The position numbers and the translations under genes were made by a program. Below the pieces are notes generated by a model that worked only from the letters and a program-made list of their open reading frames with translations, had not been told where the DNA came from and did no database searches. Below are positions 1 through 64,000 of a stretch of DNA of 64,000 bases, one piece after another; the stretch's first letter is position 1; every line of letters starts with the position of its first letter. This DNA is from Mayamaea pseudoterrestris. Taxonomy: Eukaryota; Bacillariophyta; Bacillariophyceae; Sellaphorales; Sellaphoraceae. Location of the stretch: the NCBI GenBank assembly GCA_027923505.1, contig BROI01000027.1:186001-250000 (forward strand), read 5' to 3'.

Positions 1-109
1 CATTCTCAACCAGATCCGAAAGATCTTTTCCCATACTAGCAAGTTGGTCTTGCACATTGGCGTAGGAAACGCCCAAGCAAAGGACCTTTTTGCGTGGACG
101 AGGCGCCAT
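1..109 (-). CDS. Partial 5' end of an unidentified gene
   Basis: A minus-strand frame opens at the ATG at 107-109 and stays open to the window edge, giving about 36 residues. It begins MAPRPRKKVLCLGVSYANVQ, so a short basic stretch is followed by a hydrophobic strand. That could be the first beta strand of a nucleotide-binding fold or a targeting peptide, but too little is present to name a family. The ATG lies 64 bp from the first TACGTCA site of the 42-bp repeat array, and the alcohol dehydrogenase is transcribed away on the other side, so the interval is probably a shared bidirectional promoter. Confidence 0.5.
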   Translation of the reverse strand, partial: MAPRPRKKVLCLGVSYANVQDQLASMGKDLSDLVEN

Positions 110-164
110 GGTGGCATTTACTAGTATGCATCCGACGATTATTTTTACGGCTCGACGACTCATG

Positions 165-440
165 CAGTAAATTACGTCACGAGGCAATAGTACGAAACGA
201 GTGCCAGTGAAAACTACGTCATAAGGCAATACTATGAAACGAAAGCCAGTGAAAACTACGTCATAAGGCAATAGTACGAAACAAGTGCCAGTGTCAATTA
301 CGTCATTAGGCATTAGTACGAAACAAGTGCCAGTGTCAATTACGTCACAAGGCAATAGTGTGAAACAAGTGCCAGTGTCAATTACGTCACAAGGCAATAG
401 TGTGAAACGAGTGCCAGTGTCAATTACGTCACAATCTGCA
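165..440. repeat. 42-bp tandem array A with seven CRE-like sites
   Basis: Seven TACGTCA sites start at 173, 215, 257, 299, 341, 383 and 425, each exactly 42 bp after the last. The unit also carries GAAACGAGTGCCAGTG and AAGGCAATAGTA. The last site runs into TTACGTCACAATCTGCA (424-440), which recurs in the COX6A promoter. Because 42 is divisible by three, one frame reads through as a 14-residue peptide repeat (285-560); I regard that as a by-product. TGACGT/ACGTCA is the core of bZIP/CREB-type binding sites and of the CO2/cAMP-responsive elements known from Phaeodactylum promoters. A regulatory role is inferred from position between two divergent starts. Confidence 0.85.
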
Positions 441-566
441 TCTTGGAATTCGCTCGAACTGCGCCGGTTCCATCTCATTCGAACGCGATACATTTTCCAT
501 TCCTCTGATCAAACTTCGAGCACAATGTCCGAAACTATTACTACAAACCCTATATCATAATAAAAC

Positions 567-1744
567 ATGGCGACAATCAAGGATGGAACTGGCACAATCA
601 TGTTGGCGGCGTTTGACACGTCGTGCGACTTGAAGAAGCTCGAGGCGGGACGCCCCAAGGTTGGATCTAACGACATTTCGATTGACATTCAGTTTTGCGG
701 CATGTGCCACAGCGATCTTCACGCTTGCAACGGTGACTGGGGTTCGAAAAAGTTTCCGATTGCTCCGGGACATGAGATCGCCGGAATTGTGAAGGATGTT
801 GGTGACAAGGTGAAAGAATTCAAGGTCGGAGACAGGGTCGGCGTTGGCTGCTTGGTGGATAGCTGTCGGAGCTGTGATTTGTGTCAGAAGGGACTCGAAA
901 ATCATTGTCCAGGCGCAGTGCAGACCTACTGCTCGGACTTTCCGGATGGAAAGGGCGCAAACATGGAGAAAGCCGTTGGATATTATACAAACGGAGGCTA
1001 CAGCACTGATATCACCGTCAGCGAGCACTTTGTGTTCCATATTCCAAAAGGTTCGTACGTTGCAGCATCATACGTTCACATGACACAAATCTTATTCTGG
1101 TCATGTATCGTTTGCAGATATGGACATGGAATATGCTGGGATCTTGCTATGTGCGGGGATTACCATGTTTTCGCCACTCAATCGTCACATTTTGGAAAGG
1201 GGAGGCGGTGAAGGGAAGCACATAGGAATCGTGGGTTTTGGCGGACTTGGTCAGATGGGTGTCAAACTTGCCAAAGCCATGGGCTGCGAGGTGACTATCT
1301 TGTCACGGAACCGTAAGAAGGAATCAGCTGCCAAAGCTTTGGGCGCAAACCTTCTCGTTCATGCTGATGAGAAAGCAATCAAGTCTGCTGAAAGGTCATT
1401 TGATCTCATTCTTGACACAGTTTCCGCCAAGCATCCAATCGGGCCACTAGCTTCCATTCTCAAGGTCGGTGGGACAATGATCTTGATTGGTGGCGTCTCA
1501 CAGCCATTCGAGATTTCGGCGCTTCAGCTGGCTTTTGGTCGCCAGGCCATCAGGATCTGCAATCGGAGGCGTTCCCGAAACGCAGCAGATGCTAGACTTT
1601 TGTGCCAAACACAAAATTGTACCGGAATACAAGGTCATTCACGCAAAAGACGCTTCAGCTCACTTTCAGGAGATGTTAGCTGGCGAAGCTGATGCCATGC
1701 GCGCCGTAATCGATATTGCAACTCTCGCAGAGTTAAAGGACTGA
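567..1744 (+). CDS. Zinc-dependent alcohol dehydrogenase, cinnamyl-alcohol-dehydrogenase type (frame change)
   Basis: NAD(P)H-dependent medium-chain alcohol dehydrogenase that interconverts aldehydes and alcohols. Exon 1 is 567-1050 and exon 2 is 1118-1744; the 67-bp intron ends TTTGCAG. Catalytic zinc motifs are CGMCHSD (Cys44, His47) and GHE (68-70). The structural zinc cysteines are 100, 103, 106 and 114, and the nucleotide-binding loop is GFGGLGQMG. The C-terminal part (GSAIGGVPETQQM and on) lies in another frame: near 1552-1556 two bases appear lost (or one gained) just before that motif. With that corrected the protein would be about 370 residues, normal for the family. The defect may be a sequence error or a recent pseudogene. 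Substrate cannot be predicted. The 42-bp array ends 127 bp before the ATG. Confidence 0.9.
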
Positions 1745-1820
1745 AAAGACTGACGCGCTGGAAATTGCATGTAAGCCAATTAGAGAAACAATCATATACG
1801 TAGTCAATAGACAACCATAG

Positions 1821-3338
1821 CTAATACATTGGAGAAAGGAAAAGAGGGCGTTGTAGGTGAAAAGCTTGCTCAAAGTGACTCGTCCAGTTGATCCATTGGC
1901 AACCTTCCTTTTTCGCCGAAGCCTTGTTTACGCCAATCGTCCAGTGTCTTGCCTTACACGTAGAATTCCGACCCGATATTAGCTTGGCCAATAAACCAAA
2001 ATTCCCCATGTTGTAAACCATGCTGGAAGGAGTAGAATTGGGAAGCTGTTAAGACTGGCTAGCACCTTTGTAGCCATTGTAACAGTAATTAACTTACCAA
2101 TCACCAAAAGACATAATATAAAGGTCGATAAATACTGGATAAAGCTCACTGAATGCCAGGTCTTTGACGCGATCGACATGCACAGGGTCCTGGCCATCTA
2201 AATGAGCAACGACGCGTACGTTGCGCCGCTTGCCATACTCAACGGCAACTTCTTTCGCATAGTAAGAGTCTGAGGAAACAAAATACGGACCCGCATTCAG
2301 CTCGGAGACACAGTTTAGCGCGTTCTCGGCCCATTTCTTGATGGATTCGTTTCCCGGGTCAAACTCGTACAGCGCTCGAATATGCGCAAAAGCAAATTTA
2401 CCAGGAACAAGAGCAGACCGCTCCATTTCGTCTTCAACAGTCTTGGCAATTGTTGGAGCAGGAGTAAAGAAGGTATACCAGATGTCATGAAAGTGCTCGC
2501 GCCATGCATGCGGAGACTCTCCCATCGCCATGGCCCACTCATTGTATACTTCGCTTCCATGCGTGTGCGACTGTATGCGGATGCGCGTAATAACCTCCTC
2601 TTGATTCTCTAACTGATGTAGAAAAACAGTTACGGTTCGAATGACTTCTTCCTGTGGAATCGCTGCAATGTGTTCATGCATATCCTCTGGCAATCGCCAA
2701 TTAATGCCTCCCTGTGGTGGCAGTAAAAAAGCTTCCAACGGACCGGGAACGTCCCAATGAATAAAGAGCATATGCTTCGATTTAGCGGCAGCACGGAGCA
2801 CAAATGGGAGTGGCTGCAGTCGATCCGCTGTGCCTCCACACTTGGCGTCGGAGTGAAAGCAGCCCATGACTATATAGCGCATGTTTGACCAATTGTCTTG
2901 TGTCAATGTCTTTCGTTGCTGGCAATGCCATGCAAAGTAGTCCTTGGCCCATTGTGGAAGAATTGTTGATTGCTCCCAAATCGCTTCATTTGACGGTCGG
3001 AGTGGAATTGGATACAACTGATTGCCAATCAATGTGACATCCCTTTCGGCTGGTGGAAGCTTTCGCCCCAAGGGAGCAGTGGCACTAGATTTGGCCTCGA
3101 AACTTGTGTGGTGCGTTTGATTATAAATGTCTATTAATGCAAGTGGTTTGCCATTCCGTTGAAAAGTTGCAGGCGAGTACTCGAGGTACCCTCGTTGAAT
3201 CGCAAGGTAGACGTCGTCGCGCAAGTTGAGACGCTTCTGCATAAACAAAAGCATCAAAGAGTAAAGAAACACCACTAATATAGGAATGCATCGTAAACTC
3301 GTCAGCCTACGTCGCATGCTCCTGCACTTGCTGCGCAT
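1821..3338 (-). CDS. Type II membrane protein, possible glycosyltransferase
   Basis: Two exons (3338-2098 and 2022-1821) joined by a 75-bp GTAAGT...CCAG intron give 480 residues. The start is the ATG at 3338; the open frame runs further 5' only to a GTG. A basic stretch and one hydrophobic segment near residues 14-29 form an N-terminal signal anchor, placing the rest in the Golgi or ER lumen. Conserved-looking blocks are CGGTADRLQPLPFVL followed by an FIHWD segment, and, across the splice junction, LYIMSFGDCMVYNMGNFG. I recall this layout from lineage-specific algal proteins with a nucleotide-sugar-transferase-like fold, but no family name is certain. It ends tail to tail with the alcohol dehydrogenase, 76 bp away. 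Confidence 0.6.
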
Positions 3339-3634
3339 AAGGACGCCTTGCGGGACCACAGAACATCGTCGTCATCTGCAAAATTGCGTTCATCGCGTCA
3401 AAGAAAAGGTCTTAGCGGTTTCAAGTTTCTTTTTTCAATCGTGCGAACTTCTACGCCCAATGAAAAATCTCAGTTGGAAGAACAAGCATCGCTTCGCTTC
3501 ACTCATCGGACAATCACATCCATCATCCATCAAGCGTGGGACAAAAGACCGACCCGAATTGAAAGCCAAACAATAAGCGAGTACTTGCCTACATGAAAGT
3601 AACAGCAAGCAGAGAGCAGACTTATATATGAATC

Positions 3635-4360
3635 ATGCCTGTCCTTAGTGTTCCAGAAACTCCAAGCAATTTTGAAGCGAGTCCATTCAAAAAGGCTGCA
3701 CCCTTCGTCATATCCATGAACGCGTCGGACTTGCCACTTGCATCACCATTGCTAACTCATGCAGAGTCTCTTGAGATGGACACATTTGGTCAGCCCATGA
3801 GCGTGATCAAAGAAGTCACTGCCAGTCCTCGTCCTAAACTACGCGCCTATCAGGAGCACATGGAAAGCATGTCGCCACGAAAAGAAAGCAAGCCTCATGT
3901 CCCCATTGACACACAAGCAATAATTGCCAAGTATCACGAGGAGCACGACTTGCAGAATGTGGTGAACATTCCTGTCGGTTTATTGGGCGGCGGTTCGTCA
4001 AACAAGAAGAAAATTCACCATCGTCATCGCCAGCAGTACCCCGACAGCAGCGACGACGAATTTGACTGGACGGAAAGCAACTATGAAGATCCACTCGACC
4101 ATGATGCTAGCGCCAATGGCTACGAGAACTTTGGGCAACCAATTATGGAGGTGCTGCCGACAGCGTCTCCAAAGCGCAAGATGCAAGTCTATCTCAAGGA
4201 CCACGGGGCGACGCATGCATCGCAGGACATCAATCCAATTGGCAATGGCGAACAGCAAGCTACGCCGCCAAGTGTGATGGATCTGGATGCTAGCGAGAAC
4301 AGGGACGCCGAAGACGTGTCGGAAGCCGATATGGAGGAGCTCATGATGCAGGGTGGATAG
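3635..4360 (+). CDS. Unidentified disordered protein with an internal repeat
   Basis: A single-exon protein of 241 residues with no recognisable domain. It is rich in Ser, Pro, Asp and His and is probably largely disordered. Two copies of a motif stand out: FGQPMSVIKEVTASPRPKLR followed by AYQEHM (about residues 51-76), and FGQPIMEVLPTASPKRKMQ followed by VYLKDHG (about 167-192). The shared core is FGQP, then TASPxxK, a Tyr and a His. SP sites and an acidic C-terminus suggest a phosphorylated linear-motif protein. The gene is divergent from the possible glycosyltransferase (297 bp between starts). Confidence 0.6.
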   Translation: MPVLSVPETPSNFEASPFKKAAPFVISMNASDLPLASPLLTHAESLEMDTFGQPMSVIKEVTASPRPKLRAYQEHMESMSPRKESKPHVPIDTQAIIAKYHEEHDLQNVVNIPVGLLGGGSSNKKKIHHRHRQQYPDSSDDEFDWTESNYEDPLDHDASANGYENFGQPIMEVLPTASPKRKMQVYLKDHGATHASQDINPIGNGEQQATPPSVMDLDASENRDAEDVSEADMEELMMQGG

Positions 4361-4459
4361 TGGTTATAACTCAAGTGCATTCGTGCGTCGAGGGACAGTT
4401 TCGCATTAAAATAAGCTATAAACTCATTACGTACAAGCTTGTCTTTTTTGATATCCTGC

Positions 4460-4562
4460 ATACCGGTATTAATACATCATGATGTTGTCTCTTCGGTCGA
4501 TGATGTACTGGCAAACGCGCGGTAGCTGAAGTCAATACGTCACACCGGTATACCGTCACTAC
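4460..4562. promoter_or_regulatory. Putative RagC promoter elements
   Basis: The palindrome ATACCGGTAT lies near 4462, CATGATGTTGT follows, TACGTCA is at 4536-4542, and CACCGGTATACCG comes directly after. The CRE-like site is 99 bp upstream of the RagC ATG. CATGATGTTGT and ACCGGTA also occur together at 36,870-36,965, in the region between the SF-assemblin and U-box genes. Function is inferred from position and recurrence only. Confidence 0.35.
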
Positions 4563-4634
4563 GACACGGATGTTCCGGCGGCGCGACCACAACCTGCACC
4601 TTCTACCATTTACTTTAATTCTATCTCTTCCATC

Positions 4635-5911
4635 ATGTTGTCTCTATCGTCGGATCACATGCCGACTAGCGGCAGCTCTCGCAGCACTAGCATCAATTTT
4701 GATGATCCCGCGATTCGCTCGCTGCCCCGCATTCTTCTCATGGGCCCTCGGCGCTCCGGCAAAACTTCCATCCAGCGAGTCGTCTTTCAAAAGATGAGTC
4801 CCCATGAAACCCTCTTTCGATTGGAGCCGACGCAGCAAACGACGCAATCGTTAATTGATCATACTCCCCTCTGTCGGTTCACGCTTGTGGACTTTCCAGG
4901 CGATGACTACGCCGACAACGACGAGGCAAGCAACGCTGAAAATATAAGTGAAGACGAGACGCCAATTGATTCGGATCGCTCCATCTTCTCGGGAAGTACG
5001 GCGCTGGTCTTTGTCGTGGACGCCCAGGACGAGCCATACGATCATGTACTGCCGGCCATTACGAGCGCCGTCACTCGGGCCGTTCGTGTCCATCCGAACA
5101 TTCACATTGAAATCTTTTTGCACAAGGTTGATGGCGAGCTGTTTCTAAGCGACGATGCCAAGTATGACTGCCGGCGCGACGTCATGACGCAAGTTTCGGA
5201 TGAGTTGCTGGAAGCTGGTGTCAGTTTAGATGGGATCCACATTCGCTACCATTTGACTAGCATTTACGATCACTCCATTTACGAGGCGCTTTCGCGCGTC
5301 GTGCAACGATTAATGGCGCCACTTCCGACGCTTGAAAACTTGCTCAACGTACTCGTTAGTACATGCTGCATGGAGAAGGCATTTTTGTTTGACGTGGTGA
5401 GCAAATTGTACATTTCCACTGACTCTGGACCAGTCGATATGCAGAGCGTTGAACTGTGCAGCGACATGATCGATGTTGTTTTGGATGTTTCTGGTATTTA
5501 CGGACTCGGCGGGAGGGACCAGCGGCAGCAATCACAGGATGGAGGAGATGAAGGAGTCAATGTAGACAGTGCCTATGATACATCGAGCGCAAGTGTCATA
5601 CGCTTGAGCAACGGCATGGTGCGTGTGGGAGAGTTTGCGTTTAATCTACATGTATCGCTTACTACTTTGCAACTGACAACCAGATGCTTACGTATCTTTA
5701 TCTTGCTTACTAATCGCAGGTGCTTTATTTGAAAGAGGTTGATACAATGCTTGCGCTTGTCTGCATTACGCGGTCGGAGAATTTTGCTAAAAAGAGTCTC
5801 ATCAACTACAACATTAGTTGCCTAAAGAAGGCCTTGAGGGCGCTCGCGCAACCTGCATCACCAGCGGCGTATGAGACTAATGGACCATTGAGTGCTAAAT
5901 CTCCCAAATAG
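4635..5911 (+). CDS. RRAGC: Rag GTPase, RagC/RagD (Gtr2) type
   Basis: Amino-acid-sensing GTPase that works as a heterodimer with RagA/B on the lysosome or vacuole to recruit TORC1. Exon 1 is 4635-5618 and exon 2 is 5720-5911; a 101-bp GTGCGT...CGCAG intron joins them in phase 0, giving 391 residues. The P-loop reads GPRRSGKTSI (about residues 37-46), the G3 motif is DFPGDD and the G4 motif is HKVD, the His-for-Asn form usual in Rag proteins. The longin-like roadblock half follows. The junction restores NGMVLYLKEVDTMLALVCI, a strongly conserved RagC C-terminal segment. A long acidic insert (near residues 94-116) follows the G3 motif. Confidence 0.92.
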
Positions 5912-6654
5912 ATACACGTGATTAGAAAAGTTTTGGCAGTGCTTTGGCACAGCATCATTTTAGGCTCAAGCACGCTCTTCATCTCCACAATTTACTGTTA
6001 CAAATATTAGTTGATTGGTACAAGTAGGACAAGGGGACCTCACGGTCTGTGGCACTGCCCCGGCGCTTGCGCGTGGAAAGATGTGTTCCCTGTGCGACTG
6101 TATATCACCACAATTTGCAGTGTAGTGCTTGACTGTAGCTCTGCCTTTGGTAGTGCAGGGCCTTTCTCGATAGAATGTGGTTGGTGGTTTCTTGATAATG
6201 TACCTGAGATCTTGATGTAAAGCTACTGCTTGTAGAGTACCGATAGGGCCCAACTGTATCTCTGCCATTCTAAGTGTAGGGCTTGTTTCCATAGTCTTAT
6301 TGGTAGCTGGATGGTAGCTCCTTAGACTCCTGAGACCTCTTTCAATGCTGCTTGTGGTGTGGGGCCTGACTGTTACACTGCAGTTTTTAGTGTGGAGCCT
6401 GACGGTAGCTCTGCCTTTTGCAGTGTATGGCCTTTCACAATAAAATCTGGCTCAATTAGCTGCTAAGATAACCAGGGCCTCATGTGTACCTCTGCTGCAT
6501 GTAATGCACTGGTGGGTTTTGATGGTAGCTCTGCTATTGTAGTGTAGGGCCTGTCGATAATATTATTAATAGTACATGGTTGTTAGCCACATACAATATT
6601 ATGGTACTATACAGTTTTGTGTGGTGGCTTCAGTTGTTTTATGCATCAATGTGA
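5912..6654. repeat. Degenerate short tandem repeats
   Basis: No gene is supported. From about 6100 to 6560 a diverged motif recurs every 60-110 bp: GTAGCTCTGCCTTTGGTAGTGCAGGGCC and variants (each time 'T(A/G)GCTCTGC' followed by 'AGTGTAGGGCCTG'). Copies are near 6138, 6255, 6410, 6490 and 6530. They look like an old, heavily mutated tandem repeat bordering the main satellite block. Confidence 0.5.
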
Positions 6655-6770
6655 CATTTGGCATTCCAAAGAGTTATACACCAATCATACTGCAGTCTAC
6701 TGAGACACCAGGAGGCACTTTATCTGTAGCGCAGGCTGAATAATGATGTTGGCACCATTCTTGTGTGATT
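6655..6770. repeat. Isolated edge-type unit of the 169-bp satellite
   Basis: This stretch holds ACCAATCATACTGCAGTCTA, CTGAGACACCAG, TGTAGCGCAGGCTGAATAATG and ATGTTGGCACCATTC in the same order as the diverged units at 7,960-8,060 and 22,000-22,500. It is a partial satellite unit separated from the main array by about 1.2 kb of other repeats, so the 175-bp satellite seems to interrupt the edge of the 169-bp array. Confidence 0.65.
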
Positions 6771-7760
6771 CATGCACCAATCACACTGCATACGTGTCCC
6801 CAACGATAGCCAGAAAAGAAATCACGGAACAAGACAAGTGGGGGTAGTCGTTGAAGGCCACACACTGTAGCACCATGGAGCTGGTACTGTGTGGATGTTT
6901 GCCCTCCCAAACAACTGATGCTACACGTGAGCTGGAAATGATTATTATGCACCAATGTCACCGCATATGTGACCTTAAGAATAGCCAGAACAGAATTCAT
7001 GGAACAAGACAAGTGGGGGTAGTTGTTAAAGGCCACACACTGTAGCACCGTGTAGCTAATTACTGTGTGGATCTTTGCCCTCCCCAACAACTGATGCTAC
7101 ACGTGAACCAGAAATGATTGTTATGCACCAATCTTGCCAAATATTTGTCCTCAAGGATAGCCAGAACAGAATTCATGGAACCAGACCATGGGGGGTAGAA
7201 GGCCACACATGTAGCACCATGGAGCTGGTTACTGTGTGGATGTTTGCCCTTCTAAACAACTGATGCTACACGTGAGCTGGGAGTGATTGTTATGCACCAA
7301 TCTTGCCACATATATGTCCCCAAGCATAGCCAGAACAGAACTCACGGAACAAGACTATGTGGGGCAGTCTTTGACAGCCGCACACTGTAGCACCATGGAG
7401 CGGGTTACTGTGTGGATGTTTGCCCTTCCAAACAACTGAAGCTACACATGAGTTGGGAATGATTGATATGCACCAATCTCGCCGCAAATATGTCCCCAAG
7501 CGTAGCCAGAACAGAATTCATGGAACAAGACTATTGGGGGTAGTCATTGAAGGCCACTCATGAAGCACCGTGTAGCTGGTTACTGTGTGGATCTTTGCCC
7601 TCCCCAACAACTGATGCTACACATGAGCTGGGAGTGATTGTTATGCAACAATCTCACCGCATATGTGTCTCCAAAGATAGCTAGAACAGAATTCATGGAA
7701 CAAGACTATTGGGGGTAGTCGTTGAAGGCCACACATGTAGCACCGTGTAGCTGGTTGCAG
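6770..7760. repeat. Satellite of about 175 bp, roughly 5.7 copies
   Basis: The landmark GGCCACACACTGTAGCACC recurs near 6855, 7031, 7201, 7377, 7551 and 7728, a spacing of 170-177 bp. Each unit continues with GTTACTGTGTGGATGTTTGC, ACAACTGATGCTACACGTGA, GCACCAATCT and CAGAACAGAATTCATGGAAC. Units differ from each other by many substitutions and small indels, so the array is older than the core of the 169-bp satellite. Short open frames here are not convincing genes. Confidence 0.8.
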
Positions 7761-7764
7761 GAGG

Positions 7765-7957
7765 ATATATCTGGACAAGTCTAACAACATTACTTGGAAT
7801 ACTGCAGCTGCGACCCAGATGATGTCATGGTTGTGGTGCATACAATGGCCCAAATTACAAATGTGTTAGCTATCCGAAACACATTGCTATACTATAGGAG
7901 TATGCTCTCAGAGAGCCATCAATCACCACTCAATTACTGCAATCTCTAGCCTGCTGA
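7765..7957. repeat. Dispersed repeat, copy 1
   Basis: The segment with GTGTTAGCTATCC, GAGTATGCTCTCA, GAGCCAT and CACCACTCAATTA matches 39,595-39,745 in the same order and spacing. Alignable length is about 140 bp by eye, with roughly one difference in six. It sits exactly between the 175-bp and 169-bp satellites. It could be the end of a mobile element or a unit of another dispersed family; no terminal repeats or coding capacity are visible. Confidence 0.6.
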
Positions 7958-10900
7958 GACTCGTTACAACTTGTCACCAATTACATTGCAGTCTACTAAG
8001 ACACCAGTCAGGCATACCATCTTGTAGCGCAGACGGATTAATGATGTTGGCACCATTCTGGTGTGATTTGGGTGTCTACATGGCATGTAATATGGGCAGT
8101 TGAATGTCACGGCATCTGCGGGCTGAGACTGGTGACAAGTTGTCACCAAATACATTGCCATCCCCTGAGACACCAGCCAAGCTTACCATCTTGTAGCGCA
8201 GCCTGAATAATGATGTTGGCACCATTCTGGTGTATTTTGGGCACCTACAGGGTTTGCTGTAGGGGCGTTTGAATGTCACGGCATCTGCAGGCTGAGACTG
8301 GTGACACGATGTCACCAAATACATTTTCATCCCCTGAGACACCAGCCAAGAATACCATCTTGTAGCGCAGCCTGAATTATGATGTTGGCACCATTCTGGT
8401 GTATTTTGGGCACCTACAGGGTTTGCTGTAGGGGCGTTTGAATGTCACGGCATCTGCGGGCTGAGACTGGTGACAAGTTGTCGCCAAATACATTGCCATC
8501 CCCTGAGACACCAGCCAAGGATACCATCTTGTAGCGCAGCCTGCAAATTGATGTTGGCACCATTCTGTTGCAATTTGGGCACCTACCGGGTTTGCTGTAG
8601 GTGCGTTTGAATGTCACGGCAACTGCGGGCTGAGACTGGTGACACGTTGTCACCAAATACATTTTCATCCCCTGAGACACCAGCCAAGTATTACAATCTT
8701 GTAGCGCAGCCTGAACAATGATGTTGGCACCATTCTGGTGCAATTTGGGCACCTACAGGGTTTGCCGTAGGGGCGTTTGAATGTCACGGCATCTGCGGGC
8801 TGAGACTGGTGACAAGTTGTCACCAAATACATTGCCATCCCCTGAGACACCAGGCGGGCTGAGACTGGTGACAAGTTGTCACCAAATACATTGCCATCCC
8901 CTGAGACACCAGCCAAGCCTACCATCTTGTAGCGCAGCCTGAACAATGATGTTGGCACCATTCTGGTGCAATTTGGGCACCTACAGCGCTTGCTGTAGGG
9001 GGGTTTGAATGTCACGTCATCTGCAGGCTGAGACTGGTGACAAGTTGTCACCAAATACATTTCCATCCCCTGAGACACCAGCCAAGAATACCATCTTGTT
9101 GCGCAGCCTCAACAATGATGTTGGCACCATTCTGGTGTAATTTGGGCACCTACCGGGCTTGCTGTAGGGGCGTTTGAATGTCACGGCATCTGCGGGCTGA
9201 GACTGGTGACACGTTGTCACCAAATACATTTTCATCCCCTGAGACACCAGCCAAGTAATACAATCTTGTAGTGCAGCCTGAACAATGATGCTGTGCCTGA
9301 GCAATGTGTTGCACCATTTGGTGTAATTTGGGCACCTACAGGGTTTGCTGTAGGGGCGTTTGAATGTCACGGCATCTGCGGGCTGAGACTGGTGACAAGT
9401 TGTCACCAAATACATTGCCATCCCCTGAGACACCAGCCAAGAATACCATCTTGTAGCGCAGCCTGAACAATGATGTTGGCACCATTCTGGTGTATTTTGG
9501 GCACCTACAGGGCTTGCTGTAGGGGCGTTTGAATGTCACGGCATCTGCGGGCTGAGACTGGTGACAAGTTGTCACCAAATACATTGCCATCCCCTGAGAC
9601 ACCAGCCAAGCCTGCCATCTTGTAGCGCAGCCTGAACAATGATGTTGGCACCATTCTGGTGCAATTTGGGCACCTACAGGGCTTGCTGTAGGGGGGTTTG
9701 AATGTCACGGCATCTGCGGGCTGAGACTGGTGACACGTTGTCACCAAATACATTGCCATCCCCTGAGACACCAGCCAAGAATACCATCTTGTAGCGCAGC
9801 CTGAACAATGATGTTGGCACCATTCTGGTGTATTTTGGGCACCTACAGGGTTTGCTGTAGGGGCGTTTGAATGTCACGGCATCTGCGGGCTGAGACTGGT
9901 GACAAGTTGTCACCAAATACATTGCCATCCCCTGAGACACCAGCCAAGGATACCATCTTGTAGCACAGCCTGAATAATGATGTTGGCACCATTCTGTTGC
10001 AATTTGGGCACCTACAGGGCCTGCTGTAGGGGGTTTGAATGTCACGGCATCTGCGGGCTGAGACTGGTGACAAGTTGTCACCAAATACATTGCCATCCCC
10101 TGAGACACAAGCCAAGAATACAATCTTGTAGCGCAGCCTGAACAATGATGTTGACACCATTCTGGTGTATTTTGGGCACCTACAGGGTTTGCTGTAGGGG
10201 CGTTTGAATGTCACGGCATCTGCGGGCTGAGACTGGTGACAAGTTGTCACCAAATACATTGCCATCCCCTGAGACACCAGCCAAGGATACCATCTTGTAG
10301 CGCAGCCTGAATAATGATGTTGGCACCATTCTAGTGTATTTTGGGCACCTACAGGGTTTGCTGTAGGGGCGTTTGAATGTCGCCGCATCTGCGGGCTGAG
10401 ACTGGTGACACGTTGTCATCAAATACATTGCCATCCCCTGAGACACCAGCCAAGCCTACCATCTTGTAGCGCAGCCTGAACAATGATGTTGACACCATTC
10501 TGGTGCAATTTGGGCACCTACAGGGTTTGCTGTAGGGGCGTTTGAATGTCACGGCATCTGCAGGCTGAGACTGGTGACAAGTTGTCACCAAATACATTGC
10601 CATCCCCTGAGACACCAGCCAAGCCTACCATCTTGTAGCGCAGCCTCAACAATGATGTTGGCACCATTCTGGTGTATTTTGGGCACCTACAGGGTTTGCT
10701 GTAGGGGCGTTTGAATGTCACGGCATCTGCGGGCTGAGACTGGTGACACGTTGTCACCAAATACATTTTCATCCCCTGAGACACCAGCCAAGTAATACAA
10801 TCTTGTAGTGCAGCCTGAACAATGATGTTGACACCATTCTGGTGTATTTTGGGCACCTACAGGGTTTGCTGTAGGGGCGTTTGAATGTCACGGCATCTGC

Positions 10901-11042
10901 GGGCTGAGACTGGTGACAAGTTGTCACCAAATACATTGCCATCCCCTGAGACACCAGCCAAGCCTGCCATCTTGTAGCGCAGCCTGAACAATGATGTTGG
11001 CACCATTCTGGTGCAATTTGGGCACCTACAGGGCTTGCTGTA

Positions 11043-14000
11043 GGGGGGTTTGAATGTCACAGCATCTGCGGGCTGAGACTGGTGACACGTTGTCACCAAA
11101 TACATTGCCATCCCCTGAGACACCAGCCAAGAATACCATCTTGTAGCGCAGCCTGAACAATGATGTTGGCACCATTCTGGTGTATTTTGGGCACCTACAG
11201 GGTTTGCTGTAGGGGCGTTTGAATGTCACGGCATCTGCGGGCTGAGACTGGTGACAAGTTGTCACCAAATACATTGCCATCCCCTGAGACACCAGCCAAG
11301 GATACCATCTTGTAGCACAGCCTGAATAATGATGTTGGCACCATTCTGTTGCAATTTGGGCACCTACAGGGCCTGCTGTAGGGGGTTTGAATGTCACGGC
11401 ATCTGCGGGCTGAGACTGGTGACAAGTTGTCACCAAATACATTGCCATCCCCTGAGACACCAGCCAAGCCTACCATCTTGTAGCGCAGCCTGAACAATGA
11501 TGTTGGCACCATTCTGGTGTATTTTGGGCACCTACAGGGCTTGCTGTAGGGGCGTTTGAATGTCACGGCATCTGCGGGCTGAGACTGGTGACACGTTGTC
11601 ACCAAATACATTGCCATCCCCTGAGACACCAGCCAAGTAATACAATCTTGTACTGCAGCCTGAACAATGATGTTGGCACCATTCTGGTGTATTTTGGGCA
11701 CCTACAGGGCTTGCTGTAGGGGCGTTTGAATGTCACGGCATCTGCGGGCTGAGACTGGTGACAAGTTGTCACCAAATACATTGCCATCCCCTGAGACACC
11801 AGCCAAGCCTACCATCTTGTAGCGCAGCCTGAACAATGATGTTGGCACCATTCTGGTGTAATTTGGGCACCTACAGGGCTTGCTGTAGGGGGGTTTGAAT
11901 GTCACAGCATCTGCGGGCTGAGACTGGTGACACGTTGTCACCAAATACATTGCCATCCCCTGAGACACCAGCCAAGAATACCATCTTGTAGCGCAGCCTG
12001 AACAATGATGTTGGCACCATTCTGGTGTATTTTGGGCACCTACAGGGTTTGCTGTAGGGGCGTTTGAATGTCACGGCATCTGCGGGCTGAGACTGGTGAC
12101 AAGTTGTCACCAAATACATTGCCATCCCCTGAGACACCAGCCAAGGATACCATCTTGTAGCACAGCCTGAATAATGATGTTGGCACCATTCTGTTGCAAT
12201 TTGGGCACCTACAGGGCCTGCTGTAGGGGGTTTGAATGTCACGGCATCTGCGGGCTGAGACTGGTGACAAGTTGTCACCAAATACATTGCCATCCCCTGA
12301 GACACCAGCCAAGCCTACCATCTTGTAGCGCAGCCTGAACAATGATGTTGGCACCATTCTGGTGTAATTTGGGCACCTACAGGGCTTGCTGTAGGGGCGT
12401 TTGAATGTCACGGCATCTGCGGGCTGAGACTGGTGACAAGTTGTCACCAAATACATTGCCATCCCCTGATACACCAGCCAAGCCTACCATCTTGTAGCGC
12501 AGCCTGAACAATGATGTTGGCACCATTCTGGTGCAATTTGGGCACCTACAGGGCTTGCTGTAGGGGGGTTTGAATGTCACGTCATCTGCGGGCTGAGACT
12601 GGTGACAAGTTGTCACCAAATACATTTCCATCCCCTGAGACACCAGCCAAGAATACCATCTTGTTGCGCAGCCTCAACAATGATGTTGGCACCAAACTGG
12701 TGTAATTTGGGCACCTACCGGGCTTGCTGTAGGGGCGTTTGAATGTCACGGCATCTGCGGGCTGAGACTGGTGACACGTTGTCACCAAATACATTGCCAT
12801 CCCCTGAGACACCAGCCAAGCCTACCATCTTGTAGCGCAGCCTGAACAATGATGTTGGCACCATTCTGGTGTATTTTGGGCACCTACAGGGCTTGCTGTA
12901 GGGGCGTTTGAATGTCACGGCATCTGCAGGCTGAGACTGGTGACAAGTTGTCACCAAATACATTGCCATCCCCTGAGACACCAGCCAAGCCTGCCATCTT
13001 GTAGCGCAGCCTGAACAATGATGTTGGCACCATTCTGGTGCAATTTGGGCACCTACAGGGCTTGCTGTAGGGGGGTTTGAATGTCACGGCATCTGCGGGC
13101 TGAGACTGGTGACAAGTTGTCACCAAATACATTGCCATCCCCTGAGACACCAGCCAAGAATACCATCTTGTAGCGCAGCCTGAACAATGATGTTGGCACC
13201 ATTCTGGTGTAATTTGGGCACCTACAGGGCTTGCTGTAGGGGCGTTTGAATGTCACGGCATCTGCGGGCTGAGACTGGTGACAAGTTGTCACCAAATACA
13301 TTGCCATCCCCTGAGACACCAGCCAAGGATACCATCTTGTAGCACAGCCTGAATAATGATGTGGGGGTTTGAATGTCACAGCATCTGCGGGCTGAGACTG
13401 GTGACACGTTGTCACCAAATACATTGCCATCCCCTGAGACACCAGCCAAGAATACCATCTTGTAGCGCAGCCTGAACAATGATGTTGGCACCATTCTGGT
13501 GTATTTTGGGCACCTACAGGGTTTGCTGTAGGGGCGTTTGAATGTCACGGCATCTGCGGGCTGAGACTGGTGACAAGTTGTCACCAAATACATTGCCATC
13601 CCCTGAGACACCAGCCAAGGATACCATCTTGTAGCACAGCCTGAATAATGATGTTGGCACCATTCTGTTGCAATTTGGGCACCTACAGGGCCTGCTGTAG
13701 GGGGTTTGAATGTCACGGCATCTGCGGGCTGAGACTGGTGACAAGTTGTCACCAAATACATTGCCATCCCCTGAGACACCAGCCAAGCCTACCATCTTGT
13801 AGCGCAGCCTGAACAATGATGTTGGCACCATTCTGGTGTATTTTGGGCACCTACAGGGCTTGCTGTAGGGGCGTTTGAATGTCACGGCATCTGCGGGCTG
13901 AGACTGGTGACACGTTGTCACCAAATACATTGCCATCCCCTGAGACACCAGCCAAGTAATACAATCTTGTACTGCAGCCTGAACAATGATGTTGGCACCA

Positions 14001-15680
14001 TTCTGGTGTATTTTGGGCACCTACAGGGCTTGCTGTAGGGGCGTTTGAATGTCACGGCATCTGCGGGCTGAGACTGGTGACAAGTTGTCACCAAATACAT
14101 TGCCATCCCCTGAGACACCAGCCAAGCCTACCATCTTGTAGCGCAGCCTGAACAATGATGTTGGCACCATTCTGGTGTAATTTGGGCACCTACAGGGCTT
14201 GCTGTAGGGGGGTTTGAATGTCACAGCATCTGCGGGCTGAGACTGGTGACACGTTGTCACCAAATACATTGCCATCCCCTGAGACACCAGCCAAGAATAC
14301 CATCTTGTAGCGCAGCCTGAACAATGATGTTGGCACCATTCTGGTGTATTTTGGGCACCTACAGGGTTTGCTGTAGGGGCGTTTGAATGTCACGGCATCT
14401 GCGGGCTGAGACTGGTGACAAGTTGTCACCAAATACATTGCCATCCCCTGAGACACCAGCCAAGGATACCATCTTGTAGCACAGCCTGAATAATGATGTT
14501 GGCACCATTCTGTTGCAATTTGGGCACCTACAGGGCCTGCTGTAGGGGGTTTGAATGTCACGGCATCTGCGGGCTGAGACTGGTGACAAGTTGTCACCAA
14601 ATACATTGCCATCCCCTGAGACACCAGCCAAGCCTACCATCTTGTAGCGCAGCCTGAACAATGATGTTGGCACCATTCTGGTGTAATTTGGGCACCTACA
14701 GGGCTTGCTGTAGGGGCGTTTGAATGTCACGGCATCTGCGGGCTGAGACTGGTGACAAGTTGTCACCAAATACATTGCCATCCCCTGATACACCAGCCAA
14801 GCCTACCATCTTGTAGCGCAGCCTGAACAATGATGTTGGCACCATTCTGGTGCAATTTGGGCACCTACAGGGCTTGCTGTAGGGGGGTTTGAATGTCACG
14901 TCATCTGCGGGCTGAGACTGGTGACAAGTTGTCACCAAATACATTTCCATCCCCTGAGACACCAGCCAAGAATACCATCTTGTTGCGCAGCCTCAACAAT
15001 GATGTTGGCACCAAACTGGTGTAATTTGGGCACCTACCGGGCTTGCTGTAGGGGCGTTTGAATGTCACGGCATCTGCGGGCTGAGACTGGTGACACGTTG
15101 TCACCAAATACATTGCCATCCCCTGAGACACCAGCCAAGCCTACCATCTTGTAGCGCAGCCTGAACAATGATGTTGGCACCATTCTGGTGTATTTTGGGC
15201 ACCTACAGGGCTTGCTGTAGGGGCGTTTGAATGTCACGGCATCTGCAGGCTGAGACTGGTGACAAGTTGTCACCAAATACATTGCCATCCCCTGAGACAC
15301 CAGCCAAGCCTGCCATCTTGTAGCGCAGCCTGAACAATGATGTTGGCACCATTCTGGTGCAATTTGGGCACCTACAGGGCTTGCTGTAGGGGGGTTTGAA
15401 TGTCACGGCATCTGCGGGCTGAGACTGGTGACAAGTTGTCACCAAATACATTGCCATCCCCTGAGACACCAGCCAAGAATACCATCTTGTAGCGCAGCCT
15501 GAACAATGATGTTGGCACCATTCTGGTGTAATTTGGGCACCTACAGGGCTTGCTGTAGGGGCGTTTGAATGTCACGGCATCTGCGGGCTGAGACTGGTGA
15601 CAAGTTGTCACCAAATACATTGCCATCCCCTGAGACACCAGCCAAGGATACCATCTTGTAGCACAGCCTGAATAATGATG
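11043..15680. repeat. Higher-order duplication of 2,319 bp inside the satellite
   Basis: The blocks 11,043-13,361 and 13,362-15,680 are direct tandem copies. Frames at 11,195, 11,599, 11,702, 12,377, 12,582, 12,715 and 12,884 recur with identical translations exactly 2,319 bp later. The junction at 13,361/13,362 cuts a monomer short, joining AATGATGT directly to GGGGGTTTGAATG. The duplication therefore joined out-of-register monomers (2,319 is not a multiple of 169) and is recent. Confidence 0.85.
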
Positions 15681-18554
15681 TTGGCACCATTCTGTTGCAA
15701 TTTGGGCACCTACAGGGCTTGCTGTAGGGGGTTTGAATGTCACGGCATCTGCGGGCTGAGACTGGTGACAAGTTGTCACCAAATACATTGCCATCCCCTG
15801 AGACACCAGCCAAGCCTACCATCTTGTAGCGCAGCCTGAATAATGATGTTGGCACCATTCTGGTGTAATTTGGGCACCTACAGGGCTTGCTGTAGGGGCG
15901 TTTGAATGTCACGGCATCTGCGGGCTGAGACTGGTGACAAGTTGTCACCAAATACATTGCCATCCCCTGAGACACCAGCCAAGCCTACCATCTTGTAGCG
16001 CAGCCTGAACAATGATGTTGGCACCATTCTGGTGCAATTTGGGCACCTACAGGTCTTGCTGTAGGGGTGTTTGAATGTCACGGCATCTGCGGGCTGAGAC
16101 AGGTGACAAGTTGTCACCAAATACATTGCCATCCCCTGAGACACCAGCCAAGCTTACCATCTTGTAGCGCAGCCTGAAAATGATGTTGTCACCATTTCTG
16201 GTGTGATTTGGGCACCTACAGGGCTTGCTGTAGGGGCGTTTGAATGTCACGGCATCTGCGGGCTGAGACTGGTGACACGTTGTCACCAAATACATTTTCA
16301 TCCCCTGAGACACCAGCCAAGTAATACAATCTTGTAGCGCAGCCTCAACAATGATGTTGGCACCATTCTGGTGTATTTTGGGCACCTACAGGGCTTGCTG
16401 TAGGGGTGTTTGAATGTCACGGCATCTGCAGGCTGAGACTGGTGACAAGTTGTCACCAAATACATTGCCATCCCCTGAGACACCAGCCAAGCCTACCATC
16501 TTGTAGCGCAGCCTGAATAATGATGTTGGCACCATTCTGGTGCAATTTGGGCACCTACAGGGCTTGCTGTAGGGGCGTTTGAATGTCACGGCATCTGCGG
16601 GCTGAGACTGGTGACAAGTTGTCACCAAATACATTGCCATCCCCTGAGACACCAGCCAAGCCTACCATCTTGTAGCGCAGCCTGAACAATGATGTTGGCA
16701 CCATTCTGGTGTATTTTGGGCACCTACAGGGCTTGCTGTAGGGGCGTTTGAATGTCACGGCATCTGCGGGCTGAGACTGGTGACAAGTTGTCACCAAATA
16801 CATTGCCATCCCCTGAGACACCAGCCAAGCCTACCATCTTGTAGCGCAGCCTGAATAATGATGTTGGCACCATTCTGGTGTATTTTGGGCACCTACAGGG
16901 CTTGCTGTAGGGGCGTTTGAATGTCACGGCATCTGCGGGCTGAGACTGGTGACAAGTTGTCACCAAATACATTGCCATCCCCTGAGACACCAGCCAAGCC
17001 TACCATCCTGTAGCGCAACCTCAACACTGATGTTGGCACCATTCTGGTGTATTTTGGGCACCTACCGGGTTAGCTGTAGGGGCGTTTGAATGTCATGGCA
17101 TCTGCAGGCTGAGACTGGTGACAAGTTGTCACCAAATACATTGCCATCCCCTGAGACACCAGCCAGGCATACCATCTTGTAGCGCAGACGGATTAATGAT
17201 GTTGGCACCATTCTGGTGTAATTTGGGCACCTACAGGGCCTGCTGTAGGTGTGTTTGAATGTCATGACATCTGCGGGCTGAGACTGGTGACAAGTTGTCA
17301 CCAAATACATTGCCATCCCCTGAGACACCAACCAAGCCTACCATCCTGTAGCGCAGCCTGAATAATGATGTTGGCACCATTCTGGTGTATTTTGGGTACC
17401 TACAGGGCTTGCTGTAGGGGCGTTTGAATGTCACGGCATCTGCGGGCTGAGACTGGTGACAAGTTGTCACCAAATACATTGCCATCCCCTGAGACACCAG
17501 CCAAGCCTACCATCTTGTAGCGCAGCCTGAATAATGATGTTGGCACCATTCTGGTGTAATTTGGGCACCTACAGGGCTTGCTGTAGGGGGGTTGAATGTC
17601 ACGGCATCTGCGGGCTGAGACTGGTGACAAGTTGTCACCAAATACATTGCCATCCCCTGAGACACCAGCCAAGCTTACCATGTTGTGTCACAGCCGGAAT
17701 ATTGATGTTGGCACCAATCTGGTGTATTTTGGGCACCTACCGGGCTTGCTGTAGGGGCAATTGGATGTCACGGCATCTGCGGGCTGAGACTGGTGACAAG
17801 TTGTCACCAAATACATTACCATCCCCTGAGACACCAGCCAAGCTTACCATCTTGTAGCGCAGCCTGAATAATGATGTTGGCACCCTTCTAGTGTAATTTG
17901 GGCACCTACAGGGCTTGCTGTAGAGGCGTTTGAATCTCATGGCATCTGCGGGCTGAGACTGGTGACACGTTGTCACCAAATACACTGCCATCCCCTGATA
18001 CACCAGCCAAGCCTACCATCTTGTAGCGCAGCCTGAACAATGATGTTGGCACCATTCTGGTGCAATTTGGGCACCTACAGGGCTTGCTGTAGGGGGGTTT
18101 GAATGTCACGGCATCTGCGGGCTGAGACTGGTGACAAGTTGTCACCAAATACATTGCCATCCCCTGAGACACCAGCCAAGCCTACCATCTTGTAGCGCAG
18201 CCTGAATAATGATGTTGGCACCATTCTGGTGTAATTTGGGCACCTACAGGGCTTGCTGTAGGGGCGTTTGAATGTCACGGCATCTGTGGGCTGAGACTGG
18301 TGACAAGTTGTCACCAAATACATTGCCATCCCCTGAGACACCAGCCAAGCCTACAATCTTGTAGCGCAGCCTCACCAATAATGTTGGCACCATACTGGTG
18401 TATTTTGGGCACCTACAGGGCTTGTTGTAGGGGCGTTTGAATGTCATGGCATCTGCGGGCTGAGACTGGTGACAAGTTGTCACCAAATACAATGCCATCC
18501 CCTGAGACACCAGCCAACAATGATGTCGGCACCATACTGGTGTATTTTGGGCAC

Positions 18555-20240
18555 CTACAGGGCTTGTTGTAGGGGCGTTTGAATGTCATGGCATCTGCGG
18601 GCTGAGACTGGTGACAAGTTGTCACCAAATACATTGCCATCCCCTGAGACACCAGCCAAGCCTACCATCTTGTAGCGCAGCCTGAACAATGATGTTGGCA
18701 CCATTCTGGTGCAATTTGGGCACCTACAGGGTTTGCTGTAGGGGCGTTTGAATGTCCTGGCATCTGCGGGCTGAGACTGGTGACAAGTTGTCACCAAATA
18801 CATTGCCATCCACTGAGACACCAGCCAAGCCTACCATCTTGTAGCGCAGCCTCAACAATGATGTTGGCGCCATTCTGTTGCAATTTGGGCACCTACCGGG
18901 TTTGCTGTAGGGGCGTTTGAATGTCACGGCATCTGCGGGCTGAGACTGGTGACACGTTGTCACCAAATACATTTTCATCCCCTGAGACACCAGCCAAGCC
19001 TACAATCTTGTTGCGCAGCCTCCCCAATGATGTTGGCACCATACTGGTGTATTTTGGGCACCTACAGGGCTTGTTGTAGGGGCGTTTGAATGTCATGGCA
19101 TCTGCGGGCTGAGACTGGTGACAAGTTGTCACCAAATACATTGCCATCCCCTGAGACGCCAGCCAAGAATACAATCTTTTAGCGCAGCCTGAACAATGAT
19201 GTTGGCACCATACTGGTGTATTTTGGGCACCTACAGGGCTTGTTGTAGGGGCGTTTGAATGTCATGGCATCTGCGGGCTGAGACTGGTGACAAGTTGTCA
19301 CCAAATACATTGCCATCCCCTGAGACACCAGCCAAGCCTACCATCTTGTAGCGCAGCCTGAGCAATGATGTTGGCACCATTCTGGTGCAATTTGGGCACC
19401 TACAGGGTTTGCTGTAGGGGCGTTTGAATGTCCTGGCATCTGCGGGCTGAGACTGGTGACAAGTTGTCACCAAATACATTGCCATCCACTGAGACACCAG
19501 CCAAGCCTACCATCTTGTAGCGCAGCCTCAACAATGATGTTGGCGCCATTCTGTTGCAATTTGGGCACCTACCGGGTTTGCTGTAGGGGCGTTTGAATGT
19601 CACGGCATCTGCGGGCTGAGACTGGTGACACGTTGTCACCAAATACATTTTCATCCCCTGAGACACCAGCCAAGCCTACAATCTTGTTGCGCAGCCTCCC
19701 CAATGATGTTGGCACCATACTGGTGTATTTTGGGCACCTACAGGGCTTGTTGTAGGGGCTTTTGAATGTCATGGCATCTGCGGGCTGAGACTGGTGACAA
19801 GTTGTCACCAAATACATTGCCATCCCCTGAGACACCAGCCAAGAATACAATCTTGTAGCGCAGCCTGAACAATGATGTTGGCACCATACTGGTGTATTTT
19901 GGGCACCTACAGGGCTTGTTGTAGGGGCGTTTGAATGTCATGGCATCTGCGGGCTGAGACTGGTGACAAGTTGTCACCAAATACATTGCCATCCCCTGAG
20001 ACACCAGCCAAGCCTACCATCTTGTAGCGCAGCCTGAGCAATGATGTTGGCACCATTCTGGTGCAATTTGGGCACCTACAGGGTTTGCTGTAGGGGCGTT
20101 TGAATGTCCTGGCATCTGCGGGCTGAGACTGGTGACAAGTTGTCACCAAATACATTGCCATCCCCTGAGACACCAGCCAAGCCTACCATCTTGTAGCGCA
20201 GCCTGAACAATGATGTTGGCACCATTCTGGTGTATTTTGG
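18555..20240. repeat. Four-monomer (676-bp) higher-order repeat
   Basis: Monomers starting at 18,555, 18,724 and 18,893 recur at 19,231, 19,400 and 19,569, and the first again at 19,907, each 676 bp (4 x 169) apart. They share diagnostic variants such as TGTCCTGGCATC, GTTGGCGCCATTCTGTTGC and CATACTGGTG. This is a second, register-preserving expansion independent of the 2,319-bp one. Confidence 0.75.
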
Positions 20241-22560
20241 GAACCTACAGGGTTTGCTGTAGGGGCGTTTGAATGTCACGGCATCTGCGGGCTGAGACTG
20301 GTGACACGTTGTCACCAAATACATTTTCATCCCCTGAGACACCAGCCAAGTAATACAATCTTGTAGTGCAGCCTGAACAATGATGTTGACACCATTCTGG
20401 TGTATTTTGGGCACCTACAGGGTTTGCTGTAGGGGCGTTTGAATGTCACGGCATCTGCAGGCTGAGACTGGTGACAAGTTGTCACCAAATACATTGCCAT
20501 CCCCTTATACACCAGCCAAGCCTACCATCTTATAGCGCAGCCTGAACAATGACGTTGGCACCATTCTGGTGCAATTTGGGCACCTAGAGGGCTTGCTGTA
20601 GGGGGGTTTGAATGTCAGGTCATCTGCGGGCTGAGACTGGTGACAAGTTGTCACCAAATACATTGCCATCCCCTGAGACACCAGCCAAGCCTACCATCCT
20701 GTAGCGCAGCCTGAATAATGATGTTGGCACCATTCTGGTGTGATTTGGGTGTCTACATGGCATGTAATATGGGCGTTTGAATGTCACGGCATCTGCGGGC
20801 TGAGACTGGTGACAAGTTGTCACCAAATACATTGCCATCCCCTGAGACACCAGCCAAGCTTACCATCTTGTAGCGCAGGCTGAGTAATGATGTTGGCACC
20901 ATTCTGGTGTAAATTGGGCACCTACAGGGCTTGCTGTAGGGGCGTTTGAATGACACGGCGTCTGCGGGCTGAGACTGGTGACAAGTTGTCACCAAATACA
21001 TTGCCATCCCCTGAGACACTATGCAAGCCTACCATCTTGTAGCGCAGCCTGAATATTGATGTTGGCACCATTCTAGTGTAATTTGGGCACCTACAGGGCT
21101 TGCTGTAGGGGCGTTTGAATGTCACGGCATCTGCGGGCTGAGACTGGTGACAAGTTGTCACCAAATACATTGCCATCCCCTGAGACACCAGCCAAGCTTT
21201 CCATCTTGTAGAGCAGCCGGAATAATGATGTTGGCACCATTCTGGTGTAATTTGGGCACCTACAGGGCTTGCTGTAGGTGCGTTTGAATGTCACGGCATC
21301 TGCGGGCTGAGACTGGTGACAAGTTGTCACCAAATACATTACCATCCCCTGAGACACCAGCCAAGCCTATCATCTTGTAGCGTAGCCTGAATTATGATGT
21401 TGGCACCATTCTGGTTAATTTTGGGCACCTACAGGGCTTGCTGTAGGGGCGTTTGAATGTCACAGCATCTGCGGGCTGAGACTGGTGACAAGTTGTCACC
21501 AAATACATTGCCATCCCCTGAGACACCAGCCAAGCCTACCATCTAGTAGCGCAGCCTGAACAATGATATTGGCACCATTCTGGTGTAATTTGGGCACCTA
21601 CAGGGCTTGCTGTAGGGGGGTTTGAATGTCACAGCATCTGCGGGCTGAGACTGGTGACAAGTTGTCACCAAATACATTGCCATCCCCTTAGACACCAGCC
21701 AAGCTTACCATCTTGTAGCGCAGACGGATTAATGATGTTGGCACCATTCTTGTGTAATTTGGGCACCTACCGGGCTTGCTGTAGAGGCAATTAAATGTCA
21801 CGGCATCTGTGGGCTAAGACTGGTGACAAGTTCTCACCAGTCACATTGCAGTCTACTTGGGCACCCAACAGGTATACCACCTTGTAGACCAAATGGATTT
21901 ATGATGTTGGTACCATTCTGGTGTGAAATGGGTGTGTACATGGCATTTTATATGGGCAATTGAATGTCGAGGCATCTGTGGGGTGAGATTGGTGACAACT
22001 TGTCACCAATCACATTGCAGTCTACTGAGACACCAGCCAGGCATACCATCTTGTAGCGCAGACTGAACAATGATGTTGGCACCATTCTTGTGAAATTTAA
22101 GCACCTATCGGGCTTGCTGTAGGGGGGTTAGAATGTTACGGCATCTGCGGGCTGAGACTGGTGACAAGTTGTCACCAAATACATTGCCATCCCCTGAGAC
22201 ACCAGCCAAGCCTACCATCCTGTAGCGCAGCCTGAAGCATAATGCTGGCACCATTCTGGTGTGAATTGGGTGTATACATGGCATGATATATGGGCAATTG
22301 ATTGTCACGGCATCTGCAGGCTGAGACTGGTGACAACTTGTCACCAATCACATTGCAGTCTGCTGAGACACCAGCCAGGCATACCATTTTATAGCGCAGA
22401 CTGTATAATGATGTTGGCACCATGCTGGTGTGATTTATACATGGCTTGTTATAAGGCATGGCAGCTGCTGGCTGAGACTGGTGACAAGTTATCACCAATC
22501 ACATTGCAGTCATTGAGACACCAACCAGTCGCATATTCTTGTAGCGCACCTGTAAGTGTG

Positions 22561-22998
22561 ATGATTCAAAGCCCCCATTTGTATACTCAATCACACTTTT
22601 TGTGTGTCTTGTTGGATGATAGACGATGCACATTTTTCCACAAGTTTAGCGCAAAGGTTGCTTTTATACACTTGCATCATCAAACACCATCATTAATTTT
22701 ATATGCATCTACATTCAATACAAACTGTCATCCAAAGAGTATTTTACTCAAACACCACCATGTCCATACACCAGGCCCCCTGGAGAGAATAACGACGAAT
22801 GGTGATCAAAGCAAAAGGCGTCGGTAGATTATGTCGCACTAAGTCCCGGTACGAGCTTCATGTACCACGATCCGTTGATTTCGCGCGTGTCGGCGATAAA
22901 AGCGTTCGACGACACAATCCTTTGATACATCGTTGAACTTTAATCTGACCTTCAATTCGACTCTCAAGCTGCGGTCGTAGAGAAGACGAAGCAATAGC
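22561..22998. other. Spacer between satellite and TPR gene
   Basis: The last satellite traces end near 22,560. The following 440 bp contain AT-rich, CA-rich sequence without satellite similarity. The interval just before the TPR start presumably holds that gene's promoter. No TGACGT core was seen. Confidence 0.5.
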
Positions 22999-25332
22999 AT
23001 GATTCCATGTGCCTCCTTGCATCCACCATCGGAGGTATTGATCGAGCGTGCACTGCGGAGCTTGCACTCATTCGAAGCCGATGACGACAGCAGTCTGGGG
23101 TCGACTTCTCCTCCCAATTCTCCGTCACGAGAACATTCACAGGACGGGAATCAATCATACAATCGATCTACTACTCTTTTTACGAGTCGCCTCCGACATT
23201 TACATTCGGAGCTTGTGCCGACGCCTCCGAGACGGCTTGGCGACTTGGTGATGGCGCTTCCAACACATGGAATCGATTCGTCCAACAATAACACGACTGC
23301 AAATCGTCCAAAAACAGGGTTGGATGACAATTCAACTGGGAATTACATTGACAGGAACATTATTCATGTCAACATGCCATGCCACCAGCTTTCGGACGAG
23401 GTGAATGACGAGATGCCACCTTCCGTATCGCCGCGACGAAGGTACATTCGTTCCGACTGCTGCGAGGAAAAGAAATCATCGACGCCGCCTCCAAATCATA
23501 CTTTTACCAAATTAGGCAGGAGCCCGACTGCATCATTGCTTTTTGAAGACGAAGGTGATGGTGAAGTAATGCAGACATTGGTTGGTCGCCATTCGCAAAG
23601 CACATCAAAAATGACTCCTCATTCAGACGATGGATCCGAACGTAGCAGTTTGGATGGTCAACCTACTGGTTCATCGCTAACTGTTCACCAACAAGCGCAG
23701 ATTGCTAGAAACATGGCGGATAATGATGCTACCTTGTGCGATAGGGGAGACATTCCAATGCTGAACCATGAAGACGTTTCACGTAGATCAAGAAATGGTG
23801 ACAGTCTTTGTGCAATGCCAACTGATGAAGGCATGGCAACAAGCGACAAAGAGCTAATCGGCAATGCATCCAAAGAGCATATTGACATTGTGTCGTCGAG
23901 GTCGCATGCAACACTTCGATCAATTTCGCAGCATGTGCGGCGTGAGACTTATGGTCGGGCATCGTCTCGTTTGGCGAAGACGGATCAATGCCATACAAAG
24001 TTGATGACAGAACAAGCCTTACCGGAGAATCAAGAAGTGCCAAAAACGTGCAACCTTGATACCGGAATTGTCTCAGAGAAAGAGTGGGCGGGGCTGCTAC
24101 GGCATACTCGTACCAGAAAGCCTGACCCTGAACAAGAGTCACCATTGGAAGAGCAACACTGTATTCAGACAGAACCGGTTAAAAGTCTAGATCTGGATAT
24201 TGGCATTCCAAAAGGTGACATAATGTTGTCGTTATTGAATGATGGATGCCCAAACCGAGAGTGGGTAAAGGATGGGATATGGCGCATGCGACGTATGCGT
24301 CGGAATTGCGATAGTACATGGGCACGTACAAGTGACGAACAGACGCTGAACCTGTCAGAAGATGCGTCCATGCTTGAAGCTGATGCCAATCGAAGTAAGG
24401 GCAGCATTGCACAAATCCAAGCAGAAGCTTTTCAGCAGTTGCGCCGCGATAAATTTGATCAAGCTCAGTTACTCTATGAAGATATCTTGCACATCTGCCA
24501 TCGAAATCAGGAGTATCATCTAAGGAACAAAGGAAGTTGCTCGGAAGCCGAAGTGGAGAAATACATAGCGGAAAGCAAAAGTTACATTGGTACATTGATG
24601 CATAACTTGGGATTGATCTTGCTCATGCAAGGCAAGTGGCAAGATGCATTCGCATACCTAGAAAGGGCAACTTGGAATCGAAGCTATGGTGCCTGGGGAA
24701 GTTCGTGCCATGTATCATCCCTCACGCGGACAGCTTTAGCGAGGCATGCTTTAGACGATGTCCAGGGATCCATAGCAACGCTTGAAGAAGCCTTACCGCT
24801 TGCAAAGGCAAACACGTCGCTCCTTTCGGATCATCATATGCTTGCTGAAATACTGAACAACTTGGGATGCCTGTCATTTCTCACTGGGAATGCCGACTGC
24901 GCTTTGCAATATTTCAACGATTCCCTTCAAATTCAAAAACAAGCTGCCGACCATTCGCTCTACGTTGGATCTAAGCTCTCGTACCACCAGGAAATGTTCA
25001 ATATGTCCATTACAAGAGCGAACATTGGGTTTCTTCACTTAGTCGTTAAAGATGCATCGAAGTGTATTGCTATGTTTGAATCCGCGATAAAAGCTCAACA
25101 GCTGTTGCTTCGCGACGCCGATGCTACTTTGATTTCAACCATGGAGCATTTGGTCACTGCGCATCTTTTAGTAGGCAACAAGACCAAGGCCATTCAACTG
25201 CTGAACCGGATGCTACGCATTCAATGTGATGCAAGGGGTCCAAGTCATTCCCTTGCGCGTTCGACGGCGAATAAAATCTCCATGTTGCAGACGGGTGCTG
25301 CTGCAGGCCTTGGCGAGCGACTAACGTTGTGA
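22999..25332 (+). CDS. Large TPR-repeat protein with a disordered N-terminal half
   Basis: A single-exon protein of 777 residues. The first ~460 residues are polar and Ser/Asp/Glu-rich with no domain I can name. From about residue 470 on there are helical pairs typical of tetratricopeptide repeats: QIQAEAFQQLRRDKFDQAQL, then a unit around IGTLMHNLGLILLMQGKWQDAF, SIATLEEALPLAKA, LAEILNNLGCLSFLTGNADC and CIAMFESAIKAQQLLL. The order and spacing resemble kinesin-light-chain-type TPRs, which bind partner proteins. The domain suggests a scaffold or adaptor; no partner can be named. The 3' end is followed by the decayed region at 25,333. Confidence 0.75.
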   Translation: MIPCASLHPPSEVLIERALRSLHSFEADDDSSLGSTSPPNSPSREHSQDGNQSYNRSTTLFTSRLRHLHSELVPTPPRRLGDLVMALPTHGIDSSNNNTTANRPKTGLDDNSTGNYIDRNIIHVNMPCHQLSDEVNDEMPPSVSPRRRYIRSDCCEEKKSSTPPPNHTFTKLGRSPTASLLFEDEGDGEVMQTLVGRHSQSTSKMTPHSDDGSERSSLDGQPTGSSLTVHQQAQIARNMADNDATLCDRGDIPMLNHEDVSRRSRNGDSLCAMPTDEGMATSDKELIGNASKEHIDIVSSRSHATLRSISQHVRRETYGRASSRLAKTDQCHTKLMTEQALPENQEVPKTCNLDTGIVSEKEWAGLLRHTRTRKPDPEQESPLEEQHCIQTEPVKSLDLDIGIPKGDIMLSLLNDGCPNREWVKDGIWRMRRMRRNCDSTWARTSDEQTLNLSEDASMLEADANRSKGSIAQIQAEAFQQLRRDKFDQAQLLYEDILHICHRNQEYHLRNKGSCSEAEVEKYIAESKSYIGTLMHNLGLILLMQGKWQDAFAYLERATWNRSYGAWGSSCHVSSLTRTALARHALDDVQGSIATLEEALPLAKANTSLLSDHHMLAEILNNLGCLSFLTGNADCALQYFNDSLQIQKQAADHSLYVGSKLSYHQEMFNMSITRANIGFLHLVVKDASKCIAMFESAIKAQQLLLRDADATLISTMEHLVTAHLLVGNKTKAIQLLNRMLRIQCDARGPSHSLARSTANKISMLQTGAAAGLGERLTL

Positions 25333-26734
25333 CCACTTGCGATTCCCTTTCGTGAGTGCTTTGAATAGCTACCGGCAGCATTTTTTGTACGTTTGTGTGA
25401 TGGCACTCCAGCATTGCTGCAACATAAGTTGATAATTCGTAACTTATGTTTTTGTTACATTTATAGAGTAAGATGGTGCGAGCGACGCACGCGCAGCGGC
25501 TCAAGCTCGACGAACCGAGGTTCAAGCGAGAGGCTAGAGAAGTCAACAATTTCTCCACTTGTAATATGAGCACAACAACTGACAGATCATGTCTGCCTGA
25601 ATGACTTGCTTCCGAGACTTGACAAACTCGTTACTTATACTGAAGGTATTCCCGAGACACCGACCTTAATTGCCTCTGGTTCGACACGGTTCCAGTTCTG
25701 TTGGCCAGCGTCCGAGAGACCCAACGATCCATGATCCACAAAGTGTTTTGTATACATCAAGGAACTTCTGGTGCGCTTTCATTCGAATGTACATGATAGA
25801 AGGGAATGCGTCATCGCTTGTGAGTGGATTTCTCCGCCTCAGCTTGATCTTTCGCGGCAGCGTCTCCCTTACTACAGGTAGCTGCCGCCGCTGCAGCATC
25901 CGCATTTTTCTGTGGCGACATGGGATCAGCTTTTATACTCGAATTCTTGGAGGGCTGAAAATTAGTCCTATGCTGTTTTCATTTACGCTCCAATGTTCCA
26001 ACTTGGCTCATGTTGCTTTCGTGGCTCGAACCCAATGAAAAGTAGCCCTCTGATTTACGGTTGGACGGATTTGTCAGATCCTGCGGCTTGCTGGAAATGC
26101 AAAGCTATATTGTTTTACAATACTTGCTTGGCCCAAGGTATCGCTGCTCGGTTATTGGCAGCTACTCGTATGTCCGCCGCCATCCTAAAGGAACCATTTT
26201 TCATCGGTGCGCGCGAAGGCGCTGACACTCGACCAGGGCGGCGGAGAAGCGGCTACGGATGGACACTAGAACTTCACATTGCAACTAAAAAAGCTTTCGC
26301 GTCGCTGTCCTTGTGAAGCCCGTTTCAAACATGTTCTGGAGTAAGGCGACAGACGCGAGCCGGGCCAGAATCCGTCGAACTTCCACCAACTTAGATTCAT
26401 GGAGTCGCGTGAAAGATTTCAGGATTACATGACGAAGCGTCTGCGAGTGTCGTGGCTGCAAGGTGGAGCATGTTAAGGATGCCGTTGAGTTGCTGTCGGA
26501 GACCGAGAAGTTAAAAAATGTTCATCCAGTTCTGAAAGAACAAGCCATGACGCTCGCTTACGAGCTTGCGCGATAGATTGGTCGGAGCAGGTTCTTCCTC
26601 ATTATTAACGAACTGAAGTTTGGACAATGTAGAATTGAACTCAACTCATGAATCGAAAATATCCTCATTAGAATCGTGCTTGGAAAATGTAGCGATATCA
26701 AGCTCGTCGTCCTAAGGCGGTGCGATGTGCGATT
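25333..26734. other. Gene-poor stretch with decayed coding-like fragments
   Basis: No intact gene is seen in 1.4 kb. Short stretches look once coding: a plus-strand 43-codon frame at 25,472 (MVRATHAQRLKLDEPRFKRE and on), a minus-strand Ala-rich start near 25,918 (MSPQKNADAAAAAATCSKGD), and a plus-strand piece at 26,444-26,575 ending in NVHPVLKEQAMTLAYELAR. None extends into a domain I recognise and frames change along the segment. It is best read as a graveyard of one or more genes or elements between the TPR gene and the carrier. Confidence 0.4.
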
Positions 26735-26870
26735 GCTGCTCCTGCTGTCATCTCGAACGCAATATTAAGACGACAGCTGCCTTCATGTCATGGTCATCAA
26801 ACGGCTTTCGCATCTTGGAGATGAGGAAAGCTTACCGGTAGGCCACTGTATTGACTGTGAACGAATCCAT
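26735..26870 (-). mobile_element. Possible hAT/ZBED-type transposase scrap
   Basis: On the minus strand a frame of about 43 codons, interrupted once by a stop near 26,833, contains TVNTVAYR and then FLISKMRKPFDDHDMKAAVV. The pattern 'AYxxAxxIxKxxKPFxxxxxxK' is like the region after the BED finger in hAT-derived proteins such as GTF2IRD2 and ZBED relatives. Terminal inverted repeats and target-site duplications were not found. An alternative is a first coding exon (ATG at 26,870, GTAAGC donor at 26,835) of a lost gene. The identification is weak. Confidence 0.25.
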
Positions 26871-26920
26871 CAGGATCGTTCGTCGTCTGCTCACTCGATG
26901 TTGGCGCGCCGCGAAGCTAT

Positions 26921-27103
26921 TACCTTATGACGTAGTTTTCACTGGCACTCGTTTCGTACTATTGCCTTTGTGACGTAGTTTTCACTGGCACTCGTTTCAC
27001 ACTATTGCCTTGTGACGTAGTTATCACTGGCACTCGTTTCGTAGTATTGCCTGATGACGTAGTTATCACTGGCACTCGTTTCATACTATTGCCTCGTGAC
27101 GCA
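26921..27103. repeat. 42-bp tandem array B with five CRE-like sites
   Basis: TGACGTA or TGACGCA cores start at 26,928, 26,971, 27,013, 27,055 and 27,097, spaced 43, 42, 42 and 42 bp. Between them lies TTTTCACTGGCACTCGTTTC plus TACTATTGCC. The unit is the reverse complement of array A and in the same orientation as array C. The array ends 157 bp before the carrier's first ATG, so it probably lies in its promoter. Confidence 0.85.
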
Positions 27104-27260
27104 GAACCTGCTGATGCCGGTTTCTCCGTCGGCACGAATTTCGAGCGAGTTCTGCCGCGAGAGGTTCTGCGCGCTCGTGGGTCTTCACAATTTCGAACAG
27201 CAGCACCTTCACAAAAGCATCGGCTCGCTTGTCTTATCGGAGGACATTGCGAGAAAGACC

Positions 27261-28348
27261 ATGAGTTCCGCCGAGGGTGAGTTAGTACCTGGGAGAGTTA
27301 ATGTGAAGAGAATGTGCATGCAATGCTTGAGACATGCAGGAGGCAGGAGGCGGACTCGCCATCATCGACTGCTCGACTGCGAGCTCTTGCAGTGTAACTT
27401 TCCTTGACTCGTGCTTGCTTCTCGACAGCCGTCTCTTTGCTTCACTCACATGCAACCTTACTTTATTCTTTAGTCATCATGGGTTTTGCACCTGGAGCAG
27501 TAGGAGGCTTTTTCAATGTCTTTGTTGGCCATCCATTAGACTTGGTCAAGACGAGACAGCAGGTTGGTGGAGCGTCCATTGCTGCAACAGCAAATGCTTC
27601 TTACAGAACAAATACCGCAACCCTTCAACATGGCTCGACAAAGACCATGCTCCGATCCATTTTCGCGCAGCAAGGAGTCACTGGTTTGTACGCCGGCGTG
27701 AGTGCGCCGCTACTTGCCGTCGTGCCAGCCTTTGCCATTGTCTTTTCAACGAATGACTGCGTCAAGAACATGCTGGCAGATAGAGGAAATGCTTCTCAAC
27801 TATCAACCTCACAATTTGCGATTGCCGGAGGAATATCTGGAGTGCCACTTGCTATAGTGTTGGGGCCATTGGAGCGAATTAAGTGCGAGTTTCAAGTCCA
27901 TGGGGCTAGCAAATACTCCAACAGCATCCGCGCCTGCGCTCACGAAACCTACAAGCAAGGAACCTTGTTTCGGGGAACGGCGCTTACTATGGCCCGGGAT
28001 GTTCCGGGTAATGCAGTTTACTTTGCTTCCTACGAAGTATTGCGACGAATGTTTTGCCAATTGCAAGGGATTGACTCACCGAGCATGGCGGCCACCGTGC
28101 TTGCAGGCGGGCTAGCCGGCATGGCCAACTGGACAATTGCACTTCCAATGGATGTCATCAAAAGCAGGTTCCAAGTGGGAGCTTATAGTAGCTGCTGGCA
28201 GGTAGTTACGGATCTTATTCGGCACGAAGGACCATCAGCACTCTTTCGAGGCCTCTCGCCGGCACTGCTGCGAGCGTTCCCAGCAAATGCCGCCTGTTTC
28301 CTTGGAGCCGAGACTGTTCGAACCATGCTGACAAAGGCTGATCGATGA
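27261..28348 (+). CDS. SLC25A20: Mitochondrial carrier, carnitine/acylcarnitine type
   Basis: Inner-mitochondrial-membrane antiporter of the SLC25 family; closest in pattern to carnitine/acylcarnitine translocases feeding beta-oxidation. The best model is exon 1 at 27,261-27,276 (MSSAE), a 197-bp GTGAGT...TTTAG intron, and exon 2 at 27,474-28,348, giving 296 residues. A simpler alternative starts at the ATG at 27,479. Three PxD/ExxK/R motifs are visible: HPLDLVKTRQQ, GPLERIKCEFQ and LPMDVIKSRFQ. Acylcarnitine-carrier signatures include RDVPGNAVYFASYE and RAFPANAACFLG. Basic amino-acid carriers (SLC25A15/A29) are the main alternative. Confidence 0.85.
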
Positions 28349-28879
28349 CAGGAAGTGTAAAGAGGAAGAATTACTTTTGTCTTGGGATAGCATCACCTTT
28401 TTGTGTGTGCATGCAAAAGCTTCCTCGCAGTACGAGTGCATACACTACTGGGGGGTTGCGAATATTTCTATCGGCTGTTTGTTGCTTTATGTATAAAATA
28501 GATTGCTTTATTCGTGTATGTGCAAACCATAACCTTGTGCCGTACAGTGTTAGAAGCATAGCGAAAGGACATGTCGCCGTACAGAATCGACGTACATAAA
28601 CCGGTAGTATCGATTTTGGTCGGGATGCATTACAAGTCACTCATCTATTACATTTGGTACAATAGATGGTTTACTAATGATGAACTTTACTCGAGAGGAT
28701 TACTCACAGATAATTGCGAATGCATTAGCTAAACTTTGCCCGCCTATATTTATTTGACGTTGAACGGAAAGACGTTTCGAAATTTGAATCGAAAATTCGA
28801 TGCGTGACACACATCGACATCGAAGTTCGATTGCGCCATTTCAAGGAACAAGCTCGCACTAACTGCTTCATTCCAGATC
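28349..28879. other. Intergenic, no gene seen
   Basis: AT-rich spacer between the carrier's stop and the ankyrin gene. Short frames lack coding character. A single ACCGGTA occurs at 28,601. Nothing else was recognised. Confidence 0.5.
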
Positions 28880-30736
28880 ATGTTGCGGTCATGGCAACCG
28901 CAGGAATTCGAGTTGATCAAGTTCTGCCATTTGCAGCGCTGGGATCTGGTATCGGATAGGTGCGGAACACACCCGCTCGAGGCAGCTCCTTCCGACGCTT
29001 CTCTTCGCGGCGAGGGTTCAACAGTTCTTGCTCTCGCTATCCGAAAAGGAGCACCACTTGTATCTTTAATCGCGCTATTACATGCGTCGATTGATCAGAT
29101 TACAGTAGTGCACCGAATGCGGGGAAGTGTGCTGCACGAGGCGATCAAACACGGACATTCGACCAAAGTTCTTTCGCATCTCCTTCGAGTGATGTCCCAT
29201 CATCGGCAGTCAAAGATGGGCATGCACCATAGGCCAGATCAATCATCATTAGCTGATGCTTCCCAGTTTACGCATGTTGAGATACAAGAGAAACGCATCA
29301 TTCAAGGTTCAGACATATTGCAAGCTCAGGACGACATGGGCAAGACGGCACTGCACCTTTTGATGGAATGTCTCGGGGACCGATCAAGCGAAATAAAGCG
29401 TTGCCCGGATGATAGACTGCTCTTTACACGAGCTTTCATGTCAGCATGTCCGCAAGCTATTCAAAAGATTGATTGCAATGGAAACACACCCTTGCTGCTG
29501 CTACTTCAAATGCCTCGAGACCAGCGATCATCGGCAACCGAAAGCCTTATATTTTCTGTTGTGGACTTCATATTATCATTTTGTCCCGAGGCCGCTAATG
29601 TGCGACAAATGGGTTCAAATCGGAAACGTCACAGATATCTCCCACCTGCCATAGGTGAGAATTCAGTAGCTTGTGTTGAAATTGCTCGAACGCCACTCTA
29701 TTACGCCCTGCTGCATGGACGATCTCTGGAAACTATTCTACTTCTCATCAAGCAAAACCAGAGCCTAGGCGGGAGCCCATGCTCGGCAGTTGTGACTCTG
29801 CATCACGAAGTGCCTCTGCACATCGCCATTTCTACGAGAGCTCCCCTCTCAATCATTTACCACGTGGCTGCGGAAAGTCCTGAAGTGATTCTCAGTGAAG
29901 ACATTTTTGGACTAAACTCCCTTGACTGGCTATGGATACGTCATGTACTTGATTGGCATGCAAGTCCATTAGACGTTTCTTCGAGTCGCATTGTTTCAAG
30001 GCGCCGACTTGTTGATACTCAGTACTCGGACTGGCACACTCTTGCATCAAACAACATACCATTGAATGATGACGTTTCGGTTCCAATCAATCCCATTGCT
30101 ATCAGAGGGCTGCAAGAAGATCTGCTACATCGAATGAAACTCCTTCTTCCGCCAGCTGCGTCAGTACTGTCTCAAGACTTTCCATACGACCAAAAGGAGC
30201 ATTGGTCACTGATACACGCGGCCTGTCATGTATCTTGTCCGATCGCCATGGTGCGAGCTGCACTATTTATGTCTGAAGAAACGCTCGATTCTATCAAAAC
30301 TAAGGATATGCGGGCGGGAAGGCTTCCGTTGCACTACGCCGCTGGAAGATGGGGCTACAGCGCAACTGTGCCGGTTGGGGCAACCCGCTCCATCCAGTTA
30401 ATTCGCGAACAATCGCCAGTCTTTGATGTTGTGGCCGCTTATCCACAAGCATGCTTTGAAATCGATTTACAAGGACAGCTCCCTTTCCATATTGCGATTG
30501 ACACTGCTAACAGGACTCGTGCTTCTTTGCTTGGCGAGCAACTTCAATCCGAAATAGACTTGGAAGAGAATGCCATTCTATCGCTATTGCTGATGCACAA
30601 CCCCGGTGCTTTGGATCATCGAGATGGGATAACAAATCTATACCCATGGCAACAAGCTGCCGTCGGATATGGCTCGAGCCTAAATACAGTCTACACCTTG
30701 CTGAAGCTGCAGCCAACTAGGTTGTGGCGCAGCTAA
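28880..30736 (+). CDS. Ankyrin-repeat-like protein
   Basis: A single-exon protein of 618 residues. Repeats are degenerate but have ankyrin helices, for example GSVLHEAIKHGHSTKVLSHL, GKTALHLLMECLG, NGNTPLLLLLQMP, VPLHIAISTRAPLSIIYHVA, AGRLPLHYAAGRWG and LQGQLPFHIAIDTANR. The consensus 'LPLHxA' with long spacers between repeats is the same style as the ankyrin proteins at 34,268 and 41,141. No other domain is visible, so it is presumably a soluble protein-binding scaffold. Function unknown. A disordered Ser/Asp-rich insert lies near residues 110-140. Confidence 0.7.
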   Translation: MLRSWQPQEFELIKFCHLQRWDLVSDRCGTHPLEAAPSDASLRGEGSTVLALAIRKGAPLVSLIALLHASIDQITVVHRMRGSVLHEAIKHGHSTKVLSHLLRVMSHHRQSKMGMHHRPDQSSLADASQFTHVEIQEKRIIQGSDILQAQDDMGKTALHLLMECLGDRSSEIKRCPDDRLLFTRAFMSACPQAIQKIDCNGNTPLLLLLQMPRDQRSSATESLIFSVVDFILSFCPEAANVRQMGSNRKRHRYLPPAIGENSVACVEIARTPLYYALLHGRSLETILLLIKQNQSLGGSPCSAVVTLHHEVPLHIAISTRAPLSIIYHVAAESPEVILSEDIFGLNSLDWLWIRHVLDWHASPLDVSSSRIVSRRRLVDTQYSDWHTLASNNIPLNDDVSVPINPIAIRGLQEDLLHRMKLLLPPAASVLSQDFPYDQKEHWSLIHAACHVSCPIAMVRAALFMSEETLDSIKTKDMRAGRLPLHYAAGRWGYSATVPVGATRSIQLIREQSPVFDVVAAYPQACFEIDLQGQLPFHIAIDTANRTRASLLGEQLQSEIDLEENAILSLLLMHNPGALDHRDGITNLYPWQQAAVGYGSSLNTVYTLLKLQPTRLWRS

Positions 30737-30947
30737 TTCCTGTCAGAATCTTCTCTTTTCACGCTACTTCTTAATATTTATATTACTGCAACGAGCCTAG
30801 AGATTACACACTCTAAACATTCAACTTCAATGCGTAATACTAATCACTAGCCCTGTGCACGCTTTACAGCTAACGCGCGCCTTCACTTCCAATTGCTTCC
30901 CGGTGTACAATCCATGCGTTAATTTCTCACTTCCTATTTATGCCGCA

Positions 30948-31619
30948 TTACGCGCTCAAATCAACCGCCTTGGAGGTATCATTCTTGAGCCCAATGAGAA
31001 TGTCTCGCATACGCTTGACATCGGCAGTCTTTTGGCTGGAATCATGCGAAAGCTCCACCATTTTGCAGATTCGCTGCCAGCTGTTATCATTCTCCAAATC
31101 AGCCTCGATCGCCTCAAGCTTGATCTGCTCATCCTCGCGGTTCTTGGCCATTCTCGCCTCCTTCTTTTGCTCTCGCTCCTCCAACATTTGCTTCAATGCC
31201 TCATCGGCAGCCGCCTGGAGCTCAGCTTTGCGAGCATTCTCCTCATCCTTGCGCTGCTGCAACAAAACCTGCCACTCGGCATTCCACTTGGCCATGGGCG
31301 AGGGACCACTGTCGACAATAGCGCCGGCATTATCACCCTCATCCGCCGAACCGGAAGCAAATTGCTGGTCCGGTTGCTGCATAAAGTCATCAGTGTCGCC
31401 AGAAGCCCCAAGGTAGATTGGAGCATTGTTATCGCTCTCCATACCACTACCTGTTTCGTTCAAGTCTCCAAGGTAGCCGTCCGACGATGGCGGCGACGCA
31501 AAGTCCGTTTGTTCTCCTCCAAACGCATCGTGCGGCGGTGGAGCTTCGCCGAGAATAATCGGGGCTTCGTCGGTTGAATCCGCTGAGGGAGTCGCAAAAA
31601 AATCGTGATCTTCCGACAT
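30948..31619 (-). CDS. CLTA: Clathrin light chain
   Basis: Regulatory subunit of the clathrin triskelion, acting on coated pits and trans-Golgi vesicles. Single exon, 223 residues. The N-terminal ~100 residues are acidic and disordered. From about residue 107 a long charged helix begins, WNAEWQVLLQQRKDEENAR, which is the heavy-chain-binding segment. The C-terminal block NSWQRICKMVELSHDSSQ followed by RMRDILIGLKND matches the conserved end of light chains across eukaryotes. The gene is divergent from COX6A (290 bp between starts). Confidence 0.88.
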   Translation of the reverse strand: MSEDHDFFATPSADSTDEAPIILGEAPPPHDAFGGEQTDFASPPSSDGYLGDLNETGSGMESDNNAPIYLGASGDTDDFMQQPDQQFASGSADEGDNAGAIVDSGPSPMAKWNAEWQVLLQQRKDEENARKAELQAAADEALKQMLEEREQKKEARMAKNREDEQIKLEAIEADLENDNSWQRICKMVELSHDSSQKTADVKRMRDILIGLKNDTSKAVDLSA

Positions 31620-31845
31620 GTTAAAAGTGAAGTTTCGTTTAGTATAGATAGAAACGAAGGTAGCTGCAGCTAGATGCTAGTTATGAAGGATAGGAAACAA
31701 GATCGTTAAACGACTCGCGCAAGGTCCATTGTGCCGAGTCAACGGCTCGCTGCCTCTTGGTTTGCCTCCACGCGCATGGAGTACGCATGCCTCCGTAGGA
31801 TCTTTGTACATTCGGCTTTACAGTAAACTGTGACTCCGGGTTAGC

Positions 31846-31862
31846 TTACGTCACAATCTGCA
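31846..31862. promoter_or_regulatory. CRE-like promoter element shared with array A
   Basis: TTACGTCACAATCTGCA at 31,846-31,862 is a perfect 17-base match to 424-440, the last element of array A. Here it is single and lies 48 bp upstream of the COX6A start codon, inside the divergent clathrin light chain/COX6A interval. Confidence 0.6.
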
Positions 31863-31909
31863 GCGGCGTCTCGCCTCCCAACGAGAAGCAAAAAAGTGGA
31901 CCGTCACCA

Positions 31910-32608
31910 TGGTAGGTTTGGTGTCTGCTATCTCTGCTTTGCGATCTCTTCTGTACTTCGATGCAAAAATTATCAGATTATATTTAATTCAATAAATCAA
32001 TAATTACTGGAAGATTGTTTGCAGCGAGAGGGGAGTGTCGCGGAAAAATCGAAATTTCAATGGCCTTTCCCCAAACCAACACTTAACTTATTCTCTTACT
32101 CATTGTACAGATTCGCAGTGGAGTCTCCAAAGCTATCTCTAGCCGCATGGCTTCCGTCGGTGTTCAGCGCCGCTCCATGCAGATGGTTCCGCGCCTTGGA
32201 TCGGAGGCCGACATGACCAAGGAGGCGGTGGAGCAGATTCGGGCACGCGTTGCCTACCAAAAGTCACTCTTGGCCGCCAAGGGTCATTCCATTGACGAGG
32301 AAGTCAAGGAAATGTGGCGATGGGTCAATATTACCTTCATGGTTGGTATTCCAATCGTCGTAGCGTCGGCCGTTTACTCGTTCTTCTTTGACGTACATCG
32401 TAAGTACCATGTGCGGAAGAGGTGCAATTTGTTGATGGATGTTTCACTCAATCGATCAACTTCGTAATTCTTTACAGCCCACCGCTTCGATGGAGAATTG
32501 CCAGAATACATGCACGTTCGTAACAAGGAATTTCCTTGGGAGTGCAGCGACTGCGATATCTTTGATGGTGCTTGCTGGAAGAAGTGCCGCGCGGAGAAGC
32601 AGAAGTAA
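31910..32608 (+). CDS. COX6A: Cytochrome c oxidase subunit 6A, mitochondrial
   Basis: Nuclear-encoded subunit of respiratory complex IV in the inner mitochondrial membrane. Three exons are inferred: 31,910-31,912 (the ATG alone), 32,111-32,399 and 32,478-32,608, giving 140 residues. Splicing the ATG to IRSGVSKAISSRMASVGVQR makes a good mitochondrial presequence. If the first intron is not used, translation could start at the ATG at 32,147. The membrane segment is around VNITFMVGIPIVVASAVYSF. The diagnostic C-terminal motif PEYMHVRNKEFPWECSD corresponds to the RTKPFPWGDG region of animal COX6A, followed by a cysteine-containing tail. Confidence 0.88.
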
Positions 32609-32666
32609 AATAGTATAGTAAGCCGGGATTAAAGAGTTAATGAAACTAATTAGTACTTTCGCAATC

Positions 32667-34061
32667 TTAATCATGATGCTGTGGAAGCAGCTCGCGCTTG
32701 TGGACAGTCATGTACTCGTCGAGCAAGTTCCAAAAGTTGGCGTGAGTCTTTTGGTCCATGCCGCGCTTGTCGCGGCTCAGTTGAGCCTGCGTCGCGGACC
32801 ATCCCATGACATCTGGTGGAATCTTGCTCCCCTCCATGCCTATATAGTAGCCAAACGTGCGGCTGAACAATTGGACGGGGTCATTGTAGGGTGCTGGCCA
32901 GTCCTGAAACTGCCACTTTTGGCCGAGCACAACCACTGCAACAATCCTTTCCCACTCCTTCAAGTCATGTCCAAGCTTTTTCGGATTATCAATTATCTCA
33001 TACTCCAAAAGACCAGCGTTGGGAACATTGCGCGAAAACAGGGCTTGCGTGTTTCCGCGGTTCAAATCTTGCTTGATCATCACGTCGCGAGGAACAAAAT
33101 TGCCATTGGCAAAGAACTCGTGAGCATTCAACAAGGTGATTGGCGCCGTCATGCCCTTTGGAACGACAATGACTGGTTTCTTGCCAAGCAGATAAAGCTT
33201 TTTCGTTGGCTGCGACGATGAACTTGTCGCGGAGGAACCGTGCTTGGACGATTTACTCTTGGGATGAACAGTCTCCATGAAGAGCTCCATGACGCGCGAC
33301 AAGCTCTTGTTGGGATTCATGGCTTGGAGAATGGAAGCCGAGTTACCAACGGGAACTTCGTTCGCCAAAATGTAGTCCGCCTTTGGCTTGAACTTGGCCA
33401 AGATTTCCGGTGTCACTTCAAACCCATCCGCCGAAAGCGCCTTGGTAATTTCCTCCTGCTGCAATTTGGTATCATCCTGTCGTCGATCCGCGACTTTTGT
33501 AAGATTCGAAAGCAGCTGCTCGTCCGTGACAGTCTTGACTTCCTTTCTCTTCTTCTTGTGCTTGTCGTCCCGACTGCTGCTGCGATGCTTGCTGCTACTT
33601 CGCTTGTGCGATTCCTTGTCCTTGCGGGACGAGCGGGAGCGCTGATCGTCACTGCTGCTGCGGCGCTTTTCCTTTGGCCGCTCCGCTGGCGCAGCTGCAG
33701 CTTCTGCTGGTGCAGTGCTGGAAGCATCTGTCGTGGCTGCAGCTGCAGCTGCTTCGGGAAGGAAATATCCAACCACTGTTGGCTTGTCATGCGCACCCAC
33801 CGGATCAGTCACGTGGTACTTGGTACAGGCTTTTCGATAAACCAATAGACTTTGATTGGGATCAATAATCTGCAAGTAAATGGATGCGAGCGAATACTGG
33901 CATGACTTTTCCGAGAAGTCAATGGTCAAGGGAGTGGCAGCAATCAGTTGCGTTTCACCAAGCATTAGAGTCTGTCCATCTTCGGACAACTGAGCGTCTG
34001 CTAGCTTCTTCTCCGACGCCCATTGAAGCAGAGTCGCTCTAGCAGTTTCTGGGTCGTTCAT
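32667..34061 (-). CDS. CDC73: CDC73/parafibromin, Paf1 complex subunit
   Basis: Component of the Paf1 complex, which travels with RNA polymerase II and promotes histone modification during elongation. Single exon, 464 residues. The N-terminal ~100 residues match the CDC73 N-domain (MNDPETARATLLQWASEKKL). A Ser/Lys/Arg-rich linker (about 130-180) follows. The C-terminal Ras-like domain begins near PVIVVPKGMTAPITLLNAHE and contains IIDNPKKLGHDLKEWERIVA, VVVLGQKWQFQDWP and the DPVQLFSR motif. Length is typical of non-animal homologues. Divergent from the ORF at 34,088 with only 26 bp between start codons. Confidence 0.92.
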   Translation of the reverse strand: MNDPETARATLLQWASEKKLADAQLSEDGQTLMLGETQLIAATPLTIDFSEKSCQYSLASIYLQIIDPNQSLLVYRKACTKYHVTDPVGAHDKPTVVGYFLPEAAAAAATTDASSTAPAEAAAAPAERPKEKRRSSSDDQRSRSSRKDKESHKRSSSKHRSSSRDDKHKKKRKEVKTVTDEQLLSNLTKVADRRQDDTKLQQEEITKALSADGFEVTPEILAKFKPKADYILANEVPVGNSASILQAMNPNKSLSRVMELFMETVHPKSKSSKHGSSATSSSSQPTKKLYLLGKKPVIVVPKGMTAPITLLNAHEFFANGNFVPRDVMIKQDLNRGNTQALFSRNVPNAGLLEYEIIDNPKKLGHDLKEWERIVAVVVLGQKWQFQDWPAPYNDPVQLFSRTFGYYIGMEGSKIPPDVMGWSATQAQLSRDKRGMDQKTHANFWNLLDEYMTVHKRELLPQHHD

Positions 34062-34087
34062 AGTATTACAAGATCTGAGTTTTAATT

Positions 34088-34264
34088 ATGCGAGAGACGG
34101 TCCCATCCCATGGTGAAACGCTCGGTTCCGACGATCGCTTTGACGCACAAAGGTCGCATCGGTACTGGTTCGACGAAAATGTGTCACGCTTTCTCGATTC
34201 GTCGCAAGAGCTCACCTACTACACTACGATTGATCCCGCACCGGCATATCTCGCTCTAGATTAG
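34088..34264 (+). CDS. 58-codon small ORF directly upstream of an ankyrin gene
   Basis: ATG at 34,088 to TAG at 34,262-34,264, in a spacer of only 206 bp between CDC73 and the ankyrin gene. The product is polar and looks protein-like, with RYWFDENVSRFLDSSQELTY in the middle and an end reading AYLALD. The stop lies three bases before the ankyrin ATG (TAGCAAATG). It may be a long upstream ORF controlling the next start, one cistron of a two-gene mRNA, or chance. I see no family match. Confidence 0.35.
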   Translation: MRETVPSHGETLGSDDRFDAQRSHRYWFDENVSRFLDSSQELTYYTTIDPAPAYLALD

Positions 34265-34267
34265 CAA

Positions 34268-35482
34268 ATGACAACTAATGATATCGAAGAACCCGATCTC
34301 ATCAAGCTGATCAAAGCCCCAAAGCCATCATGGTCGCTCATTTTAAAGCGCGTCCGCGAGCACCCATCCGAGGCTCGATACATTGACCCAGTCACTGGAC
34401 AAACGGTGTTGCACTGGGCGATTGAGCGACGAAGTACATCCCAGAGCCGACTACAAGTCATCATGTCCATGCTAGCCTGGTATCCAGGAGCAACCATGGT
34501 GCGATGCAAGCTAAAGGGATACACGCCGCTTGACAAGGTCTGTGTGTCGAGAACGGAGAACGAATTTATACTTGAAAGTGACGCCAAGGTTGCAGAGCTA
34601 TTGATAAAGTCCAGCACTGTGAAGGAGTTACTTGTCAATTCGCGCAATAATTTGGAGCGACTCTCGCCTCTCTCGCTTCACGTGAAAGCCATGTCGTTGT
34701 TACAGGCGAGAATCAAGCACCAAGTGCCATCAAATGCAGAGCACGGCGAAAAGAAGCAACATTTGCATCGAGCCTCCAAAGTTGTTCTTGGCGCAATCGC
34801 GCCACATTGCTCGCTGGAAACCTTGTCGGAAGCGCTCGAAACCTTGTATCTTTGCAACTCGCTTGTCATTATGGACATGATTAGCCAGGAGGAAAGCAGG
34901 AGTCGACGCAGCAGCAATAACGGCGGCTTTGACTTTGGCAAGCAGTCGCGAAAAAGGTCGGCGAAAGGTCATTGGATTTGGGAGTGGCTGCTTGACATGC
35001 TAGCGGTCTTGCATACGCGAAGCGCTCCCCACCGACAGGCACCCTTTCACGCGCTCCACTTGCTTAGTAAAATACCAAACTGTCCACCTCCGTTTCTACA
35101 ACTGGCCATGAGAGCCTATCCATATGATGTCAAAACGCCGGATCCGACGTCGGGTAATTTGCCGCTGCACAATGTTGCGGAATGGACCTCGCAGCATGGT
35201 GCTGATTCAAACGTGCGCAAGTACATGTGCATCGAGTCGCTCAGTGCGGCTCACGAAACAGGACTCGCAGAGCCAAACGTTGCTGGCAAAACGCCGGTGC
35301 AGTTGGACAATGAGGCTGGAACGAATCTGTTGGACATGGGAGTTTCGGGGCATGATCAAAGTAGCGGCAGCCGTGACGATGATGGTGGGGATGAAGTCGA
35401 CGACGAGTTTGATGACGACGAAGAAGGAGAAAGTTTAGTCAACGCTGATGATGAGAGTTATGATGAAGACGGATCGAGATGA
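34268..35482 (+). CDS. Ankyrin-repeat-like protein with an acidic tail
   Basis: A single-exon protein of 404 residues in the same style as the proteins at 28,880 and 41,141. Ankyrin-like segments include GQTVLHWAIERRSTSQSRLQ, KGYTPLDKVCVSRTE and SGNLPLHNVAEWTSQHG. The last ~50 residues are almost all Asp, Glu, Ser and Gly (from GHDQSSGSRDDDGGDEVD on), which suggests a histone- or basic-protein-binding tail or a nuclear role, but that is inference. A basic patch (SRSRRSSN and KQSRKRSAKGH) near residue 220 could be a nuclear localisation signal. Confidence 0.68.
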   Translation: MTTNDIEEPDLIKLIKAPKPSWSLILKRVREHPSEARYIDPVTGQTVLHWAIERRSTSQSRLQVIMSMLAWYPGATMVRCKLKGYTPLDKVCVSRTENEFILESDAKVAELLIKSSTVKELLVNSRNNLERLSPLSLHVKAMSLLQARIKHQVPSNAEHGEKKQHLHRASKVVLGAIAPHCSLETLSEALETLYLCNSLVIMDMISQEESRSRRSSNNGGFDFGKQSRKRSAKGHWIWEWLLDMLAVLHTRSAPHRQAPFHALHLLSKIPNCPPPFLQLAMRAYPYDVKTPDPTSGNLPLHNVAEWTSQHGADSNVRKYMCIESLSAAHETGLAEPNVAGKTPVQLDNEAGTNLLDMGVSGHDQSSGSRDDDGGDEVDDEFDDDEEGESLVNADDESYDEDGSR

Positions 35483-35873
35483 TGAAGACATTAAATCACA
35501 TACAATTGATGGCGGACACGGACTGACGGTAGGTGGTTTGCTTGGCCACGACGATGAATGGTGTATAGTAAAGCGCCGAGCGGAAATATGCATATCTCTT
35601 CAGCTTTGACCACCGACTTTGAGGACGGATCAAGACGATGAAGACATACGATATATGCAATTGGCGGCCGACGCGGACTTACTCTAGGATGTTTTGTATT
35701 CGCGACGGGCGATGTACGGTCTTTTAAAGGCCCGGCACAGGCATCTGCAAACACGAACTTGTTTAAACAATAATCTACAGGTGCACTCAACGCTACATTG
35801 GTTGCATATATCAATCAGTCGAGCAGCACATTAAAAAGTTGTCCATTGTCTTAAAACCTGTCAAAATGTAACG
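35483..35873. other. Intergenic with a decayed copy of the ankyrin 3' end
   Basis: GACGGATCAAGACGATGAAGAC at 35,625 and the following ~50 bp resemble 35,469-35,530, the last codons and 3' flank of the ankyrin gene, about 156 bp away. Substitutions show the duplication is not recent. No gene is seen in the rest of the interval. Confidence 0.55.
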
Positions 35874-36791
35874 TTACATACCCGAAACATACACCAAACT
35901 CTTCTGAACTTCTTCCATGTACCGCTCCAAGCCGTCAACAATGTCTTGATCCGCTTTCTTTCGCTCGTCCTGCTCGACCTTGATCTCATGCTCGAGCTCT
36001 TTTAGTTCTTGCTGAATGCGCTGGTCGAGCGTTCGCTCCGACTCGGTGCGATTTGACTGGTCGGCAACTGACTGCTCCGTCAATTTTTGAATCGCGTCAA
36101 ACCGCTCCTGTCGTTCCTTCTGCCAAAGCTCCTTATAGTCGCTGCCCAGTCGCGCAATTTGCTGATTGAGCGCCTCCTCTCGCTCTAGCCGCGTCTGACG
36201 CTCATTCTGCGTCTGCTGCTTCAATTCATTCACTTGATCCTGCAAGTACGATGCCGCTCGCGCCGACTCGTGCTGGACCGACTGCAAGTCCGCCTGCCAC
36301 CGCGTTTCCAGCAAGGCCAGCCGCTCCTCCACCAAGTTTAGTCGCTCCTCTGTCGCAGCACGATCATGATCCATTTGTTCCTGAAGACGCTCCTCGACGC
36401 GTCGAATTTCCTCCTGCGCCTTGAGTTGAAACTCTTTGAGTGCTTCGACTCGTCGCTTGACTTCGGCCGAAAGGGCCGCCTCGAGGCGCTTGGTCTGCAC
36501 CTTGATGGAGGCAATGGCAGCGTCCTCCTTATCGCGGCGCTGACGAGTCTTTTGTTTGACTGTTTCCGTGAATGAGGCAGCGTCATCCAAGACAATGAGC
36601 ATGGATGGTGTTTGTGGATATTGCGGTACTAGTTGTTGTTGTTGCTGATTGGTTGTGGATGCTGCTGCGGCTGCGGCTGTCGGTGACGCGTCGCCGAGAG
36701 TCGAGACCGGAGACGCGAATTGATGGGCATCGCGATACGGAGTATGGTATGGCGTGTCTGGGTCTTCATTCTTGCTCTCAGGAGACGACAT
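35874..36791 (-). CDS. SF-assemblin family protein
   Basis: Structural coiled-coil protein of the striated fibre (system I fibre) type found at flagellar roots and in related cytoskeletal fibres. The start is taken as the ATG at 36,791 (context ACCATG), giving 305 residues; two ATGs further 5' are less favourable. The first ~75 residues are low-complexity (Ala, Gln, Pro). The rest is almost pure heptad coiled coil, with the family-like segment RLEAALSAEVKRRVEALKEF and repeated ERQTRLEREEAL / KERQERFDAI patterns at about 29-residue spacing. A generic coiled-coil protein is the alternative. Confidence 0.72.
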   Translation of the reverse strand: MSSPESKNEDPDTPYHTPYRDAHQFASPVSTLGDASPTAAAAAASTTNQQQQQLVPQYPQTPSMLIVLDDAASFTETVKQKTRQRRDKEDAAIASIKVQTKRLEAALSAEVKRRVEALKEFQLKAQEEIRRVEERLQEQMDHDRAATEERLNLVEERLALLETRWQADLQSVQHESARAASYLQDQVNELKQQTQNERQTRLEREEALNQQIARLGSDYKELWQKERQERFDAIQKLTEQSVADQSNRTESERTLDQRIQQELKELEHEIKVEQDERKKADQDIVDGLERYMEEVQKSLVYVSGM

Positions 36792-37126
36792 GGTCCATGT
36801 ACTTTGCCTAATATGAAAGGTAATTTCCATGGCGAGGACGCAGCATAGCGAATGTCGCCGAGCATTATAGTCGCACCGGTACAACAAGTACCGTTACGAT
36901 ATCATTAGGGATCGCGCACGACGATTGCACCTCAACAACCTCAACATGATGTTGTTACCGGTACATGTTACATCCCATCCAAGGCCTGCTCTACCAATAC
37001 TTCGCAAAAGAATAGTACAGTTATGCAACGGAGCGTCGACGCTGCGCTCGCATTGCCGCGCAACTGGAAAATCAACTTGATGTTGCTAGCTCAAACAAAT
37101 GATGACTCTTCGGTAGGTTATATATC
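36792..37126. promoter_or_regulatory. SF-assemblin upstream region with ACCGGTA motifs
   Basis: A 335-bp interval between the SF-assemblin start and the 3' end of the U-box gene. It contains CACCGGTACAAC near 36,875 and CATGATGTTGTTACCGGTAC near 36,946. The same two elements occur upstream of RagC. No gene is seen. Confidence 0.35.
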
Positions 37127-37702
37127 TTAAATATTACTATTAGGCCGCAAGTATGACAGTATCCTTCGCCGATGGTTGTCCAAAATGGTTTGCGCTGTAC
37201 GTCTGTTTGCACTTGCATTCAACCTTTGCTGCTGCCTCTCTCGTTGAGTATCATCACCAACCGCAACTACGGCTCGTGCATGTCTTCGCTGCCGCCGCCT
37301 CCTTTCAATTCGACGAGACATTTCCAAGGCTTCCGCTCCTGTTTCACTGTCAGAACTTTCAGTTCGTTCCGTGTCATCTTGATCACTTTTATGCGGCAAG
37401 TCAAAGTACCCAACAATGAGCGGTTCGACATCCGGCCCCAAGACTGTGACATCCTCCTGATTCTCAATCTGCCATTGTCGAATTGCAGCGCGTAGCGTTG
37501 GATGGGTAATGAGATCCGAAAGATGCATGGTGCGCCGCGTCAAGGGACAAGTGTTGGAGTGGGCAGCGAGCCATTCGACAATGGCGGACCGTTCGTAGCT
37601 GTGGCCGTACTTTGAGAGGACGGGGTCCTGCATGATCTCGTTTGTAATGGGACAGACAAAGTCTTCTGGTGCCTCCTGCGATTGATTGCTGCTCTCGTTC
37701 AT
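37127..37702 (-). CDS. U-box protein, probable E3 ubiquitin ligase
   Basis: Single exon, 191 residues. The U-box spans about residues 14-85 and begins DFVCPITNEIMQDPVLSKYG; it continues with HSYERSAIVEWL and NTCPLTRRTM, the zinc-free RING-like fold that recruits ubiquitin-loaded E2 enzymes. The remaining C-terminal half is Arg/Gln-rich (RRIERRRRQRRHARA) and otherwise featureless, with no ARM or TPR partner domain. Being a short stand-alone U-box protein, its substrate cannot be predicted. Confidence 0.85.
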   Translation of the reverse strand: MNESSNQSQEAPEDFVCPITNEIMQDPVLSKYGHSYERSAIVEWLAAHSNTCPLTRRTMHLSDLITHPTLRAAIRQWQIENQEDVTVLGPDVEPLIVGYFDLPHKSDQDDTERTESSDSETGAEALEMSRRIERRRRQRRHARAVVAVGDDTQRERQQQRLNASANRRTAQTILDNHRRRILSYLRPNSNI

Positions 37703-38208
37703 GGTGCTGCTTCGTTTCGTTGCTTCTTGTGAAGTTGATCACGCGGCGGCTGACAGTTTGACTTTGCGTTCGGTGAACTCCTTTGACGATTTGCGATCGC
37801 GTCAACGACTCCTTGGCCTTCGTCGGCGCGTTTCAATCCTGCATGGAGGAACCGAAACGGACTTGGCTTGCGCGCGAGTGGGTCAGCCGTTTCAAATGCC
37901 GAGTCGGCCGCTTCATCGCCAAAGCTATGTGGACCTTTGGGGTGGACGATTAGCACAAGTGTGCTGAGTTATTTTGCATTGAAGCGCTTGTCCAGTACTG
38001 TACATAGCATATAGCATGCATACCTCTTACACAAAAGCTACCGTAGTTTTACTTCAGCCAGGCTATGGTTTGCCGACAGCTAAGATTGTTGACATGATGT
38101 GTGCAACATCAAAAGCATATCTTTTTTATACCTAAACTGATAGCTTTCGTTTGTCATAATGACTCCTGCTATGCGTATCGTCCGCCGAATCATCCCGCTT
38201 ACAAGTAG
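37703..38208. other. Intergenic, no supported gene
   Basis: Open frames exist on both strands between 37,699 and 37,967, but the minus one begins at GTG and the plus one, starting at an ATG at 37,701, has no recognisable domain. The remainder to 38,208 is AT-rich. Nothing is called. Confidence 0.45.
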
Positions 38209-39431
38209 TTACCGTTGCATCGGCCGCACTTTCAAGCACAAGAGACCCGTCACAAAGTAGCCTGCCACTGCCAAGCAGATTAGTATGCCGCCTCGACCCA
38301 ACGTGCAACTTGATTCATAGATACCGGCAGCTTGAAGCATGCCAAAGGTTGTGCTCGTTAATTGGCTTGAGCAGAGATTGCTTCGAAAGATTAAAAAGGT
38401 GAGGCCTTGGAAGAGTGAACAACCAACGACGAACAACAGGCCAATCAGTCGCATTCGAGCAACCGACATGCGGCACCCACAAAGTGAAACAACCAAAACA
38501 CAACTCAGCACTGTAGACAAGACGTAGGTTGCCGTTTGAAGACCGATGGCCGCCTTCCACATACTGTCAGAAGCCAGACTGTCTGGATAGTCGACACAAG
38601 ATGACGAAAAGACCACTGCAACGTTTTGCGAGCTCTCGTCGACAACAGTTCCAGCGTAGTCAATGTCTTGCTGCTTCCATAGACCAAGATTCCTGTAGGG
38701 CAAGTCTTCAAGTCCTTGTGACTGCGTACCATTGCTTGTTCCAATGTCGCTAAAGCTGTGATTCGGAGCAATCGCAACGACTCGGCACCAAAGACCACCG
38801 CTTAATGAAAAGATTAGCGACAAAGGTGAGGCCTTGGAAGAGTGAACAACCAACGACGAACAACAGGCCAATCAGTCGCATTCGAGCAACCGACATGCGG
38901 CACCCACAAAGTGAAACAACCAAAACACAACTCAGCACTGTAGACAAGACGTAGGTTGCCGTTTGAAGACCGATGGCCGCCTTCCACATACTGTCAGAAG
39001 CCAGACTGTCTGGATAGTCGACACAAGATGACGAAAAGACCACTGCAACGTTTTGCGAGCTCTCGTCGACAACAGTTCCAGCGTAGTCAATGTCTTGCTG
39101 CTTCCATAGACCAAGATTCCTGTAGGGCAAGTCTTCAAGTCCTTGTGACTGCGTACCATTGCTTGTTCCAATGTCGCTAAAGCTGTGATTCGGAGCAATC
39201 GCAACGACTCGGCACCAAAGACCACCGCTTAATGAAAAGATTAGCGACATGAAGCCTCCTATGGCTGGCAGTAGGGCGGCGCATCTGGTGATTTGAAAGT
39301 AGATTGATGTGATTATTTCAAGTTTGAATGTGATAAACAGAGAGTCGGTCGGAGCGAAAGAGGCGTGCGTCAGAATTCAGAAAGCGGCAAGACGCATTAG
39401 TGGCTCACTTTCAAACTCACTCGTCTTCCAT
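38209..39431 (-). CDS. Four-TM (tetraspan-like) protein disrupted by a 427-bp duplication
   Basis: Exon 1 is only 11 nt (39,431-39,421, MED plus two bases), then a GTGAGT donor, a 136-bp intron ending CACCAG, and exon 2 from 39,284. Without the duplication the frame would be exactly 660 nt, 219 residues: TM1 ALLPAIGGFMSLIFSLSGGL, a loop with Cys, TM2 TYVLSTVLSCVLVVSLCGC, TM3 MRLIGLLFVVGCSLFQGL and TM4 GGILICLAVAGYFVTGLLCL. As assembled, the second copy shifts the frame, so translation would end at 38,750 after about 181 residues, without TM4. The layout is claudin/tetraspan-like; function unknown. Confidence 0.7.
38396..39249. repeat. Exact 427-bp tandem duplication
   Basis: Blocks 38,396-38,822 and 38,823-39,249 appear identical: the translations of both strands match residue for residue (for example frames at 38,505/38,932 and 38,529/38,956). 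AAAGGT occurs at both boundaries (38,395-38,400 and 38,822-38,827), consistent with microhomology. Lack of any visible divergence means either a very recent event or an assembly artefact. Confidence 0.9.
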
Positions 39432-39594
39432 GTTCTACTTTGATTGTCTGTTTCGAATTCAGCGTAATCCCGCCATGGCGTGAGAGACTGTGACGAACAA
39501 ACAAGAGTGTGCCTGGTGCTGATGGCGGGAGGCGCGTTTTGGGCTGCCGCCGCGCCAGAGTGAGTACCGCTGCGATTGTAATGCCGGAAGAAAC

Positions 39595-39745
39595 TGCGAC
39601 TCAGATGACGTCAAGCTTTGGACGCTTGCAAATGACCCCGCACACAATGACCGTGTTAGCTATCCCAAAAAGTATTGCTTTACTTTAAGAGTATGCTCTC
39701 AAAAGAGCCATTGATTACCACTCAATTAGTGCAACATCTAGCCTC
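39595..39745. repeat. Dispersed repeat, copy 2
   Basis: Contains GTGTTAGCTATCCCAAAAAG, GAGTATGCTCTCAAAAGAGC and ACCACTCAATTAGTGCAACA in the same order as 7,815-7,957. Its left part holds the palindromic CRE TGACGTCA (39,606-39,613), which in copy 1 reads GATGTCA. It lies alone, away from any satellite. Confidence 0.6.
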
Positions 39746-40276
39746 TCCTTTGGCCCATATAGACAAGATATGTTGGCATCAACCATTCTGTTGCTGTGAG
39801 GGCCAGTGTCAACATTACTGTCTTTGTTTGGCAGTGTTTGTGCGCGCGAAGCGTGCAAAAATCTTTGCAGGCTTTGTGAAACCATTGATCCTACCACCTC
39901 CCCGCCCCGCGAATGTGTTTGAGTTTCAATGGGTACCGTACCGCTGCGAATGTCACCTACTCCTATTAGTGTCGACCTGATGAGGACGTATTTCTTTTCA
40001 TTTCAGCCTCCCCAAGCATCGAAAGTAACTGCGTAATGTGATATAACCAGTGCGCCTCAAAAGTAAGGCATGAGATACAGGTGGAGCAGGTATATGCTTA
40101 GTGTGTATCACTATAATTGATAACAAATAAAGGGACACCCAAGGAGCTTTTCGTCGTAATGAACCATCCTGCTCGTCGCTTACAGTTGTACAGAGCATGA
40201 AATTTAAACACCGCAGCAACAAATCAATTTTCAAGCTGCGCCCATCAACCTGGCATTAACTATAAGCAGATAATTA
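39746..40276. other. Intergenic, no supported gene
   Basis: No coding region is supported between the dispersed repeat and the next stop codon at 40,277. CCGCTGCGAATGTCACC near 39,940 resembles CCGCTGCGATTGTAATGCC near 39,568, a possible trace of a second partial copy of the flank of the dispersed repeat. Confidence 0.4.
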
Positions 40277-40870
40277 CTACTCATACCAGATAGTGGTCTT
40301 GCCATCAGTCTCCGTCACTCGCGGCCGTTGTCCAAGAATATCTTGAATTTGGTCGCAAAGATTCTTTCGAAATCCAGCGCAGTCTTTTGAGCTGCTGGAG
40401 TATTGAGTACTATTCAAAGAATAGTTTGTGATGTAGAAGCCACAATTTTTGCGAAACAAAATCAAGATTCTCTTAATTAGTTGATCGGATTGCCCACTGC
40501 TGTAGTGGTCCCCATTGACGTAATATGTGAATCGATGAGCCGTTAAATACTGGTCACTCGTCGTCAAGGCACTAGTTATTTGCTGAAATCGCGCCTGATC
40601 CTTCATTGCCGCTGTCTGGAGCTTGATGGCTTCAGTTTGTGCGTCGATGGATGTTTTGACAGCGCTCACTGCATCCTTCAAGTCACAAAGGTGTTGGTTT
40701 GTTGTGTTTAACTTATTCTCCATCGACTCTTTTACCAATTTTGACCCTTCAGACACATCTTTGATCGACGCAGCGATTTCCCTGCTAAGCGCTAGACTGT
40801 TAGACTCAGTTACGCTTACAGCCGCTTGAATAAGAGCTTCGGCTGCAGCCGTGAGTTTGTTCGGCTCCAT
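40277..40870 (-). CDS. Unidentified coiled-coil protein
   Basis: The frame is open from 41,023, but the likeliest start is the ATG at 40,870 (MEPNKLTAAAEALIQAAVSV), giving 197 residues. Residues ~1-110 form amphipathic helices with heptads (KLVKESMENKLNTTNQHLCD and KTSIDAQTEAIKLQTAAMKD). The C-terminal ~85 residues look globular, with RFTYYVNGDHYSSG and NCGFYITNYSLNS, perhaps beta-rich. No family is recognised. Confidence 0.5.
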   Translation of the reverse strand: MEPNKLTAAAEALIQAAVSVTESNSLALSREIAASIKDVSEGSKLVKESMENKLNTTNQHLCDLKDAVSAVKTSIDAQTEAIKLQTAAMKDQARFQQITSALTTSDQYLTAHRFTYYVNGDHYSSGQSDQLIKRILILFRKNCGFYITNYSLNSTQYSSSSKDCAGFRKNLCDQIQDILGQRPRVTETDGKTTIWYE

Positions 40871-41140
40871 CGCTGTCGGTGCTTCAAACGAAGCGATGTT
40901 ATATGATTTTGGACGGAGTGTTCGACTCGTATAACTCGTACGCCACCGACCGCATGATTCAGGTACTTGGGTTTTCGTGTAAATACTGACGTCGCACTGA
41001 CCATGGGCATCCGGGAGTGTCAACCTATCATACCAAAGAATAGTATGGCATTGTAAAAGTACTGTACAAGATACACCAACACACGAATGTTGATTGCCAG
41101 AAACCGGGTTGATGTTGAAAGATATACCTAGCGGTAGGTG

Positions 41141-44017
41141 TCAACGCTTTTGCCCAGCTCGTCGACTAGCTCTCGTTTCTCTATACCGTGCTAGTGGATC
41201 AGGCTTTGTACGAAGTAAGCCGTATACTGCAGTTAGCGAGTCAAGCTCTTTCTTTTGAACCTGCATTCGGTGGTCCTCAATGGTTTGGCCGTCATACAAA
41301 AAGGCGGGATCGCGACGACGTTTATCTGGAATGCGAGCAAAGACAGCAGCCACCATGAATGGGTACATGCCGTCCAAGGCATGGAGAAAAATCTCTTCTT
41401 CGCGCTCTGTACGTAATGCTTGATTGTGAAGCGATACTGAAAGGACATTGTGATTAATGTCTGCAACGCTGCGAAGCTTGCGAGGAAACTTTAATGCTTT
41501 GGGGCAGCTTTTGACAAGAATGCTGAGACCGCCACTCCATGTAGTTCCAGACTCGATGGCAAGTTGAAGGGGTGTTTCGCCTTGATTGTTGGTAGTGCGC
41601 GACGCTTCAGGATAAAGCCCAAGGAGCAGGTCAATCGCCTGCAACTTGCGACGAATGACAAACGGATCACCGCAAATGATATCTTTATCGCATCGCCACG
41701 AGCACACGTGATGCAGCGGGAGATTGTACAAGTTGTCGCGTGGGTCTCGATCTTCAATTTGCTTTGGATACATCTGACACAGCAATGCCAATATTGGTGT
41801 TGGGCATGCGGTCATGCTCGCCGCTGCTTGTAGCGCACAAAATGGGCGTTTATCGCCATCGGAACCAGCAGAGTCTGCATATTTCAATATCAACACTGTC
41901 CACTTTAGTGCCCACCATTCCGAAAACTTTGAGGTAACAGTCGCCCCACTTGCTCCGACGGCATCATTGGCAAACGCGTCATCGACGGCTTCTTTAAACT
42001 GACCCATATTGCTCCGGTACAAAAGCTCGATTGGTGACCGCATCTTGTTGCGATACGTTCGCGCTTCCGCCAACGAGTAAGCTTGTCGAAGAAGCGTTTT
42101 GATTACGCCCGTCGATGAGCTGGACGCAGACGGCGCCTCCTCTGGGTTAATATGCATGCGGCTGTAGGATAGTATATGGACATCCAACGCACTAAATCCA
42201 TCGTCTGTGAACACATAGGGACTGTGCTCCGCGTACGTGATAATCAACTCAATCATGGTAGCAGCATCGTTCATGTCATAGTACTTATCCGCCACCAAGC
42301 AAGCGTAATGTAAGGGAGTATATTTCTTGCTAGTGCATCTGGTAATGGCAGCCTCGGGAGCCGCCATGAGCAACACTTCAATGACTTCCAATGGAGCGGG
42401 GTCATACCCAGGTATTAGCCCGTCGCGCATGGCAGGATTGGTGCGACTCATGACTGCCAAGTGCAAGGCGGTCGTGCCATCGGTTTCGTTCACGCACTTT
42501 GCGTCTCGCGGGTTCATGTCGCATTCTTCAACTACCATATCCCATTGGCAAGAGCGAGCATACTGATAGACTGGTGACAACGGATTAACAGCTGGTTCTT
42601 GAACTGTTTGACTCTCTTCCACAATATCTGTTTCGTCGTCGTAATCATCCCACGCAGCTTCCGTCTCATCGCTCATGGGCTGCCTTACAGTCGACTCTAC
42701 ACTTCTTTGCCGCATTGGTAGATCAGGAGAAATGTCAATCTGTTCCGATTTGAATATATTCTTAGTATTTGGTCCCGACTCCAACGGAGTATGCAACCAT
42801 TGCTGCTCCTCTTGATGTGTCGTCTTGAGCTGCACTCGCTGCTTGAGTCGGCGACTGGCACTACTATGGCTTTGACTCGAAGGCGATCGATGAGGCGATT
42901 GCGCCGCCGCCGATGTGGCAGATAGTCGCCTTTGACCCGTTCGTCGTGGTGACTGTGAGACTTGCTGTGAATTGGACGCAGGCGTGTGATTGCCGCCGTT
43001 TGACGTTATTGCCTGATTGGGAACGGATCGTTGTCTGGTAGCTTTTGTTGCCACTGTCTTTTCGCTCGCGGGTCTACCCAAGTTGCTATTTCCAACTGTT
43101 TGTGCTCCTCCGGCCGCAAAGGAAGCGGCACGGGGTCGCACCTTTTTCACAGTGCCCTTTTTTCCAGTTGGCGTCGCCACTGCAGGTATAGTCTTTTTCT
43201 GTCGTGGCATACCTTGATCACTGCTTGAAGCGATAGTCTCCTGCGACGTTGCAGCAGTAGTTGCAGCTGCTGCCAATGACTTTTGACGGGGTCGTTGCGA
43301 AAGTTTCTTTGCCGAATCTTGCTTTGCCATACTCTTTGGCATTTGCGACGCAATCGCCGCACTACTCAAACTCTGCGCTCGCCGCCGCTGTCGCTGCACT
43401 GCTGGTTTGACGGGTGAAACATTAGGCGCCGTCTTTTTAGGAAGTGACTTTGCTAAATTCGTAGCGTCGCCTGCTGCCAGCGAGTGAGACGGAGGAACGT
43501 TGCTTAGACTCGATCGTCGCTTGTGCGTCGGACCAGTGACTCCACTGCTGCCAGGCGACAGTTTGCTTGCATTAGCGGCAGTGACAGACGTGGTAGGACC
43601 AAGACTAGCCCTCCGGCGGTTCCTGCGAAGAATACTGGTGCTTGCTGCAGCATTCGTCGGCGGTGATTGCTCAATGGGACGAGTCATTAAAGCAGCCGCT
43701 GGACCATTGGCATCAGCAGAGGGTGCATTGAGCGACAAACTGTAAAACTTTTGCTTCTCGGATGATTCTTGCGTCGAGTCAGTGCCAACACTGGATCGTC
43801 GGCTATTCTTCCAGGTACTAATGACATTATTGCTGCCTGTTGCTTTTGCAGTTGCAGCTGAATGATTGTTATTATTTCCTCTTCCAGTCAAAACATTCGC
43901 CAGCTGCTTCATGCTTAATCGACGCGGCGCTCGCGCTGGACTCTTTGCCGTCGTGCTGTTTCGTCGTCGCATCCGCGGGTCGTCGCTTGCGTCGAGTGGA
44001 GCAAAGTGAGCCGACAT
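41141..44017 (-). CDS. Large Ser-rich protein with C-terminal ankyrin-like repeats
   Basis: The start is taken at the ATG at 44,017 (MSAHFAPLDASDDPRMRRRN), giving 958 residues in one exon. The first ~470 residues are basic and very rich in Ser, Ala, Gln and Arg, with many RRxS sites suited to basophilic kinases. Ankyrin-like units follow: GTTALHLAVMSRTNPAMRDG, KKYTPLHYACLVADKYYDMN, LYNLPLHHVCSWRCDK and QGETPLQLAIESGTTWSGGL. The repeat style is that of the proteins at 28,880 and 34,268. A cytoskeletal or signalling scaffold is plausible but unproven. Confidence 0.7.
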   Translation of the reverse strand: MSAHFAPLDASDDPRMRRRNSTTAKSPARAPRRLSMKQLANVLTGRGNNNNHSAATAKATGSNNVISTWKNSRRSSVGTDSTQESSEKQKFYSLSLNAPSADANGPAAALMTRPIEQSPPTNAAASTSILRRNRRRASLGPTTSVTAANASKLSPGSSGVTGPTHKRRSSLSNVPPSHSLAAGDATNLAKSLPKKTAPNVSPVKPAVQRQRRRAQSLSSAAIASQMPKSMAKQDSAKKLSQRPRQKSLAAAATTAATSQETIASSSDQGMPRQKKTIPAVATPTGKKGTVKKVRPRAASFAAGGAQTVGNSNLGRPASEKTVATKATRQRSVPNQAITSNGGNHTPASNSQQVSQSPRRTGQRRLSATSAAAQSPHRSPSSQSHSSASRRLKQRVQLKTTHQEEQQWLHTPLESGPNTKNIFKSEQIDISPDLPMRQRSVESTVRQPMSDETEAAWDDYDDETDIVEESQTVQEPAVNPLSPVYQYARSCQWDMVVEECDMNPRDAKCVNETDGTTALHLAVMSRTNPAMRDGLIPGYDPAPLEVIEVLLMAAPEAAITRCTSKKYTPLHYACLVADKYYDMNDAATMIELIITYAEHSPYVFTDDGFSALDVHILSYSRMHINPEEAPSASSSSTGVIKTLLRQAYSLAEARTYRNKMRSPIELLYRSNMGQFKEAVDDAFANDAVGASGATVTSKFSEWWALKWTVLILKYADSAGSDGDKRPFCALQAAASMTACPTPILALLCQMYPKQIEDRDPRDNLYNLPLHHVCSWRCDKDIICGDPFVIRRKLQAIDLLLGLYPEASRTTNNQGETPLQLAIESGTTWSGGLSILVKSCPKALKFPRKLRSVADINHNVLSVSLHNQALRTEREEEIFLHALDGMYPFMVAAVFARIPDKRRRDPAFLYDGQTIEDHRMQVQKKELDSLTAVYGLLRTKPDPLARYRETRASRRAGQKR

Positions 44018-44478
44018 GATATTATGGTGCTGTCGGCGCGATTCGGGTCGTGTTGGCAGAAGCAAGCAGGACGACTATTGTGTGTCTGTACAGAAAGCGA
44101 AAGTAGTTGCAAATGCCCTTCTAGATTAGCCTCTTTAACGATCCAATTCTCTTGTCTACTACCAGAATGCAACAATCTATTCGAGCTCCTTGGTGCATGA
44201 GGAGCAAATGGCCGTCGGGACTCGAGAGGTGCGCATGCTGATGCAGCGACGAAGTGGAGAGGCCATGCGCAGCGCTATCGATTTCACTTTGAATAGCCCA
44301 TAAAAATGTCAAAACGAAGATCTATTCAAGCCATATATGGAAAAGACATTCCGGGAAGGTCATTGCGAGCAATGATGACGCACGGATAAGTGGTGCGACA
44401 AATTCTCGTCGCTTGGCGACCATGGCGGCTAGTCGCTCCTAACTCTTGCTTCGTCACCTCTTCATAGCCGCTGCTACC
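44018..44478. promoter_or_regulatory. Divergent interval between the ankyrin and K+ channel genes
   Basis: A 461-bp spacer between two divergent starts. A six-codon upstream ORF (ATG at 44,422, stop at 44,440-44,442) precedes the channel start. No CRE-like array and no other gene are seen. Confidence 0.4.
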
Positions 44479-46797
44479 ATGAGCGATGAAACGCTAGAAT
44501 CGGATGTGGGAATCGAATCAGACGGACACCAGCAATCAATACCTGCGGCGCCAGTAGAGGAACAAGCAGCAGGCGAGCAAGACACCTGCAACAATGGAGC
44601 TGCTGCACCAAACAATTCACTCACTGCAACACAACAAACCAAAGCATCGAATAGTTCCAAAAGTACCGAACATTATGATGCAAAAGATCCAGCAAAGGCT
44701 AATACGCCATACGAGGAGACAAAGTGCGACGCTGGTGATCTTTCCGTTGGAACGGATTCTGGAGATTGGAGCGACTCGAGTGGAGGAAACGCAAGTAATC
44801 CAGACGGAAGATACAATCACTACAGACCTCCAATATCAGACAATCGACCAATATTATCTCAAGCTGATATCGAGATCTGCATGGAAATTGATCAGCACTT
44901 TGACCATGCCTTACAGGAACAAGATATTAGCTACACTGCGAGATTCAACTCTGTGCGACAAAGCGCATGCTTCTCCGTCATTTTCATGCTCATCTACTTG
45001 ACACTTGGTACTGTATTCTTCGTGCAGCAAGCCGACTGGACGATTGCCGACTCGCTTCTCTTTAGCGTTTACACTATCACAACCGTCGGCTATGGCCATT
45101 TGGAGCATCCCCAAACGCCAGCGTTCCAAATGTACACAATCATGTTCATATTCATTGGCATTGCCTGCTTGACCATCATGGTGGCTCAGGTCTACCAGTG
45201 CATGGCGCTGGAAGCAACCCGCGCGCAGCATGCGCAGGACATTCGCGACATGAGTCGACAGCAGGCAACCTTTTTGTCGCGAAGTCAAGTAGCGCATCCA
45301 GCTGCAGCGCCAACGACAAGCTCGAATGGATCAGTGGTTGATGAGATTGTCATGAATCGTGACAGCTGGAGTGATCATTTACTACGATGGATGTTTCGCG
45401 CGCGAGTGTTCTTTCGAGATAATGAGTACGGAAGGTCGATTAGTGTCTTGTTTCCGTTTCTCGGGCTCATTCTTGCTGGATCTCTCGTTGTCGGTCCTAT
45501 TGAAGGCTGGACTGTCGTCGAGTCGCTATATTTTGCAGTAGTGTCTTTGACAACAACGGGTTACGGAGATTACTATCCTACTCGGACTGCGAGTATCTGG
45601 TATTGCGTCTTGTGGCTACCATTCTCCATTGGTTTCATGTCTTTATTTCTCGGCAACGTGGCTGCCTTTTATATACGACTGAGTGATGCAAATATCGAAC
45701 GGATTGAATCGCAGTTGCGACGTCGTCTCCAGAGAATAAAAGAGCGGCAAGAAAAGGAACGCAGAGAAGCGAGACGGCGTGCACTTCGGGGCCAGGAGCG
45801 GGCTGACACGTCCGAGGAGGAAACGGATTTGGCTGTTGAAATCGGGACAGTTGAAATCGAAAATGGACAGCGGCAACGACGAAGGATGCGTTCTAGACGG
45901 CACCACTTTGACAAACTGCCAACGACGGAGCATCCTGCGGATGATTCCGCCGATACAGCGTCTCAAGGTTCGCGCTCAAGTGGAAGTCGGGGCAGGCGGT
46001 TCTTAAAATCCAATCGCTCAATGTTTCCAAACCGTCGCGATGCGATCCTACACAATAGTCGTCGCCCTACCAACGAATCCATTAGTGATCAAGCATCTGC
46101 TGAGACGCTTTTGCCATTGCCGGCGGCAACAACATCAATGTCCACGATGCGTGATGTGCTAATGGCGGTACACCGCAATATTGACAAAGAAAGCAGCGAA
46201 GGCATTTCGCTTCGATCTGCAAACGATCCTGAGTTTGAATTTCTCTCAATCCGTTCTCGGACCACAGTGCATCGTTCGTTGGACGACCGATCGTCAGTGT
46301 TACGACCATCATTTGCACTTCGAGCACTGGTGCAAGAGCGACTTTCTGAGATTATTGCCGCAGAAATTGCTGGATACACGAGCAATGTTGACATCCATGA
46401 CAATAGCATGACCATAACGATTGATGTTTTGCGAGAAACTGCCGACAAATGGATGTTACCTCGACGCGCGCGCAAATCATTTCGCTCCATCTGCTTCGAG
46501 GCGCTCGTTTTCGTCGGCGAGCATGGCTTGATTACGCGAGGAGCTGACGCGTTGTACGACTTGACACCATTCGAATATCACTCACTGTTTGCTCCGTTGT
46601 TAGCAGCCATGGGCGACGCGGAAACAATGGCAGGATGGCTCGCAAGCACGCAAGTTCTATCTGATGTTGATCTACATCGGCGAACAACGCTGTCTGTGTC
46701 GAATTCGACCAAAAATGATGTACATTATTCAAACGTCGTTGATCGAGTGGATTCTAATGAGGAACTACAGCACGAATTGCGACTAACGATAGACTGA
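44479..46797 (+). CDS. Two-pore-domain potassium channel
   Basis: Membrane K+ channel with two pore loops per subunit, expected to work as a dimer. The start is the ATG at 44,479; 772 residues, single exon. TM1 is about residues 163-182, the first filter TTVGYG is at 201-206, TM2 at 219-238, TM3 at 321-339, the second filter TTTGYG at 358-363 followed by Asp, and TM4 at 372-398. The ~155-residue N-terminus is acidic and disordered. The C-terminus (~370 residues) opens with a charged coil (RLQRIKERQEKERREARRRA). It has no EF-hands, unlike plant TPK channels, so gating is probably different. It ends convergently with the ammonium transporter. Confidence 0.9.
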   Translation: MSDETLESDVGIESDGHQQSIPAAPVEEQAAGEQDTCNNGAAAPNNSLTATQQTKASNSSKSTEHYDAKDPAKANTPYEETKCDAGDLSVGTDSGDWSDSSGGNASNPDGRYNHYRPPISDNRPILSQADIEICMEIDQHFDHALQEQDISYTARFNSVRQSACFSVIFMLIYLTLGTVFFVQQADWTIADSLLFSVYTITTVGYGHLEHPQTPAFQMYTIMFIFIGIACLTIMVAQVYQCMALEATRAQHAQDIRDMSRQQATFLSRSQVAHPAAAPTTSSNGSVVDEIVMNRDSWSDHLLRWMFRARVFFRDNEYGRSISVLFPFLGLILAGSLVVGPIEGWTVVESLYFAVVSLTTTGYGDYYPTRTASIWYCVLWLPFSIGFMSLFLGNVAAFYIRLSDANIERIESQLRRRLQRIKERQEKERREARRRALRGQERADTSEEETDLAVEIGTVEIENGQRQRRRMRSRRHHFDKLPTTEHPADDSADTASQGSRSSGSRGRRFLKSNRSMFPNRRDAILHNSRRPTNESISDQASAETLLPLPAATTSMSTMRDVLMAVHRNIDKESSEGISLRSANDPEFEFLSIRSRTTVHRSLDDRSSVLRPSFALRALVQERLSEIIAAEIAGYTSNVDIHDNSMTITIDVLRETADKWMLPRRARKSFRSICFEALVFVGEHGLITRGADALYDLTPFEYHSLFAPLLAAMGDAETMAGWLASTQVLSDVDLHRRTTLSVSNSTKNDVHYSNVVDRVDSNEELQHELRLTID

Positions 46798-47013
46798 CTG
46801 TCGCTGTCCGTCCGCAATTACTCGATAAGTATAATTTGCAGCGAAATGGTTGCACTGATTATACTCGTTGACAAATACTCTAAAAAACAAACCAAAATTA
46901 TAAGACTTTCATCTGACTAGTCTATGCAAAAATTGTCGACAAAATATTCGAAGCGAGTGAGGGCAAAGACAAAATCACTCGCATCAACAAAATGTTGCGA
47001 TGCAAACAAAAAA

Positions 47014-49205
47014 TTAAGCAGCTTCTTCAGTCTTGTCGACCGGCCTGGCGACCTCTACCGGGACTTCTACCTTTCCATGCTTGGAAGCGCGCATCTCCAT
47101 GAGCTCTTCGACATCCTCCTTATTTGGTCCACTGTAATCGTACGCTGCTCCACGATGGTGAGAAATGTCCAGCCCAACTTCCTCCTCCAGCGGATCCACG
47201 CGAAACATGTTCAACGCTCTCAAAACAATAAAAAACGGGGTCATGATTGCGACAACCCATGAGACAATCCACAAAACGCCACAAATTTGGCACAAAAGAA
47301 GATTGGCATCGGAGCCGGTGGGCCACGTGAAAAACCAACCTTGGTGACCACCTGGATTGACGTACCCAGCGGTGGCCATGAGATCTTGATGAGAAAAGAG
47401 ACCAGATGCGATGAGTCCCCAGATGCCGTTGCAGAAATGAACGGGAATCTGGTAGAATGTACAGAGCGATTTATAACAAATGAGGAATTGAATCGAAGTG
47501 GCAAGACATCGACGACGGCATGTCCAAAAAAACTTACCGCATCGACAGCGTCATCAATCTTGAACCTAATAAGTGTCTTCGATCCAAGGATATAGACCCA
47601 TCCACCAACCATTCTGTAGTGGAAACAACAATTATGAGCCATAGGCATCGGACGCACCAATGACCGGATTGATTTAACTCACCCAATGATAATGGCAGAC
47701 CAAGCCGGCACTGTGGCACATCCCGAAGTAATGGCAACAAGACCTCCAAGAGCTCCATTCATGCACATCGTGAGGTCGTATGATACCTCGCCAGTCTTTC
47801 TGGCCTCCAAGAAGGCGTCGGTAAAGACACCCGAAATCGCACCAGCTGCTGCACCCATCGTGGTAGTGACCGCAGCAAGTGACGCCGTGGCTGCCGACGA
47901 AGGGTTGGCGATCAGCAAAGCTGAACCAGGATTGAAACCATACCATCCGAACCAAAGGAGAAAACTGCGGCGATCATTTGGCAGTGAATGTGGCAGGCAA
48001 TGAGTGAGCGTGCGCTGGTATCTGAATGCAGTCACTCCAGGCACGTCACTTACGTTCCAAGGACCTGTAAGGCAACAGAATGGGGCGGAAAGGTGACGGG
48101 ATGCTCCAAAGGATTGCCGTCTTCGTCATAAAATCGTCCCTTACGCGGACCCAGAATGATAGCCGCAATCAAAGCCGTCGAACCTCCTACCAAGTGAACC
48201 ACGCCAGACCCTGCGAAGTCAACAACGCCCACACCACGGAACGGGACGGCATTAAAGGCTGAAAGAAATCCGTTGACACTCCAGATGCTGTGGACAATGA
48301 CAGGATAGACGAACGACGTCAAGAAGAAGCTGTAGCAAACATAAGCAGACATCTTGCAACGTTCGGCTACAGTTCCAGCCACAATGGTGGCGGCACTAGC
48401 GGCAAAGGCGAATTGAAAGAAGAAGAATGCGTAACCAGAAGTGTCAATCCCACGAAGGCCGAAACCTGAGTTGCCGACGAACGTTGTAGCATCCGTGTCG
48501 CCTCCAAACGCGAGGCCGTAACCGATAGTAAAGAAACCAATAGCTCCAAAGCTGGCATCGAGGATGTTCTTAAGCATAATGTTCTTGACATTCTTCTGGC
48601 GGACGGATCCTGCGCAAAGCATGGCAAACCCAGTCTGCATCATAAAGACGAGGGCTCCCTAAAGACGAGTGAGACTATGTGTTAGGGAATGACGGGTCAC
48701 GTGTGTGACGCAATGCCTGTGGTCCAACTTCCGCGCCCATGCAAGGAAGATCGTTCCGAAGCGCAAACGAGTCGAAATCACCATGGCAATGGTCGGTCAA
48801 AACGATCAATTTTTAGCGTTGCAGCGACATTGCCTTTCTTTCGACTCAAACACTAGCTTCCTAAGCGAAAAATGCCACGCCGTTCCAGGATACTTACCGC
48901 AAAGAGGAGAAAAAACGTGTCGACACCGACAATGATGCCTTCGATGGAAGAAGCATTGACGACGCTGGACGCCTCATTGACGTTCTAGAGTAATGAAATA
49001 GAACATGAAATAATGAGTCAAGCCACGAGCAAGGTCAGTTACGTCAGTCGATGGTTTCTAGTTTCTACAACCAGAAATCCTCGCAGATCGCTGCGCACTG
49101 CATCGCCAGATCAACGCAACTTACCGAATAGAGAGCACAGACGGCAAGATCCTGCGTTTCCAAAGCGTCTCCAGCACAATAGCTCTTGAAATCAAAGGAT
49201 GACAT
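47014..49205 (-). CDS. AMT1: Ammonium transporter, AMT1 type, six exons
   Basis: Plasma-membrane or vacuolar ammonium channel/transporter of the Amt/Mep/Rh family. Exons (5'-3') are 49,205-49,125, 48,984-48,898, 48,658-48,054, 47,964-47,683, 47,613-47,538 and 47,448-47,014; all have GTAAGT or GTGAGT donors and AG acceptors. The spliced frame is 1,566 nt, 521 residues. Family markers include ALVFMMQTGFAMLCAGSVR, DFAGSGVVHLVGGSTALIAA (the Amt signature), FGWYGFNPGS and the C-terminal regulatory motif VDPLEEEVGLDISHHRGAAYD, in which 'GLDxSxHG' is usual. Five introns here contrast with at most two elsewhere in the window. Confidence 0.93.
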
Positions 49206-49681
49206 GGTGTTTCAAGAGGTTGCTGATCAGTCAAATTGTATCTTGGCTGGGTGGGTTTTGTGAGCAGCCTGTTGAAGTCGATGAGCAAGCTGCGGTGCAG
49301 CCTGTTAACATGTGGAATTCAGTACGGGACAGAGAGTATTTTCACCTCCTATTGCACCGTAGCTATTGGCGTATCTAAAATGCCTAACGAAGCGACGGAA
49401 GTTTCAACTATGGCTCATTTAGTAGTAAACAAGTGCGGACGTCAGCCTTATTCATCATCCATCGTGTGTCAGAAGCGAACACCATTCTCGATTGTTCTTG
49501 TTTGGCTACCGTGGGTAGCTTCATTAGGTTTATCAGTAGGAAGCCTGGATGACAATAATAACTTCAAAATCGTTCCATATAATTAGAAGATACGCAACTA
49601 TTTGAAAAGCAACATTTGCAAAACAAGGCAATCACCTTCAAGGCAAGGCCGCCTCCCTCGCCTTTCAACATTCAGCATTTG

Positions 49682-49950
49682 CAGCGCTCGGCCACTGCTG
49701 AGGCCACAATCGCTGCCGCGCTTGCCACAAAGGCAAAGTCATGTTAGAAGAGTACATACGTAAACATAGGAAATAACAGCTCGGAAAGCAACCTGAGTCG
49801 TCCCAACGAACATAATATTTGATGTGTTGCGACCGATTTCCTCCTATAATTAAGAACCAACCGCCATCGGAAATTTTCTATTGCATGATGTCCTTCAGTT
49901 CTTTTGACAGATATTTTTAGCTTGCGTTGTGAAGAGCATGGCTCCTTAAC
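49682..49950 (-). pseudogene. Decayed second ammonium-transporter fragment
   Basis: Minus-strand pieces match AMT exon 3 in order: GAMLFTTQA (like GALVFMMQT) near 49,945, NIMFVGTTQVAFRAV (like ATTFVGNSGFGLRGI) near 49,810, and AFVASAAAIVASAVAERCK (like AFAASAATIVAGTVAERCK) at 49,687-49,742. Frames change between pieces and stops intervene, so it cannot encode a transporter. It lies about 480 bp upstream of the intact gene on the same strand, as expected for a tandem duplicate. The rest of 49,206-50,082 holds no supported gene. Confidence 0.7.
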
Positions 49951-50082
49951 GTTTCGAGGCAGTAATAGAGTGATGTTCATGACCTGACACTTTATCAAGG
50001 GTTTGAAATGCTTGCATCACGCGTAGTCACGCGGATGCTTGCCAAAATGAACAGATAACAAGAAGTCACAATTGGATAAGCA

Positions 50083-51505
50083 CTAGCAGCTTGACTTTCT
50101 CCGATCAGCATGTGTTGATTCGGAGTTTCGTTCAAAAATCATCATCGCCATGGACTCCCTGCGTCGCTCCTGGATGCGTTTGGTGACGAGCGGATTTTCC
50201 TTAACCATGATCATGAAGCATTCAAGTTTAAGCAGTTCCCACTCGCTTTCCTCGTCGTTAACTGCCCAAGTGTGGTCAGGATCGCATTGAATGTTATTGA
50301 TTCTGTAATAAAGGAACGACAAGATGTACATGGTGAGCACTTTCGAATAAAATGCACAAATTCGCGCACACTACACAGTAAACTTACCGGCCAAGACACT
50401 TTACCCACTCCCTTTGCTCCTGCGACTTTAACACGTCCAATCGTCCGACGCGGTACAGCATCATCTGTACCACTAGCTCCCAGTAGTAAAAGCGATGCTC
50501 CGACGCAATCTCCTTGTCAATAGGCTTGCCAAGCACAACGTGCATTCCAGTCAACGCCACCAAGTCACCAAAAGCTTCAAACGCCCGCTTGGACTGGAGC
50601 CGAAACGAACTGTTCCGCCAGTCGCTTCCAGCAACACTGACAGTATGAATTGACGGATGGTTCACCAAGCAGCTCGCCAGCGCAACACAAGCATCATCCT
50701 CCATACCAGTCGTTGACTCTAGTGTCAAGTGCGTCAACGTGTGATTCGCCTGAACAGCCCGACCCAGCGCCATAATGTGCGGCGTCAGGCTTTCCGAGGC
50801 CGCCGCCGAAACAAGGCGGAGCGACAGCAAATGCGTGTTCGTAGAAACACTTTCCGCCAAGTCGCTCCAGCAGCAGCTTTCGATGCGAGGAAAATCCCAG
50901 CTCAGCTCCAACGGAAGGGCTGTGGCAAAGTGCAACTCCCGGACGCGACTGGGTGCCGCCAAGAGACTGGCTAGTGCTAGTCCATTGACGGGGTGCGTCG
51001 TTGTCACGTGAACGCGAATGAGCTTGACACAGGTTGCAAGAGCCTGCAGAATGGGGTCAAGCGGAGCCTCCGTATGCGAGGCTAGTAAACACTGAAAGTC
51101 TGTGAGTGATGGATGGTTCTTGAGCGATGCAGCCAATCCTTGCTGCGCCGACTCGTCAAAGCGGAGCGACATTGTCGTGTTCAAGACCAGCCGCTTCAAG
51201 TTTGGAGCCCGACAGGCCAATCCAACTGGCGAAGCCTCCGTCAATGGTGCGGCAATGTCAAGTTCCTCCAGTTGCTGCATGCTACCAATGATTTCGTAAG
51301 CTTCAACGCGCTGCTCAGTGGTGAGATTGTTGGAGAATCGAGGCCTCCAAATGATTGATGTAATCGTAGTGTTTTCGCGGAGTGCTCCTAAAAAGTCTGA
51401 GTAAATTGGCGCATTCGAAAGCGATCTTCGTCGGAAGAACATGTTATCCGCAAGAGACAGCTGCGTTGGTCCTGTCCTGATAGTTTCGGCTAAGGTAGAT
51501 ACCAT
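50083..51505 (-). CDS. Leucine-rich-repeat protein (RNI-like), two exons
   Basis: Exon 1 is 51,505-50,388 and exon 2 is 50,302-50,083; an 85-bp GTAAGT...TTACAG intron joins them, giving 445 residues. Repeats of 25-30 residues have the pattern LxxLxLxxx: QLEELDIAAPLTEASPVGLA, NLKRLVLNTTMSLRFDESAQ, RVRELHFATALPLELSW, HLLSLRLVSAAASESLTPH and TLTHLTLESTTGMEDDACVA. This is the ribonuclease-inhibitor-like class found in many stramenopile proteins. The C-terminal ~110 residues are helical and charged. Function unknown; a protein-interaction scaffold is likely. Confidence 0.68.
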
Positions 51506-52044
51506 GATTGTTGTCTATGGTAGTATGGGTGCAGCAGAGGGCGGAGATGCTGTTATCGATGGGTGATGGGTGATGGCCTATGGCCTGACTGATGATATCT
51601 GATGCGAAAGCAACAATTTCGTTAATCACAACTTGATGCTTGTCCGGTAACAGAGGGTAACGAAGTTTTGCGTTGTCAACAACGAGGTCAGAGTGGCAGG
51701 AAGGTCTATAGTTGTGAATAACAACGTTCGTCGGCAACCAAATCTGGTCACGCGATTCTCATGGCAATTCACGATCACATCCGGACAAACCTGACTACAC
51801 AAAGGTATATAGTGACGTCACAACCCGGTCATTCGGTTTCGCGGCGCGGCGCGGCACCGAAACATTCGTTTAAGTAAACGAGATGGCAGCCGTAGCTATG
51901 ATAAGTGCATGGAGGCCAACTTCCTCACGTACGTTTAAAGATTCATTTTTACATATACAGGTCTTATATTGGGTCTTACGGCTACTCTAGAGGCGCGCTC
52001 TCTTGTCGAGTGTCTATATTGCATGTCCATCATTCTTGCAATCT
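51506..52044. promoter_or_regulatory. Intergenic with a palindromic CRE
   Basis: The full palindrome TGACGTCA lies at 51,813-51,820, followed by CGGTTTCGCGGCGCGGCGCGG. Seventy bases beyond the 5' end of this site there is an ATG at 51,883 opening a 34-codon plus-strand ORF (MAAVAMISAWRPTSSRTFKD). That ORF is too short and featureless to call. The site is about 310 bp from the start of the LRR gene on the minus strand. Confidence 0.4.
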
Positions 52045-52704
52045 CTACCTTCGAACGCCGCCGAAGAAACCAGCAGCAAAGCCAGAACCTGCTGGCAAAT
52101 TAAACTCTAGTACTTTGAGCATTTTTCGATACGCGGCCGATGCATCATGTTGGTCGATACGTCCGTCTTGATTCAAATCCATATACTTTTCAATCGTTTC
52201 CTGAATCTTGGTATGATTCACTTCAATGTATCCGTTATAAGCCAGAGTCTGCAAGGTAATGAATCCAAGTCCAAGTACAGTTGCAGTAGCTCTTCCGATT
52301 TGTCGTGCGGCAATGCCGGCGCAATATCCACTCACAAAGCCATAGCTCAGCTGCGACGGAATGCCAGTGTCAATGGCTCCTTGAATCTGCGTTCCCACCG
52401 TCTTGGCCAAGGCATCCATGACGTTTCGATCGGCCAGACCTTTCGTCGACTTGTCCAAAATGTTTTGCCAGCTATTGTTTCCGTCCTTGTCGCCGCCGCC
52501 TTGGTCGCAGTGCACCGTGGAAGCGTTCCATAATGTTGACGAAGTCGAAACGCCGCTCAGTTGCAGCAGCGAAAAGCCAGTCGTTGCCACTGTCGCAGCC
52601 TTGACGAGAGATTGACGAGATATGCGAGTTGCAGTGGCGGAGATCATCATTGGAGCAACCGAGGGTGAAGAATTCAGATGTCCTTTCGTGGATTGTGGAT
52701 CCAT
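52045..52704 (-). CDS. FUN14-domain protein with an EF-hand
   Basis: The likeliest starts are the ATG at 52,704 (219 residues) or the ATG pair at 52,650/52,647. The N-terminus (MISATATRISRQSLVKAATV) is a basic amphipathic helix fitting mitochondrial targeting. A FUN14-type membrane domain follows: LSYGFVSGYCAGIAARQIGR and ATVLGLGFITLQTLAYNGYI. FUN14 proteins sit in the outer mitochondrial membrane and some act in mitophagy. An EF-hand loop DLNQDGRIDQHD comes next; it has Asp rather than Glu at position 12, which is allowed but less common. The FUN14 plus EF-hand order suggests calcium control. Array C lies 37 bp from the ATG. Confidence 0.75.
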   Translation of the reverse strand: MDPQSTKGHLNSSPSVAPMMISATATRISRQSLVKAATVATTGFSLLQLSGVSTSSTLWNASTVHCDQGGGDKDGNNSWQNILDKSTKGLADRNVMDALAKTVGTQIQGAIDTGIPSQLSYGFVSGYCAGIAARQIGRATATVLGLGFITLQTLAYNGYIEVNHTKIQETIEKYMDLNQDGRIDQHDASAAYRKMLKVLEFNLPAGSGFAAGFFGGVRR

Positions 52705-52740
52705 TTCGTCCTTCGAAAGCACGGTGCCATTTCATGTGAA

Positions 52741-52940
52741 ACGTCACTGGCACTCGTTTCGTACTATTGCCTTCATGACGCAGTTTTCACTGGCACTCGT
52801 TTCACGATATTGCCTTTGTGACGCAGTTTTCACTGGCACTCGTTTCATACTATTGCCTTAGGCTTCGTTTTCACTGGCACTCGTTTCATAATATTGCCTT
52901 GTGACGTAGTTTCCACTGGCACTCGTTTCGTAATATTGCC
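52741..52940. repeat. 42-bp tandem array C with CRE-like sites
   Basis: TGACGCA at 52,776 and 52,819, a degenerate site near 52,861, and TGACGTA at 52,902, with ACGTCACTGGCACTCGTTTC marking the left edge at 52,741. Spacings are 41-43 bp. The unit sequence (TTTTCACTGGCACTCGTTTC, then TACTATTGCC) is nearly the same as in array B. It lies between the divergent FUN14 and BTB genes, ending about 146 bp before the BTB start codon. Confidence 0.83.
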
Positions 52941-53085
52941 CTTTGAAGACAACCATGCGACACGGCGCGACGGATCGCCGACCAACATTTTCTTCATCGC
53001 AGCTTTGTTGAGAACAATACCAAATCCTTCGCACTACAGACCTTCCTTGCTCGTATTATAATTTGCAACGCATACTGTATCTATC

Positions 53086-54308
53086 ATGGACACGGAAGAG
53101 GATGATATGACTGCTGAAAGCGAAGGATTTGAACGAAGTCAGCCAAGTACGTGTCGTGGGAGTGATGGAAGGAAGTTTGGTAAGACTGTATGACAGCGAC
53201 GAATGATTGCGCCAAAGCCGAAGCGAGGAGTGGCATGCTGTGCAATGTCTTACACACTCAACGGTGCTTGATCTCATTAATTGGCAGCCTTTCGATTTGA
53301 ATATCTAAGTAACGAAGAATTATACAAGATGTTTTTTGCACCAAAAAAGACGAGTCTGGAGAAGTTAAACGAAAAACTCGAACACAAGCGTGCACAGCCT
53401 TCCATCGCGATCCGCCGGCAACCTGAGCAGCTCATTCCTTTGAGTAAAAACCAAAACACGCGTGAATTGGACGTACTATCGTTAAACGTTGGAGGAACAA
53501 GTTTCGACGTACTGCGCGGGACATTGACGTCGATTCCGAGCTTGTTGGCAACAAAGTTCAGTGGCGAACGGGACGAGAGCCTGCCCAAGGATTCAGCCGG
53601 TCGATTCTTTCTGGATGAAGATTACGAGTTATTTATAGCCCTCGTGAACTACATGCGTGATCACAATCGGGTGCAATCATCTGGGTCTAGTTGCCCAAGT
53701 GCACCCTCTTTTGACGATGGAGGGAAATCGCTGCGTTTCAATCGCATGGTCGATGCAATCAGTCTGTCACAGCACTTTTGGCCTTTTGATTTAGTTTTAT
53801 ACGATAGTCATCATAAGCTTACTATGGCTTATGATGAATCAATGCACGCTCGCATTTCTGCGCCTTGCAAAGTTCCTGCTATATTCTGCAGCGAAAATGT
53901 TCGGATCGCCGACGAGTGCATTCATTCGAGGTGCAAGTTCATCTCAGCGAGGACTGTGATGGATTTAATATAGGCTGGCTCCAATATAGTCTTGACAAGG
54001 CCACTGTGGAGGAGTTGAAAAGCGGAAGAGTGACCTATCTCGACACAAAGAGCTGGTCGATTGAAACGTACAAGAAGCCCACGGTTTCTTTGGATGTTGC
54101 TGGCATTGTATCCTCTCCTGTCGATTTCACCATCAGATGCGTCGATCGTGGAGCAGAATGGTTTGTGAATGGTTGGTTGGTGGCCGAAACAAAAGATGAT
54201 GCACGCACTGGGACGGGCATGCAGCCAATGATCGTGGTGAGAGGCAAAAGTAATTTTCGAATTCTTCGTATGGATATGGAATATGAAATATTTTACCTGG
54301 CCAACTAG
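53086..54308 (+). CDS. BTB/T1-domain protein (frame change)
   Basis: Exon 1 is 53,086-53,146 (MDTEEDDMTAESEGFERSQP), then a 141-bp GTACGT...GGCAG intron and exon 2 from 53,288. The T1-type BTB domain (about residues 72-135) contains LSLNVGGTSFDVLRGTLTSI, as in KCTD and Kv-channel tetramerisation domains, suggesting a cullin-3 adaptor. The rest is probably a beta-sandwich (SFEVQVHLSEDCDGFNIGWL, EWFVNGWLVAE), SPRY-like by eye. The two halves lie in different frames: one base appears lost between about 53,870 and 53,930. Corrected, the protein would be about 360 residues. The upstream frame alone ends at 53,973. Confidence 0.7.
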
Positions 54309-54416
54309 ACGCGTCGCTTATATTGTCATGAAAGCGTGGCTAGACAGTCGGGCTAGGGGTTCATACCTACATATATATTGCGGCTCGCCAACTATTACTA
54401 AGATGATCTTGTACAA

Positions 54417-57402
54417 TTATTCAATATCAATCTTTTCGGAAATTGTGAACTCTTTAATCTCGGCCAGTGGCTGAACGGGAAATAGAGGCTGGCACCCAAC
54501 AAAGGTTCGGGGGTCATTGATGCATTCGACTGTTGAAGCCGGAGGCAGCTTGAATGCATCCGTATGTTCTCTTCCGAAAACTTGTACAGATAGCTTACGA
54601 CGATTAGGTGAGCCAGCGACAAGGTATCTGTCGAACAAGCGCAACACATCTAGCTTTGATAGCGCCTCGACTTCGTCTGCAATCAAAGCTAAACGCCGAA
54701 AGTCGTAGCGCTGACTTGTAATGGCACTCCAATGTTTCGAAGACTCTTCGCCAAGGCTCTTGTTCTTTTCTCGAAGACCCTCACACACTGACTTGACATT
54801 CGTTTGAAACTCTTCAGCTGAAAGTGCAACAATCTGTTGGCGGACGGTGACGAGGAAGTGCTCAATTCGGCCGTCCATGTGGACTGGATCAAATGAGCCG
54901 CCTTGCACCAAAATCATGAGACTCTTGACCCGATCCCCGCTTGTCTTTATTGAGCTATGGACGATGTAGCCAAGTTGTTCCTCCGTGCGAAGCTGATTAA
55001 ATGCTGGCTCCCTGAGTAAATGGTGAAGAAGAGATAATGTACCATTCGATCGATAGTCCATCGGCCCCATCTGAAATATTGCTAAGGCGCAGCTATTCTC
55101 GTCGTCTTCATTTAGATTGCGCAAGCGATACAGGCAATCAGTCGGCAGCTCAGTTACACGATTTGTAGGTAAATGGAAGGGCGCTTTAGTGGTAAACTCT
55201 GACAGGACGATATCCGAAAGAGCAGTGGCCTCTTCACATGATACGTTGCCATGGACAAGCAGCTCGAGCTTAAATCTAGACACCAGCTCTTTGGAAAAAT
55301 GCTTGAGCTCCGCCGGAGAGACATCCTCTAAAGCTTCCATGCGCTTTGTCATCTCCCATTTTGTATCCTCCAGGCACAAATCGGCAGCATAAATTGCTTG
55401 CTCATATGGTTGAGACACAAAGAAAGCCAAGAATTGACGCCGAAGCTTGTCGACAATGCGATGAAAGAGCTCATCTGTCAGCTTGTCGGTTAGACTCTGG
55501 ATGACATTGACCACGCGCTGGAGAAGATTAATGGCCTTGTGATTGTATCCCGAAAGGTGAATCTCCACCCCGCCTCGAGTGTTGGCGAAGTCGCAGTGGA
55601 GTCCAGCCATGGATGCTGCGTAAGTGAATTCATTGCATTCTTCTCGCGACAGCTCCACCCACAAGCTAGCCAAGACCGAATGCATGGGCCCGCATGCGTA
55701 TGCAGTTGGAGTTCGAAGAAACATCATTATATTCACCTTTGGCATGTCAAACATAGTATCTGGTTTGTACCAAAGTCTGCAGGTCGCGCTATCTAGCAGA
55801 CAGCATGGAACGCAATCCTTCTGGATGAACGCTGGAGAGCGTTGCACCAGTTCAAAATTTGTAGCTAGCATGTCATTCAGCAGCGGCAAATGTAGATCGC
55901 CAAAAGATTCCTTGATTTTTGACGGATCGTTCAAATTTTGCAGGAAATCTGCATCGAAAGATACACGCTTAAACTGGGTACCGTACCACTGATCCGTTTC
56001 GTCTGTACTTCCTGCAAAGTCCTTCGATGCGACAATCATGAGCATGTTCTCAGGCGTCAATGATGTGCGGCATTCTTCAATCAAGACAGGATCAAACTCG
56101 AAATACTTGTACGGGCCAGACACACAAAACTGCGGAGGAAACAAGTGCATTTGCGCCGCAAGCGTCGACGCCGTATCGCTGGCGGGCCGCTTACTCAAGA
56201 AACGAAACTGCATGTCACTCGTCGCTAGCAACTCATCGTGCACGTATTGAGGAACTTCTTGCAGTAGCGATAAGTACGCATACACCATTGCAACAACTCC
56301 TTGCACATTTTCGAGTCCCTGTTCGGTCAGTTCAATGTCAATTGCGAAAACTGTGAACTCACGAAAGCATCGTGACATGTCGTCGGCACCGAGCTCCTGT
56401 GCCCATCCCTTGGCTCGAAGCGCCGCCAACAGCGAACCTGGTCCTTCGTGACCAATCAAATGAGACAAGTAGCGAGACGGCTTGGTTTTATAGAGAGACA
56501 AGGTTTCTCGCATGCACCACTGCAGCTGCAGATTAATAGAGTCCGAAGTGGGAACCATGTTGAGGCGGAGCGGATTAGGCTGAATGGCTGCAACATGACG
56601 CGGCTTGTGACTCGCATCACCCGATGGTATACTAGTAAAGTACTTTTCTGCCATTGCCTTGAGTTCGTCGATTGGTTGCTTACCAACGATGCACAGCGTC
56701 ATGTTAATGGCCTTGTAGTATTGATCGTAAAACGCCTTGACGCTTTCTCGCAGTTTCAAAATGCCATGCGCCGCCAACGACTCACGATTGCCGCTTCCAA
56801 ACATGGCATACGGATGATTGCTGCTTTCTCCTAAAACAGTTCGAGCGAGCTGATGAATTCTCCAATGATCAGCAAGGGTGTTGTTTCGATGCTCCGAGTC
56901 GACGGCGTTGATTTCCTTGTCAATGGAGCTTTCCTTCAACAACGGACAATAAAAGAAGGACGAGAATCGATCCAATGCTCCATCCAGCGCCGATGACTGT
57001 ACATCAAGGTAGTAGCACGTCAGCTCAAGGTCCGTGTATGCATTCGAGTGTCCGCCGTTCGCCGCAAGGTAGGACTCGTGTGCATTTTCGTCAGGGTAGC
57101 GCTCCGAGCCCATGAAAAGCATATGCTCGGTCAGGTGCGCAAGTCCGGGTAGTTCATCTGAGCATATGTATACATCAATCAATTGTTAGATATAAGTTCG
57201 TTCAGAAGCCAATCGTTTATATACGTGGATCTGTCCAAGTTGATCAAAAACACTCACCTTGCATTTGGCCGACGGCTACAGCGACGGATGCAGCGGCTTT
57301 ATCTGTCTCGCTATCGCTAATGAGCAAACAGGAAAGCCCATTGGATAGCGTTACATGCTCATAGATGCGCTTATCGCTCTGGGAAATCTCAATTTTGGTC
57401 AT
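54417..57402 (-). CDS. IDE: Insulysin (insulin-degrading enzyme), M16 metallopeptidase
   Basis: Zinc endopeptidase of the M16A family that degrades small peptides in cytosol, mitochondria or peroxisomes. Exon 1 is 57,402-57,258 and exon 2 is 57,157-54,417; a 100-bp GTGAGT...CTCAG intron joins them, giving 961 residues. The inverted zinc motif HLTEH is at residues 56-60, and Glu137 lies exactly 76 residues on in EINAVDSEHRNN, completing HxxEH-x76-E. Other M16 landmarks are GHSNAYTDLELTCYYLDV, FYCPLLKESS and the C-terminal EEQLGYIVHSSIK. All four M16 halves appear present; length is close to human IDE (~1,000). No C-terminal peroxisomal SKL is seen. Confidence 0.95.
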
Positions 57403-57683
57403 GGCTGGCAACAGATGCGATGAGGATGGCGACGACGAGTTGTGAGATGAACGATGGTGATCTTCGCCCTTGCAATGCGTGTCGTATCGTCACTTCTGGC
57501 GAAGCACAGACGGCTAGCGACGACTCCACCCGAGGCACGCGCGCGCGCTTCGGCGAGCCCGTACATTCTACACGACTGTAAATCGCCAGCTCCCGTGTCG
57601 CAGTCCACTTTCCACGATATCAACCCACAACGACAGCGGCAGTTCCTCTTGCAGCAGCCAAGTCTCTCTCGCTTCCATTCACC
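57403..57683. promoter_or_regulatory. Divergent IDE/V-ATPase-d interval with an overlapping upstream ORF
   Basis: A 281-bp GC-rich spacer with CG dinucleotides. On the plus strand an ATG at 57,454 opens a 77-codon frame (MVIFALAMRVVSSLLAKHRR and on) that ends at the TGA of CCATGA (57,685-57,687), so its stop overlaps the V-ATPase start codon. Whether the mRNA includes it is unknown; transcription may begin downstream of 57,454. Confidence 0.4.
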
Positions 57684-58953
57684 ATGACGACGATTGCTCC
57701 TTCCTGCGGCACTGGTGATCTCACCACCTTTAACATTCTCCATGCCTTCCCCGAGGCGTTGGTTCGCGGCATGCGCTCGTCCTTTCTCCGCGACCCCGAG
57801 TACCACCACTTGACCCAGTGCGAGTCGTTGGACGATGCGCGGCTCAATTTGACCGAGACGGACTACTCGGAAGTCTTGGCGGACTCGAGCACCATGACGC
57901 CGGCGTCGCTGCAAAAGGCGGCGATTCAAAAGGTATGTGTAATGGAAATTACATAGGGAATCAGATTCTTTCGCAATTGATCGCCTCGACTAACTTTATC
58001 GCTTTTATTTTCATTCCATTATACAGTTGGTAACCGAGTTTCAGTACTTGCGCTCGCAGGCAGTCCAGCCCTTGTCGCAGTTTCTCGATTTCATCACGTA
58101 CGAATACATGATTGAGAATGTCATTTTGCTTCTCAAGGGCGCCTTGTCGGGCCGCGACATTAACGAGCTCATTGAGCAGTGCCATCCGCTTGGCATGTTC
58201 AAGGAATCGACCATGCGCTCCATTCCGACGTTTGAAAACTCGGCCAAGGGATACATGGACTTGTATCAGACGGTTCTTGTCGATACGCCGGTGGGACCAT
58301 ACTTTAGTCTGTTTTTGCAGGAGAGTGCGTCGCATCATGGAGGCGACTCGCGCAATGTTTTGGAGGAAGTGGAGATTGAGATTATCAAGTCGTCTCTCAT
58401 CAAGTACTGGATCGAAGACTTTCACCAGTTTACCCAAAAGTTGGGAGGTGACACTGCCAAGCTCATGGGCGACCTCTTGAATGTTCGCGCCGATACGAAT
58501 GCGATTAACATTACGCTCAACTCGTTTGGAACGCCACTCAATGAGCCGGCCATGCGCTCGTCGGACCGCAAGCGTCTGTACCCGGCGGTTGGACACTTGT
58601 ATCCAGCGGGAACGTCCATGTTGGTGGATGTTGCGGACGAGGAGGAGCTTGGACGTGTCCTTGAGCTCTTTCCGCAGTACAGCGCGATTTGGAACGTTCA
58701 TGCCAATGGACAGGGCGACAAGAGCATTGACGACTGCTTTTATGAGCGTGACGTTGAAATGCTTGAGCTTGCCTTTGAGAGTCAAATGCATTACGCAGTC
58801 TTTTATGCTTACGTCAAGCTCAAGGAGCAGGAGATTCGAAACTTGGTTTGGATTTCCGAGTGTATTTTGCAGCAGCAGAAGGACGAGATTAACAAGTTTG
58901 TCCCCGTCTTTTCCTTCCATGCTCCGTGGCGTGAAATGAAGCCGCGCCGATAG
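57684..58953 (+). CDS. ATP6V0D: V-type H+-ATPase subunit d
   Basis: Subunit d of the Vo sector, which couples the central stalk to the proteolipid ring of the vacuolar proton pump. Exon 1 is 57,684-57,932, then a 94-bp GTATGT...ATACAG intron in phase 0 and exon 2 at 58,027-58,953, giving 391 residues; animal and fungal forms are about 350. The sequence is typical throughout: LVTEFQYLRSQAVQPLSQFL, FITYEYMIENVILLLKGALS, ELIEQCHPLGMFKEST, ADTNAINITLNSFGT, LYPAVGHLYPAGT and the end EQEIRNLVWISECILQQQKD. Divergent from insulysin. Confidence 0.96.
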
Positions 58954-59113
58954 GAAGTCGGCTTTCATCGTCGATGCTCGCAATGTCGAGGCACTAAAAT
59001 CTAGTTGAAAAGCGTTATTATGAGTTATGATTATGAAGCTAATGTATAAAAGTATGCTGGTAGGAATACATAGTGCAGTCTATGAGCTTGTCTGGCACCC
59101 AGACGACGATCCT

Positions 59114-60921
59114 TCACGTATAACGCAGCCCGTTCGGTCCATACGAAGAAACGAAAGGCTTCGACTCGTCGCTCGCACTCCAACTGGGGTCCGCGTGTTG
59201 TTGCTGAGCTCCAAGTTTCCAATTCACGGCACATGTAAGCCCGGCGATCAGAATTGCTATACCGAGGACAGCAATGGAGCTACGACAAAGCCTACTGCAG
59301 CTTGCCTCCAGGTCAAGAATTTTCTCATCAATAGCGTCGCGAAAGTCTGTCTCACGTCGACGCTTCTTCTTGGAAGTATTAGATGCGACTTGGTCATTGC
59401 TGCAGCTGCTTTCTGCAAAACCCATGCGCTCATTTTCAATGTCAAACAAAATGTTCTTGCCCTGCATAAAATTCGAACCCAGAGTCTGTTTGCTATCCGA
59501 CGTGAAGAATATTCGGGAAATCCATACATTGTTCTCCTCAATGTATCTCATGTAGTGTGAAGGAGGCATGCTGTACGTAATTGTATTAGAGGGTTTGTCA
59601 GCTCTCGGTCGGACACTCGCGCCAAACGATTTTACCTAACGACGTTGTCACTTACGCAACAAGTATGGAACCGCGATTATACCTGTCCAAAGTATTCACA
59701 ATCCAAGGAGCTGACAAGTCGTTCTCATTACGCCGCGACGGAGATAACTGGAAAAGGAGTGTCGGAAGATAGTCATCCAGCTCGTCCCGATCGTATACAT
59801 ACTCGCGATGTGGACTGTAATGCTTGCCGGTCAATGCTTTCCATGCATCCGAGAAGGGAAACTCCAAATTTTTGTTGAACAGGGTGCTGGAGGTGCCGCT
59901 GTCTACAATAAAAGGAGATCGGTTCATGGCGTACGTGCGCATGCTCACCGTCTCGTACCAAACATTGTAGTGACTCTGCCGACTTGGTTGAACCCGTCCA
60001 CCTCCGTGCATGCGAAGGTGAATATTTTCCACGTACAAGCCATAATAGTCATCGGTCTTAAGCATTTCTGCAAAGATCATGGGCGTTTCATTCAAGCTTT
60101 CGTCGGCTCCGCCAAACGTCAGGACTGCTGCTGCTGCTGCTGCAGGTGACACGTCCTACGTCCTTGTCTTGCGTGACGGTTCGAAAGCACAATCCAAAAG
60201 ATTGCGAATCCATCAGCCTTTGGTCGTAAATTTGCTTCCAGAAACTGCCAGAGTATCGACTCATTCCCATGATACCATCTGCCAACTGATCGGTAAAGAG
60301 GCCGTGAATGCTAATTTGACAGCCAAACGTCAAATTCATGTAAAGGCCAAGGTTGCCTACTCGAACGATATCTGTGCCTTCATCGGCCACCCAGGAGCTT
60401 CCTTCATCGTAGTGCCGACTAACGCTGCAGTAGCTTTGTGAGTTTCTTTCGTAGTGATTGCGGCTGCTGCTAGATGCCGCGTTGCATTTTCCAAGCATGC
60501 AGTCACGGTTGGTTCGACAGGGCGTTTTCATGTAGCACGTTGCATTGGATTCATTATACAATCCTCCCAAATGATGGTCATCGCATCCTTTGCACTGCGA
60601 GCAGGGAAAGGCCGTCGTGCCCGATCCAGTGTCGACAATGAGGCTAACGTTTTGTAGATTGTCGCCACAGCCAATCTCTACCATTACATAATGCGTGCCT
60701 GGCGCTTGGAATAGCTCGAGTCTGACGACTGGAGGAGAGAGAAGCGGTAGATTGCTATCATTTGAAATGTTATTTTGGATTGTAGAAATGATTCTTCGAT
60801 GTCTTTGTGAAGCATGATGATGAATGGGAAGTCGAATTGATCGCCTGGAACATGATAGTCGAAGAAAAAATGAGGCCCCGAACAGCCAACGAACGCAGAG
60901 TTTAGACAGTAGCAGCTTCAT
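59114..60921 (-). CDS. Membrane-anchored pepsin-like aspartic protease (frame change)
   Basis: A1-family aspartic protease of the secretory pathway. It has a hydrophobic N-terminus (SKLCVRWLFGASFFLRLSC), catalytic motifs IVDTGSGTTAFPC and FIVDSGTSSTLF, a Cys-rich insert after the first (CSQCKGCDDHH), and the conserved LGSNFMQGKNILFDIENERM. A C-terminal segment SIAVLGIAILIAGLTCAVNW would anchor it, as in BACE and algal homologues. The last exon is 59,570-59,114, after an intron at 59,571-59,655. Near 60,150 the frame changes by one base just before VLTFGGAD, beside a (CAG)6 run; no plausible intron fits. Corrected length is about 573 residues. Confidence 0.82.
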
Positions 60922-61230
60922 GTCGTGACTTGATCTATGAGTCTGAGAGAAGATCGCGAATGGTTAAGCATCATCTTGTGCAACGGTGTAGTCCTGTTGT
61001 GCATTTGCTGCATTCTATCACGGAACAAATGCGACGACGAGTGGATGTCGGCGAGCACGACGAAAAGAAATGTCCGACCGAAACTGCGTGCGACAACGTT
61101 AGCTATCTCCGCATGCGACGAGGATTTCGTTCAGCCTATATGCCACAACATACGTATTATAGCAATGAACTTGCTATGATATGACTAGAGTGGCTAGTAC
61201 TTTATCTGAGTGACAGCTTTGCTTCTGCAG
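60922..61230. other. Spacer, no supported gene
   Basis: An 80-codon plus-strand frame from 60,937 has one hydrophobic stretch (IILCNGVVLLCICCILS), but it starts 16 bp from the divergent protease ATG and has no family match. I do not call it a gene. Confidence 0.4.
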
Positions 61231-63099
61231 CTACAAGCCACACCCGCAATCGCAGCTGCACTGGACGGTTTCGCAGTCAACGGAAACATACATGTTAATC
61301 TCCGACTTGAGTGCGCAGACTTCCAACGGGACAGTGCCAGACAGTGAGTTTAAATACAACGTCATGAGTTCCAGATTTGATAATTGCGATAGTTGCGATG
61401 GAATGGTTCCGATCAAGCGATTCTCGTCCAAAATTATATACTCCAGATTTGACAGGACTCCCAGCTCGGTTGGAATCGAGCCAGACAGCTGGCTGTTCTG
61501 AAGTGAAAGGTACTTGAGATTGGGAAGGTTGGTCAAGAACGTTGGAATCTGTTGCGACTCAAAAAAGTTGCCCCCGAACAGCATCGTTTCCATGAAAGTC
61601 ATGTTTGCTATTTGAGGTGGTATGCGCGGCAACCAGTTGTCTCGTACGTTCAATCGCCGGAGACTCGTCGGCAGTTGCGGAACAGAGCTCATACCAACCT
61701 GCTGTAGTTCAAGCTGCCGCAAATTCTGCATGGCGAACAACGATTCCGGAAGAACGATGCCTCGGTTGAATGACAAGTCAAGCTTGACAAGACCCGTCAG
61801 CAGCTCCATCTCTTGAGGAATCACTCCAGTTATATTGTTGCTTGACAGATCTAGCTCCGTCAGTGTCCCATTTAAACACGGCAGCTGGGCATTGTTGTAC
61901 CATAAGCATTCGCTTTCGTAGCTAAGCCACGCTGAATTGTCCTTCCAGATACGCCCGTTGCTGGCATGGTACAAGGTTGCAAGTACGAAACGAACGAGCA
62001 TGGACTCTGTCGTCATCGCTGTTGCGGAAGTATTCGCGGCTTGACGCTCCAACCATCTCCATGCCTTGAATTGTGGTGATTGATTATTTTGAATCGCCTC
62101 GAGCGTGTAGTTTGGTAAATGCTGCGTTCGAAGCACTTCCAGACTGGAGACGACGGATGAAATTGTAGGCGAGTTCGTAGGTTGGTATTGCATGACATCG
62201 TCGTCGGGTTGTGTTGCGTTTGGAAATATCTTGTTTCCACTCGTGTATTTTGCAGATTTTGCTGCGGATCGATTTCCAACCAAACCAACAGCCAACGCAA
62301 CTGCTAAAATTGCCACAAGGACAAGCAACGCAAACAAGCAGAGACTAATTCTGCGGCATCTTGTCAGTTTGCGCTCGAGCGTATCTACAGCGCTGCTTGC
62401 CGCTTGGACAAGCTCCTTCAAATCATCTGGTGAAACTTGCGAAAGCTGCGATGACGCATTCGTCGCTCCGGTCATGCTCTTTTTGATTGCCGTTGGATCG
62501 TAGTCATTCACAATGTCTCCACCATTCGTATTGTCTTCCATGATGGTGCCAAGCTCATAGTCACTCAAGTCGTCTGGAAAGACAGCCTGCATGGAGGTTT
62601 GCGTGTCATCGCCTCCCGTTCGCAGCGTCATATTATCGTCCTGCTGCGGCTGGCACTGCAGTGCTCTCAACGCTTCCTGCTGAATAGTTTTGGTAGTCGT
62701 TTCCCATGGATGATGCTGGTGATGATGAGCTTGACGAAGCTGTTGTTGCTGCATAAGCTGGTTGCTACCGCTGGCAATCTCCTGCTGCCGGAGTGTTTTG
62801 CGGAGCTGCGTGCGACGGCCGCTATTGTTGGCATCGCTGTCCATGGACGAGACCATGCTTAATACGCTTTCACCGTGATGCATTTGGTTGAGAGTACTTT
62901 CGTCGTCGTCCGTAATGGAGGAACGAATTTCTGGTCGGCGACTTGTGCGATCGTTTCTCGTTGGAGTAATGGGTAGATTTTCAGCTGCAGCTGCAAATTT
63001 ATCAAGCACGAGGCAACTAAAGGAAAAAGCGGCCGGCCGTTGTCCCTTGTTGCCGTTTCTCTTTCTTTGATCCTTGGTCGAGTATAGCGGCGTCTGCAT
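61231..63099 (-). CDS. Single-pass membrane LRR protein of diatom type
   Basis: Single exon, 622 residues. Residues 1-~245 are cytosolic, polar and Gln/His-rich. A membrane segment (SLCLFALLVLVAILAVALAV) lies near 250-270. Outside come a stalk, the motif FKAWRWLERQ, then VRFVLATLYHASNGRIWKD and ECLWYNNAQLPCLNGTLTEL, a usual lead-in to plant-type LRRs. Repeats follow: LDLSSNNITGVIPQEME, NLKYLSLQNSQLSGSIPTEL, LSNLEYIILDENRLIGTIPS and NLELMTLYLNSLSGTVPLEV. The protein ends in a Cys-rich cap (CSCDCGCGL). There is no kinase domain. It resembles the large families of LRR surface proteins in diatoms, mostly of unknown ligand. Confidence 0.82.
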   Translation of the reverse strand: MQTPLYSTKDQRKRNGNKGQRPAAFSFSCLVLDKFAAAAENLPITPTRNDRTSRRPEIRSSITDDDESTLNQMHHGESVLSMVSSMDSDANNSGRRTQLRKTLRQQEIASGSNQLMQQQQLRQAHHHQHHPWETTTKTIQQEALRALQCQPQQDDNMTLRTGGDDTQTSMQAVFPDDLSDYELGTIMEDNTNGGDIVNDYDPTAIKKSMTGATNASSQLSQVSPDDLKELVQAASSAVDTLERKLTRCRRISLCLFALLVLVAILAVALAVGLVGNRSAAKSAKYTSGNKIFPNATQPDDDVMQYQPTNSPTISSVVSSLEVLRTQHLPNYTLEAIQNNQSPQFKAWRWLERQAANTSATAMTTESMLVRFVLATLYHASNGRIWKDNSAWLSYESECLWYNNAQLPCLNGTLTELDLSSNNITGVIPQEMELLTGLVKLDLSFNRGIVLPESLFAMQNLRQLELQQVGMSSVPQLPTSLRRLNVRDNWLPRIPPQIANMTFMETMLFGGNFFESQQIPTFLTNLPNLKYLSLQNSQLSGSIPTELGVLSNLEYIILDENRLIGTIPSQLSQLSNLELMTLYLNSLSGTVPLEVCALKSEINMYVSVDCETVQCSCDCGCGL

Positions 63100-63644
63100 A
63101 TTCTGCTATGCGTGGACCGGTAGATTGAAGTGGTTAAAAGGGATTGCTACGACGAAATGGCGGCGATGGTTATCATGGTGAAGGTGCGATTTGGATCGCG
63201 ACGTCAGAGCGTTGGTGCGAAGATACCCATATAATTTGAATCACGTTTCAACATTAAGCCTACTGACGTGGCTTGGCTTGCTGCACGCTTATACCAACGG
63301 AATACTAATCCCCGGTGAGACATAACCAATGGATAACTATCATCCGCCCTGCTATCGTTGCGGGATGGATCAGATCGTGTGACGAAACAAGTAGACACTA
63401 CAATAGATAGCTGACTACGGACCATTTTCTCAAGATGCTGTGTAGCATGAAAACTCGTCTACATTAAGATTTACGACGCGCGTAGGTAGGTGTTTCGGTA
63501 GGCAACAATCTATATAAATTAGTCATGCAAATGTAAGCTTTTATGAAGTAAAGACGTTCATACATCTGATTGTTCTGCGGTTAGTGCAATGCGGAGGAAG
63601 TATTGAGCAAACATGCAGATTCAAGCCATGACCATCTCCCATCC
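63100..63644. other. Intergenic, no gene seen
   Basis: Spacer between the LRR gene start and the end of the glycerol dehydrogenase. Short frames here have no coding features. GACCGGTAGAT near 63,117 is another ACCGGTA occurrence, just upstream of the LRR gene. Confidence 0.45.
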
Positions 63645-64000
63645 TCAGACCAGCCCACGCTTCATCTGCTTGCGACGCTGTCCTTCCATATTCGCGGCGA
63701 GCAATGCCGCCTTGATAGCGGCAGCAGAAACAGGCTTCAGTTCATTGTGGATAGACTCCTCCGCAAAGACGGTGCGGTTTGCAACGATATCAAGTTTCTC
63801 GTCGGTCAAATCCGTTATACCAATGTCGGCAAGCGTCGTCGGAAGGCCAACCGACTCGCAAAAGGAGTAAACTTCGTCCATGAGCTCCTGCGATGCATCC
63901 GTAAAGAACAAACCAGTCAAGACGCCGATGGCAACCTTTTCGCCATGATAGTACTTGTGACATTCCTGCAATTCCGACAAGCCATTGTGCACCGCATGGG
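63645..64000 (-). CDS. gldA: Glycerol dehydrogenase, 3' part (cut by the window)
   Basis: The C-terminal ~117 residues of a metal-dependent glycerol dehydrogenase (GldA type, iron-containing ADH superfamily), which oxidises glycerol to dihydroxyacetone with NAD. The frame is open through the window edge: HAVHNGLSEL, then HKYYHGEKVAIGVLTGLF, where HGEKVA contains a conserved metal-ligand His, and SVGLPTTLADIGI, a typical GldA segment. The end is EGQRRKQMKRGLV. The class is mostly bacterial, so transfer into the lineage is possible, but codon use looks like that of its neighbours. Confidence 0.85.
   Translation of the reverse strand, partial: HAVHNGLSELQECHKYYHGEKVAIGVLTGLFFTDASQELMDEVYSFCESVGLPTTLADIGITDLTDEKLDIVANRTVFAEESIHNELKPVSAAAIKAALLAANMEGQRRKQMKRGLV

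Follow-up and report, generated by a model that had tools for sequence, protein, structure and literature searches.

The alcohol dehydrogenase locus

The window (the whole stretch of 64,000 nucleotides analysed here, positions 186001-250000 of contig C27 in the 30.6-Mb, 41-contig genome of Mayamaea pseudoterrestris) begins with two genes in head-to-head orientation, and the interval between them holds a tandem array of 42-bp units:

1..109, minus strand: start of the left-hand divergent gene (ATG on the complement at 109), which continues leftwards beyond the window (locus L001) and has no Pfam family
170..434, plus strand: array 1, six full 42-bp units and a seventh, terminal TACGTCA, between the minus-strand gene and the alcohol dehydrogenase gene
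173..179, then starts at 215, 257, 299, 341, 383 and 425, plus strand: seven TACGTCA (TGACGTA) half-sites of array 1, read from the sequence
194..209, plus strand: first copy in array 1 of GAAACGAGTGCCAGTG, which is the best-conserved block in the unit
567..1692, plus strand: alcohol dehydrogenase (ADH) gene, ORFs 567-1211 (Pfam ADH_N) and 1120-1692 (Pfam ADH_zinc_N)

Tandem Repeats Finder delineated array 1 at 170-434 with a period of 42, 6.3 copies and 89% matches. The seven TACGTCA sites, spaced by exactly 42 bp, that the first-pass annotation noticed were borne out, extending from 173 to 431, and so were the divergent flanks, with a minus-strand ATG at 109 and the plus-strand ADH start at 567; the array, said to form almost the whole interval, covers ~265 of the 457 bp that separate these ATGs, so that this statement is too strong. 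The repeated TACGTCA site is likewise present, but it is only one part of what repeats, namely the whole 42-bp unit. A 37-bp pattern made of TRCGTCA and most of the remaining unit, with up to 3 mismatches allowed, gave 10 matches in the window (6 inside array 1) and 0 in 100 shuffles; six of the seven TACGTCA sites of array 1 begin such a match. When folded as DNA, array 1 was mildly better than its shuffles (z -1.9; 7/200 as good). A structured RNA was rejected as a candidate, there being no Rfam match at gathering score and no tRNA in the window. The two ORFs of the ADH gene are apparently two exons. The second (1120-1743) seems to be out of the expected frame near its end, at ~1540, where an additional intron, a change towards a pseudogene or an error in the sequence seems to be involved.

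The array is not peculiar to ADH: the window contains three arrays, and 120-160 are estimated genome-wide. The other two lie as follows.

26917..27103, minus strand: array 2, four 42-bp units, upstream of the mitochondrial carrier gene
27479..28348, plus strand: mitochondrial carrier gene, MPSEU_001003000 of Mayamaea pseudoterrestris
52045..52647, minus strand: FUN14-family gene, left partner of array 3
52744..52950, minus strand: array 3, five 42-bp units, in the divergent interval between the FUN14 and BTB genes
53329..53973, plus strand: BTB/POZ-domain gene, right partner of array 3

Array 2 was classed as tandem, the closest called gene leftwards being a plus-strand TPR gene. Repeats of other kinds were also observed in the window. 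A satellite of ~15 kb with a unit of ~169-175 bp covers 6772-22436, where the hexamer model described below called no gene, and a 427-bp segment occurs twice in tandem at 38395-39249 with 100% matches, overlapping two predicted ORFs; this pair is either very recent or an assembly artefact.

Size and sampling of the array family

Across the genome, 933 units lie within 3 mismatches of a 34-bp pattern, compared to 0 for a reversed-pattern control. Perfect units number 280, of which 203 carry TACGTCA and 77 carry TGCGTCA. The total of 120-160 arrays is an estimate bracketed by these counts, with the 933 units implying ~163 arrays and the 280 perfect units ~121, and grouping by eye among the places listed (100 of 106 in one case) gave ~134. 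Strongly decayed arrays may be missed, because the arrays were located through units that were mostly perfect. Their distribution is uneven: among the places listed, the first 2.25 Mb of C1 had no match and C7 had no perfect unit.

The sample comprises 48 arrays, the 3 of the window (C27) and 45 on C1-C6, C8, C9, C13 and C23, these 45 taken with flanks of ~0.8 to 5 kb. Contigs C10-C39 are thus represented only by L005 (C13), L008 (C23) and the three window arrays (C27). Loci L001, L003 and L004, which are repeats of other loci, do not enter the counts; L007, a copy of L006, stands outside the Pfam list and inside the orientation tally. Sampled arrays have 3-24 units each, with 4-9 units in 44/48 and a median length of 311 bp. 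In the 350 kb read, units outside arrays were not found at up to 8 mismatches. Tandem units in the ~10-100 bp class at many unlinked loci, as seen here, are the structure of a dispersed minisatellite family. Arrays with units in both orientations were observed at L023 and L031 (2/48 sampled) and at G000:C18:629692-629812; the edge, spacing and strand counts do not include the inverted L023 and L031. A viral or prokaryotic origin was considered and rejected, a 28-bp piece of the module having no exact match in the viral_contigs or genome_contigs collections, and the ADH gene had no match to phages by megablast.

A rigid composite module

The unit is a rigid composite of the form AGGCAATA-N4-GAAACGAGTGCCAGTG-N5-TRCGTCA, with flexible linkers of 2-3 nt joining one unit to the next. 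Among 364 copies of the 16-mer GAAACGAGTGCCAGTG, 327 have a recognisable half-site, and in 324 of these it lies at exactly +21 relative to the 16-mer; AGGCAATA keeps a fixed position relative to GAAACGAGTGCCAGTG in 310/312. The linker from the half-site to the next AGGC measures 2 nt in 196 cases and 3 nt in 27. All four bases occur at linker positions 8, 9 and 18, and of the block positions (position 2 excepted) 27/30 are 93-100% constant in the 316 modules, which had been selected as recognisable. The same qualification applies to the half-site core, constant at 97-98% in modules with a recognisable half-site and at 93-94% without that filter. The 16-bp GAAACGAGTGCCAGTG, which the first-pass annotation did not mention, is conserved at least as well as the half-site.

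Unit spacings in single-orientation arrays (n=303) are 42 bp in 248 cases, 43 in 36 and 41 in 5, with 14 scattered others. The exact 42-bp step had been read as about four helical turns that place all sites on one face of the DNA. No sign of such phasing beyond copying was seen, since the 14/303 spacings outside 41-43 do not, by eye, fall at whole turns, and helical phasing as a constraint was rejected in view of the spread over 42, 43, 41 and these others.

Past the last full unit, half-site bases persist in 34-40 of the 46 single-orientation arrays, the match declining to 16 arrays at position 11 (~11 by chance), and left ends are variable. A stricter extension scatters the right ends, placing them at positions 8-11 in 21/46 and at positions 1-11 in 32/46, so that arrays tend to share a right end but do not always do so. 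Taken together, the fixed spacing within the module, the variable linkers and the array ends suggest a natural repeat running from AGGCAATA through to TRCGTCA. Rare private substitutions per position are only a little scarcer in the core (0.94) and half-site (1.00) than in linkers (1.44) or AGGCAATA (2.00), and they give weak support for present selection. An imperfect dyad, GGCA-N15-TGCC at unit positions 11-14 and 30-33, was noticed in the fold of array 1; it might suit a dimeric protein.

The heptamer TRCGTCA corresponds to the TGACG(T/C) half-site of bZIP type. In 349 units the half-site takes the form TACGTCA (TGACGTA) in 170 and TGCGTCA (TGACGCA) in 93, and its single strongly variable position, A or G, corresponds to the T/C alternative in the TGACGT/C bZIP motif. 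Two common subtypes are recognised by the preceding bases, with TCAAT before TACGTCA in 131 units and AAAAC before TGCGTCA in 78 or TACGTCA in 47. Half-sites lie on the unit strand in 296/302 cases and on the other strand in 6 (single-orientation arrays). According to the accessible part of PMC11142338, TGACGT/C is the reported target motif of PtbZIP11 in Phaeodactylum, and the promoters of PtCA1, PtCA2 and PtBST1 carry such motifs on both strands, those of PtBST1 within about 300 bp upstream of the start codon. The earlier description of the sites as CRE-like stands as far as the core fits this PtbZIP11 motif; the palindromic CRE is not conserved, the GACGTCA required for the full TGACGTCA being found in only 4/349 units. 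Moreover, the TGACGT core is also the motif of the blue-light aureochromes, as stated in the available text of PMC4721966, and because the core is shared in this way it does not point to CO2.

Position relative to genes

Genes were called with a hexamer ORF model trained on 86 long ORFs from the same sequences, and weaker coding segments (score under 20) were excluded from orientation classing. Among the 42 arrays classed of 48 examined, 33 are in divergent intervals, 9 in tandem and 0 in convergent ones. Random non-coding positions, drawn from the non-coding parts of the window and of twenty 10-kb stretches with the arrays excluded, were 37.7% divergent, 46% tandem and 16.3% convergent. The divergent excess (33/42 against 0.377 expected, binomial P = 8e-8) and the convergent deficit (0/42 against 0.163 expected, P = 6e-4) both depend, for the null as for the gene calls, on that self-trained caller and on the 42/48 arrays that could be classed. 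Counting the duplicate L006/L007 once leaves 32/41 divergent (P = 2e-7), and the divergent share is similar in the two halves of the sample, 15/19 on C1-C3 and 12/16 on C4-C9. The excess is weaker among the arrays with Pfam families in both neighbours (n=16), where 10 are divergent and 6 tandem.

A predicted 5' end lies within 500 bp of 41/42 classed arrays by hand count, L014 being the exception, compared to 0.489 of random non-coding positions. It had been held against a promoter role in advance that genome-wide copies might be spread without regard to genes; since the sampled copies concentrate at 5' ends and in divergent intervals, they are not scattered in that manner.

Divergent intervals with an array are longer than array-free ones (P = 0.002). 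With the array subtracted, the medians are 474.5 bp (with, n=16) and 493.5 bp (without, n=20; P = 0.51). In array-free intervals ACGTCA occurs 8 times in 11.0 kb of divergent, 22 times in 21.1 kb of tandem and 2 times in 10.6 kb of convergent sequence. Both of the former exceed the convergent intervals, and in the absence of enrichment of divergent over tandem ones ACGTCA is no divergent-specific promoter word.

Neighbouring genes

There are 83 neighbour ORFs in all, of which 70 (64 of them 5'-facing) were scanned separately against Pfam, five were scanned with the window proteins, and eight of 58-160 aa, five of which lie 3' of their arrays' genes, stood outside the scan. Families at E up to 1e-5 were assigned to 45/70, leaving 25/70 without family. 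The neighbours are mixed housekeeping genes, with families including tubulin, ribosomal L1 and L19, Gar1, La, TELO2, aconitase, cullin and MAT1, among others. No pathway common to the gene partners was seen among the Pfam-scanned neighbours, and a functional theme was not supported by these mixed families. Carbonic anhydrase and bestrophin families were absent from the scanned neighbours, 25/70 of which have no assigned family.

Dispersal and turnover

With arrays masked, the fetched loci share no flanking sequence at E 1e-6, save for L006/L007 and for other tandem repeats. Accordingly, the dispersed entity is the array itself, and a larger transposable element is not supported. The exceptions are of two kinds. 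L006/L007 belong to a single segmental duplication, 3 kb long or more, in which two units at one end are identical and the inner units diverge more than the flanks (by eye). Tandem repeats outside the family are common to the flanks of L017/L022 and of L018/L027; within L017, at 6515-9991, tandem-looking repeats with steps of ~180 bp were observed. Pairs of array loci with like unit patterns 10-19 kb apart were noted at G000:C8:37759/49832, C9:782137-801389, C12:651976/670685 and C15:347705/359608, and these are apparently recent segmental duplications or duplicated assembly.

Arrays cluster along the chromosome. For 60 arrays on 11 contigs of known length (65 minus five recent duplicates), the median distance to the nearest neighbour is 43 kb, compared to 92 kb in simulation (0.5 percentile 46 kb), and 26/60 lie <30 kb from a neighbour when 12 are simulated on average (largest simulated 30). 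Some arrays are spaced ~20-26 kb apart. Near neighbours are also more alike, at 0.0925 for the 19 pairs within 60 kb compared to 0.112 for 1017 pairs from different contigs (P = 0.003; the pairs are not independent). Arrays >60 kb apart on the same contig show no extra likeness.

Discussion

Based on the collective evidence, the arrays are best understood as a dispersed family of homotypic cis-regulatory arrays belonging to mainly bidirectional promoters, at which a bZIP-type factor, together with others, would open the interval. This reading is given a probability of about one half. The module would consist of AGGCAATA, GAAACGAGTGCCAGTG and the TGACG(T/C) half-site, present three or more times in tandem upstream of mostly head-to-head genes. 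A bZIP-type factor would bind TRCGTCA and one or more other putative factors would bind AGGCAATA and GAAACGAGTGCCAGTG, and the factors so assembled could keep the common interval open and active for both genes. Selection may then maintain the arrays. Copies would reach further divergent promoters in the form of short arrays, in many cases close by on the chromosome. After their spread they would change through gain, loss and conversion of units; for the route of the movement, DNA circles, gap repair or another process can be envisaged. Against this reading count the partners in which no common pathway is seen, the weak result for private substitutions and the lack of single modules outside arrays in the 350 kb read. 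Because the motif stands at many back-to-back promoters, a copied two-way switch is a likelier look for it than a one-gene sensor. A bolder version, doubtful in our assessment, would regard the array as a mobile, self-amplifying bidirectional promoter with a three-block binding module, spreading ready-made into head-to-head intervals, its copy number setting both outputs and around a hundred unrelated gene pairs coming under one regulator.

A repeat that favours open promoters for its own sake is a close rival of the regulatory reading, and we regard it as possible at less than even odds. The arrays would be a neutral or selfish minisatellite that inserts or survives only in nucleosome-free 5' intervals. 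Divergent promoters would give it the broadest open target, and conservation of the blocks would reflect a young common ancestor sequence and a few old variants spread by conversion. Much of what was observed agrees with it: the addition of ~300 bp to otherwise ordinary divergent intervals, the chromosomal clustering and likeness of near neighbours, partners in which no common pathway is seen, inverted arrays (L023, L031), the inner units of L006/L007 that by eye differ more than their flanks, and private substitutions that hardly differ between blocks and linkers. The module itself is harder to place in such an account, for indels are nearly limited to one linker, three linker positions reach all four bases when block positions do not, and array ends tend towards the module boundary. 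Moreover, pure insertion into open 5' sides predicts more tandem arrays than the 9 seen against 33 divergent ones. A selfish repeat thus covers most of the facts, and accounts less readily for the rigid module and for the excess of divergent over tandem positions.

The remaining alternatives carry little weight. A boundary or insulator between divergent genes, or a replication origin in the open interval, would agree with the location between divergent genes and with some of the ~20-26 kb spacings; the estimated 120-160 arrays are, however, too few and too unevenly spread for a general role of either kind, which is accordingly improbable. The first-pass annotation had offered an amplified CO2/cAMP sensor promoter of the ADH gene. 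Array 1 is indeed upstream of ADH, and TGACGT/C is a PtbZIP11 target in Phaeodactylum in the accessible part of PMC11142338, but the same 42-bp unit occurs at many other loci, whose partners are mixed in the cases examined, the scanned neighbours included neither carbonic anhydrase nor bestrophin families, and the motifs are one-stranded (296/302), unlike those described there for PtCA1, PtCA2 and PtBST1. Considering also the aureochromes' share in the core, the sensor proposal has very little in its favour. Even less credible is a coding array. The 42 bp equal 14 codons, and an open minus-strand frame of 164 aa (2-493) crosses array 1 and extends into the left gene; yet 49/303 unit spacings are not divisible by three (43 bp in 36 cases), and the most variable positions lack a third-base pattern.

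If the arrays are functional, the estimated 120-160 natural copies with 3-24 repeats would show how the number and spacing of sites set two-way transcription, and they would provide a test of one regulator capturing unrelated genes. If they are selfish, they represent a minisatellite with strong preference for divergent promoters and a clue to the sites at which repeats of this sort insert. In biotechnology, the arrays are candidates for use in diatoms as compact promoters that work in two directions.

Comparison with known systems

Clusters of homotypic sites, minisatellites in promoters and sites of TGACGT type are all known kinds. The open-licence papers searched gave no description of composite modules dispersed as arrays and nearly confined to divergent promoters. 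Homotypic clusters of transcription-factor sites place several copies of a motif near transcription starts, and the Mayamaea arrays differ from them in having a long rigid unit copied near-verbatim across unrelated, mainly divergent promoters. Dispersed minisatellites and promoter VNTRs are short tandem arrays with unit turnover and variable copy number; by contrast, the arrays described here are nearly confined to 5', mainly divergent intervals, with convergent positions at 0/42. The aureochrome site has the same bZIP core, and the composite unit and the array are absent from its description in the available text of PMC4721966. The CO2/cAMP elements of P. tricornutum (PtCA1, PtBST1), as far as described in the accessible part of PMC11142338, resemble the arrays in presenting TGACGT/C half-sites near start codons of a pennate diatom, but they comprise few motifs on both strands, whereas in Mayamaea the composite 42-bp unit is tandemly repeated on a single strand at numerous unrelated gene pairs.
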